64,000 bases of DNA from Kutzneria chonburiensis. Its GTDB lineage: Bacteria; Actinomycetota; Actinomycetes; Mycobacteriales; Pseudonocardiaceae. The notes under the pieces were generated by a model. The model ran no database searches. It saw only the letters and a program-made list of their open reading frames with translations, and was not told where the DNA came from. Made by a program: the position numbers and the translations under genes. Of this stretch, positions 1 to 64,000 are shown piece after piece. Each line of letters starts with the position of its first letter. The stretch's first letter is position 1. The stretch is from contig NZ_CP097263.1 in the NCBI RefSeq assembly GCF_028622115.1, forward strand, positions 7,874,001 to 7,938,000. Direction: 5' to 3'.

Positions 1-67
1 GACACGAAGTCGTGCACACGTCGACCTTGGCTTGCATTGCCCGGTAGGGCGGGAGCACCGTGCTGCC

Positions 68-1594
68 ATGACCACCATGGGGTATCCGGCGACCGGTGTG
101 CGCTGGGGCAGCGCGCAGGCACGGGGCGTGCTTGCCGCCACCGTCTGCGGCTCCGGCATGGCGATGCTGGACGGCACCATCGTCAACGTCGCGCTGCCCA
201 AGATCGGCGCGGAGTTCGGCGCGTCGGTCACCGGGTTGCAGTGGGTGCTCGACGGCTACCTGCTGTCGCTGGCCTCGCTGATCCTGGTCGCCGGCTCGCT
301 CGGCGACCGCTACGGCCGGCGGCGCATGTTCGAGGTGGGCGTGGTCTGGTTCGGCCTGGCTTCGGTGCTGTGCGGCCTCGCGCCGACCACCGGGGTGCTG
401 GTGGCCGCGCGGGTGCTCCAGGGCATCGGCGGGGCGCTGCTGACCCCGGGTTCGCTGGCCATCCTCCAGTCGGCCTTCGCCCACGACGACCGGGCCCGGG
501 CCATCGGCGCGTGGTCCGGCCTGGGCGGCGTGGCCACCGCGGTCGGGCCGCTGGTCGGCGGCCTGCTCATCCAGGCCTGGAGCTGGCGGCTGGCCTTCCT
601 GGTCAACGTGCCCGTCGCCGTGCTGTGCATCTACCTGTGCCGTCGGTACGTGCCGGAGTCCAAGGACGCCGAGATGACCGGCCGTCCGGAGATCCTCGGC
701 ACGGTGCTGTGTGCGCTGGGGCTGGCCGGCGTGACCGGGGCGCTGGTCGAGGGGCCGGCCCGCGGCATGGGCGATCCGATCGTGCTGGTGGCGTTGGTCG
801 TCGGCGTGGCGTCGCTGGCCGGGTTCTGCGTGCTCCAGCTCCGTGAGCGCAATCCGCTGGTGCCGCCCGACCTGTTCGCCAACCGCACGTTCACCGTGGC
901 CAACCTGCTGACGTTCCTGCTGTACGCGGCGCTCGGCGGCGTGATGATGTTGATGGTCATGCAGTTGCAGGTGTCGCTGCACTACCCGCCGGTGTTCGCC
1001 GGACTGGCCGGGCTGCCGATCACCGTGATCATGCTTCTGCTGTCGGCCCAGTCCGGCAAGCTGGCCCAGCGCATCGGGCCGCGGGTGCAGCTCATCGTCG
1101 GGCCGATCCTGGTCGGCGTGGGCATGGTGATGTTGCGTTGGGCCGTGCCCGGTGCGTCGTACCTGACCGGGGTGCTGCCCGGTGTCGTGGTGTTCGGCCT
1201 GGGCCTGCTGCTGGCCGTCGCCCCCGTCACGGCCACAGTGTTGGCCGCCGCGCCGGACCGACACGCCGGCGTGGCCTCCGGCGTGAACAACGCCGTGGCC
1301 CGGACCGGCTCCCTGCTCGCGGTGGCCGTGCTGCCCGCCGCCGCCGGCATCACCGGCGAGCGGTACAGCGATCCGGCCGCGCTCACCGCCGGCTGGCAGA
1401 TGGCTTTGCTGATTTGCGCAATCGCCGCCGTGCTGGGCGGTCTGACCGCGTTTTTCATCGACAACAAGGTTCTGGGCCAGCCGACTACGCCGTCCGTTGT
1501 CGAGGATTCCCCGCATCCGGGGGATTGCCTGCACTGTGGCGTGGAAGGGCCGCCGACCCACGTGGTGCCGATTCGATCGTCCATAGTGGACTGA
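68..1594 (+). CDS. DHA2-family MFS drug efflux transporter
   Basis: Proton-driven efflux pump of the major facilitator superfamily, 14-helix EmrB/QacA-like group, in the cytoplasmic membrane. The 508-residue protein is almost wholly hydrophobic helices. Helix 1 holds LDGTIVNVALP, typical of DHA2. Residues 76-86 (GSLGDRYGRRR) are MFS motif A, and GPLVGGLL in helix 5 is the motif C region found in antiporters. The hydrophilic tail has a CLHC pair. ATG 68 is chosen; an in-frame ATG at 32 would add 12 polar residues with no better ribosome site. The substrate cannot be read from sequence. The next gene follows after about 90 bp in the same direction. Confidence 0.88.
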   Translation: MTTMGYPATGVRWGSAQARGVLAATVCGSGMAMLDGTIVNVALPKIGAEFGASVTGLQWVLDGYLLSLASLILVAGSLGDRYGRRRMFEVGVVWFGLASVLCGLAPTTGVLVAARVLQGIGGALLTPGSLAILQSAFAHDDRARAIGAWSGLGGVATAVGPLVGGLLIQAWSWRLAFLVNVPVAVLCIYLCRRYVPESKDAEMTGRPEILGTVLCALGLAGVTGALVEGPARGMGDPIVLVALVVGVASLAGFCVLQLRERNPLVPPDLFANRTFTVANLLTFLLYAALGGVMMLMVMQLQVSLHYPPVFAGLAGLPITVIMLLLSAQSGKLAQRIGPRVQLIVGPILVGVGMVMLRWAVPGASYLTGVLPGVVVFGLGLLLAVAPVTATVLAAAPDRHAGVASGVNNAVARTGSLLAVAVLPAAAGITGERYSDPAALTAGWQMALLICAIAAVLGGLTAFFIDNKVLGQPTTPSVVEDSPHPGDCLHCGVEGPPTHVVPIRSSIVD

Positions 1595-1681
1595 ACAGCG
1601 TGTTCGTGCTCACGATCCTCCAACCCCGGGAGTGCCCGCCGCGTCTTGTGCGTTGGTAGATGCGGTAGGGGATTGGGAGAG

Positions 1682-2344
1682 ATGAGCAAGGAGCAGGGCA
1701 CGAAGTCGCTGGACATCAAGCCGACCCAGGTCGCGGCGGGCGCGTTGGCGTCGGTCACCGCGGCCGTGTTGGGCTCTCAGCTGGGGGTCGCCGGCACGGT
1801 TGCCGGCGCCGGGCTGGCCAGCATCGTCGGCACCGTGGGCACGGCCATGTACGAGCGTTCCATCCACGCCGCTCGTACCCGGGTCACCGCCCGGATCAAG
1901 ACCGAGGAGCCTCCCGTCGGCGCGTCCCACGACGCCGAGACGGTTCGGCTCACCGTCGCGCCGCCGCCCGAGGAGCCGGTCAAGCGCCGCTGGCCCATGT
2001 TGGCCGGCGCCGTCGCCGCTGCCTTCCTGCTCGGCATGGGCGTGTTGACCGGCGTCGAGCTGCTCGACGGCCACGCCACCTCCGGCAACGGCCAGCGCAC
2101 CACCGTCGGCGCCTTGTTCGGGCAGCCGGGGCAGGGCAGCACTCCGCCTCCGTCCAGCACCACGCCGACCAGCACGTCACAGACGCCCACGTCGACCACC
2201 ACCCCGACGACCACCTCCAGCACGCCGCCGTCGTCGACCTCGACCAGCACGTCCACCTCGACGAGCACGTCGACCACCACCACGACGACGACCGGGCAGC
2301 AGCCGACGGGCACCAGCGGCAACCCGCCGCCCGGGGCGAACTGA
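1682..2344 (+). CDS. Single-pass membrane protein with Thr/Ser/Pro-rich tail
   Basis: Function unknown. The 220-residue protein begins with a polar stretch, then a Gly/Ala-rich segment (about residues 17-55, with SQLGVAGTVAGAG) seen in many small actinobacterial membrane proteins. A linker follows, then one clear transmembrane helix (about 107-127). The extracellular tail is almost only Thr, Ser and Pro in TST/TTTT repeats, a form that usually spans the cell wall. The start is ATG 1682 because AGGGG lies about 10 nt upstream; an earlier in-frame ATG at 1646 lacks such a site. The low-complexity tail is encoded by acg/acc/tcg repeats and could vary in length between strains. Confidence 0.7.
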   Translation: MSKEQGTKSLDIKPTQVAAGALASVTAAVLGSQLGVAGTVAGAGLASIVGTVGTAMYERSIHAARTRVTARIKTEEPPVGASHDAETVRLTVAPPPEEPVKRRWPMLAGAVAAAFLLGMGVLTGVELLDGHATSGNGQRTTVGALFGQPGQGSTPPPSSTTPTSTSQTPTSTTTPTTTSSTPPSSTSTSTSTSTSTSTTTTTTTGQQPTGTSGNPPPGAN

Positions 2345-2807
2345 CTAGCTCCTCGGAGCCCGGCTCGCCAGGGGCCAAGCGGGCTGCCGCCTTTTCGGGT
2401 AGTTCGACCGCCGCCGATAAGCCGAACGGTCAGGAGGGCGTCCGGACGGGCAACGGAACGCGCCCGGCGGTATGGAACAGCATTTATGCGCGACGTTACT
2501 TAAACGTCAAGTGTTAACCGCTACGCGTCGTACCCACGCGGTCGGATCATGTGACACGCTTTGCGCCCGATCGGACTCTCCGCCGAAGGACATTCGGCGG
2601 CGTGCCCAACGGATCGGATGTCTTCTGGGGGAGGCGAATTTGGCGGCTGTGGCAGCGACGACCCATGCGACTCGAAGAGTCAGAGATGGGGGAAGGTGGG
2701 GCGACCCCTGCCGCCGCCCCACCGCCCGTCCCCCTGAAAGGCTCGGGAAGGGGTCCCTGCAACCGCCACTCCCGAGTCCCCGCATCCGAAGATGAGGGAG
2801 ACGTCTG
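2345..2807. other. Intergenic region without a supported gene
   Basis: No convincing gene in 463 bp. The ORFs here have random-looking composition and match nothing on either strand. A small hairpin GACTC-GAA-GAGTC lies at 2671-2683. The region probably holds the promoter and a long leader of the protease gene. GAGGGAGA about 6-8 nt before ATG 2808 is that gene's ribosome site. Confidence 0.5.
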
Positions 2808-3965
2808 ATGAACCGCACTGCTGCGGCTCGGCTCACCGGCGCTGCCCTGTTGTTCATTGGCCTCGCCGCTACTGTCAGCGTACCGGCAGCGGCAGCCTCT
2901 GCGCCCGTCTCTGTCGATACGTCCACGAATGGTGTGGTCATATCACCCGATGTAGCGACCGCGCTGAGCCGCGATCTGGGGTTGTCACCCGCCCGGGCGA
3001 TGGCCAGGTTCGCCCGGCAGGATCGCGCCGATGCCCAGGTCGCAACCCTGCGCACAGTCCTCGGGCCGATCTTCGGCGGCTCCTGGTTCGACGCGGCGTC
3101 CGGCCAGGCCGTGGTGGCAGTGACTGACGTCACATTTGTGACGCGCGTGCGCGCGGCGGGTGTTGAGGCAAGGGTCGTCACCCGAACGGACGCACAGCTG
3201 GCGGCCGTCGCGGACGGACTTCGTCAGGTGCCGGTGCCGACGGGAGTCGTCGGCTGGTACGTCGACCTGCCGACCGACCAGGTCGTGGTCCAGGTTCTCG
3301 ACCATTCGCCGGCCACCGAGGCGTTCGTCCGGACTGCGGGAACGGCCGCGCGGACGGAGATCGTGGCGGAGCGGCCGAGGCCGCTGTACGCCGTTCGCGG
3401 CGGCGACGCGTGGTACGGCTCGAACTTCCGGTGCTCGGTCGGATTCAGCGCGACCGACGCCGCCGGCGGCAAGCACTTCGTCACCGCCGGGCACTGCACG
3501 GCCGGCGGCGGTAGTGCATTCGGGTACAACCAGGTTTCACTCGGTCGGATCAACGGCTCGCACTTCGGCTCCGGCGGCGACTACGGCAAGGTCGACGTGA
3601 CCAGCGGGCAGTGGACGCTGGCCGGCACGGTGGCCGGCGCCAGCGGTTCCGTCGCGGTCAAAGGCGCGGCCGAAGCGGCCGTCGGCGCGACGGTCTGCCG
3701 CTCCGGCTCCACCACCGGCTGGCACTGCGGCACCATCCAGGCCAAGAACCAGACCGTCGTCTACCAGCAGGGCACGGTCACCGGCCTGACCAAGACCAAC
3801 GTCTGCGCCGAGCCCGGCGACTCCGGCGGCGCGTGGATCAGCGGCGGCCAGGCCCAGGGCGTCACCTCCGGCGGCTCCGGCGACTGCACCCACGGCGGCA
3901 CCACGTACTTCAGCCCGGTGGCCCCGGCGCTGAACACCTATGGACTACGGCTCGTGACGAGCTGA
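2808..3965 (+). CDS. Secreted S1 serine protease (streptogrisin/alpha-lytic type)
   Basis: Extracellular chymotrypsin-fold endopeptidase made as a pre-pro-enzyme. Residues 1-31 form a signal peptide (short basic N-terminus, hydrophobic core, AAASA). A prodomain of about 150 residues follows, like the folding-helper segment of alpha-lytic protease and streptogrisins. The mature domain has the full triad: His229 (TAGHC), Asp258 (GGDYGKVDV) and Ser339 (EPGDSGG). Paired cysteines (FRC/GHC, VCRSG/WHC, NVC/GDC) match the usual disulfides. At 385 residues it is a normal family length. ATG 2808 has a good GAGGGAGA ribosome site. A strong terminator follows the stop, so it is probably transcribed alone. 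Likely role: protein scavenging. Confidence 0.93.
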   Translation: MNRTAAARLTGAALLFIGLAATVSVPAAAASAPVSVDTSTNGVVISPDVATALSRDLGLSPARAMARFARQDRADAQVATLRTVLGPIFGGSWFDAASGQAVVAVTDVTFVTRVRAAGVEARVVTRTDAQLAAVADGLRQVPVPTGVVGWYVDLPTDQVVVQVLDHSPATEAFVRTAGTAARTEIVAERPRPLYAVRGGDAWYGSNFRCSVGFSATDAAGGKHFVTAGHCTAGGGSAFGYNQVSLGRINGSHFGSGGDYGKVDVTSGQWTLAGTVAGASGSVAVKGAAEAAVGATVCRSGSTTGWHCGTIQAKNQTVVYQQGTVTGLTKTNVCAEPGDSGGAWISGGQAQGVTSGGSGDCTHGGTTYFSPVAPALNTYGLRLVTS

Positions 3966-3997
3966 TTCCCCGGTGGGCTCCCCTGCAAGCCCACCTC

Positions 3998-4048
3998 CGC
4001 CCCGGCGGCCGGCACCCCTCCCTGCACGCCGGCCGCCGGGGCGTCTTT
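3998..4048 (+). terminator. Rho-independent-type terminator after the protease
   Basis: A perfect GC-rich 15-bp stem (3999-4013 pairs with 4028-4042) with a 14-nt loop is followed by GTCTTTTG. It lies 33 bp after the protease stop codon. Confidence 0.8.
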
Positions 4049-4056
4049 TGCTCTAC

Positions 4057-6964
<2,908 letters not shown>

Positions 6965-6976
6965 GTCATCATGAAC

Positions 6977-6994
6977 GGTAGGTGACCACCTACC
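6977..6994. promoter_or_regulatory. Palindromic operator candidate before marR
   Basis: Perfect 8-bp arms GGTAGGTG and CACCTACC with a 2-bp spacer, 16 bp before the marR start. MarR proteins bind such short palindromes and often control themselves, so autoregulation is likely. Not tested. Confidence 0.55.
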
Positions 6995-7009
6995 CGAGGA
7001 GTGAGTGTC

Positions 7010-7450
7010 GTGGCGATGTCGACGACGACGGCTACGGTCGACGAGACCACGCGGCTGTACCTGGCGGTCGGCCGGCTGTCCCGGATCCTGCGCCGCAGCG
7101 GGTCGCCCGGCCTCGGCCAGGGCTCGATCTCGGCCCTGGCCACGCTGGCCTACAAGGGTCCGATGCGGCTGGGCGACCTGGCCGCCCGCGAGGGGGTGGC
7201 CCCGCCGACGCTGTCGCGGATCATCGCCGCGCTGGTCGAGTCCGGCTACGTGATGCGGGAGGCCGACCCGCAGGACGGCCGGGCCTCGCTGGTGCGGGCG
7301 ACGGCGGCCGGCGAGCAGATCATCGCCGGGGTCCGCTCCGAGCGGCTGCACGAGCTGCACAACCGCCTGGAGCGGCTGACCGAGGAGCAGCGGACCGCGC
7401 TGGCCGCCGCCGTGCCGGCGCTGGAGGCGCTAGTGGCCGAGGACGTCTAG
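7010..7450 (+). CDS. MarR-family transcriptional regulator
   Basis: Winged-helix DNA-binding dimer of 146 residues. It has the MarR core MRLGDLAAREGVAPPTLSRIIAALVESGYVMR followed by the wing DPQDGRASLVRAT, with helical dimer ends. GTG 7010 is preferred because AGGAG (6996-7000) lies 9 nt upstream; GTG 7001 and ATG 7016 are also in frame. Its 3' end overlaps the convergent oxidoreductase gene by 21 bp. The ligand is unknown. Confidence 0.88.
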   Translation: MAMSTTTATVDETTRLYLAVGRLSRILRRSGSPGLGQGSISALATLAYKGPMRLGDLAAREGVAPPTLSRIIAALVESGYVMREADPQDGRASLVRATAAGEQIIAGVRSERLHELHNRLERLTEEQRTALAAAVPALEALVAEDV

Positions 7451-8368
7451 CACCAGCTTGCCGGTGAGCTGGTTGGCCGCGCCGAGCTCGTGCGCCTTGC
7501 CGGCCTCGGCCAGCGGCAGCACCTGGTCGACGCGGACGGTCAGCTTGCCCGCGGTGATCAGGTCGACCAGGCCTTCGAGCCCACGCTGGTCGGGCTCGAC
7601 GAGGATGCCGGTGGCGCGCACGCCGTGCTGCGCGGCCTTGGCCGCCAGCTCCTCGCTGACGCCGCCGGGCACCGCGAACACCGTGCCGCCGGGCTTGAGC
7701 ACGTCCACCGAGCGCAGCGCGTTGTCGCCGCCGATCAGGTCGAAAACGACGTCGACATCCCGCGCGACCTGCGTGAAGTCGGTGGTGGTGTAGTCGATCG
7801 GCTCGTCGACGCCGATGCCGCGCAGGAACTCGTGCTTGACCGCGCGGCCGGTGCCGTAGACGTAGGCGCCGCGGGCCTTGGCGATCTGCACGGCCAGGTG
7901 TCCGACACCGCCGGCCGCGGCATGCACGAGGACCCGCTGCCCGGCCTGCACCTGGACGTCGTCGACCAGCGCCTGCCACGCGGTCAGGCCGGCCAGCGGC
8001 AGCGCCGCGGCCTCGAAGTGGCTGAGCCCGGCCGGCTTGCGTACGAACTGCCGCGACGGGGCGACCACGTACTCGCCGTAGCCGCCGGCCTCCTTCGGGA
8101 ACAGCGGCATGCCCAGCACCTCGTCACCCGGCTTGAGCCAGCTGACGCCGAAGCCGACCTGCTCCACCGTGCCGGACACGTCCCAGCCCAGCACGAACGG
8201 CGGCGTGCCCAGGAACACGCCGTGCTCCCGGGTCTTCCAGTCCACCGGGTTCACGCCGGCCGCGTTGACCCGCACGAGGATCTCCGTCGGCCCCGGCTCG
8301 GGTCGCTCGACCTCGACCACCTTGAGCACGTCGGTCCCGCCGAGCTCGGTCTGGCGCACGACTCGCAT
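7430..8368 (-). CDS. NADP-dependent zinc-free quinone oxidoreductase-like enzyme
   Basis: Medium-chain dehydrogenase/reductase of 312 residues. It has a GroES-like N-terminal domain (ILVRVNAAGVNPVDWKTREHG, LGWDVSGTVEQVG) and a Rossmann domain with HAAAGGVGHLAVQIAKARGA. No catalytic or structural zinc cysteines are seen. Such enzymes reduce quinones or enones with NADPH. The start is ATG 8368 with GAAGGGACAG upstream. It is divergent from an HxlR regulator with a shared operator, the common layout for a redox- or electrophile-induced reductase. It ends inside marR. Confidence 0.88.
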   Translation of the reverse strand: MRVVRQTELGGTDVLKVVEVERPEPGPTEILVRVNAAGVNPVDWKTREHGVFLGTPPFVLGWDVSGTVEQVGFGVSWLKPGDEVLGMPLFPKEAGGYGEYVVAPSRQFVRKPAGLSHFEAAALPLAGLTAWQALVDDVQVQAGQRVLVHAAAGGVGHLAVQIAKARGAYVYGTGRAVKHEFLRGIGVDEPIDYTTTDFTQVARDVDVVFDLIGGDNALRSVDVLKPGGTVFAVPGGVSEELAAKAAQHGVRATGILVEPDQRGLEGLVDLITAGKLTVRVDQVLPLAEAGKAHELGAANQLTGKLVLDVLGH

Positions 8369-8434
8369 CTCGATCTGTCCCTTCCCATCGGTTGACTGCT
8401 CAGTCATCCTGGGGGAGCTGGTACACAACCGCTA

Positions 8435-8461
8435 GTACGCACTAATTTGTAAAGTAGGTAC
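8435..8461. promoter_or_regulatory. HxlR operator candidate in the divergent promoter region
   Basis: Inverted repeat GTAC-NN-ACT at 8435-8443 and AGT-NN-GTAC at 8453-8461, with an AT-rich 9-nt centre. It lies 3 bp before the hxlR start and 66 bp before the reductase start. HxlR/YodB proteins bind TAC/GTA-rich palindromes of this size, so it probably represses both genes. Confidence 0.6.
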
Positions 8462-8464
8462 CTG

Positions 8465-8851
8465 ATGGATACCGCTTGGGACCCGTATCTTCTCGCCTGC
8501 CCGTGCCGAGACGTGCTGGACCTCGTGGCCAACAAATGGACCGCGCTGATGATCGGCAAGCTGGCCCAGCGGCCGCACCGGTTCGGCGAGCTGCGCCGCG
8601 AGGTGGCCGGTATCACGCCCAAGGTGCTCACCCAGAACCTGCGCAGCCTGGAGCGGGACGGCCTGATCAGCCGCAAGGTCTACCCGACGACGCCGCCGAG
8701 CGTCGAGTACGCGCTGACCCCGCTGGGCGAGAGCATCAGCGGCTACCTCATCGCCCTGAACAACTGGACCGCCGCCAACTTCAACGAGATCAAACGCTCC
8801 CGCGCCGCCTACGACGCCGCCCAGCAGACCGCGCCCCAGCCCGTCGGCTAA
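8465..8851 (+). CDS. HxlR-family winged-helix regulator
   Basis: 128-residue regulator. N-terminal CPCRDVLDLVANKWTALMI with two cysteines (CPC) is the HxlR start, where a cysteine often senses quinones or aldehydes. The helix-turn-helix is RFGELRREVAGITPKVLTQNLRSLERDGLI and the wing VEYALTPLG. The ATG at 8465 is close to the operator and any transcript start, so the leader is very short. By context it controls the divergent oxidoreductase. Confidence 0.9.
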   Translation: MDTAWDPYLLACPCRDVLDLVANKWTALMIGKLAQRPHRFGELRREVAGITPKVLTQNLRSLERDGLISRKVYPTTPPSVEYALTPLGESISGYLIALNNWTAANFNEIKRSRAAYDAAQQTAPQPVG

Positions 8852-8867
8852 CGGCAGCCTTTGACGC

Positions 8868-8916
8868 TTGGAAGGGGGCCTTCCTGCACTCGGAGTGTAG
8901 GAAGGCCCCCTTCCAA
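8868..8916. repeat. Perfect 18-bp inverted repeat between hxlR and thiD
   Basis: Arms 8868-8885 and 8899-8916 (core GGAAGGGGGCC/GGCCCCCTTCC) around a 13-nt loop, between two convergent genes and touching the thiD stop. Probably a two-way terminator. The AAGG-GGCC core is shared with the repeat at 15923 and its copy at 43962. Confidence 0.75.
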
Positions 8917-8919
8917 CAC

Positions 8920-9746
8920 TCAGAACTGCGCCTCGGAGAGGCGCCAGAAGTTGGAGACGGGGCCGGTGCCGTGGCCGAGGGGGTAGGCGTTGCGCACCGC
9001 CTGCACGATGAAGCGCTTGCCGAACTCGACCGCCGCCGGCATGGTCGCGCCCTTGGCCAGCGCCGAGGTGATCGACGAGGCCAGCGTGTCGCCGCTGCCG
9101 TGCGTGTGCTGGACGTCGAAACGCGGCCCCGGCAGCTCGATCACCGCCACGCCGTCGTACAGGATGTCCACGCACTCCGGGTCTTCACGCAGGTGCCCGG
9201 CCTTGATCAGCACCCACTGCGGTCCGAAGTCGAACATGGCCTTGGCCGCGTCGAGCATCTGGTCCCGGCGCCGGACGTCGATGCCGGTCAGCAGCCGCAC
9301 CTCGTCCAGGTTGGGCGTGACCAGCGACGCCCGCCGGAACAGCAGACTCTTCAAGCCGGCCAACGCGTTGTCGGCCAGCAGCTGGTCGCCGTGCATGGAC
9401 GCGGACACCGGGTCGACGACGAACGGGATCTTGTGGTCCCGGCCGATGCCGACCTTGTCGATCGTCGCCGCGATGGCCTCGATGATCGGCGCCGACGCCA
9501 GCATGCCGGTTTTCGCCGCCGTCACGCCGATGTCGGTCACCACCGCCTCGATCTGCGCGGCCACCACCTCGGGCGGGATCTCGTGGAAACCCGAGACCCC
9601 GACCGAGTTCTGCACGGTGACCGCGGTGACCGCGGTGGTGGCGTGCACGCCGCAGGCGAAGAACGTCCGGCAGTCGGCATGCACGCCCGCGCCACCGCCG
9701 GAATCCGTGCCGGCGATGGTCAATGCCCGAGGGGAGTAGCCCCCAT
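8920..9746 (-). CDS. thiD: HMP-phosphate kinase ThiD (N-terminal frame break)
   Basis: Phosphorylates hydroxymethylpyrimidine and HMP-phosphate for thiamine. The ribokinase-fold protein has TIAGTDSGGGAGVHADCRTF, VTAVTVQNS, VVDPVSASMHGDQLL, VTPNLDE and the anion-hole motif HGSGDTLASSI. As sequenced the frame is open only from TTG 9723. An ATG at 9746 directly follows the thiC TAA stop and reads MGATP, then loses frame. One extra base in the C/G runs at 9731-9744 gives MGATPPRALTIAG, the usual family start. I give the inferred full span; the second gene of the thiC operon. Confidence 0.9.
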
Positions 9747-11508
<1,762 letters not shown>

Positions 11509-11582
11509 TGTTCAGTTGTCGGCTCCCCGACGCTAGCGAATGCCGGCGGTTCCTGCCAGCCTCGGTCGCGTACCTTGTGCCG

Positions 11583-12215
11583 GTGGCAGACGATCAACCG
11601 TTTCCACCCGGCGCTCGACGGGCGGTCCGACCGACGGCGGTCATCGACTGCCCGGCCTGCGGCGAACTGGCCGGCCGCGGCTATCCGACGTGCCTGGTGT
11701 GCGCGGAGCTGGTCGACCAGTTCTGGACCCTGGACTGGCGGCCGCTGGTCGAGGTGTCCGGCATCCCGGAGCTGGAGCTGGCCGAGCTGGTGCTGCTGGA
11801 GGACGTCGGCAAGCTGCCGTGGACCTGCACCGACGTGGCCATGACGCTGCTGCGCTGCCAGACCTGCGGGGCCGAGCTGGGCACCGGCGACCTGCCTTGT
11901 ATGCGCTGCCGGGTGGCCGACGAGAACCGTTGGGCCTGGGACCACATGGGCTACCCGGAGCGGATGACCGGCAACGAGCACGCCATGCGGGTGGCCCGGA
12001 TGGTGCTGCGGGCCCCGCACCGCCAGCGGGAGACGATCGTCCAGGGCTGGCGGCTGACCATGCCGTTCCTGCTGCTCGGTGAGCTGCCGACGACCTCGCA
12101 GGCGCAGCGGATCCGGGCCCACGTGCTGGCCGAGCGCTACGACGAGCTGGTGCGGGCCCGCTCGCTGACCGACCTGGCCGGGCTGCCCAGCGTGCCGTGG
12201 CGGCGCGAGGCCTGA
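11583..12215 (+). CDS. Double zinc-ribbon protein of unknown function
   Basis: About 210 residues, not recognised by function. Two CxxC pairs (DCPAC...TCLVC and LRCQTC...PCMRC) suggest two zinc ribbons, with an acidic helical linker (LELAELVLLEDVGKLPW) and a helical C-terminal half. The reading frame stays open back to 11463, but that part is antisense to the thiC riboswitch, so I favour GTG 11583; GTG 11577 is also possible. TACCTT at 11571-11576 resembles a -10 box, but it is too close to either start for normal use. Cytosolic, no signal or membrane helix. Confidence 0.6.
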   Translation: MADDQPFPPGARRAVRPTAVIDCPACGELAGRGYPTCLVCAELVDQFWTLDWRPLVEVSGIPELELAELVLLEDVGKLPWTCTDVAMTLLRCQTCGAELGTGDLPCMRCRVADENRWAWDHMGYPERMTGNEHAMRVARMVLRAPHRQRETIVQGWRLTMPFLLLGELPTTSQAQRIRAHVLAERYDELVRARSLTDLAGLPSVPWRREA

Positions 12216-12260
12216 GTTCTGTACTTGCGGGTCCATTTTTGTCTTCCTAAGTTCGATGAC

Positions 12261-13211
12261 ATGCGAACAATCCACATCGAACGGCACGGCGGCCCGGAGG
12301 TCATGGCCTGGACCGAGCTCCCGGATCCGACGCCCGGACCAGGGCAAACGGTGGTGCGGCCGACGGCGATCGGCGTGAACTACATGGACATCGGCGCCCG
12401 GGAAACCGGCATGGGCGGCTGGGGCGCGCCGGTCACGTTGGGCGTGGAGGGCGCGGGCCGGGTGGTGGCCGTCGGCGACGGTGTCGAGCTGGCCGTCGGT
12501 GACCGGGTGGCCTGGTTCTACGTGCCGGGCAGCTACGCGGAGCTGGTCCTCGCGCCGGCATCGTCGCTGGTCAAGCTGCCCGACGACATCGAGGACGAGA
12601 CCGCGGCGGCGGTGATGATGCAGGGGCTGACCGCCAACCACTTCACCACCGAGACGTACGCGATCAAGCCGGGCGACACGGCGGTCGTGCACGCGGCGGC
12701 CGGCGGTGTCGGATCGATGCTGACCCAGATGATCAGGGCCCGTGGCGGTACCTCGATCGGCCTGGTGTCCCGGCCGGAAAAGATCTCCGCGGCCCGTACG
12801 GACCACGTGTTGGTGTCCAGCGGTGGCGGCTTCGAGGACCGGATCCGTGAGCTGACCGGAGGCGAAGGGGCGCACGTGGTCTACGACGGCGGTGGCGCGC
12901 CGACGTTCCGCTCCTCGCAGCTGTCGCTGCGCCGCCACGGCGTGCACGTCTACTACGGGCCGTTCATGGGCGTGCCGACGCTGACGCCGATGGACCTGCC
13001 CAACAGCATCCTGCTGTCGTACGCCGCGGTGGCCGACCACGTGCCGACGCGGGAGGCGCTGATCCGGCGCAGCAACGAGGTGTTCGACCTGGTCCGCAAC
13101 GGGCAGGTCAGCGTGCACATCGGCGGCCGCTACGCGCTCAGGGACGCCGCCAAGGCCCACGCCGACCTGGAATCCCGTGCCACCACGGGAAAACTGCTGC
13201 TAGTGCCGTAG
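12261..13211 (+). CDS. Quinone oxidoreductase (Qor-like), NADPH-dependent
   Basis: 316-residue zinc-free medium-chain reductase. The N-terminal half (MRTIHIERHGGPEVMAW, PTAIGVNYMDIGARETG) is typical of NADPH:quinone reductase. The nucleotide site is VVHAAAGGVGSMLTQMIRARG. A short glycine-rich loop replaces the usual spacing after SRPEKISAART, otherwise the fold is complete. ATG 12261 is chosen by similarity to Qor starts. It overlaps the convergent glycosyltransferase-like gene by 12 bp. Confidence 0.85.
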   Translation: MRTIHIERHGGPEVMAWTELPDPTPGPGQTVVRPTAIGVNYMDIGARETGMGGWGAPVTLGVEGAGRVVAVGDGVELAVGDRVAWFYVPGSYAELVLAPASSLVKLPDDIEDETAAAVMMQGLTANHFTTETYAIKPGDTAVVHAAAGGVGSMLTQMIRARGGTSIGLVSRPEKISAARTDHVLVSSGGGFEDRIRELTGGEGAHVVYDGGGAPTFRSSQLSLRRHGVHVYYGPFMGVPTLTPMDLPNSILLSYAAVADHVPTREALIRRSNEVFDLVRNGQVSVHIGGRYALRDAAKAHADLESRATTGKLLLVP

Positions 13212-14102
13212 GTACGACTCCACGGCGTCGGTGATGCTGGCCAGGGCGTCGAGCCGCGCGTACTCGGCGGCCAGCCGCTCGGCGTTGCCCCGATAGGTCG
13301 GGTCGGACAGCACGATCCGCACGGCCTGCTTGATGTCGTCCTCGGACGGCTTGTCCGTGGCCAGGTACAGCGCCGCGCCGGTGGCGGCGGCCCGGGTGTT
13401 GCTCTCCAGCTGGTCGGCCGACCGGCCGGTCAGCACCAGCGGCTTGGCCTGCCGCAAAGCCCGCTGCACGGTGTCGAAGGTGCCGTCGCTGATCACCACG
13501 TCGCCGTCGATCCGGGTCGACGGCAGCGCACCGACGAAACGCACGTGCGAGGGCGTGTCGCTGCGCCGGTAGCTCAGTTCCTCCACGGACAGCTGGAGAA
13601 ACCGGTCGGCCGCGAGAATCGGCGCGTCCAGCACGAACGGCAGCGGATCGTGCGTGACACCGACCGACCGCATGGCCTCGACGAACTCCTCCTGCACGCC
13701 GCCGAGCGCATCCCGCACGTACTCGTAGGCGCGGCGGTTGCGCTCCCGTCCGGCGGCCGTGCGGTCCGGCGGCAGGCCGAGGCCGGCCGGCGCGGTGTCG
13801 ATGCTGCTCAGCGAGAACGGCTCGGTGCCGACCAGGATCAGCGCCGACGGCTTCGGGCCGGGCGCGCCGTAGCTCAGCGGCAGCGTCCCCTGGAACGCCA
13901 CGTCCCCGACCACCACCGTCGGCTCGCCCGATTCGGCCAGCAGCCGGCACAGCCGCCGGTGCTGGTCGACCAGGGCGCGGCCGGTCGGCGGCTCGAGCCC
14001 GGTGATCAGCTCGACCTCGTGGCCGCGCTGCACCAGCGCGTCGACGATGGTGCGCATGGCGCGCCGGTGCGAGGTGGTGGCCGTGACGACGACCCTGCCC
14101 AT
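13200..14102 (-). CDS. Compact GT-B glycosyltransferase-like protein
   Basis: 300 residues, resembling UDP-glycosyltransferases of the macrolide (MGT/UGT) type, which are usually 380-420 long. The N-terminus (VVVTATTSHRRAMRTIVDALVQRGHEVELITG) is the acceptor domain. The C-terminal part (SDGTFDTVQRALRQAKPLVLTGRSADQLESNTRAAATGAAL) matches the donor-site segment where family members read TNGGxGTVQ...PLV. About 80-90 residues that normally lie between are missing, and the donor histidine is replaced. It may be inactive or use a different donor. No frameshift is visible. Confidence 0.65.
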   Translation of the reverse strand: MGRVVVTATTSHRRAMRTIVDALVQRGHEVELITGLEPPTGRALVDQHRRLCRLLAESGEPTVVVGDVAFQGTLPLSYGAPGPKPSALILVGTEPFSLSSIDTAPAGLGLPPDRTAAGRERNRRAYEYVRDALGGVQEEFVEAMRSVGVTHDPLPFVLDAPILAADRFLQLSVEELSYRRSDTPSHVRFVGALPSTRIDGDVVISDGTFDTVQRALRQAKPLVLTGRSADQLESNTRAAATGAALYLATDKPSEDDIKQAVRIVLSDPTYRGNAERLAAEYARLDALASITDAVESYLRH

Positions 14103-14219
14103 GACTGTGCCTCCCAGATGTGGCGCCCTACGAGAGGGAGACGTCCGGTCACGCGCCGTGGATCAATGGTCGACCGAACGGGCACGCAGACCGGCCCGGT
14201 TGTTCACATACGTGAGAAC

Positions 14220-14807
14220 TCAGTCCTCGTCGTCCTCGTCGGCGAACGGGTCGGGCTCGACCGCCGGGTCCCAGGACAGGCCGGGCACGCCCCAGCCGTT
14301 GCGCTTGAGCATCTTCTTGGCCGCACGGGCGTTCCGGCCGACCAGCCGGTCCAGGTAGAGCAGGCCGTCGAGGTGGTCGGTCTCGTGCTGAAGGCAGCGG
14401 GCGAAGAAGCCGGTGCCCTCGACCTCGACCGGCTCGCCGTTGTCGTCGAAGCCGGTGACCTTGGCCCAGTCGGCCCGGCCGGTCGGGTACGTCTCGCCCG
14501 GCACCGACAGGCAGCCCTCGAAGTCGTCGTCCGGATCGGGCATGCCCTCCGGGCGGGCCGAGGTCTCCAGCGTCGGGTTGACCACGACACCCTTGTGCCG
14601 GTTGCCCTCGTCGTCCGGGCAGTCGTAGACGAACACCCGCCGGTCGACGCCGATCTGGTTGGCCGCGAGACCGACGCCGTTGGCCGCGGCCATCGTCTCG
14701 TACATGTCCGCGACCAGGGTGCGCAGCCCGTCGTCGAAGTCCGTGACCGGCCGTGTCGGGGTGCTCAGCACCGGGTCGCCAACCACACGGATCGGGTGAA
14801 TCGCCAT
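14220..14807 (-). CDS. def: Peptide deformylase
   Basis: Removes the formyl group from new proteins. The 195-residue enzyme has all three metal motifs: GVGLAANQ (44-51), EGCLS with Cys99, and HETDH with His141, Glu142, His145. The acidic tail after residue 180 is seen in actinobacterial versions. ATG 14807 gives a family-like start [14 protein letters not shown]. It diverges from the DUF3263 gene. Confidence 0.96.
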
Positions 14808-14933
14808 GTGCCGACCCTAGGGGCCGGCAGCGCAAGATCATTGTCAGGGGTGGTCGGTAGGCTTCGCTCCTTCGGGACGCGCCGGGGTACGCCGACGGCC
14901 CGAATCAAGATCACGTGATTGAATGGTCGCCTG

Positions 14934-14955
14934 GGAATCACACGGCTGTGATTCC
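14934..14955. promoter_or_regulatory. Palindrome between def and the DUF3263 gene
   Basis: Perfect 9-bp arms GGAATCACA and TGTGATTCC with a 4-nt spacer, 43 bp before ATG 14998. A second palindrome ATCACGTGAT lies at 14910-14919. TGTGA-containing arms recall CRP/FNR-type sites. The protein that binds is not known. Confidence 0.45.
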
Positions 14956-14997
14956 TGCGACCGCAGGGATCCGCGACCGTGAGGGGCGAGGAGCCAG

Positions 14998-15294
14998 ATG
15001 GACGCCGTGAAGGCCATCACGCAGGTGGACGAGCCTGCCGAGGGCCTGACCCGACGAGAGCACGCCATCCTGGCGTTCGAACGTCAATGGTGGAAGTACG
15101 CCGGGGCCAAGGAGCAGGCCATCCGCGAGCTGTTCGACATGTCCTCGACCCGTTACTACCAGGTGCTCAACGGTCTGATCGAGAAGCAGGAAGCCATGGC
15201 CGCCGACCCGATGCTGATCAAGCGGCTACGCCGGCTGCGCGCCGGTAGGCAGCGCGCCCGCGCGGCCCGCCGACTGGGGTTCGAGCCCCGATGA
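14998..15294 (+). CDS. DUF3263 protein, small HTH-like
   Basis: 98-residue actinobacterial protein of the DUF3263 family. It has the conserved ILAFERQWWKYAGAKEQAIRELFDMSSTRYYQVLN, which resembles a helix-turn-helix, and a very basic C-terminus. Function is not established; DNA binding is likely. GGCGAGGAG precedes ATG 14998. The stop overlaps the next ATG by 4 bp, so the two genes are translationally coupled. Confidence 0.85.
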   Translation: MDAVKAITQVDEPAEGLTRREHAILAFERQWWKYAGAKEQAIRELFDMSSTRYYQVLNGLIEKQEAMAADPMLIKRLRRLRAGRQRARAARRLGFEPR

Positions 15295-15887
15295 GCACGC
15301 CGGAGCCCACCGGCGGCCCTGCCCGCCCCGCCCGCATCGCCGGCATCGTCCTGCTGGCCGTCGCGGCCATCGCGCTCGTGATGGGCGTCATCAGCCTGCT
15401 CCCCTCCTCCGGTGGCGGCAACAACGCCGGCGGCACCAGCACCACGCCGCCCCCGGCCACCACGACCACGTCCGGCCCGGCCAAGCCGACCACCACCACG
15501 CCGGCCCCGACGACGACCACGTCCAAGCCGGCTGCCACCACGACCACCACTTCGGCGACCCAGCCGCCGGCCGGCGGTGGCGGCAACCCGCAGTCCGAGC
15601 CGGTGCGTGTGTACAACAACGGCACCATCCCGCACCTGGCCGAGCAGGCCGCCAACGACTTCCGCAGCGCCGGCTACACCGTTCCCACGGTCGGCAACTA
15701 CTCGCAGGGCATCATCGGCACGTCCACCGTGTACTTCCGGCCGGGCACCGCCGAGGAGGCCGAGGCCAACGCCCTGGCGGCGGCCTTCCACATGCGGTCC
15801 ATGCCCCGCTTCGACGGCATCCAGCAGGCCGACCCCGGCGTCATCGTCATCGTCACCAACGACTACAGCCCACCCAAAAAGGGCTGA
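15291..15887 (+). CDS. LytR C-terminal domain membrane protein
   Basis: 198 residues: short cytosolic start, one transmembrane helix (about 16-38), a Thr/Pro-rich wall spacer, and a C-terminal LytR_C domain (VRVYNNGTIPHLAEQAANDFRSAGYTV). This domain accompanies LytR-CpsA-Psr cell-wall ligases, so a role at the envelope is likely. It is coupled to the DUF3263 gene by ATGA, a pairing common in actinobacteria. Confidence 0.85.
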   Translation: MSTPEPTGGPARPARIAGIVLLAVAAIALVMGVISLLPSSGGGNNAGGTSTTPPPATTTTSGPAKPTTTTPAPTTTTSKPAATTTTTSATQPPAGGGGNPQSEPVRVYNNGTIPHLAEQAANDFRSAGYTVPTVGNYSQGIIGTSTVYFRPGTAEEAEANALAAAFHMRSMPRFDGIQQADPGVIVIVTNDYSPPKKG

Positions 15888-15891
15888 CCCC

Positions 15892-15975
15892 CAAGATCAA
15901 GGGACCGATCCTCGCGTTGAACGTCAGGAAGGGCCCCTTACTGACGTTCAACGTCAGTAAGGGGCCCTTCCTGAC
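15892..15975. repeat. 26-bp perfect inverted repeat with conserved left flank
   Basis: Arms 15923-15948 and 15950-15975 match perfectly with a 1-nt centre, between convergent genes. The left flank (CCAAGATCAAGGGACCGATCC and on) plus the left arm is nearly repeated at 43962-44015, where the prophage cuts off the right arm. Probably a two-way terminator and dispersed element. Confidence 0.85.
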
Positions 15976-15976
15976 A

Positions 15977-18159
<2,183 letters not shown>

Positions 18160-18188
18160 GCGGCCAGCTTAGCCACGCCCGGCGTGAC

Positions 18189-19142
18189 TCAGCGGCGTTC
18201 CTGGCGGCGCAGCCCCAGCTGTCGCCAGCCCCGGCGACGGCCGTCGCCGTTGGTGCCGTTGGTGCTCGACTCGCTGCGTCGCGGCAGCCGCACCTGGCTG
18301 ATCCGGCTGGCCGCACCGGCCACCCGGCGGCGCAGCGGCGGCCGCAGCCCGAACCTCCGCGCGGCGCTGCCGGCACGGCGGATGGCCCGCCGCTCCCGGG
18401 ACGGCACCGACCAGGCCTCGGGGTGCCGGGCCAGCCAGTAGTAGCGGTACACCGAGTACGGGATGTGGGCCAGGTAGATCAGCATCGCGGCGACCAGCGC
18501 CCACAGCGGGTACAGCAGCACCGTCGCGGCCACCAGCACCACGCCGACCAGCAGCGGGGCCACGATGCGCGGCGGCACCTTGATCGTCTTCAGCGACAGC
18601 GTCGGGACCCGGCTGATCATCAGCGCCGCCACGATCACCGTCCAGATGGCCACCGTGATCGGCGAGGTCCAGAAGCCGTTGCCGGCGGCCAGCCACAGCA
18701 CGATCGGCAGCAGCGCCAGCAGCGCGCCCGGCGGGGCCGGCACGCCGACGAAGAACTCCTTGGTGAACGGTGGCTTCTCGGTGTCCTCGAGCAGCGTGTT
18801 GAACCGCGCCAGGCGCAGCACCATGCACGCCGCGAAGATCAGCGAGACGATCCATAGCCCGTTGTCCGAGCCGTGGGCCCAGATGTAGAGCATCAGCGCC
18901 GGCGACACACCGAAGGAGATGGCGTCGGCCAGCGAGTCCAGCTCGGCGCCCATCTTGCTGGTGGCGTCCAGCAGCCGGGCGATCCGCCCGTCAAGGCTGT
19001 CCAGGATCGCGGCCGCGCCGATCGCGCCGATCGCCACCGCGTAGTTGTTGGTGAGGGCGAACTGCACGCCGGACAGGCCGGCGCACATGGCCAGCACCGT
19101 GATGGCGTTGGGCAGCAGCCGCACACCGGGACCCGAAGGCAT
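18189..19142 (-). CDS. pssA: CDP-diacylglycerol--serine O-phosphatidyltransferase
   Basis: Integral membrane enzyme making phosphatidylserine. It has the CDP-alcohol transferase motif in DSLDGRIARLLDATSKMGAELDSLADAISFGVSPA, followed by several transmembrane helices and a long, very basic cytosolic tail. The start is ATG 19142 (MPSGPGVRLLPNAITVLA). As sequenced it is in frame with psd with no stop between, giving a 555-residue fused protein. One extra G at 19151-19154 would end psd at TGA 19149-19147. Together the pair makes phosphatidylethanolamine. Confidence 0.9.
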   Translation of the reverse strand: MPSGPGVRLLPNAITVLAMCAGLSGVQFALTNNYAVAIGAIGAAAILDSLDGRIARLLDATSKMGAELDSLADAISFGVSPALMLYIWAHGSDNGLWIVSLIFAACMVLRLARFNTLLEDTEKPPFTKEFFVGVPAPPGALLALLPIVLWLAAGNGFWTSPITVAIWTVIVAALMISRVPTLSLKTIKVPPRIVAPLLVGVVLVAATVLLYPLWALVAAMLIYLAHIPYSVYRYYWLARHPEAWSVPSRERRAIRRAGSAARRFGLRPPLRRRVAGAASRISQVRLPRRSESSTNGTNGDGRRRGWRQLGLRRQERR

Positions 19143-19146
19143 TGGG

Positions 19147-19856
19147 TCAGCCCCGAGTTCGGCGAGCACGGTCTCGCCGCCGATCGTGCGCTGACCCGGC
19201 TCGACCAGCACCTTGCTGCCCAGCGGCACGTACAGGTCGACCCGGGAGCCGAACCGGATCAGGCCGTAGGTGCGGCCGGCCACCGCCTGGTCGCCGGTCT
19301 TGACCTCGCACACGATGCGCCGCGCGACCAGGCCGGCGATCTGCACCACGACCAGGTCCTTGCCGTCCTCGGTGCGGATGGCCAGCGAGTTGCGCTCGTT
19401 GTCCTCGGACGCCTTGTCCAGGTCGGCCGAGAGGAACTTGCCCGGCCGGTAGTGCGCGGCGGTGATCTCGCCGGAGGCCGGCAGCCGCTGCACGTGCACG
19501 TCGAAGATGTTGAGGAAGGTGCTGATCCGCAGCATCCGCCCGAACGGAAGGCCCAGCTCGGCCGGCGGCTCGGCCTCGACGACGTCGGCCACCGTGCCGT
19601 CGGCCGCGGCCACCGCGACGTTCGGACGGGTCGGCGTGACGCGGGCCGGCTCGCGGAAGAACCAGGCGGCCCAGGCCGTGGCCACGAAGCCGAGGAAGCC
19701 CAGGCGGCGGTTGAGCAGCCGCAGCACGAGCGCGCCCACGGCGAAGCCGGCCACGATCGGCCGGCCGCCCGGGTGCATCGGCGGCACGGTCTTGCGGGCC
19801 AGGTCCAGGAAGTGGCTGACGGAGAACCCGGCTGGTTCGGGCGAGTTGGCGTTCAT
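19147..19856 (-). CDS. psd: Phosphatidylserine decarboxylase (fused to pssA as sequenced)
   Basis: Pyruvoyl enzyme converting phosphatidylserine to phosphatidylethanolamine. About 237 residues, the short actinobacterial type, with two membrane helices near the N-terminus, FLNIFDVHVQRLPASG, and the self-cleavage site Gly-Ser in IRFGSRVDLYVP. The natural end is probably ELGG with TGA at 19149-19147 after adding one G. No in-frame stop is present as written. ATG 19856 is the start. Confidence 0.88.
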
Positions 19857-19898
19857 CGCGGGACACGATAGGGCAAGGGCGGCGAGCCCCTGCTTTCG

Positions 19899-20177
19899 CT
19901 ACTGGCGGCCGCCCCGCCCGGCGCCGCGGAACAGGCTCAGCACGGCCAGCAGGATCACCGCCCCGACCAGGGCGATGCCGAAGCTGGTGAAGTTCCAGCC
20001 GAAGTCGTTGGGGTGCCCGGTGGCCAGCTGGTACAGCCAGCCGCCGAGGAACGCGCCGGCGATGCCGACCAGAACGCTGACGATGCAACCCTGCGGCCGG
20101 CGGTCGCGGCCGCCGACGACCAGGTTGGCCGCCCAGCCCACGATCGCGCCCAGCACGATCCACCCGATGATGCCCAC
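19899..20177 (-). CDS. GlsB/YeaQ/YmgE-family stress membrane protein
   Basis: 92 residues, three hydrophobic helices rich in glycine (GWIVLGAIVGWAANLVVG, LVGIAGAFLGGWLY, ALVGAVILLAVLSLF), the transglycosylase-associated family pattern. Role unknown, usually stress related. ATG 20177; ends with a basic RGAGRGGRQ tail. Confidence 0.85.
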   Translation of the reverse strand: MGIIGWIVLGAIVGWAANLVVGGRDRRPQGCIVSVLVGIAGAFLGGWLYQLATGHPNDFGWNFTSFGIALVGAVILLAVLSLFRGAGRGGRQ

Positions 20178-20186
20178 GACACGACT

Positions 20187-21404
20187 CTACGCATCAAGAC
20201 CGACAACCGTGACCGAATCGCCGGCCGCCACCTCGCCGACCCCCTCCGGCACCACGACCAGGCAGTTGGCCACGGCCAGGGCGCTGAGCAGGTGCGAGCC
20301 CGGGCCGCCGACCAGGTCGACCGTGCCGGCGGCGTGGTCGAGCCGGCCGCGGCGGAACTGCCGGCGGCCGGGCGGCGAGTGCAGCGCCTGGGTGATCACG
20401 GCCGACCGGGTCGGCCGCTGGATCACCGCGTGCCCCATGGCCGAGCGCAGCGCCGGCCGTAGGAACACCTCGAACGACACCTGGGCGCTGACCGGGTTGC
20501 CGGGCAGCGTCACCACCGGCACGCCCCGGTAGTTGCCGGCGCCCTGTGGCATGCCGGGCTGCATGGCCACCTTGCGGAACTCCACGCCGTTGCCGGTGAA
20601 CGCGTCCTTGACCACTTCATAGGCGCCGGCGCTGACGCCACCGGACGTGACGATCAGGTCGGCCGAGTCCAGGCGGTCGGCCAGGGCCGCGTGGAAGGCA
20701 TCGACGTCGTCCGGCACGAAGCTCAGCACCTCGGCCAGCGCACCGGTCGCACGAATGGCCGCGGCCAGCATCACGCCGTTGGACTCGTAGATCTGCCCGG
20801 GCAGCAACGGATTCCCGGCCGCGACGAGCTCGGATCCGGTCGACAGCACCAGAACCCGGGGCCGCCGCCGTACGGGCAGCTCGCCCGCGCCGACCGCGGC
20901 GGCCAGACCCAGCTGCGCCGGTCCGAGTTCCGCGCCCGCGTGCAGCACGATGTCGCCGACCTGGACGTCCTCGCCGGCCCGCCGGATGTGCATGCCCGGC
21001 TCGACCTCGCCGTTGATCAGCACCCGGTCCACGCCGCCGTCGGTCAGCTCGACCTGGACGACCGCGTCCGCCCCCGGCGGCACCGGCGCGCCGGTCATGA
21101 TCCGCTGCGTCGTGCCCGGCGCGAGTTCCGACAGTTCGGTCTTTCCGGCCGGGATGTCATCGGTTACCGGGAGTTCGACCGGGGCGTCCCTGATGTCTCG
21201 CGCCCGAACGGCGTAACCGTCCATCGCCGAATTGTCGAACGGGGGCAGCGCGATCGGCGAACGAAGGTCTTCCGCGATCGCCAACCCGAGACAGTCCGCC
21301 ACCGGAATGCGTTCTACCGGCGTATTGCCGACCAGCCCCAACACCGTCGAAAGGTGTTCGTCGACGCTCGCCAGCCGGCTCGGTGAAGTGGTCACGACCC
21401 CCAT
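20187..21404 (-). CDS. moeA: Molybdopterin molybdotransferase MoeA
   Basis: Inserts molybdate into adenylated molybdopterin. The 405-residue enzyme has PPFDNSAMDGYAVRA, the RIMTGAPVPPGADAVV loop, VLSTGSELV, SGGVSAGAYEVV and TLPGNPVSAQVSFE. It ends with the domain IV beta-barrel (VVVPEGVGEVAAGDSV). The molybdenum hydroxylase genes at 38.8-42.6 kb would need this cofactor. ATG 21404 is used. Confidence 0.95.
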   Translation of the reverse strand: MGVVTTSPSRLASVDEHLSTVLGLVGNTPVERIPVADCLGLAIAEDLRSPIALPPFDNSAMDGYAVRARDIRDAPVELPVTDDIPAGKTELSELAPGTTQRIMTGAPVPPGADAVVQVELTDGGVDRVLINGEVEPGMHIRRAGEDVQVGDIVLHAGAELGPAQLGLAAAVGAGELPVRRRPRVLVLSTGSELVAAGNPLLPGQIYESNGVMLAAAIRATGALAEVLSFVPDDVDAFHAALADRLDSADLIVTSGGVSAGAYEVVKDAFTGNGVEFRKVAMQPGMPQGAGNYRGVPVVTLPGNPVSAQVSFEVFLRPALRSAMGHAVIQRPTRSAVITQALHSPPGRRQFRRGRLDHAAGTVDLVGGPGSHLLSALAVANCLVVVPEGVGEVAAGDSVTVVGLDA

Positions 21405-21591
21405 CCTCCCGCATAGCGGCCGGTGCCGGCGGTACCGCCGTTCGAGTCATCGGAAATTGCTGTGCGGCAACGATCCTGGCGCATGAAGAGCACCCAACAA
21501 GCAGATGGCGTGACGCCCCGTCGCCGCTAACGTTGACGTGAGATCCATTCGGCGCCCCCAGCGCCGTGCGCCACATCTCAAGGAGGACGCC

Positions 21592-21795
21592 GTGGCAGTC
21601 GGCACGGTCAAGTGGTTCAACTCGGAAAAGGGCTACGGCTTCATCGCTCAGGACAGTGGTCAGGACGTGTTCGTCCACTACTCGGCGATTCAGATGGACG
21701 GATTCAGGGCACTGGCTGAGGGCGACCGGGTTGAGTTCGAGGTCCAGGCCGGCCGTGACGGCCGCAGCCAGGCCGCGGACGTCCGCAAGGTCTGA
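21592..21795 (+). CDS. Cold-shock domain protein
   Basis: 67-residue single-stranded nucleic acid chaperone of the CspA family. RNP1 is KGYGFI and RNP2 is VFVHY. Start GTG 21592 follows a strong AAGGAGGA site. The transcript leader of roughly 90 bp could carry the temperature control usual for this family. Confidence 0.95.
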
Positions 21796-21899
21796 TCACA
21801 AGAGAAGCAGCATCGCTGAACGGCGGCGGCCCGCGCGGCCGCCGCCGTTTTCCCACCAACCGGCCGCGAGGCGAAACTCGCGGACGTTAGGCTGACCTC

Positions 21900-23090
21900 G
21901 TGTCGGACGACTTGACCGGTAAGCGCCTTGGCCACTACCGCATCGACGCGGTCCTTGGCCGCGGCGGCATGAGCGTCATGTACCGGGCCACGGACAACCG
22001 GCTCGGTCGCAAGGTCGCGCTGAAGGTCATCTCCGAACACCTCACCGAGGACCCCGAGTTCCGGGAGCGCTTCGTCGACGAGGCCCGCAACACCGCGGCC
22101 ATCGACCACTCCAACGTGGTGCCGCTCTACGACTTCGGCGAGCTGGACGGCCTGCTCTACATCGCCATGCGGCTGGTCGACGGCTCCGACCTGGCCAGTC
22201 TGATCAAGGACGGCCCGCTGCCGCCCTCCCGTGCGCTGATCCTGGTCAGCCAGGCCGGCGAGGCGCTGGACATGCTGGCCGGCCGCGGCCTGGTGCACCT
22301 CGACGTCAAGCCGGCCAACATGCTGGTGACCAGCCGGGAGTCCGCCGGCGAGCACGTCTACCTGGCCGACTTCGGCCTGACCCGCCGCGGCGCCACCGGC
22401 CACCGCACCCGTGGCGGCGACTTCCTCGGCTCGCCGACCTACGCGGCCCCCGAGCACCTGCGGGGCGAGCCGGTCGACGGCCGTACCGACCTGTACTCGC
22501 TGGCCTGCGTGCTGTTCGCCTGCCTGACCGGCCGGCCGCCCTATCAGGGCAGCGTGTCCGAGGTGATCCAGGGCCACCTGGGCAGCCAGCCGCCGTCGGT
22601 GACCAAGCTGGTCAACCTGCCGGCCGGCATCGACGACGTGATCCGCAAGGGCATGGCCAAGGACCCCAAGCAGCGCTACGCCAACTGCCGCGAGCTGGTG
22701 GCCGCCGCGCGCTCGGCGCTGGTGACCGTGGCCCAGCCCGGCGTGACCGTGCCGCCGGCCCAGCAGCCGACCGTGCGGACCGAGCCGGCCAGCGGGCCGG
22801 TGCCGGTGCAGGTGGCCCAGATCCCGGTCGGGCCGTCCTCGCAGCCGTTCCCCAGCCAGCCCCAGCAGCAGCCCCTCCAGCAGCCACGGCCGTACCAGCC
22901 CCAGGGGCAGCCCCAGTACGGCGGCTATCCGCAGGCCGGTGACCAGCCGGTTCGGCTGCGCCCGCCGACGCCCGTGAACAACAACACCTTCCGTGAGGAC
23001 GGCGGCGCGGCCCGCTGGGCCGTGCCCGTGCTGGCCGGCACCGCGCTGCTGGTGATCCTGGTTGTGTTGATCGTCTGGCTGACCGCCTGA
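21900..23090 (+). CDS. Receptor-type Ser/Thr protein kinase (PknB-like)
   Basis: 396 residues. Kinase domain 12-280: glycine loop LGRGGMSVMY, Lys42, catalytic Asp135 in HLDVKPANM, Asp157 in DFG, and the SPTYAAPEHL activation end. A Pro/Gln-rich linker follows, then one transmembrane helix at the C-terminus with almost nothing outside, so there is no sensor domain. GTG 21900 is preceded by TAGGCT at 21888-21893, fitting a leaderless transcript. The usual HRD is HLD here, which occurs in active kinases. Confidence 0.92.
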   Translation: MSDDLTGKRLGHYRIDAVLGRGGMSVMYRATDNRLGRKVALKVISEHLTEDPEFRERFVDEARNTAAIDHSNVVPLYDFGELDGLLYIAMRLVDGSDLASLIKDGPLPPSRALILVSQAGEALDMLAGRGLVHLDVKPANMLVTSRESAGEHVYLADFGLTRRGATGHRTRGGDFLGSPTYAAPEHLRGEPVDGRTDLYSLACVLFACLTGRPPYQGSVSEVIQGHLGSQPPSVTKLVNLPAGIDDVIRKGMAKDPKQRYANCRELVAAARSALVTVAQPGVTVPPAQQPTVRTEPASGPVPVQVAQIPVGPSSQPFPSQPQQQPLQQPRPYQPQGQPQYGGYPQAGDQPVRLRPPTPVNNNTFREDGGAARWAVPVLAGTALLVILVVLIVWLTA

Positions 23091-23103
23091 CCGACCGCGT
23101 TGC

Positions 23104-23129
23104 TTGCACTCGACCGCCCCGAGTGCTAA
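23104..23129. promoter_or_regulatory. CIRCE element 1 (HrcA operator)
   Basis: TTGCACTC-N9-GAGTGCTAA, one base short of the consensus TTAGCACTC-N9-GAGTGCTAA on the left arm. Upstream of groEL. Confidence 0.9.
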
Positions 23130-23136
23130 ACACGAA

Positions 23137-23163
23137 CTAGCACTCGCACCCTACGAGTGCCAA
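23137..23163. promoter_or_regulatory. CIRCE element 2 (HrcA operator)
   Basis: CTAGCACTC-N9-GAGTGCCAA, 7 bp after element 1. Two operators in tandem suggest tight heat-shock repression by HrcA. Confidence 0.92.
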
Positions 23164-23171
23164 CACGTTAG

Positions 23172-24890
<1,719 letters not shown>

Positions 24891-24916
24891 GTTAGAGGTC
24901 AGTCGCTAGCAAGGCC

Positions 24917-24949
24917 AAGGGCCGGCTCCGCACCGCGGAGCCGGCCCTT
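24917..24949 (+). terminator. Terminator after groEL2
   Basis: 14-bp GC-rich stem (AAGGGCCGGCTCCG pairs with CGGAGCCGGCCCTT) with a tiny loop, ending in CCCTTTCC. Confidence 0.8.
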
Positions 24950-24951
24950 TC

Positions 24952-25030
24952 CGCGAGTCCCGCTTAGCGTCACACCGAACTGCATGAACAAGTTTCATGC
25001 AGTTCGGTGTGACTGTGGGCGGGACTCGCG
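24952..25030. repeat. Nested double inverted repeat between groEL2 and the CHAT gene
   Basis: Outer arms of 12 bp (24952-24963 and 25019-25030) enclose perfect 20-bp inner arms (24969-24988 and 24994-25013) with a 5-nt loop. It lies between convergent genes and would fold on either strand. Unlike the GC-rich terminator beside it, the inner stem is of mixed composition. Confidence 0.8.
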
Positions 25031-25034
25031 GGGG

Positions 25035-27683
25035 CTAGTTGCTGGCGCCGAGGCAGATGAAGGGGCGGCGCAAGGGATCTACGGCGGTGGCGTCGGCCAA
25101 GGCGACGGCGGGGCGGGCGCCCTCGGCGACGCGGCGGTGGTAGAAGGCCATGCTCTCGGCGGCGGTCTGGTCGCCGACGCGGGAGACGGCGGCGGTGACG
25201 GTGCGGACGCCGGTGGCCAACAAAGCGCCGGCGAAGCCGAGGGCCTCGTCGCCGGGGCGGATGCGGGTCATGGCGAGCTCGCAGGCGGCGAGGACGACCT
25301 GCTCGGGTGGGCGCTGGAGACGAGCGGTCTCGTGGGCGAAAAGGCCGCCGTCGACCAGGTCCAGACGGGAGAAGAGGGCGTTGCCGGGCTCATGCATGCC
25401 ATGGGCGGCGATGTGCGCCAGCTGGGCGCCGTCGAGGGCCTCCAACACGGTCTCGACGGTGGCACGAGGACCCTCGAGCACCTGGGCACCGGGCAGATAA
25501 CGGGTGAGCTGGGCGACCTCACCGACGGCGGCGGGGAGGTCGGGGCCGCCGACCAGAACGGAACGGCCGGTGCCGGGGAGTTGCTGGTCGGCGGAAGCGG
25601 CGAGCCAAGCGGTGGCGGACGGGGCGACGACGACGGGCCGACCACGCAAGGAAGGCAAAGCGCCCCAAGCGATGGGGTAGAGGGGACCGGTCGGCACGAC
25701 GACGAGCTCCCGGTCACCGATGATCGAGGACAACGGCCGCAACAGCTGGTCGTCGAGGAACTGGGCCCGGCGCCGGGCGGAGGCGGAGACGACCTCGACC
25801 AAAGCGGACGGCAGGTGGTCGGGGGCCAGAGCGTCGAGGTCGGCGTGCAGCATCTTGGCGGCCTGCCGGGCATCGGCGACGCTGCCGAGACGGACCAGGC
25901 GCGGCCGGCCGTCGACGATGACGACGGCGACCAAGGTGTCGTCGACGGCGGCGAAGCTGATCATGGCACGGTCTTCGAGGCGCTTGCCGACCTCGGCCAG
26001 GTCGGCGACGGGGCGCGGCCGGCCCCACACGGTGGTCTGCCAGCCGAGCCGGGTGACCTCCTGCTGCAAAGCGGCGTGCCGGGCGGCCATTTCCCGCACC
26101 CGCCGTCCCTCGGCCTTGGCCAGCTGCATGGCCCGGGTCAGACCCCGGATCTCGGTGATCCGGTCGGCCAGCTCGGGATCGTCGATCGAGGGCTGCGGCT
26201 CGTAGCGGTACACCTGGGCCCGGGTCCGCTCCAACCAGTCGAACAGCCGGCGCGCGTCGGCGGTGGATCGGTTGCCGTCCAAGACGAGCCGAACGGCCAG
26301 CACGCCGAGCTCCCGCCCGTGCACGGCGGTGCCGCTCACCAGCTCCAACCCACCCATCCGGTCACGGGTCCGCCCGAGCTCGGTGAAACCGGCCCGGGCC
26401 TGGCTGAACGCGGTCCGACGGTCCCCGGTGGCCACGGCGACCTCGGCCCGGGCCAACCGGCGCAGCATCCGGTGGTCGATGGACGTGAAGCGGCGCGGCG
26501 CGGGCACCTCGGACAGCAGCCGGGCGGCGTCGGACACCTCGCCACGGCGCAGCTGGAGACGCACGGCGAGCAGCTTGGCCACCGCGGACTCGTCGGTCTG
26601 GGCCACCCCGCTGAGACCCTCGGACAGCTCCAAAGCCTGACGTACCAACGCCTTTGACGGCTTGCGAGGAGCCCTCATGGCCGCGCCGGCGGCGGCGTGC
26701 AGCCCGGTCAACGACGCCAGCCAGGCCATGGCCGGCCGTTCCTGACGCAGGTAGCGCCGCCGGGCCAACTGGGCGAAGGACCGCGCGGTGGCGAAGTCGC
26801 CCTCCATCACGGCCGCGGCGGCCCGCAACGTCTCGGCTTCGGCAAGGTCGCGGTTGCCGCCCTGCTCACGCAGGCTGCCGAAGGACTCGTCCAGCGCGTT
26901 GGCGGCCTCCTCGGCCAGCCCGGCATACAGCAGCACCTGTGCCCGATCGGACCGCACCTTCGGCACGGCGGTCGGCGCGACGCGCGACATCAGCCGTTCG
27001 GCTTCCTCGTAGTACCGCAGTGCCGTCGGGGCGTCGCCCATGCGGTAGTGCATCTCGCCGAGGTTGTTGGTGGTGATGGCCAACGTCAGCGGCGAGTGAT
27101 AGGTGTGCCCGAGCCAGAGGCAGCGGCGCAGGTCGACCCCGGCCGAGAGCGGGTTGCCCATGGCGCTGTTGACCAGGGCACGGGCGGTCAGCGCGCTGAT
27201 CAATCCGTTCTCAACGGGCGCGCCGGAGGCCAACGCCTTGTCCGTGGCGACGACGGCCTTGTCCAGCACGACAAGGGCTTCGGGCAGCCGACCGGCGCGC
27301 CACAGCAGGTTGCCGCGCTGCCGCTCGATCAGGCCCTCCAGCGTCATCCGCTGGGTCCCGGCCGGCATCGACGACACCAGCCGGCCGGCCTGTTGCAGCG
27401 ACGGCATGCCCTCGCGCAGCCCGTACGCCTCGGCGTCGGTGTGCGCGAGCGAGCTGAGCACCCGGACCCGCAGCCGCTGTTGTTCCTGGTCGGCGGCCGG
27501 CACCCGGTCCAGCAGCTTCAGCGCCCGGCGGAGCAGCCGGGACGCCTCGGCGTACTGCTGGGACAGCGCGGTGCGGTGCGCGCCGGCATGCAGTTTGGCC
27601 GCCCGGTCCAACACGGCCGCCGCGGCGCGTGGGCGCGCGGCAGCGGCAGTGGACGACGGAGGCACTTGTACATACCAGCACAC
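25035..27683 (-). CDS. TPR-CHAT protease-like protein
   Basis: 882 residues from GTG 27683 (GTG 27665 also possible). The N-terminal 550 residues are helical TPR-like repeats (LSQQYAEASRLLRRALKLLDR, RAGRLPEALVVLDKAV, RYYEEAERLM). The C-terminal CHAT domain is a caspase-like cysteine protease with the expected dyad His761 (HIAAHGMHE) and Cys801 (LAACELAM) and the closing GFAGALLATGVRTVTAAVSRV. No signal or membrane segment. It is the last gene after the sigma factor and beta-sandwich genes, so it is likely the effector of that cassette. The target is unknown; the GGIPHAE-repeat protein encoded upstream is a candidate. Confidence 0.85.
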   Translation of the reverse strand: MCWYVQVPPSSTAAAARPRAAAAVLDRAAKLHAGAHRTALSQQYAEASRLLRRALKLLDRVPAADQEQQRLRVRVLSSLAHTDAEAYGLREGMPSLQQAGRLVSSMPAGTQRMTLEGLIERQRGNLLWRAGRLPEALVVLDKAVVATDKALASGAPVENGLISALTARALVNSAMGNPLSAGVDLRRCLWLGHTYHSPLTLAITTNNLGEMHYRMGDAPTALRYYEEAERLMSRVAPTAVPKVRSDRAQVLLYAGLAEEAANALDESFGSLREQGGNRDLAEAETLRAAAAVMEGDFATARSFAQLARRRYLRQERPAMAWLASLTGLHAAAGAAMRAPRKPSKALVRQALELSEGLSGVAQTDESAVAKLLAVRLQLRRGEVSDAARLLSEVPAPRRFTSIDHRMLRRLARAEVAVATGDRRTAFSQARAGFTELGRTRDRMGGLELVSGTAVHGRELGVLAVRLVLDGNRSTADARRLFDWLERTRAQVYRYEPQPSIDDPELADRITEIRGLTRAMQLAKAEGRRVREMAARHAALQQEVTRLGWQTTVWGRPRPVADLAEVGKRLEDRAMISFAAVDDTLVAVVIVDGRPRLVRLGSVADARQAAKMLHADLDALAPDHLPSALVEVVSASARRRAQFLDDQLLRPLSSIIGDRELVVVPTGPLYPIAWGALPSLRGRPVVVAPSATAWLAASADQQLPGTGRSVLVGGPDLPAAVGEVAQLTRYLPGAQVLEGPRATVETVLEALDGAQLAHIAAHGMHEPGNALFSRLDLVDGGLFAHETARLQRPPEQVVLAACELAMTRIRPGDEALGFAGALLATGVRTVTAAVSRVGDQTAAESMAFYHRRVAEGARPAVALADATAVDPLRRPFICLGASN

Positions 27684-27729
27684 CCCGCCGAAGGTGTGGT
27701 GTCCACCGTCCGGGGAAAGATCGAGTCGC

Positions 27730-28230
27730 CTACAGCATCAGTGTCGGCGTCACGATCGTCCGCGGCCTGGAACCGGTCCCGTTGTTCAGGTGCACCACCA
27801 GCTGCGTGGTGCCCTTGGGCACGTCGTCCACCGCGAACCGGCCGCCCTCGTCGGCCTCGGCGGTGGTGGACGAATGCCCGGCCACCCGGACCTCGACGGT
27901 GTGCGGCCCCCCGGGTACCAGCCAGCCGTCGAACCGGTACCCGGCACCGGCCGGAGCGAAGCTGACCATGATGGTCAGGTCTTCCACGGTGAAGGTCACG
28001 GTGTTCGGGCCGGCGCCCCGGACGCCGGCCAGCTCCTCGGCGCGCTCCCAGCGCGCGACCTCGACGTCGAGGTCCTCCAACGCGATCGCGAACTGCACGC
28101 GTTCGACCAGGTCGGCCGGCACCGGGTCGACCTTGTCGAACAGCACGTCGAGCTCGGCCAGCAGGAGCAGGTCCTGCTCGGTGAGGTTGTCCATGTCCAC
28201 GCCGTCGAACTCGTTCCGGTCGTTGCTCAT
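27730..28230 (-). CDS. Beta-sandwich protein (carboxypeptidase-regulatory-like)
   Basis: 166 residues. The first 65 are helical and acidic with a regular Leu/Val pattern (EQDLLLLAELDVLFDKVDPVPADLVERVQFAIALEDL). The rest looks like a transthyretin-type beta sandwich (VPGGPHTVEVRVAG, ADEGGRFAVDDVPKGTTQLVVHL). ATG 28230 overlaps the sigma-factor stop by 4 bp, so it is made together with it; it may hold the sigma factor (anti-sigma-like) or bridge to CHAT. This is inference from position only. Confidence 0.65.
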   Translation of the reverse strand: MSNDRNEFDGVDMDNLTEQDLLLLAELDVLFDKVDPVPADLVERVQFAIALEDLDVEVARWERAEELAGVRGAGPNTVTFTVEDLTIMVSFAPAGAGYRFDGWLVPGGPHTVEVRVAGHSSTTAEADEGGRFAVDDVPKGTTQLVVHLNNGTGSRPRTIVTPTLML

Positions 28231-28841
28231 CGCGGGCCCCCTTCCGCGTCGAGGAGCTCGCGCAGCGACGTCAGACAGCGGCCGCGGGTCGGGCCGATGC
28301 TGCCGCGGGGCATCTCCAGCGCCTCCGCGACCGCGTCGTACTGGGCCCGGCCGGACAGCACGGTCAGCGTCAGCAGTTTCTGGCAGCGGTCGGTGAGCTG
28401 CTTGAACGCGGCCCACAGCCGTCGGTCCCGGTCGTCCCGCAGCGCGTGCTGCTCGGGCCCGTCCACCTGGGCCGGAATGTCGACCAGGTCCTCGGCCGCC
28501 ACCGGCGTCTCCCGGTCGAAGCCGGTCGTCTTGGCCCGCTGCGCCTCGCGCCGGGCCGTCACGATCAGCCACGCGGCCAGCGCCTTGGGCTGTTGCAGCC
28601 GGTCGAGGTGGCGCAGCAGGGCCAGCCAGACGGTCTGCACGACGTCCTCCGCGTGCACCTTGTCCAGCCCCTGGCTGCGGGTGACGTGCCAGACCAGCGG
28701 CGTGAGGTCGGCGACCAGCACGTCGAGCGCCTTGCGGTTGCCGCCTCTGGCCGCCACCAGACACGCCGCGTGTCGGTCGTGACCGGTCAGCCCCTCCCAC
28801 GGGTCGTGGCCGGTCAGCCCGTCCCACGTGTCAACGGCCAT
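28227..28841 (-). CDS. Sigma-70 family (ECF-like) RNA polymerase sigma factor
   Basis: 204 residues. Region 2 spans LVADLTPLVWHVTRSQGL...AEDVVQTVWLALLRHLDRL...ALAAWLIVTARREAQR. Region 4 is QKLLTLTVLSGRAQYDAVAEALEMPRGSIGPTRGRCLTSLREL. Two tandem WxGLTGHD units form the N-terminus, an unusual feature. Start ATG 28841 has GGAGG 8 nt upstream. It probably drives its own cassette, but no matching promoter pair was established. Confidence 0.9.
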   Translation of the reverse strand: MAVDTWDGLTGHDPWEGLTGHDRHAACLVAARGGNRKALDVLVADLTPLVWHVTRSQGLDKVHAEDVVQTVWLALLRHLDRLQQPKALAAWLIVTARREAQRAKTTGFDRETPVAAEDLVDIPAQVDGPEQHALRDDRDRRLWAAFKQLTDRCQKLLTLTVLSGRAQYDAVAEALEMPRGSIGPTRGRCLTSLRELLDAEGGPR

Positions 28842-29150
28842 TCGATGCACCTCCGGGTCTGAGGTACGTCGGCGCGCCCCGGTCCCCCCACCACGGGGAC
28901 GCACCCCGTGCCTGCATCCTGCCCTACCCGGTGTAGTTCTCCACACCCAGATGGGCCAATCGTGCTCGATGACGGCCACGCCCCCCGGCGTGTTTCCGTG
29001 TGCTGCCACCGCCGCCCCATTCACTCGAGCGGGAACCCCCGGACGGGTCCCGACACAAGGAGGAGCAGCGAACTCGCAGTCAGATACTCACGAATTGGTA
29101 ACGACGTATTCGCGCTGGTGGCGAGGGCTGCCCGCCACCAGCGCCGGCCC
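28842..29150 (-). other. Gap between repeat-protein gene and sigma-factor gene
   Basis: No gene is supported on either strand. At 29112-29144 a perfect 12-bp stem with a 9-nt loop lies 6 bp after the repeat-protein stop and is a good terminator for it. The remaining 270 bp probably hold a separate sigma-factor promoter and leader. The long plus-strand ORF here has reversed-repeat composition and is rejected. Confidence 0.6.
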
Positions 29151-29483
29151 TCACGGGCGGACGACCTCGGCGTGCGGGATGCCGCCGTTGGGGTGCGCGA
29201 CGCCGCCGCCCGCCTTGGTGGTCTCGGCGTGCGGAATGCCGCCGTTGGGGTGCGCGACGCCGCCCTGCGGCTTGGTCTCCGCGTGCGGGATGCCGCCGTC
29301 CGGGTCGCCGCCGTCGGCCAGCGCGACCGCCCCGGCCGGCTTGGTCTCGGCGTGCGGGATGCCGCCGTCGTCGGTGGTCTCGCCGCCGTTCCGCCCGGCG
29401 GTCAGGGCCTGCTCGACCTCGTCGACCGTGATGGGGTCGAGAGCGTCCGGAGTGCTGGTCGACTTGTCGTCCAAGGTGCTCAT
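29151..29483 (-). CDS. Small protein with four GGIPHAE repeats
   Basis: 110 residues, not recognised. A leader-like N-terminus (MSTLDDKSTSTPDALDPITVDEVEQALTAG, acidic and helical) precedes four copies of the heptad GGIPHAE. They are spaced 23, 18 and 19 residues apart, with TKP or TTK after the first three and Gly/Ala/Pro-rich linkers (QGGVAHPN, AGGGVAHPN). No cysteine, signal or membrane segment. ATG 29483 has a GAGGGG ribosome site. The leader-plus-repeats layout resembles a multi-core precursor peptide or a protease substrate. It lies directly upstream of the sigma/beta-sandwich/CHAT genes on the same strand. Confidence 0.7.
   Translation of the reverse strand: MSTLDDKSTSTPDALDPITVDEVEQALTAGRNGGETTDDGGIPHAETKPAGAVALADGGDPDGGIPHAETKPQGGVAHPNGGIPHAETTKAGGGVAHPNGGIPHAEVVRP
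29171..29370. repeat. Imperfect tandem repeat encoding GGIPHAE units
   Basis: The unit CGTGCGG(g/a)ATGCCGCCG (plus strand) begins at 29171, 29228, 29282 and 29351, that is at 57, 54 and 69 bp steps, all multiples of three. Differences between copies are mostly silent or in the linker. Confidence 0.85.
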
Positions 29484-29660
29484 GGATCGTCCCCTCTGGT
29501 GTTCCCCGGTGACGCCGCCGCGCCGTGTCCCCCGTGCGACCGCGTCCTGTCGTGGAGCAACACGGTGGCCCGGCCCCTCCCGGTTCACCATGCGTGCTCA
29601 TTGTGCCGCCGAGTCGCCTCGAACAGCGCAACGATTTAACAAGGGATCGCACGAACGGAC

Positions 29661-29688
29661 TAGATACACACCACGGTGTGATCAACAA
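29661..29688 (-). promoter_or_regulatory. Promoter with internal palindrome for the GGIPHAE-repeat gene
   Basis: On the minus strand, TTGTTG (-35), 16-nt spacer and TATCTA (-10). The spacer contains a perfect palindrome CACACC-GT-GGTGTG (29667-29680), a good place for a repressor. The leader to ATG 29483 would be about 170 nt. Confidence 0.45.
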
Positions 29689-30079
29689 GGCAGACGAGCG
29701 TCGCCCGATGGGCGCGCGAAAGGGCCGGAAGCGACTTGGCGGCCCGGCGTCGGGTCTCCCCGTCCGACGCCGGCGTAGTCGCCTCCGGCCCGTGAACCCT
29801 TCACACCCCCGCTGACGTGAAGGGTCCTTCACGCTGACCGCCGCCCGCCCGCCGACGACCGAACCGATGCCCCCTCGACACCGGGTCGGTCGGCACCCCG
29901 TGGGCCGACGCCTGTCGCGCGTGTACCGACCTGGCGGAACCGCCACCCCCATGGCGGTCCTGCCACCCCCGACCGGCGCCTGTGGGACGCCTGGTCCATC
30001 CGTCCCGTTCCCCATGGCGTGGGTGAACCGGCCGGACATGAGGACAGGAGTGGGTCTTGAGCCGGGAGATACACCGGTT

Positions 30080-30093
30080 GAGAAAATTTTCTC
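30080..30093. promoter_or_regulatory. AT-rich perfect palindrome upstream of cutC-like gene
   Basis: GAGAAAATTTTCTC, fully self-complementary, 66 bp before ATG 30159. In DNA of roughly 70% GC this AT-rich palindrome stands out and is a likely regulator site. Confidence 0.5.
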
Positions 30094-30147
30094 GAGCGTC
30101 GCGATCTTGCCTGATCGGTGGTGGTGATCACGGCCCCATTGGCCCTA

Positions 30148-30159
30148 TGGTCTAGACCA
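30148..30159. promoter_or_regulatory. DasR-type operator (dre) over the cutC-like promoter
   Basis: Perfect palindrome TGGTCTAGACCA, the core of the DasR/NagR (GntR family) site. It overlaps a -10 box TATGGT (30146-30151) and ends on the ATG at 30159, so the gene is probably leaderless and blocked by the repressor when GlcNAc is absent. Confidence 0.75.
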
Positions 30160-30845
30160 TGTCGGAGCTGTTGCTTGAAGTCATCGCGCTCGACGCCCGG
30201 GACGCGCACGCCGCCCAGGAGGGCGGGGCGCACCGGCTCGAGCTGGTCAGCGACATGGCCGCGGACGGGCTGACCCCGGCGGTGGCCACCGCCCGCCGGG
30301 TGCTCGCCGCCACCGACCTGCCGGTGCGGGCCATGCTGCGTGACGACGCCGGCTTCGCGCCGTGGTCGCTCGACCAGCTCCGGGCCGAGGCCATCGCGCT
30401 GCGGGACGTCGGCGTCACCGAGTTCGTGCTCGGCTGGCTCACCGAGGCCGGTTCGATCGACATCGACACCTGCCGGGCCGTGATCGACGAGCTCGACGGC
30501 TGCAAGTTCACGTTCCACCGTGCGCTGGACAACTCGGCCGAACCGCTCGCCGCGTGGTCGGACGTGGTGGCGCTCGGCGCCGACACGGTGCTCGCCGCGG
30601 GCAGCGGCAAGGGCGTGGCCGACGGCCTGCCGGTGCTGCGCGAGCTGGCCGCTCGGCAGGAGACCGACGGCGTGACCGTGATGGCCGGCGGTGGTTTGCA
30701 GGCCGAGCACGTGCCCGGGCTGCGGGCCGACGGTGTTCGGTGGTTCCACGTCGGCAGCGCGGTGCGGCCCGGTGGCTGGGATTACCCGGTCGAAGCCGAT
30801 GCCGTGGCCAAGTGGATCGAGTTGATTTCGGAATCACTGGTCTAG
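30159..30845 (+). CDS. cutC: CutC-family TIM-barrel protein
   Basis: 228 residues, CutC fold: EVIALDARDAHAAQEGGAHRLELVSDMAADGLTP at the start, KFTFHRALDNS, and VMAGGGLQAEHV near the end. CutC was named for copper tolerance in E. coli, but that role is doubtful. Here the gene has a DasR-type operator and sits 28 bp before a GH20 hexosaminidase that also has one, so an amino-sugar role is more likely in this organism. The barrel could bind a sugar phosphate. No metal-site cysteines cluster. Confidence 0.88.
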   Translation: MSELLLEVIALDARDAHAAQEGGAHRLELVSDMAADGLTPAVATARRVLAATDLPVRAMLRDDAGFAPWSLDQLRAEAIALRDVGVTEFVLGWLTEAGSIDIDTCRAVIDELDGCKFTFHRALDNSAEPLAAWSDVVALGADTVLAAGSGKGVADGLPVLRELAARQETDGVTVMAGGGLQAEHVPGLRADGVRWFHVGSAVRPGGWDYPVEADAVAKWIELISESLV

Positions 30846-30850
30846 ACATA
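30837..30850. promoter_or_regulatory. Second DasR-type operator, before hexosaminidase
   Basis: ACTGGTCTAGACAT matches the dre consensus ACTGGTCTAGACCA at 12 of 14 positions. It covers the cutC stop codon and lies about 9 bp upstream of a -10-like TAGGAT (30860-30865), a position that blocks the promoter. Confidence 0.65.
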
Positions 30851-30873
30851 GGACGTTGCCTAGGATCCGGTCC

Positions 30874-32421
30874 GTGCGCGGATTCGAAACCCTGCTGCCC
30901 CGACCGTCGCGAGTGGACGCCACCGGCGGCAGGCTGCCGCTGGACGTGAACACCACACTGGACGGTGATCCGGCCGCGGTGACCTGGCTGCGCGAGGTGC
31001 TGGTGGCGGCGACGGGCCTGCCGCTGCGGCCGGCGGCGGACCCGACGATCCGGTTCCGTATCGTGCCGTGGCTCAACGGCCACCTGATCCGCGTGTTCCC
31101 GGACGGCGTGCTGGTCGAGGCCCAGGATGAGGAAGCGGCCTTCCACGCGGCGCAGACCTTGCGGCAGCTGCTGGGGCCGGAGGCGTTTCGCCGTGCGCCC
31201 ATCGGCAACACGCAGTGGTCGCTGCCGTGCGGCGTGGTCGAGGACCGGCCCCGCTTCGCCTGGCGGGGCGCTTTGCTCGACGTGGCAAGGCACTTCATGC
31301 CCAAGGACGGCGTGCTGCGGTTCATCGACCTGCTGGCCGCGCACAAGATGAACCGCCTGCACCTGCACCTGACCGACGACCAGGGCTGGCGGTTCGAGGT
31401 CAAGCGCTACCCGAAGCTGACCGAGATCGGAGGCTGGCGTGAGGGATCGCGGGTCGGCGTCCGCACCGACGACACGACCGACGGCCGGCCGCACGGCGGC
31501 TTCTACACCCAGGACGACCTGCGCGAGATCGTCGCCTACGCGGCCCGCCGGCACGTGGTCGTGGTGCCGGAGATCGACATTCCCGGCCACAGCCAGTCGG
31601 CGATTGCCGCCTATCCGGAGCTGGGCAACCTGGACTACCCGCTGCCGGTGTGGCCGCTGTGGGGCGTCAACGAGAACGTGCTCAACACCGATGACTCCAC
31701 TGTGGACTTCTACCGGCACGTGTTCGACGAGCTGGTCGAGGTGTTCCCGTCGGAGATCATCTGCGTCGGCGGCGACGAGGTGCCGACCGTGCAGTGGACC
31801 CAGGAGCAGGCCGACCGGCGTGGCCTCAAGACGATCCCCGAGCTGCACGGCTGGTTCATCCGCCAGATCGCGGAACACCTTGGCACGCATGGCCGTCGAG
31901 CCATGGGCTGGGACGAGATCGCCGAGGTCGGCCCGCTGCCGGGCGGTGCGGTGATCGCGTCGTGGCGGGGTGAGCGGGCCGGTGTCGACGCCGCCCATGC
32001 CGGCTTCGACGTGGTGATGTGCCCGGAGCAGAAGGTGTACCTGGACCACCGCGAGTCCGACCGCCGCGACGAGCCGATCCCGGTCGGCATGGTCCACACG
32101 GTGTCCGATGTGTACGAGTACGACCCGATCCCGGCCGATCTGACCGGCGACGCGGTCAAGCGGGTGCTGGGCGGGCAGGCCAACGTGTGGACCGAGCACC
32201 TGGACTCGCCGCGCCGGGTCGACTACGCGGCCTTCCCGCGGCTGTCGGCGTTCGCCGAGGTGGTCTGGACCGAACGGAGCAGGCGCGACCTGGCCGACTT
32301 CACCCGCCGGCTGACCGAGGAGCATCTGCCCAGGCTGGACGCGATCGGCGTGGAGTACCGGCCATTGGCCGGCCCGCACCCGTGGCAGACCCGGCCGGGG
32401 GTGCCGGGCCGCCCGCGTTAG
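30874..32421 (+). CDS. Family GH20 beta-N-acetylhexosaminidase
   Basis: Removes terminal GlcNAc from chitin oligomers or glycans. 515 residues: N-terminal GH20b alpha/beta domain, then a barrel with DVARHFMPKDGVLRFIDLLAAHKMNRLHLHLTDDQGW, HGGFYTQDDLREIVAYA, EIDIPGH, and the catalytic pair Asp301-Glu302 in GGDEVP. No signal peptide, so it acts in the cytosol on imported oligomers. GTG 30874 lies 8 nt after TAGGAT, fitting a leaderless transcript; TTG 30856 is an alternative. Likely DasR-repressed together with cutC. Confidence 0.94.
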   Translation: MRGFETLLPRPSRVDATGGRLPLDVNTTLDGDPAAVTWLREVLVAATGLPLRPAADPTIRFRIVPWLNGHLIRVFPDGVLVEAQDEEAAFHAAQTLRQLLGPEAFRRAPIGNTQWSLPCGVVEDRPRFAWRGALLDVARHFMPKDGVLRFIDLLAAHKMNRLHLHLTDDQGWRFEVKRYPKLTEIGGWREGSRVGVRTDDTTDGRPHGGFYTQDDLREIVAYAARRHVVVVPEIDIPGHSQSAIAAYPELGNLDYPLPVWPLWGVNENVLNTDDSTVDFYRHVFDELVEVFPSEIICVGGDEVPTVQWTQEQADRRGLKTIPELHGWFIRQIAEHLGTHGRRAMGWDEIAEVGPLPGGAVIASWRGERAGVDAAHAGFDVVMCPEQKVYLDHRESDRRDEPIPVGMVHTVSDVYEYDPIPADLTGDAVKRVLGGQANVWTEHLDSPRRVDYAAFPRLSAFAEVVWTERSRRDLADFTRRLTEEHLPRLDAIGVEYRPLAGPHPWQTRPGVPGRPR

Positions 32422-32506
32422 GCGACGCGGGTGAAAAGCCCGCGACCACCACCCGTTCCGCTCACTACTCGCTACCGTGCCAGCACGGACGGTGGGGGCG
32501 GTGCGT

Positions 32507-33742
32507 ATGGCGGGACGGTTCGGGGCGGCCTTCGCGGTCGCCGAGTTCAGGGCGATCTGGGCCGCCGGCGGGCTGTCCATGGTCGGCGACCAGCTGGCCC
32601 GGGTGGCCCTGGTCGTGCTGGTCTACGGCAACACGCACTCGGCCGCGCTGACCGGGTTGACCTTCGCGCTGACCCTGGTGCCGTCCTTCGTCGGCGGCGT
32701 CTTCCTGTCCGGACTGGCCGACCGGCTGCCCCGCCGCCGCGTGCTGTTGACCGCGGATCTGTTGCGGGCGGCCATGATCGCGCCGGTCGCGGTGCCCGGC
32801 ATGCCGTTCCCGGTGCTGTGCGTGCTGGTCGCCGGGGTGTCCCTGCTGAACGCCCCGTTCCGTGCGGCCGAAGCCGCCTTGTACGCGGATGTGTTGCCGC
32901 AGCAGGACTTTCTCGCCGGCATGGCGATACGCAACATCACCAACCAGTCGGCCCAGGTGCTCGGGTTCGCCGGCGGCGGTCTGCTGCTGGCCGTCATCGG
33001 CCCGTACTGGGCGCTGTCGCTGGATGCCTTGTCGTTCCTGGTCTCGGCGCTGCTGCTGCGGGCCGGCGTGCGGGCCCGGCCGGCCGCGGTCAACCTGGCG
33101 CACCGATCAATGCCCGGCGGATTCTCGTTGCTACGCAACGATTCCGGCCTGCGTTCGCTGCTGCTGATCGGTTGGCTGACCGGCGTGTTCATCGTGTACG
33201 AGGGCCTGGCCGGCCCGTACAACGACCAGCTCGGCGGCACCACCGCCACGCTCGGCCTGCTGCTGGCGGCCGACCCGGTGGGCAGCGTGATCGGCGCGTT
33301 CGTGTTCGGGCGGTTCGTGCCGGGCTCCGCGCAGGCCCGCGGGCTGGCCCTGATGTGCGTGGCCGCGGGCGTGCCGCTGCTGCTGTGCCTGCTCCATCCC
33401 GGACTGGTCGTCTCGGCCGCGCTATTCGTCGTCGCCGGCGCATTCGGCACGGCGACATACATGCAGACGACCGCATCGATTGTACGGGGAGTACACGATT
33501 CGGTACGCGGTCAGGTGTTGGGTCTGGCCTATGCGGGAATGATGGCCGCACAGGGGTTGAGCCCATTCGTGGCCGGACTGGTCGCTGACCGTGTCGGCGC
33601 GGCGAATGCGGTGGGCTGGTTTGGGCTGATCGGGCTGCTCATTGCGGCACCGGTGGCGGTGGCCTGGCGACGTGCCACCACCAGCCGGCCGGATATCTGG
33701 CTGCCCGCACCGGAATCCGGCGCGGACACCCGGAGGAGCTAG
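32507..33742 (+). CDS. MFS transporter, EntS-like
   Basis: 411-residue, 12-helix transporter. The start of helix 1 reads AEFRAIWAAGGLSMVGDQLARVALVVLVY, typical of the EntS/MefA-like exporter group. The motif A loop is SGLADRLPRRRVLL. GTG 32477 is in frame, but ATG 32507 follows the purine-rich GGTGGGGGCGG. It follows the hexosaminidase after 85 bp and may be separate from it. Substrate unknown; export of a metabolite or drug is the usual role. Confidence 0.85.
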   Translation: MAGRFGAAFAVAEFRAIWAAGGLSMVGDQLARVALVVLVYGNTHSAALTGLTFALTLVPSFVGGVFLSGLADRLPRRRVLLTADLLRAAMIAPVAVPGMPFPVLCVLVAGVSLLNAPFRAAEAALYADVLPQQDFLAGMAIRNITNQSAQVLGFAGGGLLLAVIGPYWALSLDALSFLVSALLLRAGVRARPAAVNLAHRSMPGGFSLLRNDSGLRSLLLIGWLTGVFIVYEGLAGPYNDQLGGTTATLGLLLAADPVGSVIGAFVFGRFVPGSAQARGLALMCVAAGVPLLLCLLHPGLVVSAALFVVAGAFGTATYMQTTASIVRGVHDSVRGQVLGLAYAGMMAAQGLSPFVAGLVADRVGAANAVGWFGLIGLLIAAPVAVAWRRATTSRPDIWLPAPESGADTRRS

Positions 33743-33869
33743 TCGCGCGTCTTTCGTGTTGCGGTCATGGCGAACCTCCTGATCGCGGTTGTGAACCACC
33801 CGGATGAACCTAGCGAATCTGCCGTGGCCGGTTGAACACTGGACGAGGCGGTCGAAATAAGGGGGCGAC

Positions 33870-35186
33870 GTGTCGAGTATGAGCCAGTCCAGATCCTCTC
33901 CGAAAGGGGTCGATCGCTACGGGCTCATAGACCGCATGGCCGGATTCGCGCTGTGGGCGCTGCCGGCCCGCTGGATCGCCTACGCCGTTCTGGTCGAGGC
34001 GATCGCCCTCGTCGCGGCGCTGGCCTCGTTCACCCGCGGCGCGATCACCGATGTCGCCCTGCTGCGGTTCGGGGTCCTGCTGGCGCTGGGCATGGTGCAG
34101 GCCGAGCTGTCCCGCCGGATCGAACGCGACCGCCGCCGGATGAGCGGCTCCACGCACATCAACATGACGTCGATCTGGCTGATCCCGGCGGTGCTGATGC
34201 TGCCGCCGCAGCTGGTCGCGCTGCTCTGCGTCGCGCTGTACACGCACATGTGGCTGCGGATCTGGCAGCACCTGCGCAACGTCTCCTTGCACCGCACGGT
34301 GTTCGGCGCGAGCGCGGCGATCGTCGCCTGCCTGGCCGCGAGCACCGTCGCCGGGGTGCCGCTGGCCGAGTCGCAGCCCACGTGGAGCTGGAGCGTCACG
34401 CTGGCCTGCATGCTCGGCGGCCTGACCTTCGAGCTGGTCGACGCGCTGCTGCTGGCCGTGTCGATCAACCTGCGGCAGCGGGGCAACGCCCCGCTGACCG
34501 AGCTGTTCGGCACCTGGGACGACAACGCGCTGGAGCTGACCACGCTCTGCCTCGGCGGGCTGACCGCGCTGACCCTGGTCTACCAGCCGCTGTTCACGGT
34601 GCTGCTGTTCTGCCCGATCGTCGTGCTGCACCGCAGCGTGCTGGTCAAGGAGCTGGAGGCGGCGGCGACCATCGACGTGAAGACCGGTCTGCTCAACGCC
34701 GTCACCTGGCACCACCTGGCATCGCAGGAATTGGCTCGTAGCAAGCAAGATAGGCGTGCGAAGGTCGGCGTGCTGATGGTCGACCTCGATCACTTCAAGC
34801 GGGTCAACGACACCTACGGGCACCTGGCCGGCGATGCGGTGCTGAAGTCGGTCGCCACGGCGGTGAAGAACCAGGTGCGCGCGGACGACGCCGTCGGCCG
34901 GTTCGGCGGCGAGGAGTTCGTGGTGCTGCTACCCGGGGTCGACGAGGCCGGTGCACTCGTTGTGGCCGAACGGATCCGCAAGACGGTCGGCGCGCTGTAC
35001 GTGATGGCGCCTCAGGACGGGGTGCCGATCGCCGGACTGTCCTGTTCGATCGGTGTCGCCGTGCACTACAGCAGCGGCACGACGATGGAACGGTTGTTGT
35101 TGGCCGCGGACACGGCCGTGTACCGGGCCAAGCGCACCGGACGGAACCGGGTCGTGGCCACAGTGGACAAGCGGGACGCGGCGTAG
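33870..35186 (+). CDS. Membrane-bound diguanylate cyclase (GGDEF)
   Basis: Makes cyclic di-GMP. 438 residues: about six N-terminal transmembrane helices act as a sensor of unknown signal, then a GGDEF domain (DVKTGLLNAVTW...LMVDLDHFKRVNDTYGHLAGDAVLK) with active-site GGEEF at 346-350. An RxxD product-inhibition site (RADD) lies five residues before it, so feedback control is expected. GTG 33870 follows AGGGGGCGAC. No EAL domain. Confidence 0.93.
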   Translation: MSSMSQSRSSPKGVDRYGLIDRMAGFALWALPARWIAYAVLVEAIALVAALASFTRGAITDVALLRFGVLLALGMVQAELSRRIERDRRRMSGSTHINMTSIWLIPAVLMLPPQLVALLCVALYTHMWLRIWQHLRNVSLHRTVFGASAAIVACLAASTVAGVPLAESQPTWSWSVTLACMLGGLTFELVDALLLAVSINLRQRGNAPLTELFGTWDDNALELTTLCLGGLTALTLVYQPLFTVLLFCPIVVLHRSVLVKELEAAATIDVKTGLLNAVTWHHLASQELARSKQDRRAKVGVLMVDLDHFKRVNDTYGHLAGDAVLKSVATAVKNQVRADDAVGRFGGEEFVVLLPGVDEAGALVVAERIRKTVGALYVMAPQDGVPIAGLSCSIGVAVHYSSGTTMERLLLAADTAVYRAKRTGRNRVVATVDKRDAA

Positions 35187-35203
35187 TTCCGAGTACCGCT
35201 CAT

Positions 35204-35244
35204 GAGTGACCCGGGATCTACCCCTCGACGGTCCCGGGTCACTC
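35204..35244. terminator. Two-way terminator hairpin
   Basis: Perfect 13-bp arms GAGTGACCCGGGA and TCCCGGGTCACTC with a 15-nt loop, between the convergent cyclase and pspC genes. Confidence 0.75.
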
Positions 35245-35252
35245 ACCACCAC

Positions 35253-35483
35253 TCACTCGCTGTCCGCCTCGGGCACGAGCAGCCAGCACGCCGCGTAGAG
35301 GACAACGCCCGCGCCGGCGAAGAACACCGTGCCGACGACCATGGCGACCCGCAGGATCGCGGCGTCGATGCCGAGCAGCTCGGCGGCCCCGCCGCACACG
35401 CCGGCCAGCATGCGGTTCTCCCGGCTGCGGCGGAACGTCTTCATCTTGTCGCCGGCCTCGTTGAGGATGTTGTTCGTCGTCAT
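35253..35483 (-). CDS. PspC-domain membrane protein
   Basis: 76 residues. The PspC signature is RRSRENRMLAGVCGGAAELLGIDAAILRVAMVVGTVFFAGAGVVLYAACWLLVPE, with a long membrane helix pair. Small PspC proteins take part in envelope stress responses. ATG 35483 is used; the frame stays open far upstream but that part is antisense to moxR. Confidence 0.88.
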   Translation of the reverse strand: MTTNNILNEAGDKMKTFRRSRENRMLAGVCGGAAELLGIDAAILRVAMVVGTVFFAGAGVVLYAACWLLVPEADSE

Positions 35484-35567
35484 GACACAAAGTCTGGCCG
35501 CGCGGCCGCCCCGTGCCATCGGGGTTCGTCCCTGGTTCGACCCCGATATGGGCCTACCCTGCACACC

Positions 35568-36425
35568 ATGGAGACCCCGGGTGAGCTGGCCGCGGCGCTG
35601 GACCGGACGGGTTACCTGGCCGACGAGGGCCTGGCCACCGCGGCCTTCCTGGCGCTGCGCATGCGCCGCCCGCTGTTCTGCGAGGGCGAGCCCGGCACCG
35701 GCAAGACCGCGCTGGCCAAGGCGCTGGCCGACGCCCTGGGCACGCCCCTGATCCGGCTCCAGTGCCACGAGGGCATCGACGCCGCCCGCGCGCTGTACGA
35801 CTGGGATTTCCCGCGCCAGCTGCTGCACCTGCGGGCGTTGGAGGCCCAGGGGCGTACGGCCGGTGCTGAGGCCGAGCTCTACACGCGACGGTTCCTGCTG
35901 GCCCGGCCGCTGTTGCAGGCCCTGGAGACGCCGGGCTGCGTGCTGCTGGTCGACGAGATCGACCGGGCCGACGACGAGTTCGAGGCGTTCCTGTTGGAGG
36001 TGCTCAGCGAGCACGCCGTCAGCATCCCGGAGCTGGGGGAGATCCGTGCCGCCGAGCCGCCGGTGGTGGTGCTGACCTCGAACCGCACCCGCGAGGTGCA
36101 CGACGCCGTGAAGCGCCGCTGTCTGTACCACTGGCTCGAGCACCCGGGCCTGGTCCGCGAGGTGGCGATCCTGCGCCGGCGGCTGCCCGAGCTGACCGAG
36201 ACGCTGGCCACTCAGGTGGCTACGGCGGTGTCCCGGATGCGCGCGGCGGAACTGCTCAAGCCGCCGGGCGTGGCCGAGTCGCTGGACTGGGCGTCCGCGC
36301 TGCTGGCGTTGGACCGGCCGATTCTCGACGTGGAGTCGGCGGCCATCACGCTTGGCGCGGTGCTGAAGTACCGGGAGGACGCCGACCGCATGGTGGCCAA
36401 GGGGTTGGACGCGCTGCTGGCCTGA
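35568..36425 (+). CDS. MoxR-family AAA ATPase (CoxD-like)
   Basis: Chaperone-type ATPase that helps insert the metal site of molybdenum hydroxylases. 285 residues: Walker A GEPGTGKTAL, Walker B VLLVDEIDRADDEFEAFLLEVLSE, sensor 1 TSNRTREV, and the arginine region KRRCLYHWLEHP. ATG 35568 lies 7 nt after TACCCT (35555-35560), so it is probably leaderless and marks the start of the cox operon. CoxE with a VWA domain follows 16 bp later, the classical MoxR-VWA pair. Confidence 0.92.
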   Translation: METPGELAAALDRTGYLADEGLATAAFLALRMRRPLFCEGEPGTGKTALAKALADALGTPLIRLQCHEGIDAARALYDWDFPRQLLHLRALEAQGRTAGAEAELYTRRFLLARPLLQALETPGCVLLVDEIDRADDEFEAFLLEVLSEHAVSIPELGEIRAAEPPVVVLTSNRTREVHDAVKRRCLYHWLEHPGLVREVAILRRRLPELTETLATQVATAVSRMRAAELLKPPGVAESLDWASALLALDRPILDVESAAITLGAVLKYREDADRMVAKGLDALLA

Positions 36426-36441
36426 GTCGCATTATTCGAAG

Positions 36442-37515
36442 ATGAACGACCCGCTGCCCGGACTGGCGGGGTTCGCCGCGGTGCTGCGGGCGGACCCGGT
36501 GCGGGTGCAGGCATACCTGGCCGCGCTCAGCCACGTCGATCTGGCTCGGCCGAGCCAGGTTTACTGGGCTGGTCGGGTGAGCCTGTGCGCGGAGCCGGAC
36601 GACATCCCCTCGTACGACGCGGCCTTCGCCGCCTGGTTCGGCAACGTCCCGACGAGTGCTTCGGGCAATGGCCGCGCCCGTCGCCGGACGACGGTCAGCG
36701 CCCCGCTGGTGGCCCCGGTTTCGGGCGAGGGCGAGGCCGACGTGCCGGAGCTGAAGGTCGCCGCCAGCGACACCGAGGTGCTGCGCCGACGAGACGTCAC
36801 GGCGTTGGACGGGGCCGCATTGCGTGAGTTGCTGGCCACGCTGCGGACCGATCCGCCGCTGCGGCGCAGCGTTCGGACCCGAAAGGCCCGCAGCGGCCGG
36901 CTCGATCCCGACGAGACCCTGCGTGAGCTGCTGCGATACGGCGGCGAGCCGGTACGGCTGCGCTATCGCCGCAAGCGCTTGCGGCCACGGCGGCTGGTGC
37001 TGCTGATCGACATCTCCGGCTCGATGACCCCGTACGCCGACGCGCTGCTGCGGTTCGCCCACGCCGTCGTCCGACGCTCCCCGCCGAGCACGGAAGCCTT
37101 CACGCTCGGCACTCGCCTGACCCGCGTGAGTCGACAGCTGCGCATGCGTGATCCGGACCAGGCGCTCAAGGCGGCGGCCCGCGCCGTGCCCGATTTCGCC
37201 GGTGGTACCCGACTCGGCGAGACCCTACGGGTATTTCTTGATCGCTGGGGGCAGCGCGGGCTGGCGCGGCAGGCCGTCACGGTGGTCTTCTCGGACGGGT
37301 GGGAACGCGGCGACGCGGCGCTGCTCGGCGAGCAACTGGCTCGGCTGCGCCGCCTCGCCCATGCCGTCCTGTGGGTGAACCCGCATGTCGGCCGTCCGGG
37401 CTATGCCCCGGTACAGTCCGGTATCCGCGCGGCATTGCCGCACGTCGACCGGCTGCTCGCCGGGCACAGCCTGGCCACGCTGGACGAACTGCTGACGGAG
37501 GTGCGGCGTGCGTGA
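36442..37515 (+). CDS. VWA-domain CoxE-like protein
   Basis: 357 residues. A CoxE/VWA domain in the C-terminal half carries the metal-binding MIDAS motif DISGSM and TRLGETL; the N-terminal half is basic and helical with RKARSGRLDPDETLRELLRYGGEPVRLRYRRKRLRPR. It works with MoxR ATPases in maturing CO-dehydrogenase-like enzymes. The next gene starts inside its stop (8-bp overlap). Confidence 0.9.
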   Translation: MNDPLPGLAGFAAVLRADPVRVQAYLAALSHVDLARPSQVYWAGRVSLCAEPDDIPSYDAAFAAWFGNVPTSASGNGRARRRTTVSAPLVAPVSGEGEADVPELKVAASDTEVLRRRDVTALDGAALRELLATLRTDPPLRRSVRTRKARSGRLDPDETLRELLRYGGEPVRLRYRRKRLRPRRLVLLIDISGSMTPYADALLRFAHAVVRRSPPSTEAFTLGTRLTRVSRQLRMRDPDQALKAAARAVPDFAGGTRLGETLRVFLDRWGQRGLARQAVTVVFSDGWERGDAALLGEQLARLRRLAHAVLWVNPHVGRPGYAPVQSGIRAALPHVDRLLAGHSLATLDELLTEVRRA

Positions 37516-38626
37516 CGTGCTCGACAAGGTCGACGAGAACTGGCAGGAAGGTCGGCCGACCGCGCTGGGCACGGTCGTGGCCACCTTCCGCTCGGCGCCG
37601 CGCCAGCCCGGGGCGGCCATGCTCGTCGCCGACGACGGCCAGGTCTCCGGCAGCGTGTCCGGCGGCTGCGTCGAGGGCGCGGTGTACGAGCTGGCGCAGC
37701 AGGTCATCGCCGACGGACGGCCGGTGTTGCAGCGCTACGGCGTCAGCGACGACGACGCCTTCGCGGTCGGGCTGACCTGCGGCGGCATTCTCGACGTCTT
37801 CGTGGAACGCGTGGACGGCAAGCGTTTCCCCGAGCTGGCCGACGTGGTGGCGTCGGTGCGGGCCGAGGAGCCGGTGGCCGTCACGACCGTGGTCGAGCAT
37901 CCGGACGAGGCGCTGGTCGGCCGGCACCTGGTGGTGTGGGCCGATCGTCGCGCCGGCGATCTCGGCTCCGCCCGGATCGACGACGCCGTCACCGATGACG
38001 CCCGCGGCATGCTGGCCAGTGGCCGCAGCGGACTGCTCCACTACGGCCCCGACGGCCAGCGCCGGGGTGAGGGCATGGCCGTGTTCGTCAACTCCTTCGA
38101 GCCGCCGCCGCGGATGCTGGTCTTCGGTGCCATCGACTTCGCCGCCGCCATGGTCCGGCTCGGGGCCTACCTGGGCTATCGCGTCACGGTCTGCGACGCG
38201 CGGGCGGTGTTCGCCACCAAGGGCCGTTTCCCCGACGCCGACGAGGTCGTCGTGGACTGGCCGCACCGCTACCTGGTGCAGCAGGCCGAGGACGGCAAGA
38301 TCGATCACCGTACGGTGATCGCGGTGCTCACCCACGACCCGAAGTTCGACGTGCCGGTGCTGGAAGTGGCGCTGCGCCTTGACGTTGCCTACGTCGGCGC
38401 GATGGGCTCCCGTCGCACGCACGATGACCGGCTGGCCCGGCTGCGCGAGGCCGGGCTGACCGACGACGAGCTCAAGCGCCTGTCCTCGCCCATCGGTCTC
38501 GACCTCGGCGCGCGGACCCCGGAGGAGACCGCGGTGTCCATCGCCGCGGAGATCATCGCCTTGCGTTGGGGCGGCCGCGGCGACCGCCTCGCCCACTCCG
38601 CCGGCCCCATCCACCGCCCCACCTGA
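37508..38626 (+). CDS. XdhC/CoxF-family maturation protein
   Basis: 372 residues. The N-terminal XdhC domain includes VATFRSAPRQPGAAMLVADDGQVSGSVSGGCVEGAV. The C-terminal Rossmann-like domain (MLVFGAIDFAAAMVRLGAYLGYRVTVCD, YVGAMGSRRTHDDRLARLREAG) is the usual XdhC partner. It binds molybdopterin cofactor and delivers it, sulfurated, to the hydroxylase. GTG 37508 overlaps coxE by 8 bp. It ends the first cox transcription unit; a hairpin follows. Confidence 0.92.
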   Translation: MRDVLDKVDENWQEGRPTALGTVVATFRSAPRQPGAAMLVADDGQVSGSVSGGCVEGAVYELAQQVIADGRPVLQRYGVSDDDAFAVGLTCGGILDVFVERVDGKRFPELADVVASVRAEEPVAVTTVVEHPDEALVGRHLVVWADRRAGDLGSARIDDAVTDDARGMLASGRSGLLHYGPDGQRRGEGMAVFVNSFEPPPRMLVFGAIDFAAAMVRLGAYLGYRVTVCDARAVFATKGRFPDADEVVVDWPHRYLVQQAEDGKIDHRTVIAVLTHDPKFDVPVLEVALRLDVAYVGAMGSRRTHDDRLARLREAGLTDDELKRLSSPIGLDLGARTPEETAVSIAAEIIALRWGGRGDRLAHSAGPIHRPT

Positions 38627-38631
38627 GTTCG

Positions 38632-38674
38632 GAACGGACCATTCCTCTACTCCGAGTTTTGGAACGGTCCGTTC
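38632..38674. terminator. Hairpin after coxF-like gene
   Basis: 14-bp arms with one mismatch (38632-38645 and 38661-38674, GAACGGACC/GGTCCGTTC) and a 15-nt loop. It separates the two halves of the cox cluster and may stop or dampen read-through. Confidence 0.65.
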
Positions 38675-38708
38675 ACAGCTTCGGGGGTGGCGAGGTGCGC
38701 AGGTGCGG

Positions 38709-38715
38709 TGATAAT
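38709..38715 (+). promoter_or_regulatory. Possible -10 box for coxSLMG
   Basis: TGATAAT, an extended -10-like hexamer in a GC-rich gap 128 bp before coxS. No clear -35. Confidence 0.35.
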
Positions 38716-38842
38716 GCGGCGGTGCTGCCGCATCTGCGCGAAGGGTTGTCTCGGCTGGTCGACCGGAGCAGGCTCGGGCTGTGAGCCCGGTCACGACGCG
38801 GTGGTGGGCCGCCCGCCGGGTTCGGTGCTGCCTGGAGGCGAC

Positions 38843-39352
38843 ATGCGAATCACCATGGTCGTGGACGGGGTGAGCTACACCGACGAGGTCGAGCCACGCA
38901 CCCTGCTGGTGCACCACCTGCGGGAGACGCTGGGCAAGACCGGCACCGTGGTCGGCTGCGACACCAGCAACTGCGGGGCCTGCACGGTGCACGTGGACGG
39001 GCACAGCGTGAAGTCGTGCTCGATGCTGGCGGTGCAGGCCGACGGCTGCGAGGTCACCACCATCGAGGGACTGGCCCGGGACGGCCAGCTGCATCCCGTG
39101 CAGCAGGCGTTCCACGACAACCACGCCCTGCAGTGCGGTTTCTGCACGCCGGGCATGATCATGCAGGCCATCGACCTGCTGGCCGACGATCCCGATCCGG
39201 ACGAGCGGACCGTGCGGCAGGGCCTGGAGGGCAACCTCTGCCGCTGCACCGGGTACCAGAACATCGTGCGCGCGGTCCAGGACGCCGCGCACCGGCTCAA
39301 GCCGACCGCGGCAGCGGACCGCGAACCCGAGACCGTGGCAGGTGGCGAATGA
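38843..39352 (+). CDS. coxS: 2Fe-2S subunit of molybdenum hydroxylase (CoxS)
   Basis: 169 residues carrying two 2Fe-2S clusters that pass electrons from the Mo site to FAD. N-terminal plant-ferredoxin cluster cysteines are Cys39, Cys44, Cys47 and Cys59; the C-terminal helical cluster is CGFC...CRCTG. ATG 38843 follows TGGAGGCGAC. The stop overlaps the coxL start by 4 bp. Confidence 0.95.
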
Positions 39353-41715
39353 CCGCCACCGCCGAGCCCGAGGTCGGCAAGTCCAGGCGGCGCAAGGAAG
39401 ACGCCCGTCTGATCACCGGCCGCACCCGCTGGACGGACAACATCACGTTGCCCGGCCTGCTGCACATGGCCATCCTGCGCAGCCCGGTGGCGCACGCGCG
39501 GATCACGTCCATCGACACCGAAACCGCTCGCGGGATGTCCGGCGTCCTGACGGTCGTGACGGGCGCGGATCTGGCCTCCGAGCAGGGCAGTCTGCCGTGC
39601 GCGTGGGCCATCACGCCCGACATGAAAACCCCGGCGCACCCGTCGATCGCCGTCGACACCGTGAACTATGCCGGCGAGGCAGTGGCGATCGTCGTCGCGC
39701 GGTCGTCGGCCGAGGCGCACGACGCCCTGGAGGCCATCGACGTCGACTACGACGAGTTGCCGGTGGTGCTGGACATGGAAGCGGCGGTCGCCGACGGCGC
39801 GCCGCTCGTGCACGAATCCTTGGGCACCAACAAGAACGCGCTCTGGGTGTTCGACTCGGCCGAGGCCGGCACCGGCGGCAGCGTGGACGAGGCCATCGCC
39901 GCGGGCGAGATCGTCATCGAGCGCAAGTACCGGCAGCAGCGGCTGATCCCGGCGTTCATGGAGCCGCGGTCGGTGCTGTGCGACCCGACCGGCGAGCAGA
40001 CGACGCTGTGGTCGGCCACCCAGGTCCCCCACATCCTGCGGCTGATGCTGGCCCTGACGCTGGGCGTGCCCGAGCACAAGGTCCGGGTGATCGCGCCGGA
40101 CGTCGGCGGCGGCTTCGGCGGCAAGCTCCAGGTCACGCCGGAGGAGGTGCTGGTCTTCCTGCTGGCCCGGCGGCTGGGCAGGCCGGTGAAGTACACCGAG
40201 AGCCGTTCCGAGGCGATGGCGGCCGCCCACCACGGTCGTGACCAGATCCAGCGGCTGACCATGTCGGCCACCCGCGACGGCCTGATCACCGGCCTCAAGG
40301 TCGACCTGCTGGCCGACATGGGCGCGTACCTGAGCCTGGTGACGCCGGGCATCCCCATTCTCGGCGCGTTCATGTACAACGCCATCTACAAGATCCCGGC
40401 CTATCGGTTCAGCTGCACCAACGTGTTCACCAACAAGGTGATGACCGACGCCTACCGCGGCGCCGGCCGGCCCGAGGCCACCTTCGCCATCGAGCGCATG
40501 ATGGACGAGCTGGCGGCCGAGTTGGGCGTGGATCCCATGGTGGTGCGGGAAAAGAACTGGATCCGGCACGAGGAATTCCCGTTCACCACGGTCTGTGGTT
40601 TGACCTACGACTCGGGGAACTACGAAGCCGCAACGGAAAAAGCCAAGGAGCTGTTCGACTACGACGGTCTGCGTCGGGAACAACTCGAACGCCGGGAACG
40701 CGGCGACACCGTGCAATTGGGGCTCGGTATCTCCACTTTCACCGAGATGTGCGGCCTGGCCCCGTCCCGGGTTTTGGGCTCATTGTCCTACGGCGCAGGT
40801 GGTTGGGAACACGCGGCGATTCGTATGCTGCCCAGCGGCAAGGTCGAGGTGGTCACCGGATCCTCGCCGCACGGGCAGGGGCACGAGACGGCGTGGAGCC
40901 AGATCGTGGCCGACCAGCTCGGCGTGCCGTTCGAGGACGTCGAAGTGCTGCACGGCGACACCCAGTCCTCGCACAAAGGTATGGACACCTACGGTTCCCG
41001 CTCGCTGACGGTCGGCGCGATCGCCGTCGTGAAGGCAGCGGACAAGGTGATTGCCAAGGCGCGCAAGATAGCCGCGCACATGCTGGAGTGCAGTGAGGAC
41101 GACCTGGACTTCGCCCAGGGCAGGTTCTCCGTGCGTGGCACCGACAAGGGCACCGCCATCACCGACATCGCACTGGCCGTGTTCGCCGCGCACGACCTGC
41201 CCGACGGCGTCGAGCCCAGCCTGGACTCGGAGGCCACCTTCGACCCGGAGAACTTCTCGTTCCCGCACGGAACCCACCTCTGCGCGGCCGAAGTGGACAC
41301 CGAGACCGGCCGGGTCACCATCCGCAAGTACGTCTGCGTCGACGATGTCGGCAAGGTGGTGAATCCGCTGATCGTCGAGGGGCAGGTGCACGGCGGTCTG
41401 GCCCAGGGCATCGCCCAGGCGCTGTTCGAGGAGGCCGTGCACGACGAGAACGGCACCCTCACCACCGGCACCTTCGCCGACTACCTGCTGCCGTCGGCGG
41501 CCGACCTGCCGTCCTTCGTGACCGATCGCACCGAGACGCCGTCGACGACGAATCCGTTGGGAGTCAAGGGAGTCGGCGAGGCCGGCACCATCGCCTCCAC
41601 GCCGGCCGTTGTCAACGCCGTGGTGGATGCCGTGCGGCACATGGGCGTCAACGACATCGAGATGCCGTGCACGCCGTACCGGGTGTGGGGCGCGATTCAG
41701 GGAGCTTCCCGATGA
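39349..41715 (+). CDS. coxL: Molybdopterin-binding large subunit, form II CoxL-like
   Basis: 788 residues, the Mo-pterin cytosine dinucleotide subunit of a xanthine-oxidase-family hydroxylase. Active-site loop at 368-374 reads AYRGAGR, the form II signature; true CO oxidisers of form I have AYRCSFR. Other family motifs are [24 protein letters not shown], and the glutamate end [12 protein letters not shown]. Start ATG 39349 overlaps coxS. So it is a CO-dehydrogenase-like hydroxylase of uncertain substrate (purine, aldehyde or other), not proven to oxidise CO. Confidence 0.93.
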
Positions 41716-42566
41716 TTCCCTCCTCGTTCGAGTACGCCCGTCCCTCCACTGTGGAGGAAGCCGTGCGGGCCCTTGCCGAGGCCGGCGAGGACGCGAAGGT
41801 CTTGGCCGGCGGGCAAAGCCTGCTGCCGGTGCTACGGATGCGGCTGGCCGCGCCGACGATGGTGGTCGACCTCGGTCGGGTGCCGGAGCTGCGCGGCGTG
41901 ACCGAGGACGGCGACGACCTGGTCATCGGGGCCATGACCACGCACTACGACGTGCACCGTGATCACCTGGTCCAGGACCACGCCTCGCTGCTCGCCCGGG
42001 CCACGGAAACCGTTGCCGATCCCCAGGTTCGGCACCGCGGCACGTTCGGCGGCTCACTGGCCCACGCCGACCCGGCCGGCGACCTGCCGGCGGTGGCGCT
42101 GGCCCTGGAGGCCGTCATGGTGGTCGAGGGCCCGGCCGGCCGGCGGGAGATTCCGGCCGGCGAGTTCTTCGTCGACTACTTCACCACCTCGCTGGCCCCG
42201 GACGAGCTGCTGGTGGCCGTGCGGATCCCCAAGCGCACCGGTTGGCTGTCGCACTACGAGAAGTTCAACCGGGTCGCGCAGGCGTGGTCGATCGTCGCGG
42301 TCGGCGTCTCGCTCCAGCTGAGCGGCGGCACGATCACCGACGCCCGGATCGGCTTGACCAACATGGCCTCCGTACCGGTACGGGCGGTCGGCGTCGAGCA
42401 GGCCCTCATCGGACAGTCGGCCGGCGCGGACGTGTTGCAGGCCGCGGCCGCGCACGCCGCCGAGGGGACCAGTCCCGGTAGCGACGGCAACGGCAGCGCC
42501 GAGTACCGGAGCCAGCTGGCCCGCGTCCTCACCGGACGGGCCTTGGCGATTGCGGTCGGGGGCTGA
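41712..42566 (+). CDS. coxM: FAD-binding medium subunit (CoxM-like)
   Basis: 284 residues, binds FAD and passes electrons onward. It has the pyrophosphate motifs VLAGGQSLLP and RHRGTFGGSLAHADPA, and the C-terminal CO_deh_flav_C domain (FNRVAQAWSIVAVGVSLQL). ATG 41712 overlaps the coxL stop by 4 bp. The order S-L-M differs from the classic M-S-L order. Confidence 0.93.
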   Translation: MIPSSFEYARPSTVEEAVRALAEAGEDAKVLAGGQSLLPVLRMRLAAPTMVVDLGRVPELRGVTEDGDDLVIGAMTTHYDVHRDHLVQDHASLLARATETVADPQVRHRGTFGGSLAHADPAGDLPAVALALEAVMVVEGPAGRREIPAGEFFVDYFTTSLAPDELLVAVRIPKRTGWLSHYEKFNRVAQAWSIVAVGVSLQLSGGTITDARIGLTNMASVPVRAVGVEQALIGQSAGADVLQAAAAHAAEGTSPGSDGNGSAEYRSQLARVLTGRALAIAVGG

Positions 42567-42569
42567 CGC

Positions 42570-43205
42570 GTGCAGTTGGAGCATCAGTTCCGGGTGGCAG
42601 CGCCGATCGACGAGGTCTGGTCGGCGCTGCTCGACCCGCAGCACGTGGCCCCGTGCATGCCCGGGGCCACGCTGACCTCGGTGGACGGCGAGTCCTTCGC
42701 CGGCACCGTCAAGGTCAAACTCGGGCCGGTGGCGTTGCTGTACAAGGGGACCGGCGCTTTCGACACCATCGACACGGGCGCCCGGCGTGTGGTGATCAAG
42801 GCATCCGGAAAGGACAGCCGCGGCAATGGCACCGCCTCGGCGACCGTCGAGGTCACCCTGTCGCCGGACGGCGACGGCACGGTGGCCGCGGTGGTCACCG
42901 AGCTCACCGTGACCGGCCGGCCGGCCCAGTTCGGCCGGGGCATGATCACGGAGGTCGGCGGCAAGATCCTGGACCGGTTCGCCGAATGCCTGGCCGACAA
43001 GCTGGCCCCGGAACCCGTCGCCGAGGCCGAACCCACGTCCGCCGCCGAACCGGCCGGATCCGAACGACCGGCCGCGGCGCCGGCGTCGTCCGAACCCCTC
43101 GACCTGCTCGACGTGGCCGGGGCGCCGGTGGCCAAGCGGGCGGCGGTGCTGATCGGGGCGGCGCTGCTGCTCATCGTGATCGTGGCCTGGCTGCGACGGC
43201 GCTGA
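42570..43205 (+). CDS. coxG: SRPBCC-domain CoxG-like membrane-anchored protein
   Basis: 211 residues. The SRPBCC domain (LEHQFRVAAPIDEVWSALLDPQHVAPCMPGATL) belongs to the CoxG family, which anchors the hydroxylase to the membrane. A Pro/Ala linker and one C-terminal transmembrane helix (VLIGAALLLIVIVAWLRRR) support that. GTG 42570 follows coxM by 3 bp. Last gene of the cox cluster. Confidence 0.9.
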   Translation: MQLEHQFRVAAPIDEVWSALLDPQHVAPCMPGATLTSVDGESFAGTVKVKLGPVALLYKGTGAFDTIDTGARRVVIKASGKDSRGNGTASATVEVTLSPDGDGTVAAVVTELTVTGRPAQFGRGMITEVGGKILDRFAECLADKLAPEPVAEAEPTSAAEPAGSERPAAAPASSEPLDLLDVAGAPVAKRAAVLIGAALLLIVIVAWLRRR

Positions 43206-43276
43206 ACGGCTACATCCGACCGCCCATTGGTATGGCGTGCACCCGGCGTTCGCCTTGGGCCGCCATACTGTTCGGC

Positions 43277-43546
43277 GTGCCGAGCAAGCGAGTGACGATC
43301 ACGCTGCCCGAGGACCTGGCACCCCGGGTCCAGGAGCTGGCCGACGACGCGCGGCTGGCGTTGGCCAGCTACGTCACCCGAATCGTTGAGCACCATGTGC
43401 TCAACCAGGAGGGGCTGACGGCGATGGAGTACTGGGAAAGCCGGCACAGCCCGCTGACCAGACCGGAGATGGCCGGCGCGGACGAGGCCATCGAGGCCGC
43501 CCGCGCCCGGCTGCGGCCGCCCCAAGAAGATTCGACGCAGCAGTGA
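43277..43546 (+). CDS. Ribbon-helix-helix antitoxin-like protein
   Basis: 89 residues. N-terminal VPSKRVTITLPEDLAPRVQELADDARLALASYVTRIV is a ribbon-helix-helix DNA-binding start; the C-terminal part is acidic and helical, fit to wrap a toxin. GTG 43277 lies 5 nt after TACTGT, so leaderless and probably self-repressed. It overlaps the next gene by 4 bp, the common antitoxin-toxin layout. Confidence 0.75.
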   Translation: MPSKRVTITLPEDLAPRVQELADDARLALASYVTRIVEHHVLNQEGLTAMEYWESRHSPLTRPEMAGADEAIEAARARLRPPQEDSTQQ

Positions 43547-43947
43547 CCGGCAAATTCCGGCCGCCGGTGGTCTACGCGGTCGGCGCGTTGCAGGCGGCGC
43601 TGAACAACGACCGCAAGTTCATGGCCCTGCACAAGTGCTTCCTGCTCGACGAGTGCCGGCTGATCGTGCCGTCGGCGGTCCGCACCGAGCTGCGCACCCG
43701 GCTCGGCGGCAAGGAACCGACCACAGTGCTCACAGCGTGCAAGACGGACTGGCACGACGATGCCGGCGTGATCAACGAGTACATGATCGACTTCGCCCTC
43801 AACGGCAAGGCCAGCCGGCTCGACGCGGTGGTGGCGGCGACCGCCGTGGCCTACCGGGCCATCGTGGTGACCACCGAGGTCAACGCCCTGGAGCTGATGT
43901 GGGCGGTCGACGACGTCGACCGCCCGATGTCCATCATCACCATTTGA
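43543..43947 (+). CDS. PIN-like toxin candidate
   Basis: 134 residues, GTG 43543. The pattern VVYAVGALQAALNNDRKFMALH near the start and SRLDAVVAATAVAYRAIVVTTEVNAL near the end match PIN-domain RNases, where the first segment normally reads VVYDVGAL. Here the first metal-binding Asp is Ala, so activity may be lost or the start of a different residue used. The second acidic site (LDAVVAA) is kept. It forms a pair with the RHH protein. It is the last chromosomal gene before the prophage. Confidence 0.65.
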   Translation: MTGKFRPPVVYAVGALQAALNNDRKFMALHKCFLLDECRLIVPSAVRTELRTRLGGKEPTTVLTACKTDWHDDAGVINEYMIDFALNGKASRLDAVVAATAVAYRAIVVTTEVNALELMWAVDDVDRPMSIITI

Positions 43948-43961
43948 CCGCCACCCCAAGA

Positions 43962-44015
43962 TCAAGGGACCGATCCTGGCGTTCAACGTCAGGAAGGGCC
44001 CCTTACTGGCGTTGT
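43962..44015. repeat. Truncated copy of the 15892 repeat; likely attL
   Basis: Over 54 bp this matches 15893-15948 except for three substitutions, and stops at CTGGCGTT where the other copy goes on with CAACGTCAGTAAGGGG. From here the DNA is phage. So the element inserted inside the centre of an intergenic hairpin, and 44008-44016 contains the crossover. Confidence 0.75.
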
Positions 44016-44049
44016 CTTGCCAATCATCTAGGCCCCCAGTCTCGGGGGC

Positions 44050-44945
44050 ATGACCACACACAACGCCTCTGACGAGGCAAAACAGGCCGTCGGCGTCCAC
44101 GTCTTCTTCAGCAGCGAGGAGGCGTACGGGGCCAGCCAGTGCCTCGACGAGATCCAGGACGGCGACGTCCTGTACGTGCCGACCGAGGGAATCGTCGGGA
44201 TCCTCGTCGGGGCCTGGCCGGTGGCCGTGACCGACCAGGCCGGCGAGTTCCACCCGCTCCACGAATCGATCACCGACCAGGCCGCCTACTGGGCGTCACA
44301 GTCGGGTGGGCAGTACGAGGAGAGCTTCCGGGTTGCCTTGGCGGTGATTCCGCCGGTGATGGACGCACCGGCGGAATCAGCCGCCGTCCTGTACTACCAG
44401 TCGCCCGGTACCCGGGTCCCGCTGAGCGTCCAGCGCCAGACCGCCGACGCCCGCCAGTACTGCGCGGCCTACGGCTGGTCGCTGATCGGCGAGTTCCACG
44501 ACCACGGCCAGCTGCCGAAGGCTGACGTCCGGCCGTCCTGGGCTGACTTCGTGTTCACCGTGGCGGCCGGCGCCGTCGGTCTCGCCGTCCTGGACCGCAA
44601 GCCGGTCGACATCAACGAGTGGATCGGCCTCACCAAGGCGTGCGCCCTACACGACGTCGCGCTGTACGTCGCCGACGGCGACCGCAACTACCAGCTCACG
44701 GGCAACTTCGGCCGCTACCTGGAGATCACCACCGAGCGCGCTGTGGGCGACGTCACGGCCGCCGAGCCGCCCGGCGACGGCGGCAAGAACCGGGCAAGTT
44801 CCAACGGCCCGCTGACCGCCTGCCCATACGCCTGCGGCTTCGACGGCACGCCGAGCGATGTAGACGACCACGTGACCTACCTGGTGTCCATGGGCGACGC
44901 CGACCACCAGACCCTGCCGGGCTCGGCGCGCGGGGGCGGGCATGA
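44050..44945 (+). CDS. Dead-resolvase-domain prophage protein (frame break at end)
   Basis: About 298 residues. The first 120 have no recognised motif. Residues 125-235 follow a serine-recombinase catalytic fold (SVQRQTADARQYCAAYGWSLIGEFHDHG...RPSWADFVF) but lack the catalytic YxRxS serine and the RLxR arginines (here DRKPVD). A CPYACGFDGTP zinc-finger-like end follows. One more G in the run at 44932-44936 would give TGA at 44943-44945 overlapping the next ATG; as written the frame runs on into the integrase. The ribosome site CTCGGGGG lies in a hairpin GCCCCC-N6-GGGGGC just before ATG 44050. Confidence 0.65.
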
Positions 44946-45574
44946 CCACGACGACCGCCACCACCGCCCAGTACAGCAGCGCTCGCAGCAGTGCCTACCT
45001 GCCGGAGGGGCTGCGCCGGTACTGCGACGTCAACGGCCTGACCAACGTCGTCGAGTACCACGACGGCGACGGCTTCAGCAGGAACCGCGGGCCGCGCTGG
45101 GCCGACATGCTGTGCGAGGTCGCCGCCGGGAACGTGGCCGCCGTGGTGCTGTCCGACCTGCCCCGGCTGGGCGAGGACTGCGCCGCGCTGGTGACCGCCT
45201 GCCTGACGCACGGCACGCCGGTGCACATCGTGTCGCACGGGCGCGTCTACCAGCCCGAGGAGTTCACGGGTCCAGCCAGGTTCGAGGTCGCCGGCACCTA
45301 CACGCTGTCGGCCGAGCCGTCGGCGCTGAGGATTCGGGCAATGGCGGGTCGGGCAGCTGGCCGGCGCGCGGCGACCGCCAAGCGGGTGCGCGCCGAGTTG
45401 GAGCGGCTGGAGGAGAACCTGGCCGGCATCGGGCAGGCGGTCCGCGCGCACGCCGATGGCGTGCTGGACGCCAAGCCGATGCCCGTCGACCACGTGCGGC
45501 ACCTGGAGCAGATGCTGGAATTGGTCAACGGCGAGGTCGCCAAGCTCCTGGACGTGGTCGGGGGTGCGCAGTGA
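44942..45574 (+). CDS. Second dead-resolvase-like prophage protein
   Basis: 210 residues. EGLRRYCDVNGLTNVVEYHDGDGFSRNRGPRWADMLCEVAAGNVAAVVLSDLPRLGEDCAALV again follows the resolvase fold, with RLGE in place of RLGR and no catalytic serine. A coiled-coil C-terminus (RAELERLEENLAGIGQAVRAH) could bind the integrase, whose own coiled coil is nearby. It overlaps the integrase GTG by 4 bp, so the two are made together. It might be a regulator or directionality factor; this is inference. Confidence 0.65.
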   Translation: MTTTTATTAQYSSARSSAYLPEGLRRYCDVNGLTNVVEYHDGDGFSRNRGPRWADMLCEVAAGNVAAVVLSDLPRLGEDCAALVTACLTHGTPVHIVSHGRVYQPEEFTGPARFEVAGTYTLSAEPSALRIRAMAGRAAGRRAATAKRVRAELERLEENLAGIGQAVRAHADGVLDAKPMPVDHVRHLEQMLELVNGEVAKLLDVVGGAQ

Positions 45575-47085
45575 CGCAGCTGATCACCGACGCCGCCAAC
45601 CCGATGCTGACCCGCACCGCGGCGGACGTCATCTGGGTGGCCATCTACGACCGGGTGAGCGACGACCGCCGCCAGGACGAGCGGTCGGTCAAGCGGCAGA
45701 ACGTCGCGAACCGCAAGGCCGTCGACAGCCACGGGTGGCAGGTGTTCGACACCTACACCGACAACTCGATCAGCGCGTCGAGGTTCGCCAAGAAGGAGCG
45801 CAAGGACTGGGGGCGGCTGCTGGCCGACCTGGAGGCCGGCCGTGTCCAGGTGCTGATGTTGTGGGAGTCCAGCCGCGGCGGCCGTGAGCTGGAGCGCTGG
45901 GCGCGGTTGCTCAACACCTGCCGGGACCTCGGCGTGTTGATCCACATCACCAGCCGGAACAAGACCTACGACGTCCGCAACGCCGACGACTGGCGCACGC
46001 TGGCGGACGACGGGGTCAACAGCACGTCCGAAAGCGACATGATCAGCACCCGCGTGCGGTCGGGGATGCTGACGGCCGCCGAGATGGGCCTGCCGGCCGG
46101 CAAGGCGGCGTACGGGCTGTACCGGGAGTACCACCCGCGTACGAAGGCGTTGCTGGGCCAGTACGCCAGCCCCGACGAGGCACCCATCGTGCACGGCATC
46201 TTCGTGCGGTTCGCCAAGCACATCAGCGCAACCATGATCACCAAGGAGCTGAACGAGGCGGGCGTGCCGGCGCCGCAGGGCGGGACGTGGACCCCGGCGT
46301 CCGTCGTGCAGATGGCCAAGCGCCGGATCTACATCGCCGAGCGCGTCTACAACGGCCTGGTGTACGAGGTGGACAGTCCCACGCTGGTGTCCCCGGAACT
46401 GTTCTGGGCCGTGCAGCGGGTGCTGTCGGACCCCAAGCGCCAGCCGCACCGCAAGGACAAGTACATCCCGGGGTCGGCCGTGCACGTCATGGGCAACCTG
46501 GCCGTGTGCGACGTGTGCGACGGCCGGGTGAGGGTCAACACGATGAAGCGCAAGCGGGGGCCGGTCCGGGTCTACAAGTGCCGGAAGAACCACGTGTCCA
46601 TCGATGCCGACGGGTTGGACGAGTTCGCGTTGGCCATCGTCACCGACCGGTTGTCCCGGCCGGACCTGTTCGAGGCCATCGCGACCAATCCCACCGACAA
46701 CAAGGCGATTGGCCAGCTCCGCGCGAAGATCAGGCAGTTGGGGCAGGAGATCACCGAGGCCAAGCAGTTGGCCAAGGACTCCAAGTTGTCCCTGGCCGAC
46801 TACGCCGAGATCAGCCAGGCCAAGCGCGAGGAGGTGGAGAGGCTGGAGGCCGAGGCCCGCATGGCGTCGGTGCCGGCGACCTTGCGGGGGCTGCTCACCC
46901 CGGACGACCGCCTGGGCGACATCGCCGAGCGGCTGGAGGAGCTGTCCCTGGCCGGCCTGCGTGAGGTGATCCGGACCGTGGCGGAGATCCGCGTCGGGCA
47001 GGTGGGGCGCGGGCGTAAGGTGCCCCTGACCGACCCAAGCCGGGTGATTGTGCGCTGGCGCAACGCCGAACCCGCTGCGGCTTAG
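45571..47085 (+). CDS. Large serine integrase
   Basis: 504 residues, the enzyme that inserts and excises the prophage. Catalytic Ser30 with Arg28 in AIYDRVSDD, ESSRGGRELERW with the active-site arginines, the recombinase domain (GKAAYGLYREYHPRTKALLGQY...NEAGVPAPQGGTWTPASVVQMAKRRIYIAERVYNG), a zinc ribbon (CDVCDG...YKCRKNH) and a coiled coil. GTG 45571. It is at the left prophage edge, as expected, with the att site 1.5 kb upstream of its start. Confidence 0.95.
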   Translation: MTQLITDAANPMLTRTAADVIWVAIYDRVSDDRRQDERSVKRQNVANRKAVDSHGWQVFDTYTDNSISASRFAKKERKDWGRLLADLEAGRVQVLMLWESSRGGRELERWARLLNTCRDLGVLIHITSRNKTYDVRNADDWRTLADDGVNSTSESDMISTRVRSGMLTAAEMGLPAGKAAYGLYREYHPRTKALLGQYASPDEAPIVHGIFVRFAKHISATMITKELNEAGVPAPQGGTWTPASVVQMAKRRIYIAERVYNGLVYEVDSPTLVSPELFWAVQRVLSDPKRQPHRKDKYIPGSAVHVMGNLAVCDVCDGRVRVNTMKRKRGPVRVYKCRKNHVSIDADGLDEFALAIVTDRLSRPDLFEAIATNPTDNKAIGQLRAKIRQLGQEITEAKQLAKDSKLSLADYAEISQAKREEVERLEAEARMASVPATLRGLLTPDDRLGDIAERLEELSLAGLREVIRTVAEIRVGQVGRGRKVPLTDPSRVIVRWRNAEPAAA

Positions 47086-47102
47086 GCGGCCACGCACCAC
47101 CT

Positions 47103-47142
47103 ACCGCCCCGGCGGTCAGCACACGCTGGCCGCCGGGGCGGT
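47103..47142. terminator. Two-way terminator after integrase
   Basis: 13-bp perfect arms ACCGCCCCGGCGG and CCGCCGGGGCGGT, 14-nt loop, between convergent genes. Confidence 0.8.
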
Positions 47143-47143
47143 G

Positions 47144-47329
47144 TCATGTCCGGGGTGCCGGGATGTCCAGGTCCAGCTCGGCTTCGACGTCGTCGAGGCG
47201 GGCCGTCAGGCCGTCGACCCGGCGGGCCATCGCGTCGTGCCAATCGATCGCCTTGCCCACGGCACGGCGGCCGGCGCACACCGCGGCCACGGTGCCCACC
47301 AGGACGCCCAGCGTCGCCTTGTCGGTCAT
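47144..47329 (-). CDS. Small prophage protein with membrane-like helix
   Basis: 61 residues, unknown. One weak hydrophobic segment (ATLGVLVGTVAAVCAG) then an amphipathic coiled-coil (HDAMARRVDGLTARLDDVEAELDL). ATG 47329 overlaps the upstream repressor stop (TGATG), so it is coexpressed in the lysogen. Could be a superinfection-immunity membrane peptide. Confidence 0.5.
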   Translation of the reverse strand: MTDKATLGVLVGTVAAVCAGRRAVGKAIDWHDAMARRVDGLTARLDDVEAELDLDIPAPRT

Positions 47330-47778
47330 CACTGCCCTCCCCGTAGGTCTCCGCTCACCGTCAACACCCACTGCATGAACGCGCCGACGGTGTCGAATTG
47401 GGCGCGGGCATCCCGTATCCACTGCTCGTGCGCGCTGGTCACGGCGGGCGCGTCGCGGGCGTCCAGCGTCTGCTCCAGGTACCGGGCGGCGGCCAGGTGC
47501 ACGCCGCTGTTCCACTCGGGTGCAACGTCCAGGGCGCGCAGCTGGTCCGGCTTCAGGCCGGCCACTTCCGCCATCGCCGCAATGGTCTTGCCGCGCCCCT
47601 CGACCCGCGTAGGCCGGCCTTCCACGGTGCGCCAACCGTCTTCGGTGTGCCGCCATGCCTTGCCAGTGATTTTGTAGCCGTACTCGACCGCGGCTAAAGC
47701 GGCCTGTTCGGGGCTGGATATGCCTCTGGCCAGGCGGGCTTCCCTGATCAGAGCGCCCCACGGCGATGGATTCCGCAC
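47329..47778 (-). CDS. Phage repressor-like HTH protein
   Basis: 149 residues from GTG 47778. N-terminal WGALIREARLARGISSPEQAALAAVEYGYKITGKAWRHTEDGWRTVEGR resembles the actinophage immunity-repressor HTH. The C-terminal half is helical. It reads away from the early operon, divergent from an XRE protein, with repeated operators between them. Likely the lysogeny maintenance repressor. Confidence 0.7.
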   Translation of the reverse strand: MRNPSPWGALIREARLARGISSPEQAALAAVEYGYKITGKAWRHTEDGWRTVEGRPTRVEGRGKTIAAMAEVAGLKPDQLRALDVAPEWNSGVHLAAARYLEQTLDARDAPAVTSAHEQWIRDARAQFDTVGAFMQWVLTVSGDLRGGQ

Positions 47779-47789
47779 CGCGTCACGGT

Positions 47790-47895
47790 AGTAGGCAACT
47801 TCGGTCCAAGTCGACTACTCGACCGAGTGAAGTTCCAATCAAGTGCCGCCAACGTTCTAGCGGACCGATCAAAGTTCCATCTAAGTTCTAGCGCC
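47790..47895. promoter_or_regulatory. Divergent operator region with AAGTTCYA repeats
   Basis: Between the two repressor genes the motif AAGTTC(C/T)A occurs at 47830, 47872 and 47883, with a variant ACGTTCTA at 47852, steps of 22, 20 and 11 bp. Such multi-site regions act as phage genetic switches. Confidence 0.6.
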
Positions 47896-48288
47896 ATGGC
47901 CGAGATGCCAACCACGAAGAAGTCCCCGGTACGCCTTCACCACGACCCCGAGGCGCTGCGTTGGGCGCGGCTGGCGAAGGGATGGAAGCAGCAGGAATTG
48001 GCGCGAGAACTGGGAATCCTGCCCACCACGCTGTGCCAGATGGAGGCCGGCACCCGATCGGCCGGGCCGCGGCTGCTGCCGAAGGTGGCCGCCATCCTGG
48101 GCTGTCCCATCAGCATCCTGGAAGCCAAACGCAACCCGTCCAAGCACGCCGCCGCGCTGCGCGCGCTGGCCGACCTGGTCGAGCTGTACCCGGACCTGGT
48201 CACGTGCGGCACCTACCTGCGGGCGGTCGCTGACCCGCCCGAGCTGGAGAACCCCGAGTTTCCCTTGCCGGGCAACGAGGCGGCGTGA
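47896..48288 (+). CDS. XRE-family HTH regulator (Cro/CI-like)
   Basis: 130 residues. The HTH is RWARLAKGWKQQELARELGILPTTLCQMEAGTRSAGPRLLPKVAAILGCP. Its C-terminal tail (HAAALRALADLVELYPDLVTCGTYLRAV) is nearly repeated in the protein encoded at 48836. ATG 47896 is next to the last operator copy. First gene of the rightward early operon, so likely the Cro-like switch. Confidence 0.8.
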   Translation: MAEMPTTKKSPVRLHHDPEALRWARLAKGWKQQELARELGILPTTLCQMEAGTRSAGPRLLPKVAAILGCPISILEAKRNPSKHAAALRALADLVELYPDLVTCGTYLRAVADPPELENPEFPLPGNEAA

Positions 48289-48512
48289 TGGTCAACCCCG
48301 AGACGCTGGCCGCCGCGCGGCGGCTGGTGGACCACGCGCCCCCGTTGGTGCCGGCCGCCCGCGACGCCCTGGCGAGCATTCTCCGCCCCAGTGCGCCGCT
48401 GGGCGGGGTCGTCGTCCCGACGCGGCGACCCCGCCCGGACTGCCCCGAACAGCCCGCGCCCCACCAGCCTGACACAGCCGAAGGGGGCGACGGTGAACAC
48501 CCCCGGCCGTAG
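48288..48512 (+). CDS. Small early prophage protein
   Basis: 74 residues, unknown. Helical N-terminus (ETLAAARRLVDHAPPLVPAARDALASIL) then a proline-rich tail. ATG 48288 shares one base with the upstream stop. Translationally coupled. Confidence 0.5.
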   Translation: MVNPETLAAARRLVDHAPPLVPAARDALASILRPSAPLGGVVVPTRRPRPDCPEQPAPHQPDTAEGGDGEHPRP

Positions 48513-48810
48513 CCCTGAGCTGTCGTCGGCTATGCGCGACCTGGTCGCGCACGTGCTGGACATGGTGCGCGTGGACGCCGTCGTCTGGTGGCCCGGCTGC
48601 TGGGGCCGCATCGAAGGGTGGGGCCACGCCAACGGTTCCCGCCTCGACGCCGCCGAACGTGCCGCCCTCGATCACGCCGCTGGCGACGAGCTGGTGTCGC
48701 TTGGCCCCGTGCTGACCCCGTACTACCGCCGCCGACATGTCCGCCTGACCGCCGCCGGACAGCAGTTCCTGGCCGCGGCCCGCGACACGGCCACGTCGTC
48801 GGCGTCCTGA
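48493..48810 (+). CDS. Small early prophage protein, winged-helix-like
   Basis: 105 residues from GTG 48493 with AAGGGGGCGAC upstream; it overlaps the previous gene by 20 bp. AMRDLVAHVLDMVRVDAVVWWPGCWGRIEGWG and LTPYYRRRHVRLTAAGQQFLAAA suggest a small alpha/beta DNA-associated fold. Unknown role. Confidence 0.5.
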   Translation: MNTPGRSPELSSAMRDLVAHVLDMVRVDAVVWWPGCWGRIEGWGHANGSRLDAAERAALDHAAGDELVSLGPVLTPYYRRRHVRLTAAGQQFLAAARDTATSSAS

Positions 48811-48835
48811 CCACACACCTTTTCCTGGAGTTCCC

Positions 48836-49270
48836 GTGTCTCTCAAGGAGAACGCCGCCGCGCAGGTCGCCGGCCTGCGCGCGTTGGCCGACCTGATCGA
48901 GTCCAACCCGGACCTGTTGGGCACCTCGACCTACATGCGCGCCCTGAACATCTGGTGGGCGCTGGACGCCAAGCAACTGGCCGACATCGCCCGCGCCGGC
49001 CTAGCGCACGGCGCGACCGTGTCCAAGACCGCCTATGGCGACACCTACAGCATCGGCCTGGACTTCGGCGCGGTCACCGCGCACGCCCTGGCCATCCGCA
49101 CCCGTGTGTGCGAACGGGTCGTGTTGGGCGTGGACACCGTCACCCGCCACGTGCCCGACCCCGACGCGCTGGCCAACGTCCCGACGGTCGAGGTGACCGA
49201 GACCGTGGAGCGGGTGGAGTGGAAGTGCGTCCCGCTGCTGGCGGAGGCCACTGTGGACGGCGCGGCGTGA
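48836..49270 (+). CDS. Early prophage protein sharing a motif with the XRE protein
   Basis: 144 residues, GTG 48836. Residues 10-35 (AQVAGLRALADLIESNPDLLGTSTYMRAL) resemble the tail of the XRE protein at 47896, so they may bind the same partner or each other. The rest is beta-rich with no known motif. Confidence 0.5.
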   Translation: MSLKENAAAQVAGLRALADLIESNPDLLGTSTYMRALNIWWALDAKQLADIARAGLAHGATVSKTAYGDTYSIGLDFGAVTAHALAIRTRVCERVVLGVDTVTRHVPDPDALANVPTVEVTETVERVEWKCVPLLAEATVDGAA

Positions 49271-49731
49271 ACATGTACCCGGACTCGATCGAGCAGGCCA
49301 TGGAAGCCGCCGAGGTGTTCACGCGGGTGGCCGATGCCCGGCTGGCCGGCCACCACGACGCCGCCGCCGACACGCTCAACGCGTTCATGCGCCACGACTG
49401 CGACACCGACAAGCACGAGTGCGAGGCCGCCGCGTGGCGGCTGTGCTACCTGGTCACCAGCGGGGCCATGGTCACCGCGGACGCCCTGCGCTGCCAGAAC
49501 CACCCCCAGCCCGGCGGGTTCTGGGGCCTGGTCCCGCTGATGGGCACCGTGGACGACGCCCCGCCGTGCGACCTGGCCGCCATGCGGGTGCTGACCGCGG
49601 AGCTGAACCACGACCACGCCGCGGTGGTCGACGTCATGAACGCGTTCTGCGCCGAGCACGGCATCGTGGGCGTGGTCGGGTTGCTGGCGGCCATGTTCGG
49701 CATCTACTCGGCAACGGTGATCGCACCGTGA
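49267..49731 (+). CDS. Early prophage protein, His/Cys-rich
   Basis: 154 residues from GTG 49267 (4-bp overlap). MYPDSIEQAMEAAEVFTRVADARLAGHHDAAADTLNAFM is helical; scattered Cys/His (HDCDTDKHECEA) might bind metal. A hydrophobic end (IVGVVGLLAAMFGIYSATVIA) may sit in the membrane. Unknown. Confidence 0.5.
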   Translation: MNMYPDSIEQAMEAAEVFTRVADARLAGHHDAAADTLNAFMRHDCDTDKHECEAAAWRLCYLVTSGAMVTADALRCQNHPQPGGFWGLVPLMGTVDDAPPCDLAAMRVLTAELNHDHAAVVDVMNAFCAEHGIVGVVGLLAAMFGIYSATVIAP

Positions 49732-49922
49732 GCGTGACAGCCGTTGTCCTGATTGGGTTTCTGGTCCTCACCGTGGCCGGTCTGTCCCTGGCCCTGTTCT
49801 TCCTCATGCGGCACGCGTCCCGGCGTGTGGACCGGATCTTGTCCGAGGAGCTGGGCCACCGCGGCGCACACGAGCGCTACGACGAGGAGCTACGCGCGTG
49901 GCGGGAGGCACCCCGTGACTGA
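49728..49922 (+). CDS. Small single-pass membrane protein
   Basis: 64 residues: helix VVLIGFLVLTVAGLSLALFFLM then a basic, charged cytosolic tail. GTG 49728 overlaps the previous stop. Unknown role in the prophage early operon. Confidence 0.55.
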   Translation: MSVTAVVLIGFLVLTVAGLSLALFFLMRHASRRVDRILSEELGHRGAHERYDEELRAWREAPRD

Positions 49923-50520
49923 TGACCCGAAGTCCTTGGCGTTGGCCATGGTGGTGCTGAAGTTCGTGGCCGACAAGATCAATCCGGCGGTGCGGGAGCT
50001 GCGCGCCAAGGCCGGCGCCGCGCTGGACGCCCGCGACCGGGTGACCGCGCTCGGCCCCGGCGGCGAAGTGTTGGGCACCATCACCAAGTCCGCGCCGAAG
50101 CCGGTGGCCGAGGTGACCGACGTCGAGGCGTTCACAGCGTGGATGGACGCCCACTGGCCCGACCGCGTCGAGCACGGCGCAACCATCGTGCCGTCCATGA
50201 TGGACACCGCCATTGCCGCGCTGCGCACCTACGCCCCGCACGTGCTGCGCCACCACCAGGCGGTGCTGCCGTGGGCGCTGGCCGAGGTGCTGCGCACGTC
50301 GGAGGCGGCCAAACAGCCGGTGGGACCGGGCGGAGAGCTGGACGTCCCCGGCGTCACCGTCACGACCGCCACTGGCACCGTGTCGACCCGCATCGACGCC
50401 GAGGCGCTGCCGGTGCTGGCCGAGCTGCTCGCCTCGGGCAAGGTCCGGCTGGACGGCACGCTGCGCCCCGAGCTGCCCGGGGTGCGGCATGACCCCGGAA
50501 CAGGCCAAGGAACTGCGTAA
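49915..50520 (+). CDS. Early prophage protein next to annealing protein
   Basis: 201 residues from GTG 49915 (8-bp overlap). No motif recognised. Helical first half (LAMVVLKFVADKINPAVRELRAKAGAAL), and a repeated PGGELDVPGVTVTTATG-type beta part. Directly before the RAD52-like gene and overlapping it by 32 bp, so it may be its partner. Confidence 0.5.
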   Translation: MTDDPKSLALAMVVLKFVADKINPAVRELRAKAGAALDARDRVTALGPGGEVLGTITKSAPKPVAEVTDVEAFTAWMDAHWPDRVEHGATIVPSMMDTAIAALRTYAPHVLRHHQAVLPWALAEVLRTSEAAKQPVGPGGELDVPGVTVTTATGTVSTRIDAEALPVLAELLASGKVRLDGTLRPELPGVRHDPGTGQGTA

Positions 50521-51178
50521 GCCGTTCCCTGCCAACGTGATCGGCAAGTTGCCGCGGGTGACGTGCCGGGCGTGCGCGCACGCGCAAGGCCGGGTCTGTG
50601 GCAACCACCGCAAGGCCCGGTGCGGGGTCTGCGCGTCGTTCATCACCTCCGCTCACATCCACCTGGATTACGTCGGCCACGCTGAGGTGACCGATCGGCT
50701 GCTGGCGGTGGATCCGGAGTGGACGTGGGAGCCGCTGGCGCTCGACGCGCACGGGCTGCCGCTGTTCGACGGCAACGGCGGGCTGTGGATCAGGTTGACC
50801 ATCGCCGGGGTGACCCGCATCGGCTACGGCGCGGCCGACGGCAAGTCCGGCCCCGACGCGGTCAAGGAGGCCATCGGCGACGGCATCCGCAACTCGGGCA
50901 TGAGGTTCGGGGTCGCCCTGGACCTGTGGGGCGCGTCCGGCGCCGGCGCCGGCGAGCCCGCCGACGAGGCGGCCGACCCGCTGGCCGACACCGACGAGGC
51001 GGCCACCCTGCGCGCCAGCATCGCCACCGAGGCCACGGCCAAGGGCTACGCCCTCGACGACGTCGAAGCGGTGTTCGCGCGCAGCATGAACACCGACATC
51101 CGGGCCGCCAGCCCCGCGGTGCTGGCGGAGTTCCTGGCCGCGGTGCGCGGCTGGAAGCCGGCCGAGGGGGCGGCGTGA
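50489..51178 (+). CDS. RAD52/Sak-like single-strand annealing protein
   Basis: 229 residues from ATG 50489. The core IHLDYVGHAEVTDRLLAVDPEWTWEPLALDAHGLPLFDGNGGLWIRLTIAGVTRIGYG...KEAIGDGIRNSGMRFGVALDLW is the phage Sak/RAD52-type annealing protein, used in recombination and replication. A zinc finger-like CRAC...CGNH...CGVC precedes it. The C-terminal part (ATLRASIATEATAKGYALDDVEAVFARS) is helical. No exonuclease partner is seen next to it. Confidence 0.75.
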   Translation: MTPEQAKELRKPFPANVIGKLPRVTCRACAHAQGRVCGNHRKARCGVCASFITSAHIHLDYVGHAEVTDRLLAVDPEWTWEPLALDAHGLPLFDGNGGLWIRLTIAGVTRIGYGAADGKSGPDAVKEAIGDGIRNSGMRFGVALDLWGASGAGAGEPADEAADPLADTDEAATLRASIATEATAKGYALDDVEAVFARSMNTDIRAASPAVLAEFLAAVRGWKPAEGAA

Positions 51179-51465
51179 TCGACTGCGCCTTCTGCGACAC
51201 CGGCGAATGCATCATGTGCGGCACCGGCATTGACCACCTGTACGACCCGGACCTGTACGACGCCGACCTCTACACACCCGAGCCGTCGCCCTGGGCCAAC
51301 CACATCTTCGAGTTGAAGGTGGACGGCGAGGACTGCGCCGACGACGCGTGCGTGTGCCTGGTGCAGCTGCTGTCGGATGCCAAGCGGGAGACCGTGGCCT
51401 ACGGGTCCGGCGACGCGATGCGCTGGAACCCGTCCATGCCCATAGCCCGGTTCGGTCCGTCATGA
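51175..51465 (+). CDS. Cysteine-rich small prophage protein
   Basis: 96 residues, GTG 51175. CAFCDTGECIMCGTG looks like a zinc-binding knuckle. Acidic middle (LYDPDLYDADLYTPEP). Unknown role. Confidence 0.5.
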   Translation: MIDCAFCDTGECIMCGTGIDHLYDPDLYDADLYTPEPSPWANHIFELKVDGEDCADDACVCLVQLLSDAKRETVAYGSGDAMRWNPSMPIARFGPS

Positions 51466-51668
51466 CCCGCTGCGTGCACGACATGGTGCCGGAGTGGTGC
51501 GCGTTCTGCCTGCGGCTGCCTGACCTTCCCGACGACAACGACCACCGGCTCGCCACAGCGAGGCCGGACCCGACCGAATGCGCGCGGTGCGGCGGCAAGA
51601 TCCAGGAGGACGACGAGTTCGGCCGCGATCCCATGGGCGACTACGTGTGCTGGCGGTGCGTCTGGTGA
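51462..51668 (+). CDS. Small zinc-ribbon prophage protein
   Basis: 68 residues, ATG 51462. CVHDMVPEWCAFC and CARCGGKIQEDDEF...CWRC are two zinc-ribbon halves. Small zinc ribbons are common in phage early operons; target unknown. Confidence 0.55.
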   Translation: MTRCVHDMVPEWCAFCLRLPDLPDDNDHRLATARPDPTECARCGGKIQEDDEFGRDPMGDYVCWRCVW

Positions 51669-52018
51669 CCCCGCTCAACCCCGTCCAGATCGAGCAGGCC
51701 ATCCGCACCTGCGCCGACCGCATCCACCGCGGCGTCGTCATCGTGTCCAACGCCGAGGCCGCCGCCCGCAAGGCACGCCGGGACTACGACCTGGCCTACG
51801 CCTTGGCCTACAAGCACAGCGACGGCCCGGCGCACGAACGCCGCTACGCCGCGGAGATCGACACGGCCGGCGAACGCGCTGCCGCCGATGACGCGGAGCT
51901 GGCGTTCCGCCACGCGGAGCGCACCGCCAAGGCGGTCGAGGCGGAACTGCGGGCGTGGCAGTCGGTCGGGGCGTCGGTGCGGATGATGTACGGCGTGGAG
52001 ACCGGGGGCACCCGGTGA
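51665..52018 (+). CDS. Helical coiled-coil prophage protein
   Basis: 117 residues, GTG 51665. Long charged helix (VSNAEAAARKARRDYDLAYALAYKH...ERAAADDAELAFRHAERTAKAVEAELRAWQ). Resembles Mu/phage recombination-associated coiled-coil proteins in pattern only. Confidence 0.5.
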   Translation: MTPLNPVQIEQAIRTCADRIHRGVVIVSNAEAAARKARRDYDLAYALAYKHSDGPAHERRYAAEIDTAGERAAADDAELAFRHAERTAKAVEAELRAWQSVGASVRMMYGVETGGTR

Positions 52019-52410
52019 CCCGCAACCCGTTGCCGCGCCGGCCTGTTCCCCGCCGACTCAAGCGCCCCCGCATGGACCCGATCCTGCGCGCCTCGATCAT
52101 CGATCGGTCCGCCTACGGGTGCGACCTGTGCCGCCGCCCGCTGAGCGAGGACCGGTGGGAATGCCACCACCGGCAGCTGCGGGCCCAGGGCGGCAAGGAC
52201 AGCCTGGCCAACCTGTTGGCCCTGCACGACCGGTGCCACCAGTGGATCCACCACCACCCCGCATGGTCCTACGGCCAAGGCTTCCTCGTCCCGTCCTACC
52301 ACGACCCGCTGCTGTGGCGGGTGTGGCGCTGGCGCGCGGTGTGGATGGCCCCGGGCGCGGAGTGGGTGCTGGCCGACCCGCACCCCGAGCAGCGGGGCGG
52401 CGCAGCGTGA
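52015..52410 (+). CDS. HNH endonuclease-like protein
   Basis: 131 residues, GTG 52015. HNH pattern: CDLCRRP...WECHHRQLRAQGGKDSLANLLALHDRCHQWIHHHP. The zinc cysteine pair and catalytic histidines are present. A very basic N-terminus (RRPVPRRLKRPRM). May nick DNA for recombination. Confidence 0.8.
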   Translation: MTRNPLPRRPVPRRLKRPRMDPILRASIIDRSAYGCDLCRRPLSEDRWECHHRQLRAQGGKDSLANLLALHDRCHQWIHHHPAWSYGQGFLVPSYHDPLLWRVWRWRAVWMAPGAEWVLADPHPEQRGGAA

Positions 52411-52706
52411 CCCTGTTCGACAAGCCGAAGCCCGAGCCCACCGAGCTGAGCACCACGTTGGCCACCGCCGCCAACCGGCTGGCGGCCGGCCAGGTCGCCA
52501 AGTGGACACCGGTCCGGGTGCAGAAGCCGCGCCCGTGCCAGGAGTGCGCGCAGGTTCAGCACGAGAAGCACGGCCAGTGCCCGCCCCGCCGCCAGGCCCG
52601 ACACCGACGCCGCCACCCCCACGGCCCGGTGCTGGAGCTGTGCGACCAGCACGCGCTGATGTGGCGCGAACGCGACGAAGCCGACGCCACCCGGCGGCCG
52701 TCGTGA
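52407..52706 (+). CDS. Small basic zinc-finger prophage protein
   Basis: 99 residues, GTG 52407. CQECAQVQHEKHGQC and ELCDQHALMW form a likely zinc finger in a basic protein. Probably DNA-binding; unknown role. Confidence 0.55.
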   Translation: MTLFDKPKPEPTELSTTLATAANRLAAGQVAKWTPVRVQKPRPCQECAQVQHEKHGQCPPRRQARHRRRHPHGPVLELCDQHALMWRERDEADATRRPS

Positions 52707-53552
52707 CCGCCGCCTACGAGTTCGACGACGTCCACCAGCAAAGGGGGCAACAGACAGTGTGGTTTCGGGTGGACGACGCGTTCCCGGACAGCCGCAAGGT
52801 TCGCCAGCTCGGCGAGCACAAGGTCGGCGCGGTCGGCGTGTGGACGCTGTGCGGCATCTGGTCGGCCCGCACGCTGTCCGATGGGTTCGTGCCGGCCGAG
52901 ATCGTCCGGGGCTACGACGAGGGCGAGTTCTACGCCGCGAAGCTGGTCAAGGTGCGGCTGTGGAAGCGCGCGCGACACGATGGTGAGCAAGGCTATGTAT
53001 TCCATGACTGGGGCGACTGGAACCCCACGAAGTCCGACGTGATGGCGGAGCGGGAACGGTGGCGGCGCACCAAGGCCCAGCAGCGTAAGGCCCACAAAGT
53101 CCCGGATGTGTCCACCGTGGACTCCTCGGTGGACTCCACCGTGGACTCCACCGAGGAGTCCAGGGTGGTGTCCAAGCGCCCCGTCCCGTCCCGTCCCGTT
53201 AAAGAGAAAACCCCCAGAACACTTCGTGTTCTGGACCCCCAAGCGCGGCACCCGCATCCCCGACGACTTCGCCGCCACCGACGCCATGATCAGCTGGGCG
53301 CGGGAGAACACGCCGCTGGTCGGCTCGGCCGAGACGGCAACCTTCGTCGACTACTGGCGGGCGGCTTCCGGTGCCAGGGCGGTGAAAGCGGACTGGACGG
53401 CGGCCTGGCGGTACTGGATGCGCAAGGCCAACGCCGAGGCCGCACGCCGCACCAACGGCCGCGGCTACACCAGCGCGACCGATGCCAACATCGCCCAGTT
53501 CCTCGGCCGCGGCGGGCCGAACCTGCGCGCCCTACCGGGTGGTGAGTCGTGA
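52703..53552 (+). CDS. Phage replication (helicase-loader-type) protein, frame break
   Basis: About 282 residues, GTG 52703. The N-terminal domain (WFRVDDAFPDSRKVRQLGEHKVGAVGVWTLCGIW) resembles phage replisome organisers. The C-terminal domain (FVFWTPKRGTRIPDDFAATDAMISWARENTP...FVDYWRAASG...DWTAAWRYWMRKA) is a known C-terminal pattern of such proteins. The two parts are in different frames. The break is near 53207-53215 (AAAACCCCC); either one surplus base there, or loss of one CCCGT unit from the four in a row at about 53179-53198, would explain it. The linker repeats VDSTVDST. Confidence 0.7.
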
Positions 53553-54046
53553 GGGAACTGGAGGTCCGGGCGCTGCTGGCCACCTGCATGGCCTACGACC
53601 ACCGCCGCCCCGGGGACGCCGACCTGGCCGCCTGGACCGACGCCGCGACCCGCGGGCGCTGGACATTCGCCGAGGCCAACGAGGCGATTCGCCAGCACTA
53701 CGCGACCACCGCGGCGTGGATCATGCCCGGCCACGTGGACGCCCGCATCCGCGCCGGCCGCCAGCAGCCGCCCCGCGTGCCGGAGCTGCCGCCCGCGGCG
53801 CCGGCCGCCCCCAGCCACGTCCGGGCCATCGTCGACCAGCTGGCCGCCCGGCTCGGCTGGCGCCGGCCGCCGCCGGTCGACGGCGTCGAGGCGCTGGCCG
53901 TGCAGTGCCCGAGCTGCCTGGCCGCGGTCGGCCGGCCGTGCACCCGGCAGGTCACCCGCGGCCACCGGCGCGGCCAGCTGGTCGCGATGAACCCGCACCC
54001 GTCCCGCCGGGAGCTGGCCGCCCGCGCCGGCCCAGCACCGCCGTAG
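53549..54046 (+). CDS. Prophage protein with C-terminal zinc finger
   Basis: 165 residues, GTG 53549. Helical part (LATCMAYDHRRPGDADLAAWTDAATRGRWTFAEANEAIRQHYA) then a zinc finger CPSCLAAVGRPCTRQ...NPHPSRRELA seen in actinophage replication-region proteins. Probably acts with the replication protein upstream. Confidence 0.65.
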   Translation: MRELEVRALLATCMAYDHRRPGDADLAAWTDAATRGRWTFAEANEAIRQHYATTAAWIMPGHVDARIRAGRQQPPRVPELPPAAPAAPSHVRAIVDQLAARLGWRRPPPVDGVEALAVQCPSCLAAVGRPCTRQVTRGHRRGQLVAMNPHPSRRELAARAGPAPP

Positions 54047-54090
54047 CGCCCGCCCACGTGCCCGTACAGCCATCGAAGGGAGCCACCCGC

Positions 54091-54324
54091 ATGGACACCA
54101 GCCGCTCGTCCAGCAGCAGCCCACCCAGCGCCGATCCGGCGACCTGGTCGGCGGCCGAGCTGGTCGCCGAGGCCGGCGCGTGTCTGGCCCGCCGGGTCCG
54201 GCACACCGCGGCCGAGACGCTGCTGCGCGGCATCGGCCTGGCCATCCTCGCCCGCTACCGCCAGCACGAGGCCACGGCCGCCGCCGTACGCGACGCCCTG
54301 GCCGACGCCAAGGCGGCCAAGTGA
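54091..54324 (+). CDS. Small helical prophage protein
   Basis: 77 residues, ATG 54091 with GAAGGGAGCC upstream. A Ser-rich start, then one helical segment (AAETLLRGIGLAILARYRQHEATAAAVRDALADAKAA). Unknown. Confidence 0.45.
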   Translation: MDTSRSSSSSPPSADPATWSAAELVAEAGACLARRVRHTAAETLLRGIGLAILARYRQHEATAAAVRDALADAKAAK

Positions 54325-54560
54325 CCACCCGGCGGCCGACCACCGGCCTGGTCTGGCTGGCCGTCACGGCGCTGGTCAGCCTCGCCTGGACGGTCAACTT
54401 CCTGGCCCCGTTCATCTGGCCGGCCTACCGGCCCGACCCCTCGATCACCAGCCTGTTCACCGTCGTGGTCGGCGGCGTCGTGGCCGTGCAGGTCGAGCGG
54501 GCCGACCGGCACCGGGCCGACGCCGGGCCGGACCACGACACCGAAGGAGATCCCCAGTGA
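54321..54560 (+). CDS. Small membrane protein, prophage
   Basis: 79 residues, GTG 54321 (4-bp overlap). Two hydrophobic helices (GLVWLAVTALVSLAWTVNFLAPF and SLFTVVVGGVVAVQV). Could be a holin-like or inner-membrane exclusion protein; not established. Confidence 0.5.
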   Translation: MTTRRPTTGLVWLAVTALVSLAWTVNFLAPFIWPAYRPDPSITSLFTVVVGGVVAVQVERADRHRADAGPDHDTEGDPQ

Positions 54561-54913
54561 CCACATCGGACCGTCCCCGCTCCTGGCTGCTGGTCTACCC
54601 GCGGGTGGCCGCCGCCGTGCTGATCATCCTGGGCGCGCTGTCGGTGGTGTCGGTGGCCGTGGTCGCCGTCCGGGAACGGCAAACCGTCCAGTGCCAGACC
54701 GGGATCAACAACGCGTTCCGCGACGCGCTGACCGAGCGCGCCGACGCCGCCGACACCGAACGCAACGCGCAACGTGCACTGTTCAAAGTGCTGTTGAACC
54801 CGTCGGCCACGCCCGCCGACCGCGCGGCGGCGTTGCACACCTACGCCAAGGGGCTGGCCGAAGCCGACGACGTGCGCGCCCGCCACCCGCTGCCCACCAA
54901 CACCTGCAACTGA
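54557..54913 (+). CDS. Single-pass membrane protein, prophage
   Basis: 118 residues, GTG 54557. One transmembrane helix (VAAAVLIILGALSVVSVAVVAV) and an outside helical domain with a cysteine pair (QCQTG, NTCN). Unknown. Confidence 0.5.
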   Translation: MTTSDRPRSWLLVYPRVAAAVLIILGALSVVSVAVVAVRERQTVQCQTGINNAFRDALTERADAADTERNAQRALFKVLLNPSATPADRAAALHTYAKGLAEADDVRARHPLPTNTCN

Positions 54914-54925
54914 CCGGGGGTGCCG

Positions 54926-55120
54926 ATGTCCGCAGTACCCCACGTGCTCGACGCGCTGGCCGTCGTCGCCCTCGTCAGCGGTGCGCTGACCTGGGTGTGG
55001 ATCGGGGATGCACGCTGGGCGGCCACCGGGCTGGGCGTGTCCGTGGTCCTGGTGGTCCTCGCCGCCACCCTGACCGCGCGGGCAGCTGCCCGCCGCCGTG
55101 ACCGGGGTGAGCGCCCGTGA
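54926..55120 (+). CDS. Small two-helix membrane protein, prophage
   Basis: 64 residues, ATG 54926 with GGGGG upstream. Hydrophobic throughout (HVLDALAVVALVSGALTWVWIG and GLGVSVVLVVLAATLTARAAARRR). Third membrane gene in a row; they may form one complex. Confidence 0.5.
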   Translation: MSAVPHVLDALAVVALVSGALTWVWIGDARWAATGLGVSVVLVVLAATLTARAAARRRDRGERP

Positions 55121-55890
55121 GGTGCGCGGTGCCCGAGTGCGGCCTGCCGTGCACCGACGCCCGGCTGTGCCGGACCTGCACGACCCGACTGGTGGCCGAG
55201 CTGCGCGCGGTGCCCGGCCTGGCCGACGACCTGGACGTGACGCTGTCGCGGCGGGACCGGCGCGGCGACCCGGTCGGCTACGTCCGCAGGAGCACGACCG
55301 GCGCGTTGCTGCCGTACAACCCGCGCGCGGCCCACGTCGCCGAAACGCTGGTCAACACCCTGTCGTCCTGGGCGCACCTGGTCGCCGAACGGCGCGGGCT
55401 GGACGTGGACGCCGACCGCACGGCCGCCGGGATGGCGCGCTGGCTGGCGGCGCACCGCGACGACGTGCGGCAGTGCGAGGACGCCGCGGCGATGTTCGAC
55501 GAGATCACCTACGCCACCGGCATAGCCCGCCGGTGCGTGGACGCGCCGGCCGAACGCGCCTACGCCGGACCCTGCGATGAGTGCGGCGCTGACCTGTACG
55601 CGCGGCTGGAGAGCCTCGATGTCCGATGTGTACGGTGCGCGACCGTCTACAACGTGAATGACCGTCGCAAATGGTTGCTGGACGCCGCCATGGACATGTG
55701 GCTGACCCCGGCACAAATGGCCCGCGCGCTGCCGGGGTTGATCTCCAGGCCGTTGACGACGGCGATGATTCAGGGATACGTCCGTAGGGGGCGGGTTGAG
55801 TCCCGAGTGGACACAGACGGTCACCGACGCGTCTCTGTTCGGGCCATCGTAGAACTGCTGCAAATCGTTACGCCCGAACACCATTTTTGA
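55117..55890 (+). CDS. Zinc-finger/winged-helix prophage regulator
   Basis: 257 residues, GTG 55117. N-terminal CAVPECGLPC...CRTC knuckle, a helical middle, CDECGADLYAR...CVRC zinc ribbon, and a C-terminal HTH (LTPAQMARALPGLISRPLTTAMIQGYVRRGRVESRVDTDGHRRVSVRAI) that looks MerR-like. Probably a late regulator. It ends the coupled early operon. Confidence 0.65.
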   Translation: MRCAVPECGLPCTDARLCRTCTTRLVAELRAVPGLADDLDVTLSRRDRRGDPVGYVRRSTTGALLPYNPRAAHVAETLVNTLSSWAHLVAERRGLDVDADRTAAGMARWLAAHRDDVRQCEDAAAMFDEITYATGIARRCVDAPAERAYAGPCDECGADLYARLESLDVRCVRCATVYNVNDRRKWLLDAAMDMWLTPAQMARALPGLISRPLTTAMIQGYVRRGRVESRVDTDGHRRVSVRAIVELLQIVTPEHHF

Positions 55891-55937
55891 CACCACCTTG
55901 ACCCGATCGAAGGAACGGGGCGCAAGCAACGTTTACT

Positions 55938-55958
55938 CCAAGCGAGTTAACTCCTTGG
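55938..55958. promoter_or_regulatory. Palindrome CCAAG(C)GAGTTAACTC(C)TTGG
   Basis: Core GAGTTAACTC is fully palindromic and the flanks extend it with one bulge. It lies 150 bp before the next gene. A related AGTTAA/TTAACT palindrome is at 59949-59963, so both may be sites for one phage regulator. Confidence 0.5.
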
Positions 55959-56088
55959 TGTGATGGGAGGTCTGTCTTGGTTGACCGAGAAAACACAGAG
56001 TGGTTGTGTCCGTCGGCATGTCTCCACAAGTCGGCAACTTTCGGACAAGTCCGGGTGTCGGGTTGCCCTACGGAAGGGAGCCCTGTCC

Positions 56089-57513
56089 GTGAGCGTTGCC
56101 ATGGCGCGTGAGGAGTTGCCGCCGCTGGGACGGAAGATCCGGCGGGCGGTGCTGTACTACCGCGGCGCCGAGCGCGCAGAACGGTCAGCGCAACCGTTGG
56201 GACTGCACATGCTGCGGAACCACTGCGCAGACCATCGCTACGCCGTAGAGAAAACGTTCATCGACTACGACGAGGGCTACACGCTCGACCGGCCCGGCCT
56301 GGCCTCCATGCAGAGCTACGCCCTGCGGACGCGGCCGGACCTCGTGCTGGTGAAGGACTGGAACCACCTGGGGAAAAGGGAGGTTGACCGTGCGCGGATC
56401 GTGCAGACGCTGGCCGCCGTCGGCGTGCAGGTGGAATCCGTTAACGCCGTTGGTGATCCCCGACTCACCTGGCCCAGCGACGCACCACGTGGGCCGATGC
56501 GCGCATCCCGCCCCGCACAACCCGTGAATGGAGGCCCTGTGCCTACCGCAACCGCCATCCCGGCGCAGAAGACCGGCACGAAGCCGACCCTGGACTACGT
56601 GCCGCTGACCGGCCCCGTGCCGGCAGGCCACCAGCGCGGCGAGACGTTCATCCATGAAGACGTCCGCATCACCCCGGAGCTGGCCCAGCAGTTCCTGGCC
56701 GTCAACGCCGAGTTCAACCGGCAGTCCAGCCCCGACCTGGAACGCCAGATGGCCGGCGAGATGGAAGCCGGCGAGTGGGACGGAAAGTCCCCGGAGGGCA
56801 TGGTCTTCGACAACCAGGGCCGCCTCATCGATGGTCAGACACGTTGCCGCGCAATCATTCTGTCCGGCCACGACGGGCTGATTGTCGACGTCCACCACAA
56901 CTACGACCCCGAGGTGTTCGCGAAGCTCAACCGGGGCCGCAAGCGCACCACCGCCCACACCCTGCATAGCGCCGGCTTCGGCAGCGCCAACCACGTGGCG
57001 GCGTGCGTGAACCTCCTGGAGCGCTACCGGGCGTGCTTCGCCACGCCGCCCGTGCCGTACACGGAGTGGCGCAAGATGAAGCTGAGCTCGCAGCGCGTCG
57101 TGGACATCGCCAAGGCCACACCCGACATCGTCACCTGCCTCCAGCTGACCGGTCCACTGGCCAACCTGGTGAAGATGACCAAGACCGTCGGCGCGGTCGG
57201 CTACTACCTGATCCGCGAGGCGGCCGGCAGAGATCAGAAGCTGTTGGACAAGGCCGAGGAGTTCCTGGCGGGGGTGCTTGACCCGGTCGACGCGGGCGCC
57301 GGCCGCACCGACCCACGCACCGCCCTACACCGCAACATCACCCGCGCCAAGCTGAACGGCGTGAAGAAGTCGCACTCCGAACAGCTCGGGCTGTGGCTGC
57401 GCGCGTGGGAGATGTTCGTCAAGGGCGAGCAGACCAACGCGCTGAGTTGGCAAGACGGCCGTTCGGACATGCCCAGGGTCTACATGCCGGGGCGGGTGAG
57501 GCGCGGTAAGTGA
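56089..57513 (+). CDS. Dead-resolvase plus ParB-like fusion protein
   Basis: 474 residues from GTG 56089 (GGAAGGGAG upstream). Residues 20-130 match the serine-recombinase catalytic fold closely (YDEGYTLDRPGLASMQSYALRTRPDLVLVKDWNHLGKREVDRARIVQTLAAVGVQVESVN), but the catalytic serine is absent (YYRGAE) and the RLGR arginines are HLGK. The second part (ITPELAQQFLAVNAEFNRQSSP...VFDNQGRLIDGQTRCRAIILSG...AKLNRGRKRTTAHTL) is a phage ParB-like domain. GTG 56539 with GGAGG before it could start the second part as its own gene; one base fewer upstream would end the first at TGA near 56526. Confidence 0.65.
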   Translation: MSVAMAREELPPLGRKIRRAVLYYRGAERAERSAQPLGLHMLRNHCADHRYAVEKTFIDYDEGYTLDRPGLASMQSYALRTRPDLVLVKDWNHLGKREVDRARIVQTLAAVGVQVESVNAVGDPRLTWPSDAPRGPMRASRPAQPVNGGPVPTATAIPAQKTGTKPTLDYVPLTGPVPAGHQRGETFIHEDVRITPELAQQFLAVNAEFNRQSSPDLERQMAGEMEAGEWDGKSPEGMVFDNQGRLIDGQTRCRAIILSGHDGLIVDVHHNYDPEVFAKLNRGRKRTTAHTLHSAGFGSANHVAACVNLLERYRACFATPPVPYTEWRKMKLSSQRVVDIAKATPDIVTCLQLTGPLANLVKMTKTVGAVGYYLIREAAGRDQKLLDKAEEFLAGVLDPVDAGAGRTDPRTALHRNITRAKLNGVKKSHSEQLGLWLRAWEMFVKGEQTNALSWQDGRSDMPRVYMPGRVRRGK

Positions 57514-57755
57514 CATCCGACGGGGGGACAGATGCACTACGCGCACAGCTGGAGGACCAGGAAGCAACCGTCGTCGCCATCATCGGATGCGACGACGTCA
57601 GTCAGGGCGCTTACCAAGCGCTGAAACGGATCCTCGACCTCTGCGACCGCGAGACGTGGGACGCGGGCGGGCTGGGCGTGATCCTCGTCCGTGAGGTCCG
57701 CGACACCATCGCCGAGGCCCTTGACGAACACGACTTCGGGGGCACATGCGAATGA
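57510..57755 (+). CDS. Small prophage protein
   Basis: 81 residues, GTG 57510. Helical and acidic (DALRAQLEDQEATVVAIIGCDDVSQGAYQALKRILDL). Unknown. Confidence 0.5.
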   Translation: MTSDGGTDALRAQLEDQEATVVAIIGCDDVSQGAYQALKRILDLCDRETWDAGGLGVILVREVRDTIAEALDEHDFGGTCE

Positions 57756-57910
57756 GCGAACAGCCGCCGCCCGCCGACACCTTCCCGTGCAACGTCGTGC
57801 TGGTGTACCCGAACGGCAACGAGCTACGCGTGGTGATCACCAGCGTGGACGAGCTGGGGTACGCCGTGACGGCGGCACTCAACCGATGGCAACGTGAGGA
57901 AAATTCATGA
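57752..57910 (+). CDS. Very small prophage protein
   Basis: 52 residues, ATG 57752 to TGA 57910. Reads MSEQPPPADTFPCNVVLVYPN then VITSVDELGYAVTAALNRWQREE. Both ends overlap neighbours by 4 bp, which supports it. Unknown role. Confidence 0.6.
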   Translation: MSEQPPPADTFPCNVVLVYPNGNELRVVITSVDELGYAVTAALNRWQREENS

Positions 57911-58068
57911 ACAGGGTGTCCCTGGCGCTCGCGGCGATCGCCGCTGGCGTCGCGCTACTGGCCCTCGGGCTGGACGCGCTGATGAACAAGCTCGACGCCG
58001 CGCGCACCGCGGCCGGCGCCGTAGACGACCCCGGCGAACCCGTCGCGGGCAACTTCGAGAGGGGGTGA
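57907..58068 (+). CDS. Very small membrane protein, prophage
   Basis: 53 residues, ATG 57907 to TGA 58068. Helix VSLALAAIAAGVALLALGLDAL near the N-terminus, acidic tail. Unknown. Confidence 0.55.
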   Translation: MNRVSLALAAIAAGVALLALGLDALMNKLDAARTAAGAVDDPGEPVAGNFERG

Positions 58069-58236
58069 TCATGGCCTTACCCGGCTAGCTGTCGCCGGCA
58101 GGTGTACCCCACGTTGCGCCCGAGCTGGGCGACGCGTACGTTGGTGGAAGCTGGCGACAGGTGACAAACCTGTTGCAACGCAACACTTTCCCCGAAATTA
58201 CCACCGCTGGCCCGTTCCCCCAGTACGGGTTCAGCC
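58069..58236. other. Structured gap before the tRNA-like element
   Basis: No gene seen. CTGTCGCC (about 58087) pairs with GGCGACAG some 60 nt on, and CAGGT-N5-ACCTG forms a second stem at about 58159-58173. Might be an RNA leader or a terminator. Confidence 0.4.
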
Positions 58237-58316
58237 CCCGGCGTAACTCAACTGGCAGAGTCGCGACGCGCAGCACGCTGCCGCCGCTGTTGCGGGTTCA
58301 AGTCCCGCCGCCGGGC
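58237..58316 (+). tRNA. tRNA-like element with a non-standard anticodon arm
   Basis: Perfect 7-bp acceptor (CCCGGCG with CGCCGGG), D-arm ACTC-N8-GAGT with GGC in the loop, and T-arm GCGGG-TTCAAGT-CCCGC with the canonical TTCRANY loop. But the 30-nt stretch between them (58262-58291) cannot fold a 5-bp stem with 7-nt loop and has no U33. GCAGC (58270-58274) could pair with GCTGT (58286-58290) across an 11-nt loop. So it could be a phage tRNA with errors, a tRNA pseudogene or a mimic. No 3' CCA is encoded. Confidence 0.45.
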
Positions 58317-58414
58317 CGAGGCTGGCACATCTGACACGCCGCGCCCATGCCCCCATGCTGGGCGGAAGTCCTCCGAGGCGACATCGGCCACCGCCGCGGA
58401 TCGTGCCGGCCCAT

Positions 58415-58828
58415 CTAGCGCTCGGTCAGCCGGAGAATCCATTCCGCCTTCTCGTTTAGTTCCAGCTGGGCCTCCAGAACAGCCCCAGTCACCGCGAAGA
58501 CCAGCTTGTCCAATGCTTCGGGATCATGCTCAAGGTGGTATGCCGTCATCGCCATGAAGACGCGCCACTCGGCCTGGAACTTCTGGTCTGAGTCGAGGTC
58601 GCCGACAAGTTCCCAAGCGGGGCGATGCATGGCCTCGTCGGTCCGTACCAGTTGAGCTAGAACGACGATGCCCGCGCGCTGCCGTAGCAGCACTGCGGAG
58701 CTGAGTGCCTCGGCGGCCTGGAGGTAGACGGCCCAGCGGGACGCGCACTCGTGCCCGATGTTCACGGGGCCGTTGATCGTGCCGGCCTGCACGACGTTGT
58801 GCGCGCTACCGTTCAGCTCGTTGGACAT
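58415..58828 (-). CDS. RHIM-like amyloid-motif protein A
   Basis: 137 residues. Near the N-terminus NVVQAGTINGPVNIG fits the V-Q-A-G-x-I-x-G-x-V pattern of RHIM-like bacterial amyloid signalling motifs. A helical domain follows (CASRWAVYLQAAEALSSAVLLRQRAGIVVLAQLVRTDEAMH...MTAYHLEHDPEALDKLVFAVTGAVL). ATG 58828 is 7-8 nt after TAGGTT, so leaderless, and reads opposite to the phage genes. It is a paralogue of the gene at 59302. Probable lysogen-expressed defence or signalling protein. Confidence 0.65.
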   Translation of the reverse strand: MSNELNGSAHNVVQAGTINGPVNIGHECASRWAVYLQAAEALSSAVLLRQRAGIVVLAQLVRTDEAMHRPAWELVGDLDSDQKFQAEWRVFMAMTAYHLEHDPEALDKLVFAVTGAVLEAQLELNEKAEWILRLTER

Positions 58829-58919
58829 GCCGGCCAACCTAGCGCGCAGGGCCGCGGACGTTAGCACAAAATACTCGGGCGGTACTCCAGAATTTTCGTG
58901 GTATGGGCGGGAGGAGTTG

Positions 58920-59297
58920 TTGCCTCGTAGCCCCTTGTCGGCCTGCACGACGCCGGGCTGCCCGAACACGTCCACCGGTGGCAAGTGCACCCGGTGCCGC
59001 GCCGAGCAGCGCCGGGCCAGCGACCAGCAGCGCGGCAGCCCGGCGAGCCGTGGCTACGGCCGGCAGCACCGGGAGCGGTTCCGTGCCGGGGTGCTGGAGC
59101 GCGACCCGGTGTGTGTGCTGTGCAACAGCGCGCCGGCCACGGTCGCCGACCACCACCCGCTGAGCAGGCGGCAGCTGGTCGACTACGGGGCCGACCCCGA
59201 CGACCCGGCCTACGGCCGCGGGCTGTGCAGCACGTGCGACAAGCGGCAGACAGCACAGCGCCAGCCCGGCGGCTGGAACCGGCCCGCTGAGACATGA
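58920..59297 (+). CDS. HNH endonuclease near terminase
   Basis: 125 residues from TTG 58920 behind GGGAGG. CTTPGCPNTSTGGKCTRC zinc knuckle, then RFRAGVLERDPVCVLCNSAPATVADHHPLSRRQL...GLCSTCDKR, a phage HNH with the CxxC pairs and HH. HNH proteins by the terminase genes help cleave concatemers at cos sites. The longer frame to 58758 is antisense to the RHIM-like gene and is not used. Confidence 0.8.
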   Translation: MPRSPLSACTTPGCPNTSTGGKCTRCRAEQRRASDQQRGSPASRGYGRQHRERFRAGVLERDPVCVLCNSAPATVADHHPLSRRQLVDYGADPDDPAYGRGLCSTCDKRQTAQRQPGGWNRPAET

Positions 59298-59301
59298 CGG
59301 C

Positions 59302-59915
59302 CTACTCGATCTCCTCGTGCAGGTCTTCGGTCAGCCCCTCCGCCTCGGCTTGATCAACGACTAGGCCGTCCATCGCGTGAGGCGTGTCGCCAGCCGCGGC
59401 CGGTGCCGGGTACCACACTTGGAAGTGGAAACCTAGCCTGTCGGGACTAGCCTCCGGGTCGTCGACGCCAACGAGGCGATACCGGCTCGACCACCGGGCG
59501 TTCTTCCTGCCTTCAAAGGACAGGATGGCTATGAGCAGGTGGCCCATAAGCTGTCGACGCCGTGGATCAGGTTCGGCCAGGGAGTACCTGATTCCTGCCT
59601 GCATGAGGTTCTCGGCAGCGTGAATCCTTTCCATCGTGGGCTCGACACTGGCGAACCATGCCCGTACGAGCTCGATGATGGCACCAAACATCTCGTTGTT
59701 CGCACTAAGCAAGATCACCAGTGTCGCCATCGCAGAGGCTTCCTGACCGGCGACCTGGAATCCAAGGCTGCGCCGGCTTCCAGGTAGACCAGCAGCGGCG
59801 AGGCGCTCTCCTGGCGCATGACCACGCCGCCGTGGATAACCCCGGCCTGGACGGTGTTGCCGCTGTGGCCGGAGACCACGTTGGTGGTGTTCGTGCCGGG
59901 CGTCTCGTTGGTCAT
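59302..59915 (-). CDS. RHIM-like amyloid-motif protein B (frame break)
   Basis: About 205 residues after correction. ATG 59915: TTNVVSGHSGNTVQAGVIHGGVVM carries the same V-Q-A-G-x-I-x-G motif as its paralogue at 58415, and the helical part (LLVYLEAGAALGFQVAGQEASAMATLVILLSAN...RIHAAENLMQAGIRYSL) aligns too. One C too few at 59764-59768 shifts the frame as written. The C-terminal extension is beta-rich and specific to this copy. Reads opposite to the phage genes. Confidence 0.6.
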
Positions 59916-59948
59916 GCCGGCAGTGTGCACGATGGCAGCGGGTCTGAA

Positions 59949-59963
59949 TTAACTGTGAGTTAA
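59949..59963. promoter_or_regulatory. Palindrome TTAACT-GTG-AGTTAA
   Basis: Perfect 6-bp arms upstream of the amyloid-motif gene, sharing AGTTAA/TTAACT with the palindrome at 55938. Likely operator. A GGGGTG...CACCCC stem follows at about 59966-60000. Confidence 0.5.
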
Positions 59964-60203
59964 GCGGGGTGACCTGGCCGAGCCTCCACCAGGCCACCCC
60001 TGTGCCCACCGGGGAAGTGAGGCGGTTGATTCGCCTGCGTATACCGGTTGCTTGGAGGTATCCCCGCTGTAGGCGTGGTCAGGACCCTAGCCCTGCACCT
60101 TGTCAAGAGGTGAGGGGGTCGAAATCGCTGGCTTCAAGATCACTTGACCGCCGGGGTAGTCACGCGCACAGCGTGACAAGTCTGACGAACTGGGTAGTTG
60201 ATC

Positions 60204-61598
60204 ATGCCGCTGCAGAAGGCATTTCCGCTGGTCAAGCAGTCTTACGAGCTGGTCGGTGTTGATCGACTGACCCCGCACCCGGACAACCCCCGCCGCGGGG
60301 ACGTCGGCGTCCTGGTCGACAGCATCGAGGCCAACGGCTTCTACGGCGCCGTGGTGGCCCAGCTGTCCACCGGCTACGTCCTGGCCGGCAACCACCGGCT
60401 GATGGCCGCCCGTGAACACGGGCTGACCGTGCTGCCGGTGGTGTGGGTCGACGTGGACGACGAGGCGGCGCTGCGCATCCTGTTGGTGGACAACCGCTCC
60501 AACGACCTGGCCGACTACGACCAGGACGCGCTGGCGGTGCTGCTGGCCGGGTTGGAGGACTTGGCCGGCACCGGCTACGCCGAGCACGAGCTGGCCGCGC
60601 TGCTGGAGCCGTCTGAACCGCCTGACAGCGCGCCGGACGACGTCCCGCGGCAGTCGCTGGCCGAGCGCTTCGGCGTGCCGCCCTTCACGCTGCTGGACGC
60701 CCGCCGGGGCTACTGGCGCGACCGTAAAGCGGCCTGGCTGTCGCTGGGCCTGCGGTCGGAGCTGGGCCGGTCCGGCGGGCTGACGGGATCGTTCGACGAC
60801 GCCGCGCGGGCCAAGGCCGCCTACAACGGGCAGGCCCCGACCGGCGCGAGCTGGGAGGCCGGGACGTCCATCTTCGACCCGGTGCTGGCCGAGCTGCTGC
60901 TGCGCTGGTACACCGCGCCGGGCACGGCCGTGCTGGACCCGTTCGCCGGGGGCGCGGTCCGCGGCTTGGTCGCCGCCCGGCTGGGCCGCCGGTACACCGG
61001 CGTGGAGCTGCGCGCCGAACAGGTCGAGGCCAACGGGCAGGCCGCGGTGGACTGGATGGGCCGCGGGCTGCTGACCGCTGCGGCACCACAGTGGATCGTC
61101 GGCGACGCCCGCGACATCCGGGCGTTGGTGCCGAACACCGCATCCGGGACGTACGGGATGTTGTTCACGTGCCCGCCGTACTTCGACCTGGAGCGCTACA
61201 GCGACGACCCGGCCGACCTGTCGACCGCCGCCAGCTATGAGCAGTTCCTGGACGGCTACACCGACGCCCTGGCCGCCGCCACCGACCGGATGACGGACAA
61301 CGCCTTCGCCGCCATCGTCACCGGCGCGGTCCGCGACCGCCACGGCTACGTCCTGGACCTGCCGGCCGACACGAGCCGCATCATGGCCGGCCTGGGCTGG
61401 CGGCTCTACCAGGACGCCGTCCTGGCCACCCCGACCGGCAGCGCCGGCCTGCGCGCGGCCAGCGCGTTCCTGAAGTCGCGGAAGCTGGCGCGGGTTCACC
61501 AGATGGTCGCCGTGTACCACCGGGGCGACATCGGCGCGGTGCGCAGCTGGCCGGCGCCGGAGGTCGGCGAGGTGCTGGAGCTGGACGGGGAGGACTAG
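60204..61598 (+). CDS. ParB-domain DNA methyltransferase
   Basis: 464 residues from ATG 60204. N-terminal ParB/Srx domain (LTPHPDNPRRGDVGVLVDSIEANGFYGAVVAQLSTGYVLAGNHRLMAAREHG). C-terminal methyltransferase: motif I DPFAGGAVRG, motif IV TCPPYFDLERYSDD. Probably N6-adenine or N4-cytosine specific. Such phage enzymes protect DNA from host restriction or mark packaging sites. It is first of the packaging group; 288 bp of gap before it may hold the cos site. Confidence 0.88.
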   Translation: MPLQKAFPLVKQSYELVGVDRLTPHPDNPRRGDVGVLVDSIEANGFYGAVVAQLSTGYVLAGNHRLMAAREHGLTVLPVVWVDVDDEAALRILLVDNRSNDLADYDQDALAVLLAGLEDLAGTGYAEHELAALLEPSEPPDSAPDDVPRQSLAERFGVPPFTLLDARRGYWRDRKAAWLSLGLRSELGRSGGLTGSFDDAARAKAAYNGQAPTGASWEAGTSIFDPVLAELLLRWYTAPGTAVLDPFAGGAVRGLVAARLGRRYTGVELRAEQVEANGQAAVDWMGRGLLTAAAPQWIVGDARDIRALVPNTASGTYGMLFTCPPYFDLERYSDDPADLSTAASYEQFLDGYTDALAAATDRMTDNAFAAIVTGAVRDRHGYVLDLPADTSRIMAGLGWRLYQDAVLATPTGSAGLRAASAFLKSRKLARVHQMVAVYHRGDIGAVRSWPAPEVGEVLELDGED

Positions 61599-61601
61599 GC
61601 G

Positions 61602-62060
61602 ATGTACCGGGGTGGACCCGCGCCGAAGCCCACGGCGCTGCGGCTGATCGAGGGCGACCGGGCCGACCGGATCAACCCGGCCGAGCCGATCCCGCGCGGG
61701 CTGCCGCCGGTGTGCCCGGACGGGGTGTCGGACGACGTGCGGGCCATCTGGGACTACACGGTGGCCGAGCTGGACGCGATGGGCACCGCCGCCGCGGCCG
61801 ACCGCGACGCCCTGTTGTGCTACTGCGAAGCCGTGGTCAGCCATCGGCGGGCTTCGGCGGTGCTGGCCAACAGCGCGGTGTTGGTCAAGGGCATCCACGG
61901 CGGCATGGTCCGCAATCCCGCGTTGCAGATTCAGCGCGACAGCGCGGGCATCATCCGTGCGTTCGCGCAGGAGTTCGGCCTGACACCGAGTGCGCGCACG
62001 CGCATCGAGGTCAAGGGCGCAAGCGATGACGGAAACCCCTTCGCAGGCACGGGCACCTGA
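61602..62060 (+). CDS. Terminase small subunit, P27 family
   Basis: 152 residues, ATG 61602. Family pattern KPTALRLIEGDRADRINPAEPIPRGLPPVCPDGVSDDVRAIWDYTVAELDAMG and GLTPSARTRIEVKG. Binds phage DNA to start packaging. Overlaps the large subunit by 35 bp. Confidence 0.9.
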   Translation: MYRGGPAPKPTALRLIEGDRADRINPAEPIPRGLPPVCPDGVSDDVRAIWDYTVAELDAMGTAAAADRDALLCYCEAVVSHRRASAVLANSAVLVKGIHGGMVRNPALQIQRDSAGIIRAFAQEFGLTPSARTRIEVKGASDDGNPFAGTGT

Positions 62061-63735
62061 CCTCCAGCTGGCCCCGGAAGTCTTGTGGTACCTGGAATCG
62101 CGCGGCATCCCGCTGCCCGAGTGCCCGCCGAAGCTGGCGACGCCGTCGCCGGGCGAGGTCGACGGGGCGCGGTTCGACGCGTCCCGTGTGGACAAGGTGC
62201 TGAAGGTCTTCTCGCTGCTGCGCCACACACAAGGCAAGTGGGCGGGCCGGCCGCTGAAGCCCGACCCGTGGCAAGTCGCCTACATCTTGTGCCCGGTGTT
62301 CGGGTGGGTCCGGCGCAACGATGACGGCGACTGGGTGCGGGTGGTCCGCAGGCTCTACGTGGACATCCCGCGCAAGAACGGGAAGACCACGACGGCGGGC
62401 GGCATCGCCACCTACCTGACCGCGGCCGATGACGAGGCCGGCGCGCAGGTCTACGCGGTGGCCGCCGGGCGCGACCAGGCCCGGTTCTGCTTCGACCCGG
62501 TCAAGGCGATGGCGGAGAAGAGCCCCGCGTTGTCCCGGTTCGTCAAGACGCGCCAGTCCCGCATCGTCCACGAGCCGTCCGGCAGCTACTTCGCCGTGGT
62601 GTCCCGCGTCGCCGAGCTGTTGCACGGCGCGAACATCCACGGCGCAGTGGTCGACGAGCTTCACGTGCACGCGACGCCGGACCTGGTGGAGACGGTGGAG
62701 ACCGGCACCGGGTCGCGCACGCAGCCGCTGGTCCTGATCATCACCACCGCCGACGACGGCCGGCAGCACACCATCTACGCCCGGCGCCGGGACTACGTCG
62801 AACAGGTCGCCCGCCGCGCGCTGACCGACGACAGCCTGTACGGCGTCGTGTGGGCGGCCGACGAGCAAGACGACCCGTTCGACGAGGCGACGTGGCGCAA
62901 GGCAAACCCGGGCTACGGGGTCAGCCCGTCGCGGGAGTACCTGCGGCAGGCCGCCAACGAGGCGAAGCAGTCCCCGGCGGACCTCGCGAAGTTCCTGCGC
63001 CTGCACTTGGGTTTGCGCACGAAGCAGGAGACGCGGTTCATTGACATGGCCGCCTGGGACGCCAACGCGTCCCTGGTGGACACCGCGGCGCTGGTCGGCA
63101 AGACCTGTTACGGCGGCCTGGACCTGGCCGCCACGTCGGACCTGACGGCGCTGTGCTGGGTGTTCCCCGACGGCACCGGCGGCCATGACGCGCTGTGGCG
63201 GCTGTGGGTGCCCGAGGCGGCGCTGCCGGCGCTGAGCCGCCGCACCCACGGCCAGGCCGACGTGTGGGCCCGCCAGGGGCTGCTGACGGTCACGCCGGGC
63301 GACGTCGCCGACTACGACTACATCCGGGCCGCGATCAACGCCGACCGGGAGCGCTACGTGGTCGAGGCCATCGCCTACGACCCGTGGAACGCCACGCAGC
63401 TGGTCACCGACCTGGTCGGCGACGACGCGCCGATGGTCAAGATGCGGCAGGGCTTCGCCTCGATGTCCGCCCCGTGCAAGGAGTTCCAGCGGGTCGTGTT
63501 GGACGGGTCGGCCGACCGGCCGCGGTTCCGGCACGGCGGCAACGGCGCGATCCGCTGGCAGGTGGACAACCTGGGCGTGGAGATGGACGCGGCCGGCAAC
63601 GTCAAGCCCAGCAAGAAAACCTCAGGCGACAAGATCGACGGCGTGGTTGCCGCGATCATGGCGTTGGACCAGGCCACCCGTGCCGCTGGTGACGCGCACA
63701 GCATGTACGACAGCGCAGATTTGCTTGTCCTGTAA
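62026..63735 (+). CDS. Terminase large subunit
   Basis: 569 residues, ATG 62026. Packaging motor ATPase: Walker A PRKNGKTT (115-122), Walker B AVVDELH with Asp210-Glu211, and motif III ITTADDG. The nuclease part has the acidic residues GGLDLAATSDLTALCW, EAIAYDPWNATQLV and GDKIDGVVA. Complete. Confidence 0.95.
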   Translation: MTETPSQARAPDLQLAPEVLWYLESRGIPLPECPPKLATPSPGEVDGARFDASRVDKVLKVFSLLRHTQGKWAGRPLKPDPWQVAYILCPVFGWVRRNDDGDWVRVVRRLYVDIPRKNGKTTTAGGIATYLTAADDEAGAQVYAVAAGRDQARFCFDPVKAMAEKSPALSRFVKTRQSRIVHEPSGSYFAVVSRVAELLHGANIHGAVVDELHVHATPDLVETVETGTGSRTQPLVLIITTADDGRQHTIYARRRDYVEQVARRALTDDSLYGVVWAADEQDDPFDEATWRKANPGYGVSPSREYLRQAANEAKQSPADLAKFLRLHLGLRTKQETRFIDMAAWDANASLVDTAALVGKTCYGGLDLAATSDLTALCWVFPDGTGGHDALWRLWVPEAALPALSRRTHGQADVWARQGLLTVTPGDVADYDYIRAAINADRERYVVEAIAYDPWNATQLVTDLVGDDAPMVKMRQGFASMSAPCKEFQRVVLDGSADRPRFRHGGNGAIRWQVDNLGVEMDAAGNVKPSKKTSGDKIDGVVAAIMALDQATRAAGDAHSMYDSADLLVL

Positions 63736-63759
63736 GGAAAACAGAACAGGGGTTGTGCC

Positions 63760-63981
63760 GTGTGGTCACAGCGGGATCGGCTCATGCGGGCCGCCCTGCG
63801 CGCGCGGTTCCTGGTCTTCCTGCGCGACGGCGGCAGCTTCAGCGGCCTGTTGGTCGACGTGGACGACCGCACGGCGATGTTCACCGACGTGAAGTTGGTG
63901 CAGGCACACGGAACCCTGCCGGCCGACGGCACGGTGTTCGTGGACCGCGCCCGCATCGCCTACCTCCAGGACGGTGGCTGA
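63760..63981 (+). CDS. Small post-terminase protein
   Basis: 73 residues, GTG 63760. Reads RFLVFLRDGGSFSGLLVDVDDRTAMFTDVKLV, like a small beta-barrel. Its stop overlaps the next ATG. Unknown. Confidence 0.6.
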   Translation: MWSQRDRLMRAALRARFLVFLRDGGSFSGLLVDVDDRTAMFTDVKLVQAHGTLPADGTVFVDRARIAYLQDGG

Positions 63982-64000
63982 TGCGACTGTCCAACGGCGA
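63981..64000 (+). CDS. Start of next prophage gene (partial)
   Basis: ATG 63981, reads MRLSNG to the window edge. By position this is where the portal gene would be, but the visible part is too short to tell. Confidence 0.35.

Follow-up and report, generated by a model that had tools for sequence, protein, structure and literature searches.

Why would an actinobacterium encode a small protein in which the same heptad, GGIPHAE, occurs four times behind an acidic leader, and what might read these repeats? The gene lies in the window analyzed here, a 64,000-nucleotide stretch of the Kutzneria chonburiensis genome, and a sequence-only reading had offered three explanations for its product, namely, a multi-core RiPP precursor, repeated protease sites or adhesive repeats. 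The comparative evidence favors the second of these and speaks against the other two.

Translation of the minus strand from 29483 to 29151 gives MSTLDDKSTSTPDALDPITVDEVEQALTAGRNGGETTDDGGIPHAETKPAGAVALADGGDPDGGIPHAETKPQGGVAHPNGGIPHAETTKAGGGVAHPNGGIPHAEVVRP and confirms the four identical heptads. At the DNA level, their codons differ at two silent positions, and the spacers between them comprise 16, 11 and 12 amino acids, in line with the earlier statement that linker lengths change in steps of three bases. Among 20,000 shuffled versions of the protein, none contained any 7-mer more than twice, and the GIPHAE codon pattern is matched four times across the whole genome of 10.4 Mb, each time inside this open reading frame, with zero matches for the reversed control pattern. 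The leader, previously put at about 30 residues, is 33 residues long and indeed acidic, with 7 acidic and 2 basic residues. The protein contains neither Cys nor aromatic residues; its longest hydrophobic run is AGAVALA, and no long hydrophobic stretch that could serve as a signal peptide or anchor was found in it. Searches against Pfam, NCBIfam and PADLOC returned no match. The repeat protein is small and hydrophilic and probably disordered.

We then considered the genomic setting (Table 1). On the minus strand, the order from 5' to 3' is the repeat gene, an ECF sigma factor gene, a gene that we call mid, and a gene for a TPR-CHAT protease, so that the CHAT gene does not adjoin the repeat gene, as had been supposed, and is separated from it by the sigma gene and the 166-aa mid gene. 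The start codon of mid overlaps the stop codon of the sigma gene (ATGA). The Mid protein, for which 49 homologues were aligned, gave a weak match to Pfam CarboxypepD_reg (0.011) and an AlphaFold model with a mean pLDDT of 84, for which Foldseek detected no confident match in the PDB (best E 8e-3; Ig/FnIII/SOD-like sandwiches); without such a match, we refrain from naming it an anti-sigma factor. The other neighbors are housekeeping or unrelated genes: by Pfam, ten of them encode MoeA, a protein kinase, GroEL, CutC, GH20, MFS, GGDEF, AAA, VWA and XdhC proteins. Within these ten and the four cluster proteins, Pfam revealed no RiPP-modifying enzyme, in agreement with the sequence-only reading. 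No exporter was found among the scanned neighbors either, the sole transporter being the MFS protein, encoded separately on the plus strand, and no PADLOC defense model matched any of the four cluster proteins. Separately, the genome from which the window was taken contains a second sigma-mid locus, one without CHAT (G000:C1:418315-418722, the L104 region), as do two sister genomes (L103, L105); these second loci adjoin a gene that, judged by eye, resembles one for an FKBP-type lipoprotein.

Table 1. Features of the repeat-gene locus in the window.
Feature	Position	Strand	Description or basis
Repeat-protein gene	29151..29483	-	110 aa; acidic leader and four GGIPHAE heptads; translation and orthologues in five other Kutzneria loci
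Acidic N-terminal leader with LDPxxxDEVEQAL segment	29385..29483	-	kept in all Kutzneria orthologues; sequence comparison
Heptad 1, GGIPHAE	29346..29366	-	
Heptad 2, GGIPHAE	29277..29297	-	
Heptad 3, GGIPHAE	29223..29243	-	
Heptad 4, GGIPHAE	29166..29186	-	
ECF sigma-70 family factor	28227..28841	-	204 aa; Pfam Sigma70_r2 8.5e-11; TIGR02937 1.6e-20
Mid protein	27730..28230	-	166 aa; N-terminal helical hairpin and Ig/FnIII-like beta domain
TPR-CHAT protease	25035..27683	-	882 aa; Pfam CHAT 4.4e-26, TPR_12 1.7e-9
GC-rich hairpin without U-tract	29112..29144	-	directly 3' of the repeat-gene stop codon
GTATCT element (TGTATCT)	29662..29667	-	184 bp upstream of the repeat gene; candidate promoter element, common with the sigma gene
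GTATCT element	29082..29087	-	246 bp upstream of the sigma gene

By sequence, the protease possesses the His-Cys dyad of an active CHAT peptidase (His761/Cys801), the His being invariant in 59 of 59 and the Cys in 58 of 58 ungapped alignment rows. Its AlphaFold model (mean pLDDT 82) matches separase, Craspase chains and Csx29 (8eey_B, E 3.9e-10). Against the NCBIfam Csx29 model, the protein scores 17.7 bits relative to a cut-off of 300, and we assign it to the TPR-CHAT class, outside the Csx29 family. In the structural model, loops of low confidence (762-781 and 801-814) surround the dyad, which would fit an enzyme requiring activation, a requirement shown for Csx29 (PMC10028731), bearing in mind that low pLDDT alone proves nothing. 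The profile of the TPR region matches peptide-binding TPRs of KLC1 (1.3e-4), PINS/LGN (1.7e-6 for PINS) and RapH (1.4e-4), so that this part of the protease resembles, by sequence, readers of short linear motifs, that is, KLC1, PINS/LGN and the Rap phosphatases. Kinesin light chain reads W-acidic peptides. Motifs with WDP or WEP in several relatives of the repeat protein resemble such peptides; the Kutzneria motif is devoid of Trp.

Among the Kutzneria orthologues, the LDPxxxDEVEQAL leader is kept, and was also picked by a de novo motif finder as the common part of these proteins, while the repeats change together: GIPHAE occurs in four, four and three copies in three of the proteins, and the others carry eight GIPQAE and one GIPQSE, four GIGHAE/GIGHPE, or two GMGHPD. 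Each protein is thus uniform in its own heptad, which differs between species. Of the expectations attached to the sequence-only reading, variation in copy number (2-9) is observed, and conservation of the heptad is not, given its coordinated replacement between species. The outcome named there as adverse, homologues without the heptad or without selection on it, came out mixed, with homologues confined to the genus and the heptad exchanged in a concerted manner. Where proteins of the family have several repeat copies, these often differ silently (pS 0.14-0.74) but seldom in residues, with pN biased downward because the copies were anchored on the motif pattern and degenerate ones were missed.

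A direct homology search of 200 genomes of the family returned convincing matches to the repeat protein only within the genus; weak matches in other genera (E 0.001-0.01) proved to be unrelated open reading frames or wrong frames. The sigma and mid genes are, by comparison, conserved in about half of these genomes, and the slot upstream of sigma is often filled by a protein that has an acidic leader and, in 1-12 copies, a short Gly/Pro motif such as GWDPY, GWEPY, GAWDPN, GVYDPN, GNWDPN, GNWEPN, GNWSPN, GWEGN, GATDPS, GGINDP or GHHQTH, among others. A motif profile built from the other genera and applied to held-out proteins does not detect GGIPHAE of the window (p 0.54; p 0.026 for K. buriramensis), and we therefore do not claim statistical homology with the W/H-type motifs; the grounds for homology between the Kutzneria motif and the others are position, leader and linkage to CHAT.

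We compiled 138 non-redundant sigma-mid loci, of which 77 contain TPR-CHAT and 61 do not. Of the 77 loci with CHAT, 66 have a motif protein (67 when the GATDPS protein of L143 is included), compared with one of the 61 loci without it, a count obtained with a motif regular expression built in part from the CHAT-containing loci. Fisher's test on 66/77 and 1/61 yields a p value of 2e-26, which is a guide only since the loci are related. A motif-free count of exact 5-mer repeats is in agreement (38 of 100 compared with 4 of 77, duplicates between the two sets included), and because the four CHAT-lacking positives in this count contain no recognizable motif protein and look like noise open reading frames, the motif-based count was used as well. 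In a de novo motif search with 30 proteins, the score was 286, compared with 204 +/- 5 in shuffles. On a tree of sigma and Mid, we counted 13 changes in CHAT status, six of them accompanied by a simultaneous change of the motif in the same direction. In Umezawaea, for example, a locus without CHAT (L106) has lost the motif but still carries the leader found in its sisters, L063 and L064. An independent, named set comprising Saccharothrix with and without CHAT, Lentzea and Amycolatopsis repeats the pattern.

The sole CHAT-lacking locus with a motif protein, in Saccharothrix deserti (L176), has a CHAT remnant directly after mid (aa 813-848, 69% identity). Its motif protein is still present but changed (GHHQAH), offering a snapshot of recent CHAT loss. 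Conversely, ten loci with CHAT lack a recognizable motif protein: L086, L093, six from genus g31, and the paralogue pair L096/L097, in which the S8 protease carries PWETSG/PWDTN instead. A subset of the slot proteins ends in a C-terminal domain of about 75 aa; these contain 4-12 repeats beside CHAT (with L086 and L093 as exceptions), compared with none in loci without CHAT, where the domain is present. The same domain forms the C-terminus of a papain-like C1 protease (PF00112, 1.1e-31) encoded upstream of sigma in L081, L083, L087, L091, L131, L132 and similar loci. Two loci filed under Rhodococcus rhodnii NRRL B-16535 (L214, L224) match a Pseudonocardiaceae-like genome (G093) and resemble Kibdelosporangium; this assembly is probably mislabeled.

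Repeats of this kind are also found outside stand-alone proteins. An S8 subtilisin is part of the sigma-mid-CHAT loci of other actinobacterial families, and in many of these enzymes the segment linking prodomain to catalytic domain bears private repeats (three NPYWKVP, seven GYGDGV, three NPFTRT, four NPYHSG, four PYDSSH, four NPYGTRT or four NPFMKT; two PWETSG in the S8 of an Amycolatopsis-family paralogue). Loci in which such an S8 gene lies beside an ECF54-like sigma factor, mid and CHAT are L276-L295, L300-L319, L096 and L097. Repeats are absent from a second type of S8, whose N-terminal region differs, and in L285 and L286, S8 stands beside CHAT yet is devoid of repeats. In L303 (G305), the S8 linker contains three NPFTRS and CHAT was not detected within the 8.5 kb fetched; it may be encoded elsewhere or be too divergent. 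The repeats thus appear in unrelated proteins, mostly staying beside TPR-CHAT, and in S8 they occupy a place where cleavage would be expected to free the enzyme.

The hairpin that follows the repeat gene retains its stem in six Kutzneria species with changed sequence (-33 to -45 kcal/mol; MAFFT, RNAfold) and is a candidate terminator or attenuator separating the repeat gene from the sigma operon; this suggests that the repeat gene is transcribed on its own or that its transcription is attenuated ahead of sigma. Consensus promoters for sigma-70 were looked for, and none were found. Family-wide, TGTATCT lies upstream of 32 of the 66 motif open reading frames, compared with 0.3 expected, and the looser GTATC[TC] upstream of 41 of them; in 105 of the 138 loci, GTATC[TC] also lies in the 420 nt preceding sigma, and ATGTATC occurs in 33 of the 77 loci with CHAT, compared with 0.2 expected. 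The presence of the GTATCT element upstream of both genes suggests that they belong to one regulon. Beyond this element, positions 29500-29700 of the window (minus strand), upstream of the repeat gene, are non-coding and strongly conserved across the aligned Kutzneria loci, reading TTGTTGATCAC..GTATCT..TTAAATCGTTGCGCTGTTCGAGG.., and may hold further regulatory sites.

How do these observations fit known systems? As in type III-E Craspase, the genes for a TPR-CHAT protease, an ECF-type sigma factor and a dedicated partner protein occur together; in the Csx29-Csx30-CASP-sigma system, Csx29 cleaves an inhibitor of the sigma factor (PMC10028731). In contrast to Craspase, gRAMP/Cas7-11 is absent among the scanned neighbors of the Kutzneria locus, and the partner is a repeat protein of 110 aa, whereas Csx30 has 565 residues. 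By genomic context, the sigma factor is ECF54-like, matching the description of ECF54 in a review that reports conserved neighbors with carboxypeptidase-type, subtilase and CHAT domains and a proposed regulation by proteolysis (PMC8999054): here too, an ECF sigma factor is found with a CHAT neighbor, with a neighbor that weakly matches a carboxypeptidase-type domain and, in relatives, with a subtilase, namely, S8. The passage on ECF54 in that review makes no mention of repeat proteins, S8-linker repeats or a link between repeats and CHAT.

Because the partner protein is found almost only beside the CHAT protease and the sigma factor, the repeats are most likely read by the protease. We accordingly regard it as reasonably probable that they are recognition sites, for docking and/or cleavage, of the linked TPR-CHAT in a protease/sigma circuit resembling Csx29-Csx30-CASP-sigma. 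The repeat protein would be a dedicated partner of the protease encoded three genes downstream, its acidic leader serving as a conserved docking segment and its tandem heptads as multivalent sites read by TPR-CHAT. We infer that the protease, once activated, would physically bind or cleave this partner and so affect how active the linked ECF sigma factor is, by analogy with the Csx29 system and possibly via the sigma-coupled Mid protein.

The repeats might instead be pseudosubstrates that are never cut and hold TPR-CHAT inactive, or a feedback product of the sigma regulon that switches it off, a possibility that we consider somewhat doubtful. A common GTATCT element upstream of the repeat and sigma genes would be expected for feedback, multiple copies suit avidity, and the Kutzneria repeat protein has no effector domain. 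Moreover, a dedicated protease inhibitor of the chagasin type (I42, 2.4e-17) is encoded between the C1 protease and sigma in L091, L093, L151, L217 and L241, implying that inhibitors belong to such loci. The repeats of S8, however, sit at the junction of prodomain and catalytic domain, where a role in cleavage or activation is more natural.

Alternatively, the repeat protein could be an adapter, with the leader helix bound to sigma or Mid, the repeats bound to the TPR superhelix, and Mid as the real substrate. Leader and repeats are separate conserved modules, sigma and mid are coupled by the ATGA overlap, and the helical hairpin predicted at the N-terminus of Mid is a candidate sigma-binding part. 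Nonetheless, mid persists in many loci without CHAT, which argues against Mid being an obligate substrate of the protease, and we deem this arrangement unlikely.

That CHAT cuts four core peptides from a leader protein for subsequent export, as in a multi-core RiPP pathway, appears improbable. The resemblance to RiPP precursors, with a leader followed by identical short repeats in variable linkers and a protease in the cluster, is offset by the failure to find an adjoining modifying enzyme or exporter among the scanned neighbors, by the lack of Cys and aromatic residues, by the identity of the conserved partners (besides the protease, a sigma factor and an Ig-like protein), by co-evolution with the protease/sigma locus, and by the occurrence of related repeats inside S8 proteases. 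Finally, low-complexity drift, or structural or adhesive repeats unconnected with the protease, is scarcely credible: GC-rich DNA does favor Gly/Pro/Ala repeats, but the combination of silent variation with uniformity at the protein level, the lack of any anchor-like or signal-peptide-like stretch and, most strongly, the linkage to CHAT all speak against it.

Returning to recognition of the repeats by the protease, we tentatively put forward a broader proposal, which we see as possible rather than probable, that each actinobacterial TPR-CHAT reads a private, lineage-specific, multi-copy peptide 'password' displayed on a stand-alone repeat protein, a repeat protein with a globular domain or an S8 linker, such that these loci would amount to caspase-like cascades that are wired to an ECF sigma factor and whose substrate motif is re-coded rapidly. 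In the open-access literature, we found no description of the repeats or their linkage to CHAT, no CHAT substrate of this kind and nothing on the Kutzneria CHAT protein, and the relevant passages of the conflict-system papers of Kaur et al. (2020, 2021) contain no account of CHAT combined with sigma and repeats.

Although TPR-CHAT proteases occur widely among bacteria, very few have known natural substrates, Csx30 being the best-known example. If the protease reads the repeats, every such locus displays a candidate substrate motif, in many copies and in many lineage-specific versions, and substrate recognition by bacterial relatives of caspases, together with its co-evolution, would become directly testable. 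The repeats in the activation linkers of S8 would, in turn, point to genuine protease cascades operating in multicellular actinobacteria, with an ECF sigma factor as the coupling to transcription.

Follow-up and report, generated by a model that had tools for sequence, protein, structure and literature searches.

A tRNA-like element without a usable anticodon arm in a Kutzneria chonburiensis prophage, and arm-less tRNA bodies in other phages

The prophage and its tRNA-like element

The window, that is, the whole 64,000-nt stretch of Kutzneria chonburiensis DNA analyzed here, contains part of a prophage of about 46 kb that begins near 44.0 kb and continues past the end of the window, to about 89.9 kb (~89910) in window coordinates. 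It encloses an 80-nt tRNA-like element on the + strand (58237–58316), located about 14 kb from the left and about 32 kb from the right prophage border. The left border lies at 43943–44013, and the empty site is represented in two genomes of the same genus: the flanks meet at adjacent bases in G001 and are two bases apart in G003. From its left end the prophage carries genes for a serine integrase, replication, terminase, portal, major head, tape measure and endolysin, of which integrase, terminase, portal, major head and tape measure were identified by PHROGs profiles. The terminase gene starts 3.7 kb downstream of the element, and relatives of the terminase were found in Amycolatopsis and Pseudonocardiaceae. 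The left border also holds a dispersed repeat of about 60 bp (43954–44014), to which most of the matches in the own genome (81) and in G003 (87) are due. Elsewhere in the window, two TPP riboswitches were detected, at 4800–4909 (+; 68.5 bits) and 11389–11516 (-; 57.6 bits).

The element stands at the 3' end of a + strand run of small phage genes (57510–57755, 57746–57910 and 57907–58068), and the gene that follows it reads in the opposite direction. A scan for consensus promoters and terminators gave neither, nor any promoter-like site. Two oppositely read prophage frames, 58415–58990 (-) and 59302–60009 (-), matched no Pfam family; a VQAGxIxG-type motif occurs near the N-terminus of the first and of a 71-aa frame (59715–59930) that overlaps the second. 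The features of the locus are as follows.

44014–64000, + strand: part of the prophage inside the window (empty sites of G001 and G003; PHROGs matches)
58237–58243, + strand: acceptor stem, 5' strand CCCGGCG, pairing 7/7 with 58309–58315
58246–58261, + strand: D arm, stem ACTC/GAGT and loop AACTGGCA, 4/4 pairs
58263–58287, + strand: 25-nt segment replacing the anticodon arm, predicted minimum-energy fold GCG.CG.GCAG(CACG)CUGCCG.CGC
58288–58291, + strand: short variable region TGTT, from the sequence
58292–58308, + strand: T arm GCGGG-TTCAAGT-CCCGC, 5/5 pairs
58309–58316, + strand: acceptor 3' strand CGCCGGG and position 73 (C), from the sequence
61990–63735, + strand: terminase large subunit of the prophage (phrog_9, E 1.6e-153)

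Read directly, the element has the layout CCCGGCG-TA-ACTC-AACTGGCA-GAGT-C-[25 nt]-TGTT-GCGGG-TTCAAGT-CCCGC-CGCCGGG-C. An earlier note on this DNA had described near-perfect acceptor, D- and T-arms, and indeed all 16 body pairs are intact (acceptor 7/7, D stem 4/4, T stem 5/5). The elbow and consensus bases of tRNAs are present as well (T8, A14, G18G19, A21, G53, TTCAA and C61), and no CCA is encoded at the 3' end. The detector used for such tRNA bodies returned 0 matches in 4.79 Mb of Markov-shuffled sequence, so the body is more than a chance arrangement. The 25 nt at 58263–58287 occupy the place of a normal 17-nt anticodon arm, an excess of 8 nt.

The replaced arm and the relation to host tRNA-Thr(UGU)

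The 25-nt segment did not form a 5-bp anticodon stem with a 7-nt loop and U33, which, together with the intact body and the position in the prophage interior, upheld the description of the element as a phage tRNA-like element without a normal anticodon arm. Its minimum-energy fold was a 9-bp bulged hairpin with a 4-nt loop, no more stable than shuffles of the same GC-rich letters (p 0.31–0.46). Folding of the whole element compared with shuffles gave z -1.17, and a longer leader plus element did no better (z -0.72). The statement that the 30-nt middle is unable to form a standard arm withstood systematic editing: 0 of 211 single and 0 of 21,480 double edits produced a complete 5-bp arm that has U33 and starts immediately behind position 26. 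A loose (4/5) arm of type-II length resulted from 1 of 211 single edits, which carries no weight since 181 of 300 shuffled middles match it. Single deletions of 1–13 nt never restored a type-I arm. A normal tRNA recoverable by correcting one or two bases, the test set by the earlier note, was rejected on these results, and an intron within the arm was discarded as improbable with only about 8 extra nucleotides to house it.

The scan with tRNA finders and covariance models gave a divided answer. ARAGORN called a tRNA-Leu(CAG) at 58237–58317, a formal assignment in which the arm has a 4/5 stem with an A.C mismatch, no U33 and 2 unpaired nucleotides ahead of it, and the variable region is 11 nt long and unpaired; since this 4/5 arm is formally possible, strict sorting of arms placed the element in an intermediate bin. 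Rfam at its gathering threshold reported no tRNA in the window. The element was absent from the 57 Rfam tRNA matches in its own genome, being below the RF00005 gathering cut-off, and at a relaxed E-value the only tRNA model to match it was tRNA-Sec (18.6 bits, threshold 47). Apart from the ARAGORN call, then, a working tRNA such as this tRNA-Leu(CAG) is opposed by the missing U33, the stem mismatch, the unpaired variable region and the sub-threshold Rfam score. Moreover, tRNA-Leu has A at position 73, where the element has C, and the body resembles tRNA-Thr rather than tRNA-Leu. That the element decodes is thus very improbable.

The body closest to the element is the host tRNA-Thr(UGU), whose 3' half is its only other match in the genome. 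Positions 58289–58314 (26 nt) are identical to the host gene (26/26), and over 51 comparable body positions there are 6 differences: at 1 and 72 and at 10 and 25, which make two doubly compensated pairs, at one D-loop base and at position 73. Pair 10–25, for instance, is A10-U25 in the element and G10-C25 in the host tRNA. When six changes were placed at random (200,000 trials), all 16 pairs were kept in 1.4% of trials and two compensated pairs arose in 0.04%. The rarity of both outcomes argues that selection has acted on this fold since the split from host tRNA-Thr(UGU); part or all of the compensatory changes may date from an ancestor that was still decoding. Because D arms of the A10-U25 type are common in normal viral tRNAs, including tRNA-Thr(UGU), the ancestor was likely a phage tRNA. 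ThrRS needs G1-C72 in bacterial tRNA-Thr; judging from its first acceptor pair, C1-G72, the element would therefore not be a good threonine acceptor.

Identity to the 3' half of a host tRNA is also what an attachment-site fragment left by integration would show. Such fragments are often called as tRNAs, and partial tRNA genes at attR (PMC9897764) resemble the element in being tRNA-like, non-canonical and sharing the 3' half with a host tRNA. They differ from it in that the element is internal to the prophage, far from either border, and has a full, compensated tRNA 5' half. Furthermore, the prophage has a serine integrase and defined empty sites, and the identity to the host tRNA ends before positions 72 and 73, both of which are different. 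The prophage borders refute an attachment-site origin, barring use of the site by an older element, and such an origin is scarcely credible. Equally rejected was a role in tRNA-dependent lysogeny. The tRNAs described in PMC10865867 are likewise encoded by temperate actinobacterial phages, but they are functional tRNAs that stand in for a host tRNA which a tyrosine integrase has disrupted, whereas this prophage has a serine integrase and the host tRNA-Thr is intact.

Searches for homologues covered several sets. Of 297 family genomes including the own one, none of the 296 others contained the exact arm; the same-genus search matched only T arms of tRNA-Thr; neither phages nor plasmids gave a match to the element at useful coverage; and viral contigs with the T arm of the element amounted to 2 matches, both of normal spacing. 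The comparison with the tRNAs of related phages, proposed earlier, yielded no homologue among 117 terminase-related loci (ARAGORN was run on 47 of the 117), the arm-less bodies described below being from other phages. The 117 loci contained few bodies, namely normal tRNAs, one with a long insert (L142) and two with a 5-nt loop (L077 and L078), and tRNAs are thus sporadic in this prophage group. The L142 element (1522–1623) is 102 nt long, has its insert in the anticodon arm and precedes, by about 1.7 kb, a terminase gene that is a relative of the one in this prophage. In the Streptomyces prophages L077 (9122–9191) and L078 (8850–8919), some 1 kb ahead of the terminase, a tRNA-Gly-like gene has a second tRNA-like gene beside it. 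The arm of this second gene is CCCCC/GGGGG, and its 5-nt loop is not the same in both prophages.

These results bear on a close rival explanation, already raised in the earlier note, according to which the element is simply a phage tRNA in decay. A tRNA-Thr-like moron gene, its anticodon arm scrambled by one or a few insertion or recombination events so recent that the body is not yet eroded, would then have no present function. The lack of homologues, the shuffled-like arm, the low Rfam score and the sporadic occurrence of tRNAs in this prophage group are in its favour. Decay has to account, however, for the survival of 16/16 body pairs, for stem differences from host tRNA-Thr that are all compensated, and for the need of more than one event, given that neither one or two edits nor a single deletion of 1–13 nt restores a type-I arm. 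We consider decay a serious possibility that stays somewhat short of an even chance.

Arm-less tRNA bodies in viral and bacterial DNA

Viral contigs were scanned for the D-arm and T-arm consensus at enlarged spacing, which gave at least 119 matches. Among the matches listed, 92 were kept as distinct bodies (acceptor at least 6/7, T stem at least 4/5), 61 of them without an ordinary anticodon loop and 31 with one. The latter, again among the matches listed, were mostly tRNA-Ile(UAU) with long (type II) variable arms, found in L349, L351, L354, L375, L381, L385, L389, L392, L396, L404, L412, L429, L448 and others; a type II variable arm is unusual for an isoleucine tRNA. In loci not chosen by their arm, 4 of 468 distinct bodies were without any 7-nt loop and 27 were intermediate. 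Enlarged-spacing tRNA bodies are nearly absent from bacterial genomes: the family genomes gave 2 of 249, this element and one other whose arm is identical to that of an IMG/VR prophage contig (L369), and 394 genomes of the class gave only this element and one match that is no tRNA body. The spacing pattern reached about 6 tRNA genes in the 31 loci of the own genome, from which we estimate that several thousand cellular tRNA genes were sampled.

Two families of arm-less bodies could be aligned. Family A was read immediately 3' of a terminase gene in L445/L484/L485, L455 and L487/L488, with terminases 66–100% identical in protein sequence where measured; a motif scan added L493 and L494, the terminase context applying to the loci whose genes were read. 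Two 5-bp stems, separated by a 4-nt bulge (AAYA or TATA) and capped by a GACG tetraloop, make up its arm. Over 5 distinct sequences, pairing held in 49 of 50 arm cells and in all 35 acceptor cells, and double changes occurred at 5 of 10 arm pairs and 5 of 7 acceptor pairs. Family B, represented by 8 distinct sequences in 10 of 27 loci, lies behind a gene of about 200 aa and has an arm with a 5- to 7-bp stem and a 6- to 22-nt loop; 56/56 acceptor cells (double changes in 5/7 pairs) and 52/53 arm-stem cells were paired. The positions of the elements are as follows.

Family A, L445: 3575–3658
Family A, L455: 3496–3579 (-)
Family A, L491: 6200–6283
Family A, L493: 13707–13790 (-)
Family A, L494: 2720–2803
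Family B, L496–L504 and L521: about 2620–2710; L504 at 1691–1769

Two unrelated phage lineages thus conserve arm-less tRNA bodies with covarying stems. No close cultured relatives were found for the phages of either family, and two other contigs gave no useful phage match. The remaining 17 loci of the family-B type comprise L508, L513, L517 with a weak body only, and 14 with nothing. In the distant relative L513 this place is taken by a normal tRNA-Thr(UGU) (2527–2599). A decoding tRNA can thus cease to decode and still have its body retained. Near the family-B element of L504, a group I intron match (3483–3664, 53.5 bits) is cut off by the end of the locus.

Part of the arm-less viral group is decaying, since acceptors are damaged more often than in normal bodies: 17 of 49 arm-less elements compared with 5 of 93 normal ones among the matches listed, in a count that took all 103 distinct matches listed, low acceptors included. 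This adds to the case for decay of the element at 58237–58316, as does the 12-nt tandem duplication in the arm of the family-B relative L508 (2619–2701), evidence that such events occur. Hairpin arms were, on the other hand, almost as frequent in arm-less elements as in normal ones: among the matches listed, p<=0.05 was reached in 19 of 58 arm-less elements (mean z -1.35) and 31 of 80 normal ones (mean z -1.57). The Rfam tRNA threshold was passed by the elements of 14 of the 15 arm-less loci fetched, and this element fails it; with scores above threshold, arm-less bodies may pass as ordinary tRNAs.

Gene context bears on another explanation, namely that the element is a tRNA-shaped processing or 3'-end signal in a phage transcript, cut by RNase P and RNase Z as in tRNA punctuation, with an arm that drifts freely. 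The element does end a + strand gene run, with the next gene reading the other way, family A stands directly behind terminase genes, and two arm-less elements lie directly behind major head genes. Yet arm-less elements do not lie nearer to an upstream gene of the same direction than solitary normal tRNAs do (13/46 and 16/55, respectively, within 60 nt), and the conserved bulge and tetraloop of family A would be unneeded in a mere processing site. A processing signal, the chief alternative to the role discussed below, is rated improbable.

Possible use of a tRNA-shaped RNA

The reading we tentatively prefer, which approaches an even chance, is that the element is a probable one-off phage RNA gene that goes back to a tRNA-Thr(UGU)-like tRNA, whose decoding arm was lost and whose body was kept under selection. 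The intact arms, the location in the prophage interior, the lack of a usable anticodon arm and the pair-preserving differences from host tRNA-Thr provide its basis. Conservation with covarying stems was found for this kind of RNA in other phages, not for this copy, and applies to it by analogy. With families A and B the element shares intact arms and a replaced anticodon arm in phage DNA; covarying homologues and an arm fold better than chance were not found for it, and the lack of a homologue, the shuffle-like arm and the sub-threshold Rfam score speak against a kept RNA. The earlier suggestion of a tRNA mimic is hence supported in kind, as other phages keep covarying bodies without an anticodon loop, though not by any homologue of this copy.

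If the body is kept, a tRNA-Thr(UGU)-like phage tRNA would have lost its decoding arm and retained the rest under selection, and host RNase P and 3'-end enzymes would process the transcript into a stable, non-decoding tRNA-shaped RNA. An RNA without an anticodon cannot decode, and the tRNA shape is what remains. In the weakest step of the scheme, which is rather unlikely, the element would occupy host factors that recognize the tRNA elbow or acceptor end; candidates would be processing or modification enzymes, or toxins and defence effectors that target the acceptor end. Recognition of the elbow and acceptor end is described for RNase P, RNase Z and other enzymes (PMC4810234). The other role proposed earlier, a decoy for host anticodon nucleases, appears unlikely, since such nucleases cut in the very loop that the element lacks. 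The phage tRNAs that escape anticodon nucleases through anticodon-loop mutations (PMC10264068) are likewise phage-encoded, with the change confined to the anticodon arm and the body intact; they keep a 7-nt loop and decode, whereas the loop of the element is gone.

Cellular tRNA mimics such as tmRNA and YrlA or Y-RNA-like RNA have acceptor/T-arm or elbow features without tRNA decoding. The element showed no sequence relation to YrlA, its Rfam YrlA match being 13.9 bits (threshold 69). No description of phage tRNA bodies with replaced anticodon arms was found in the open-access literature and, as far as that literature shows, this class has not been described previously. The arm-less phage group is a more interesting result than the single element. 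It is possible, if somewhat doubtful, that phages of many kinds keep non-decoding tRNA-shaped RNAs, with the body and in some lineages a specific new arm under selection, that the element, with its origin in a tRNA-Thr(UGU)-like gene, represents them in an actinobacterial prophage, and that the class engages host factors reading tRNA shape instead of the anticodon.

For phage annotation, "odd tRNA" calls should be checked for covariation before being dismissed as annotation noise or pseudogenes. Codon supply and escape from anticodon nucleases are the usual explanations for why phages carry tRNAs, and both need a working anticodon. Conserved phage bodies without an anticodon are explained by neither, which suggests a use of the tRNA shape itself, whether as a decoy, as a processing signal or otherwise, and families A and B offer concrete, alignable RNAs with which such a use may be tested.
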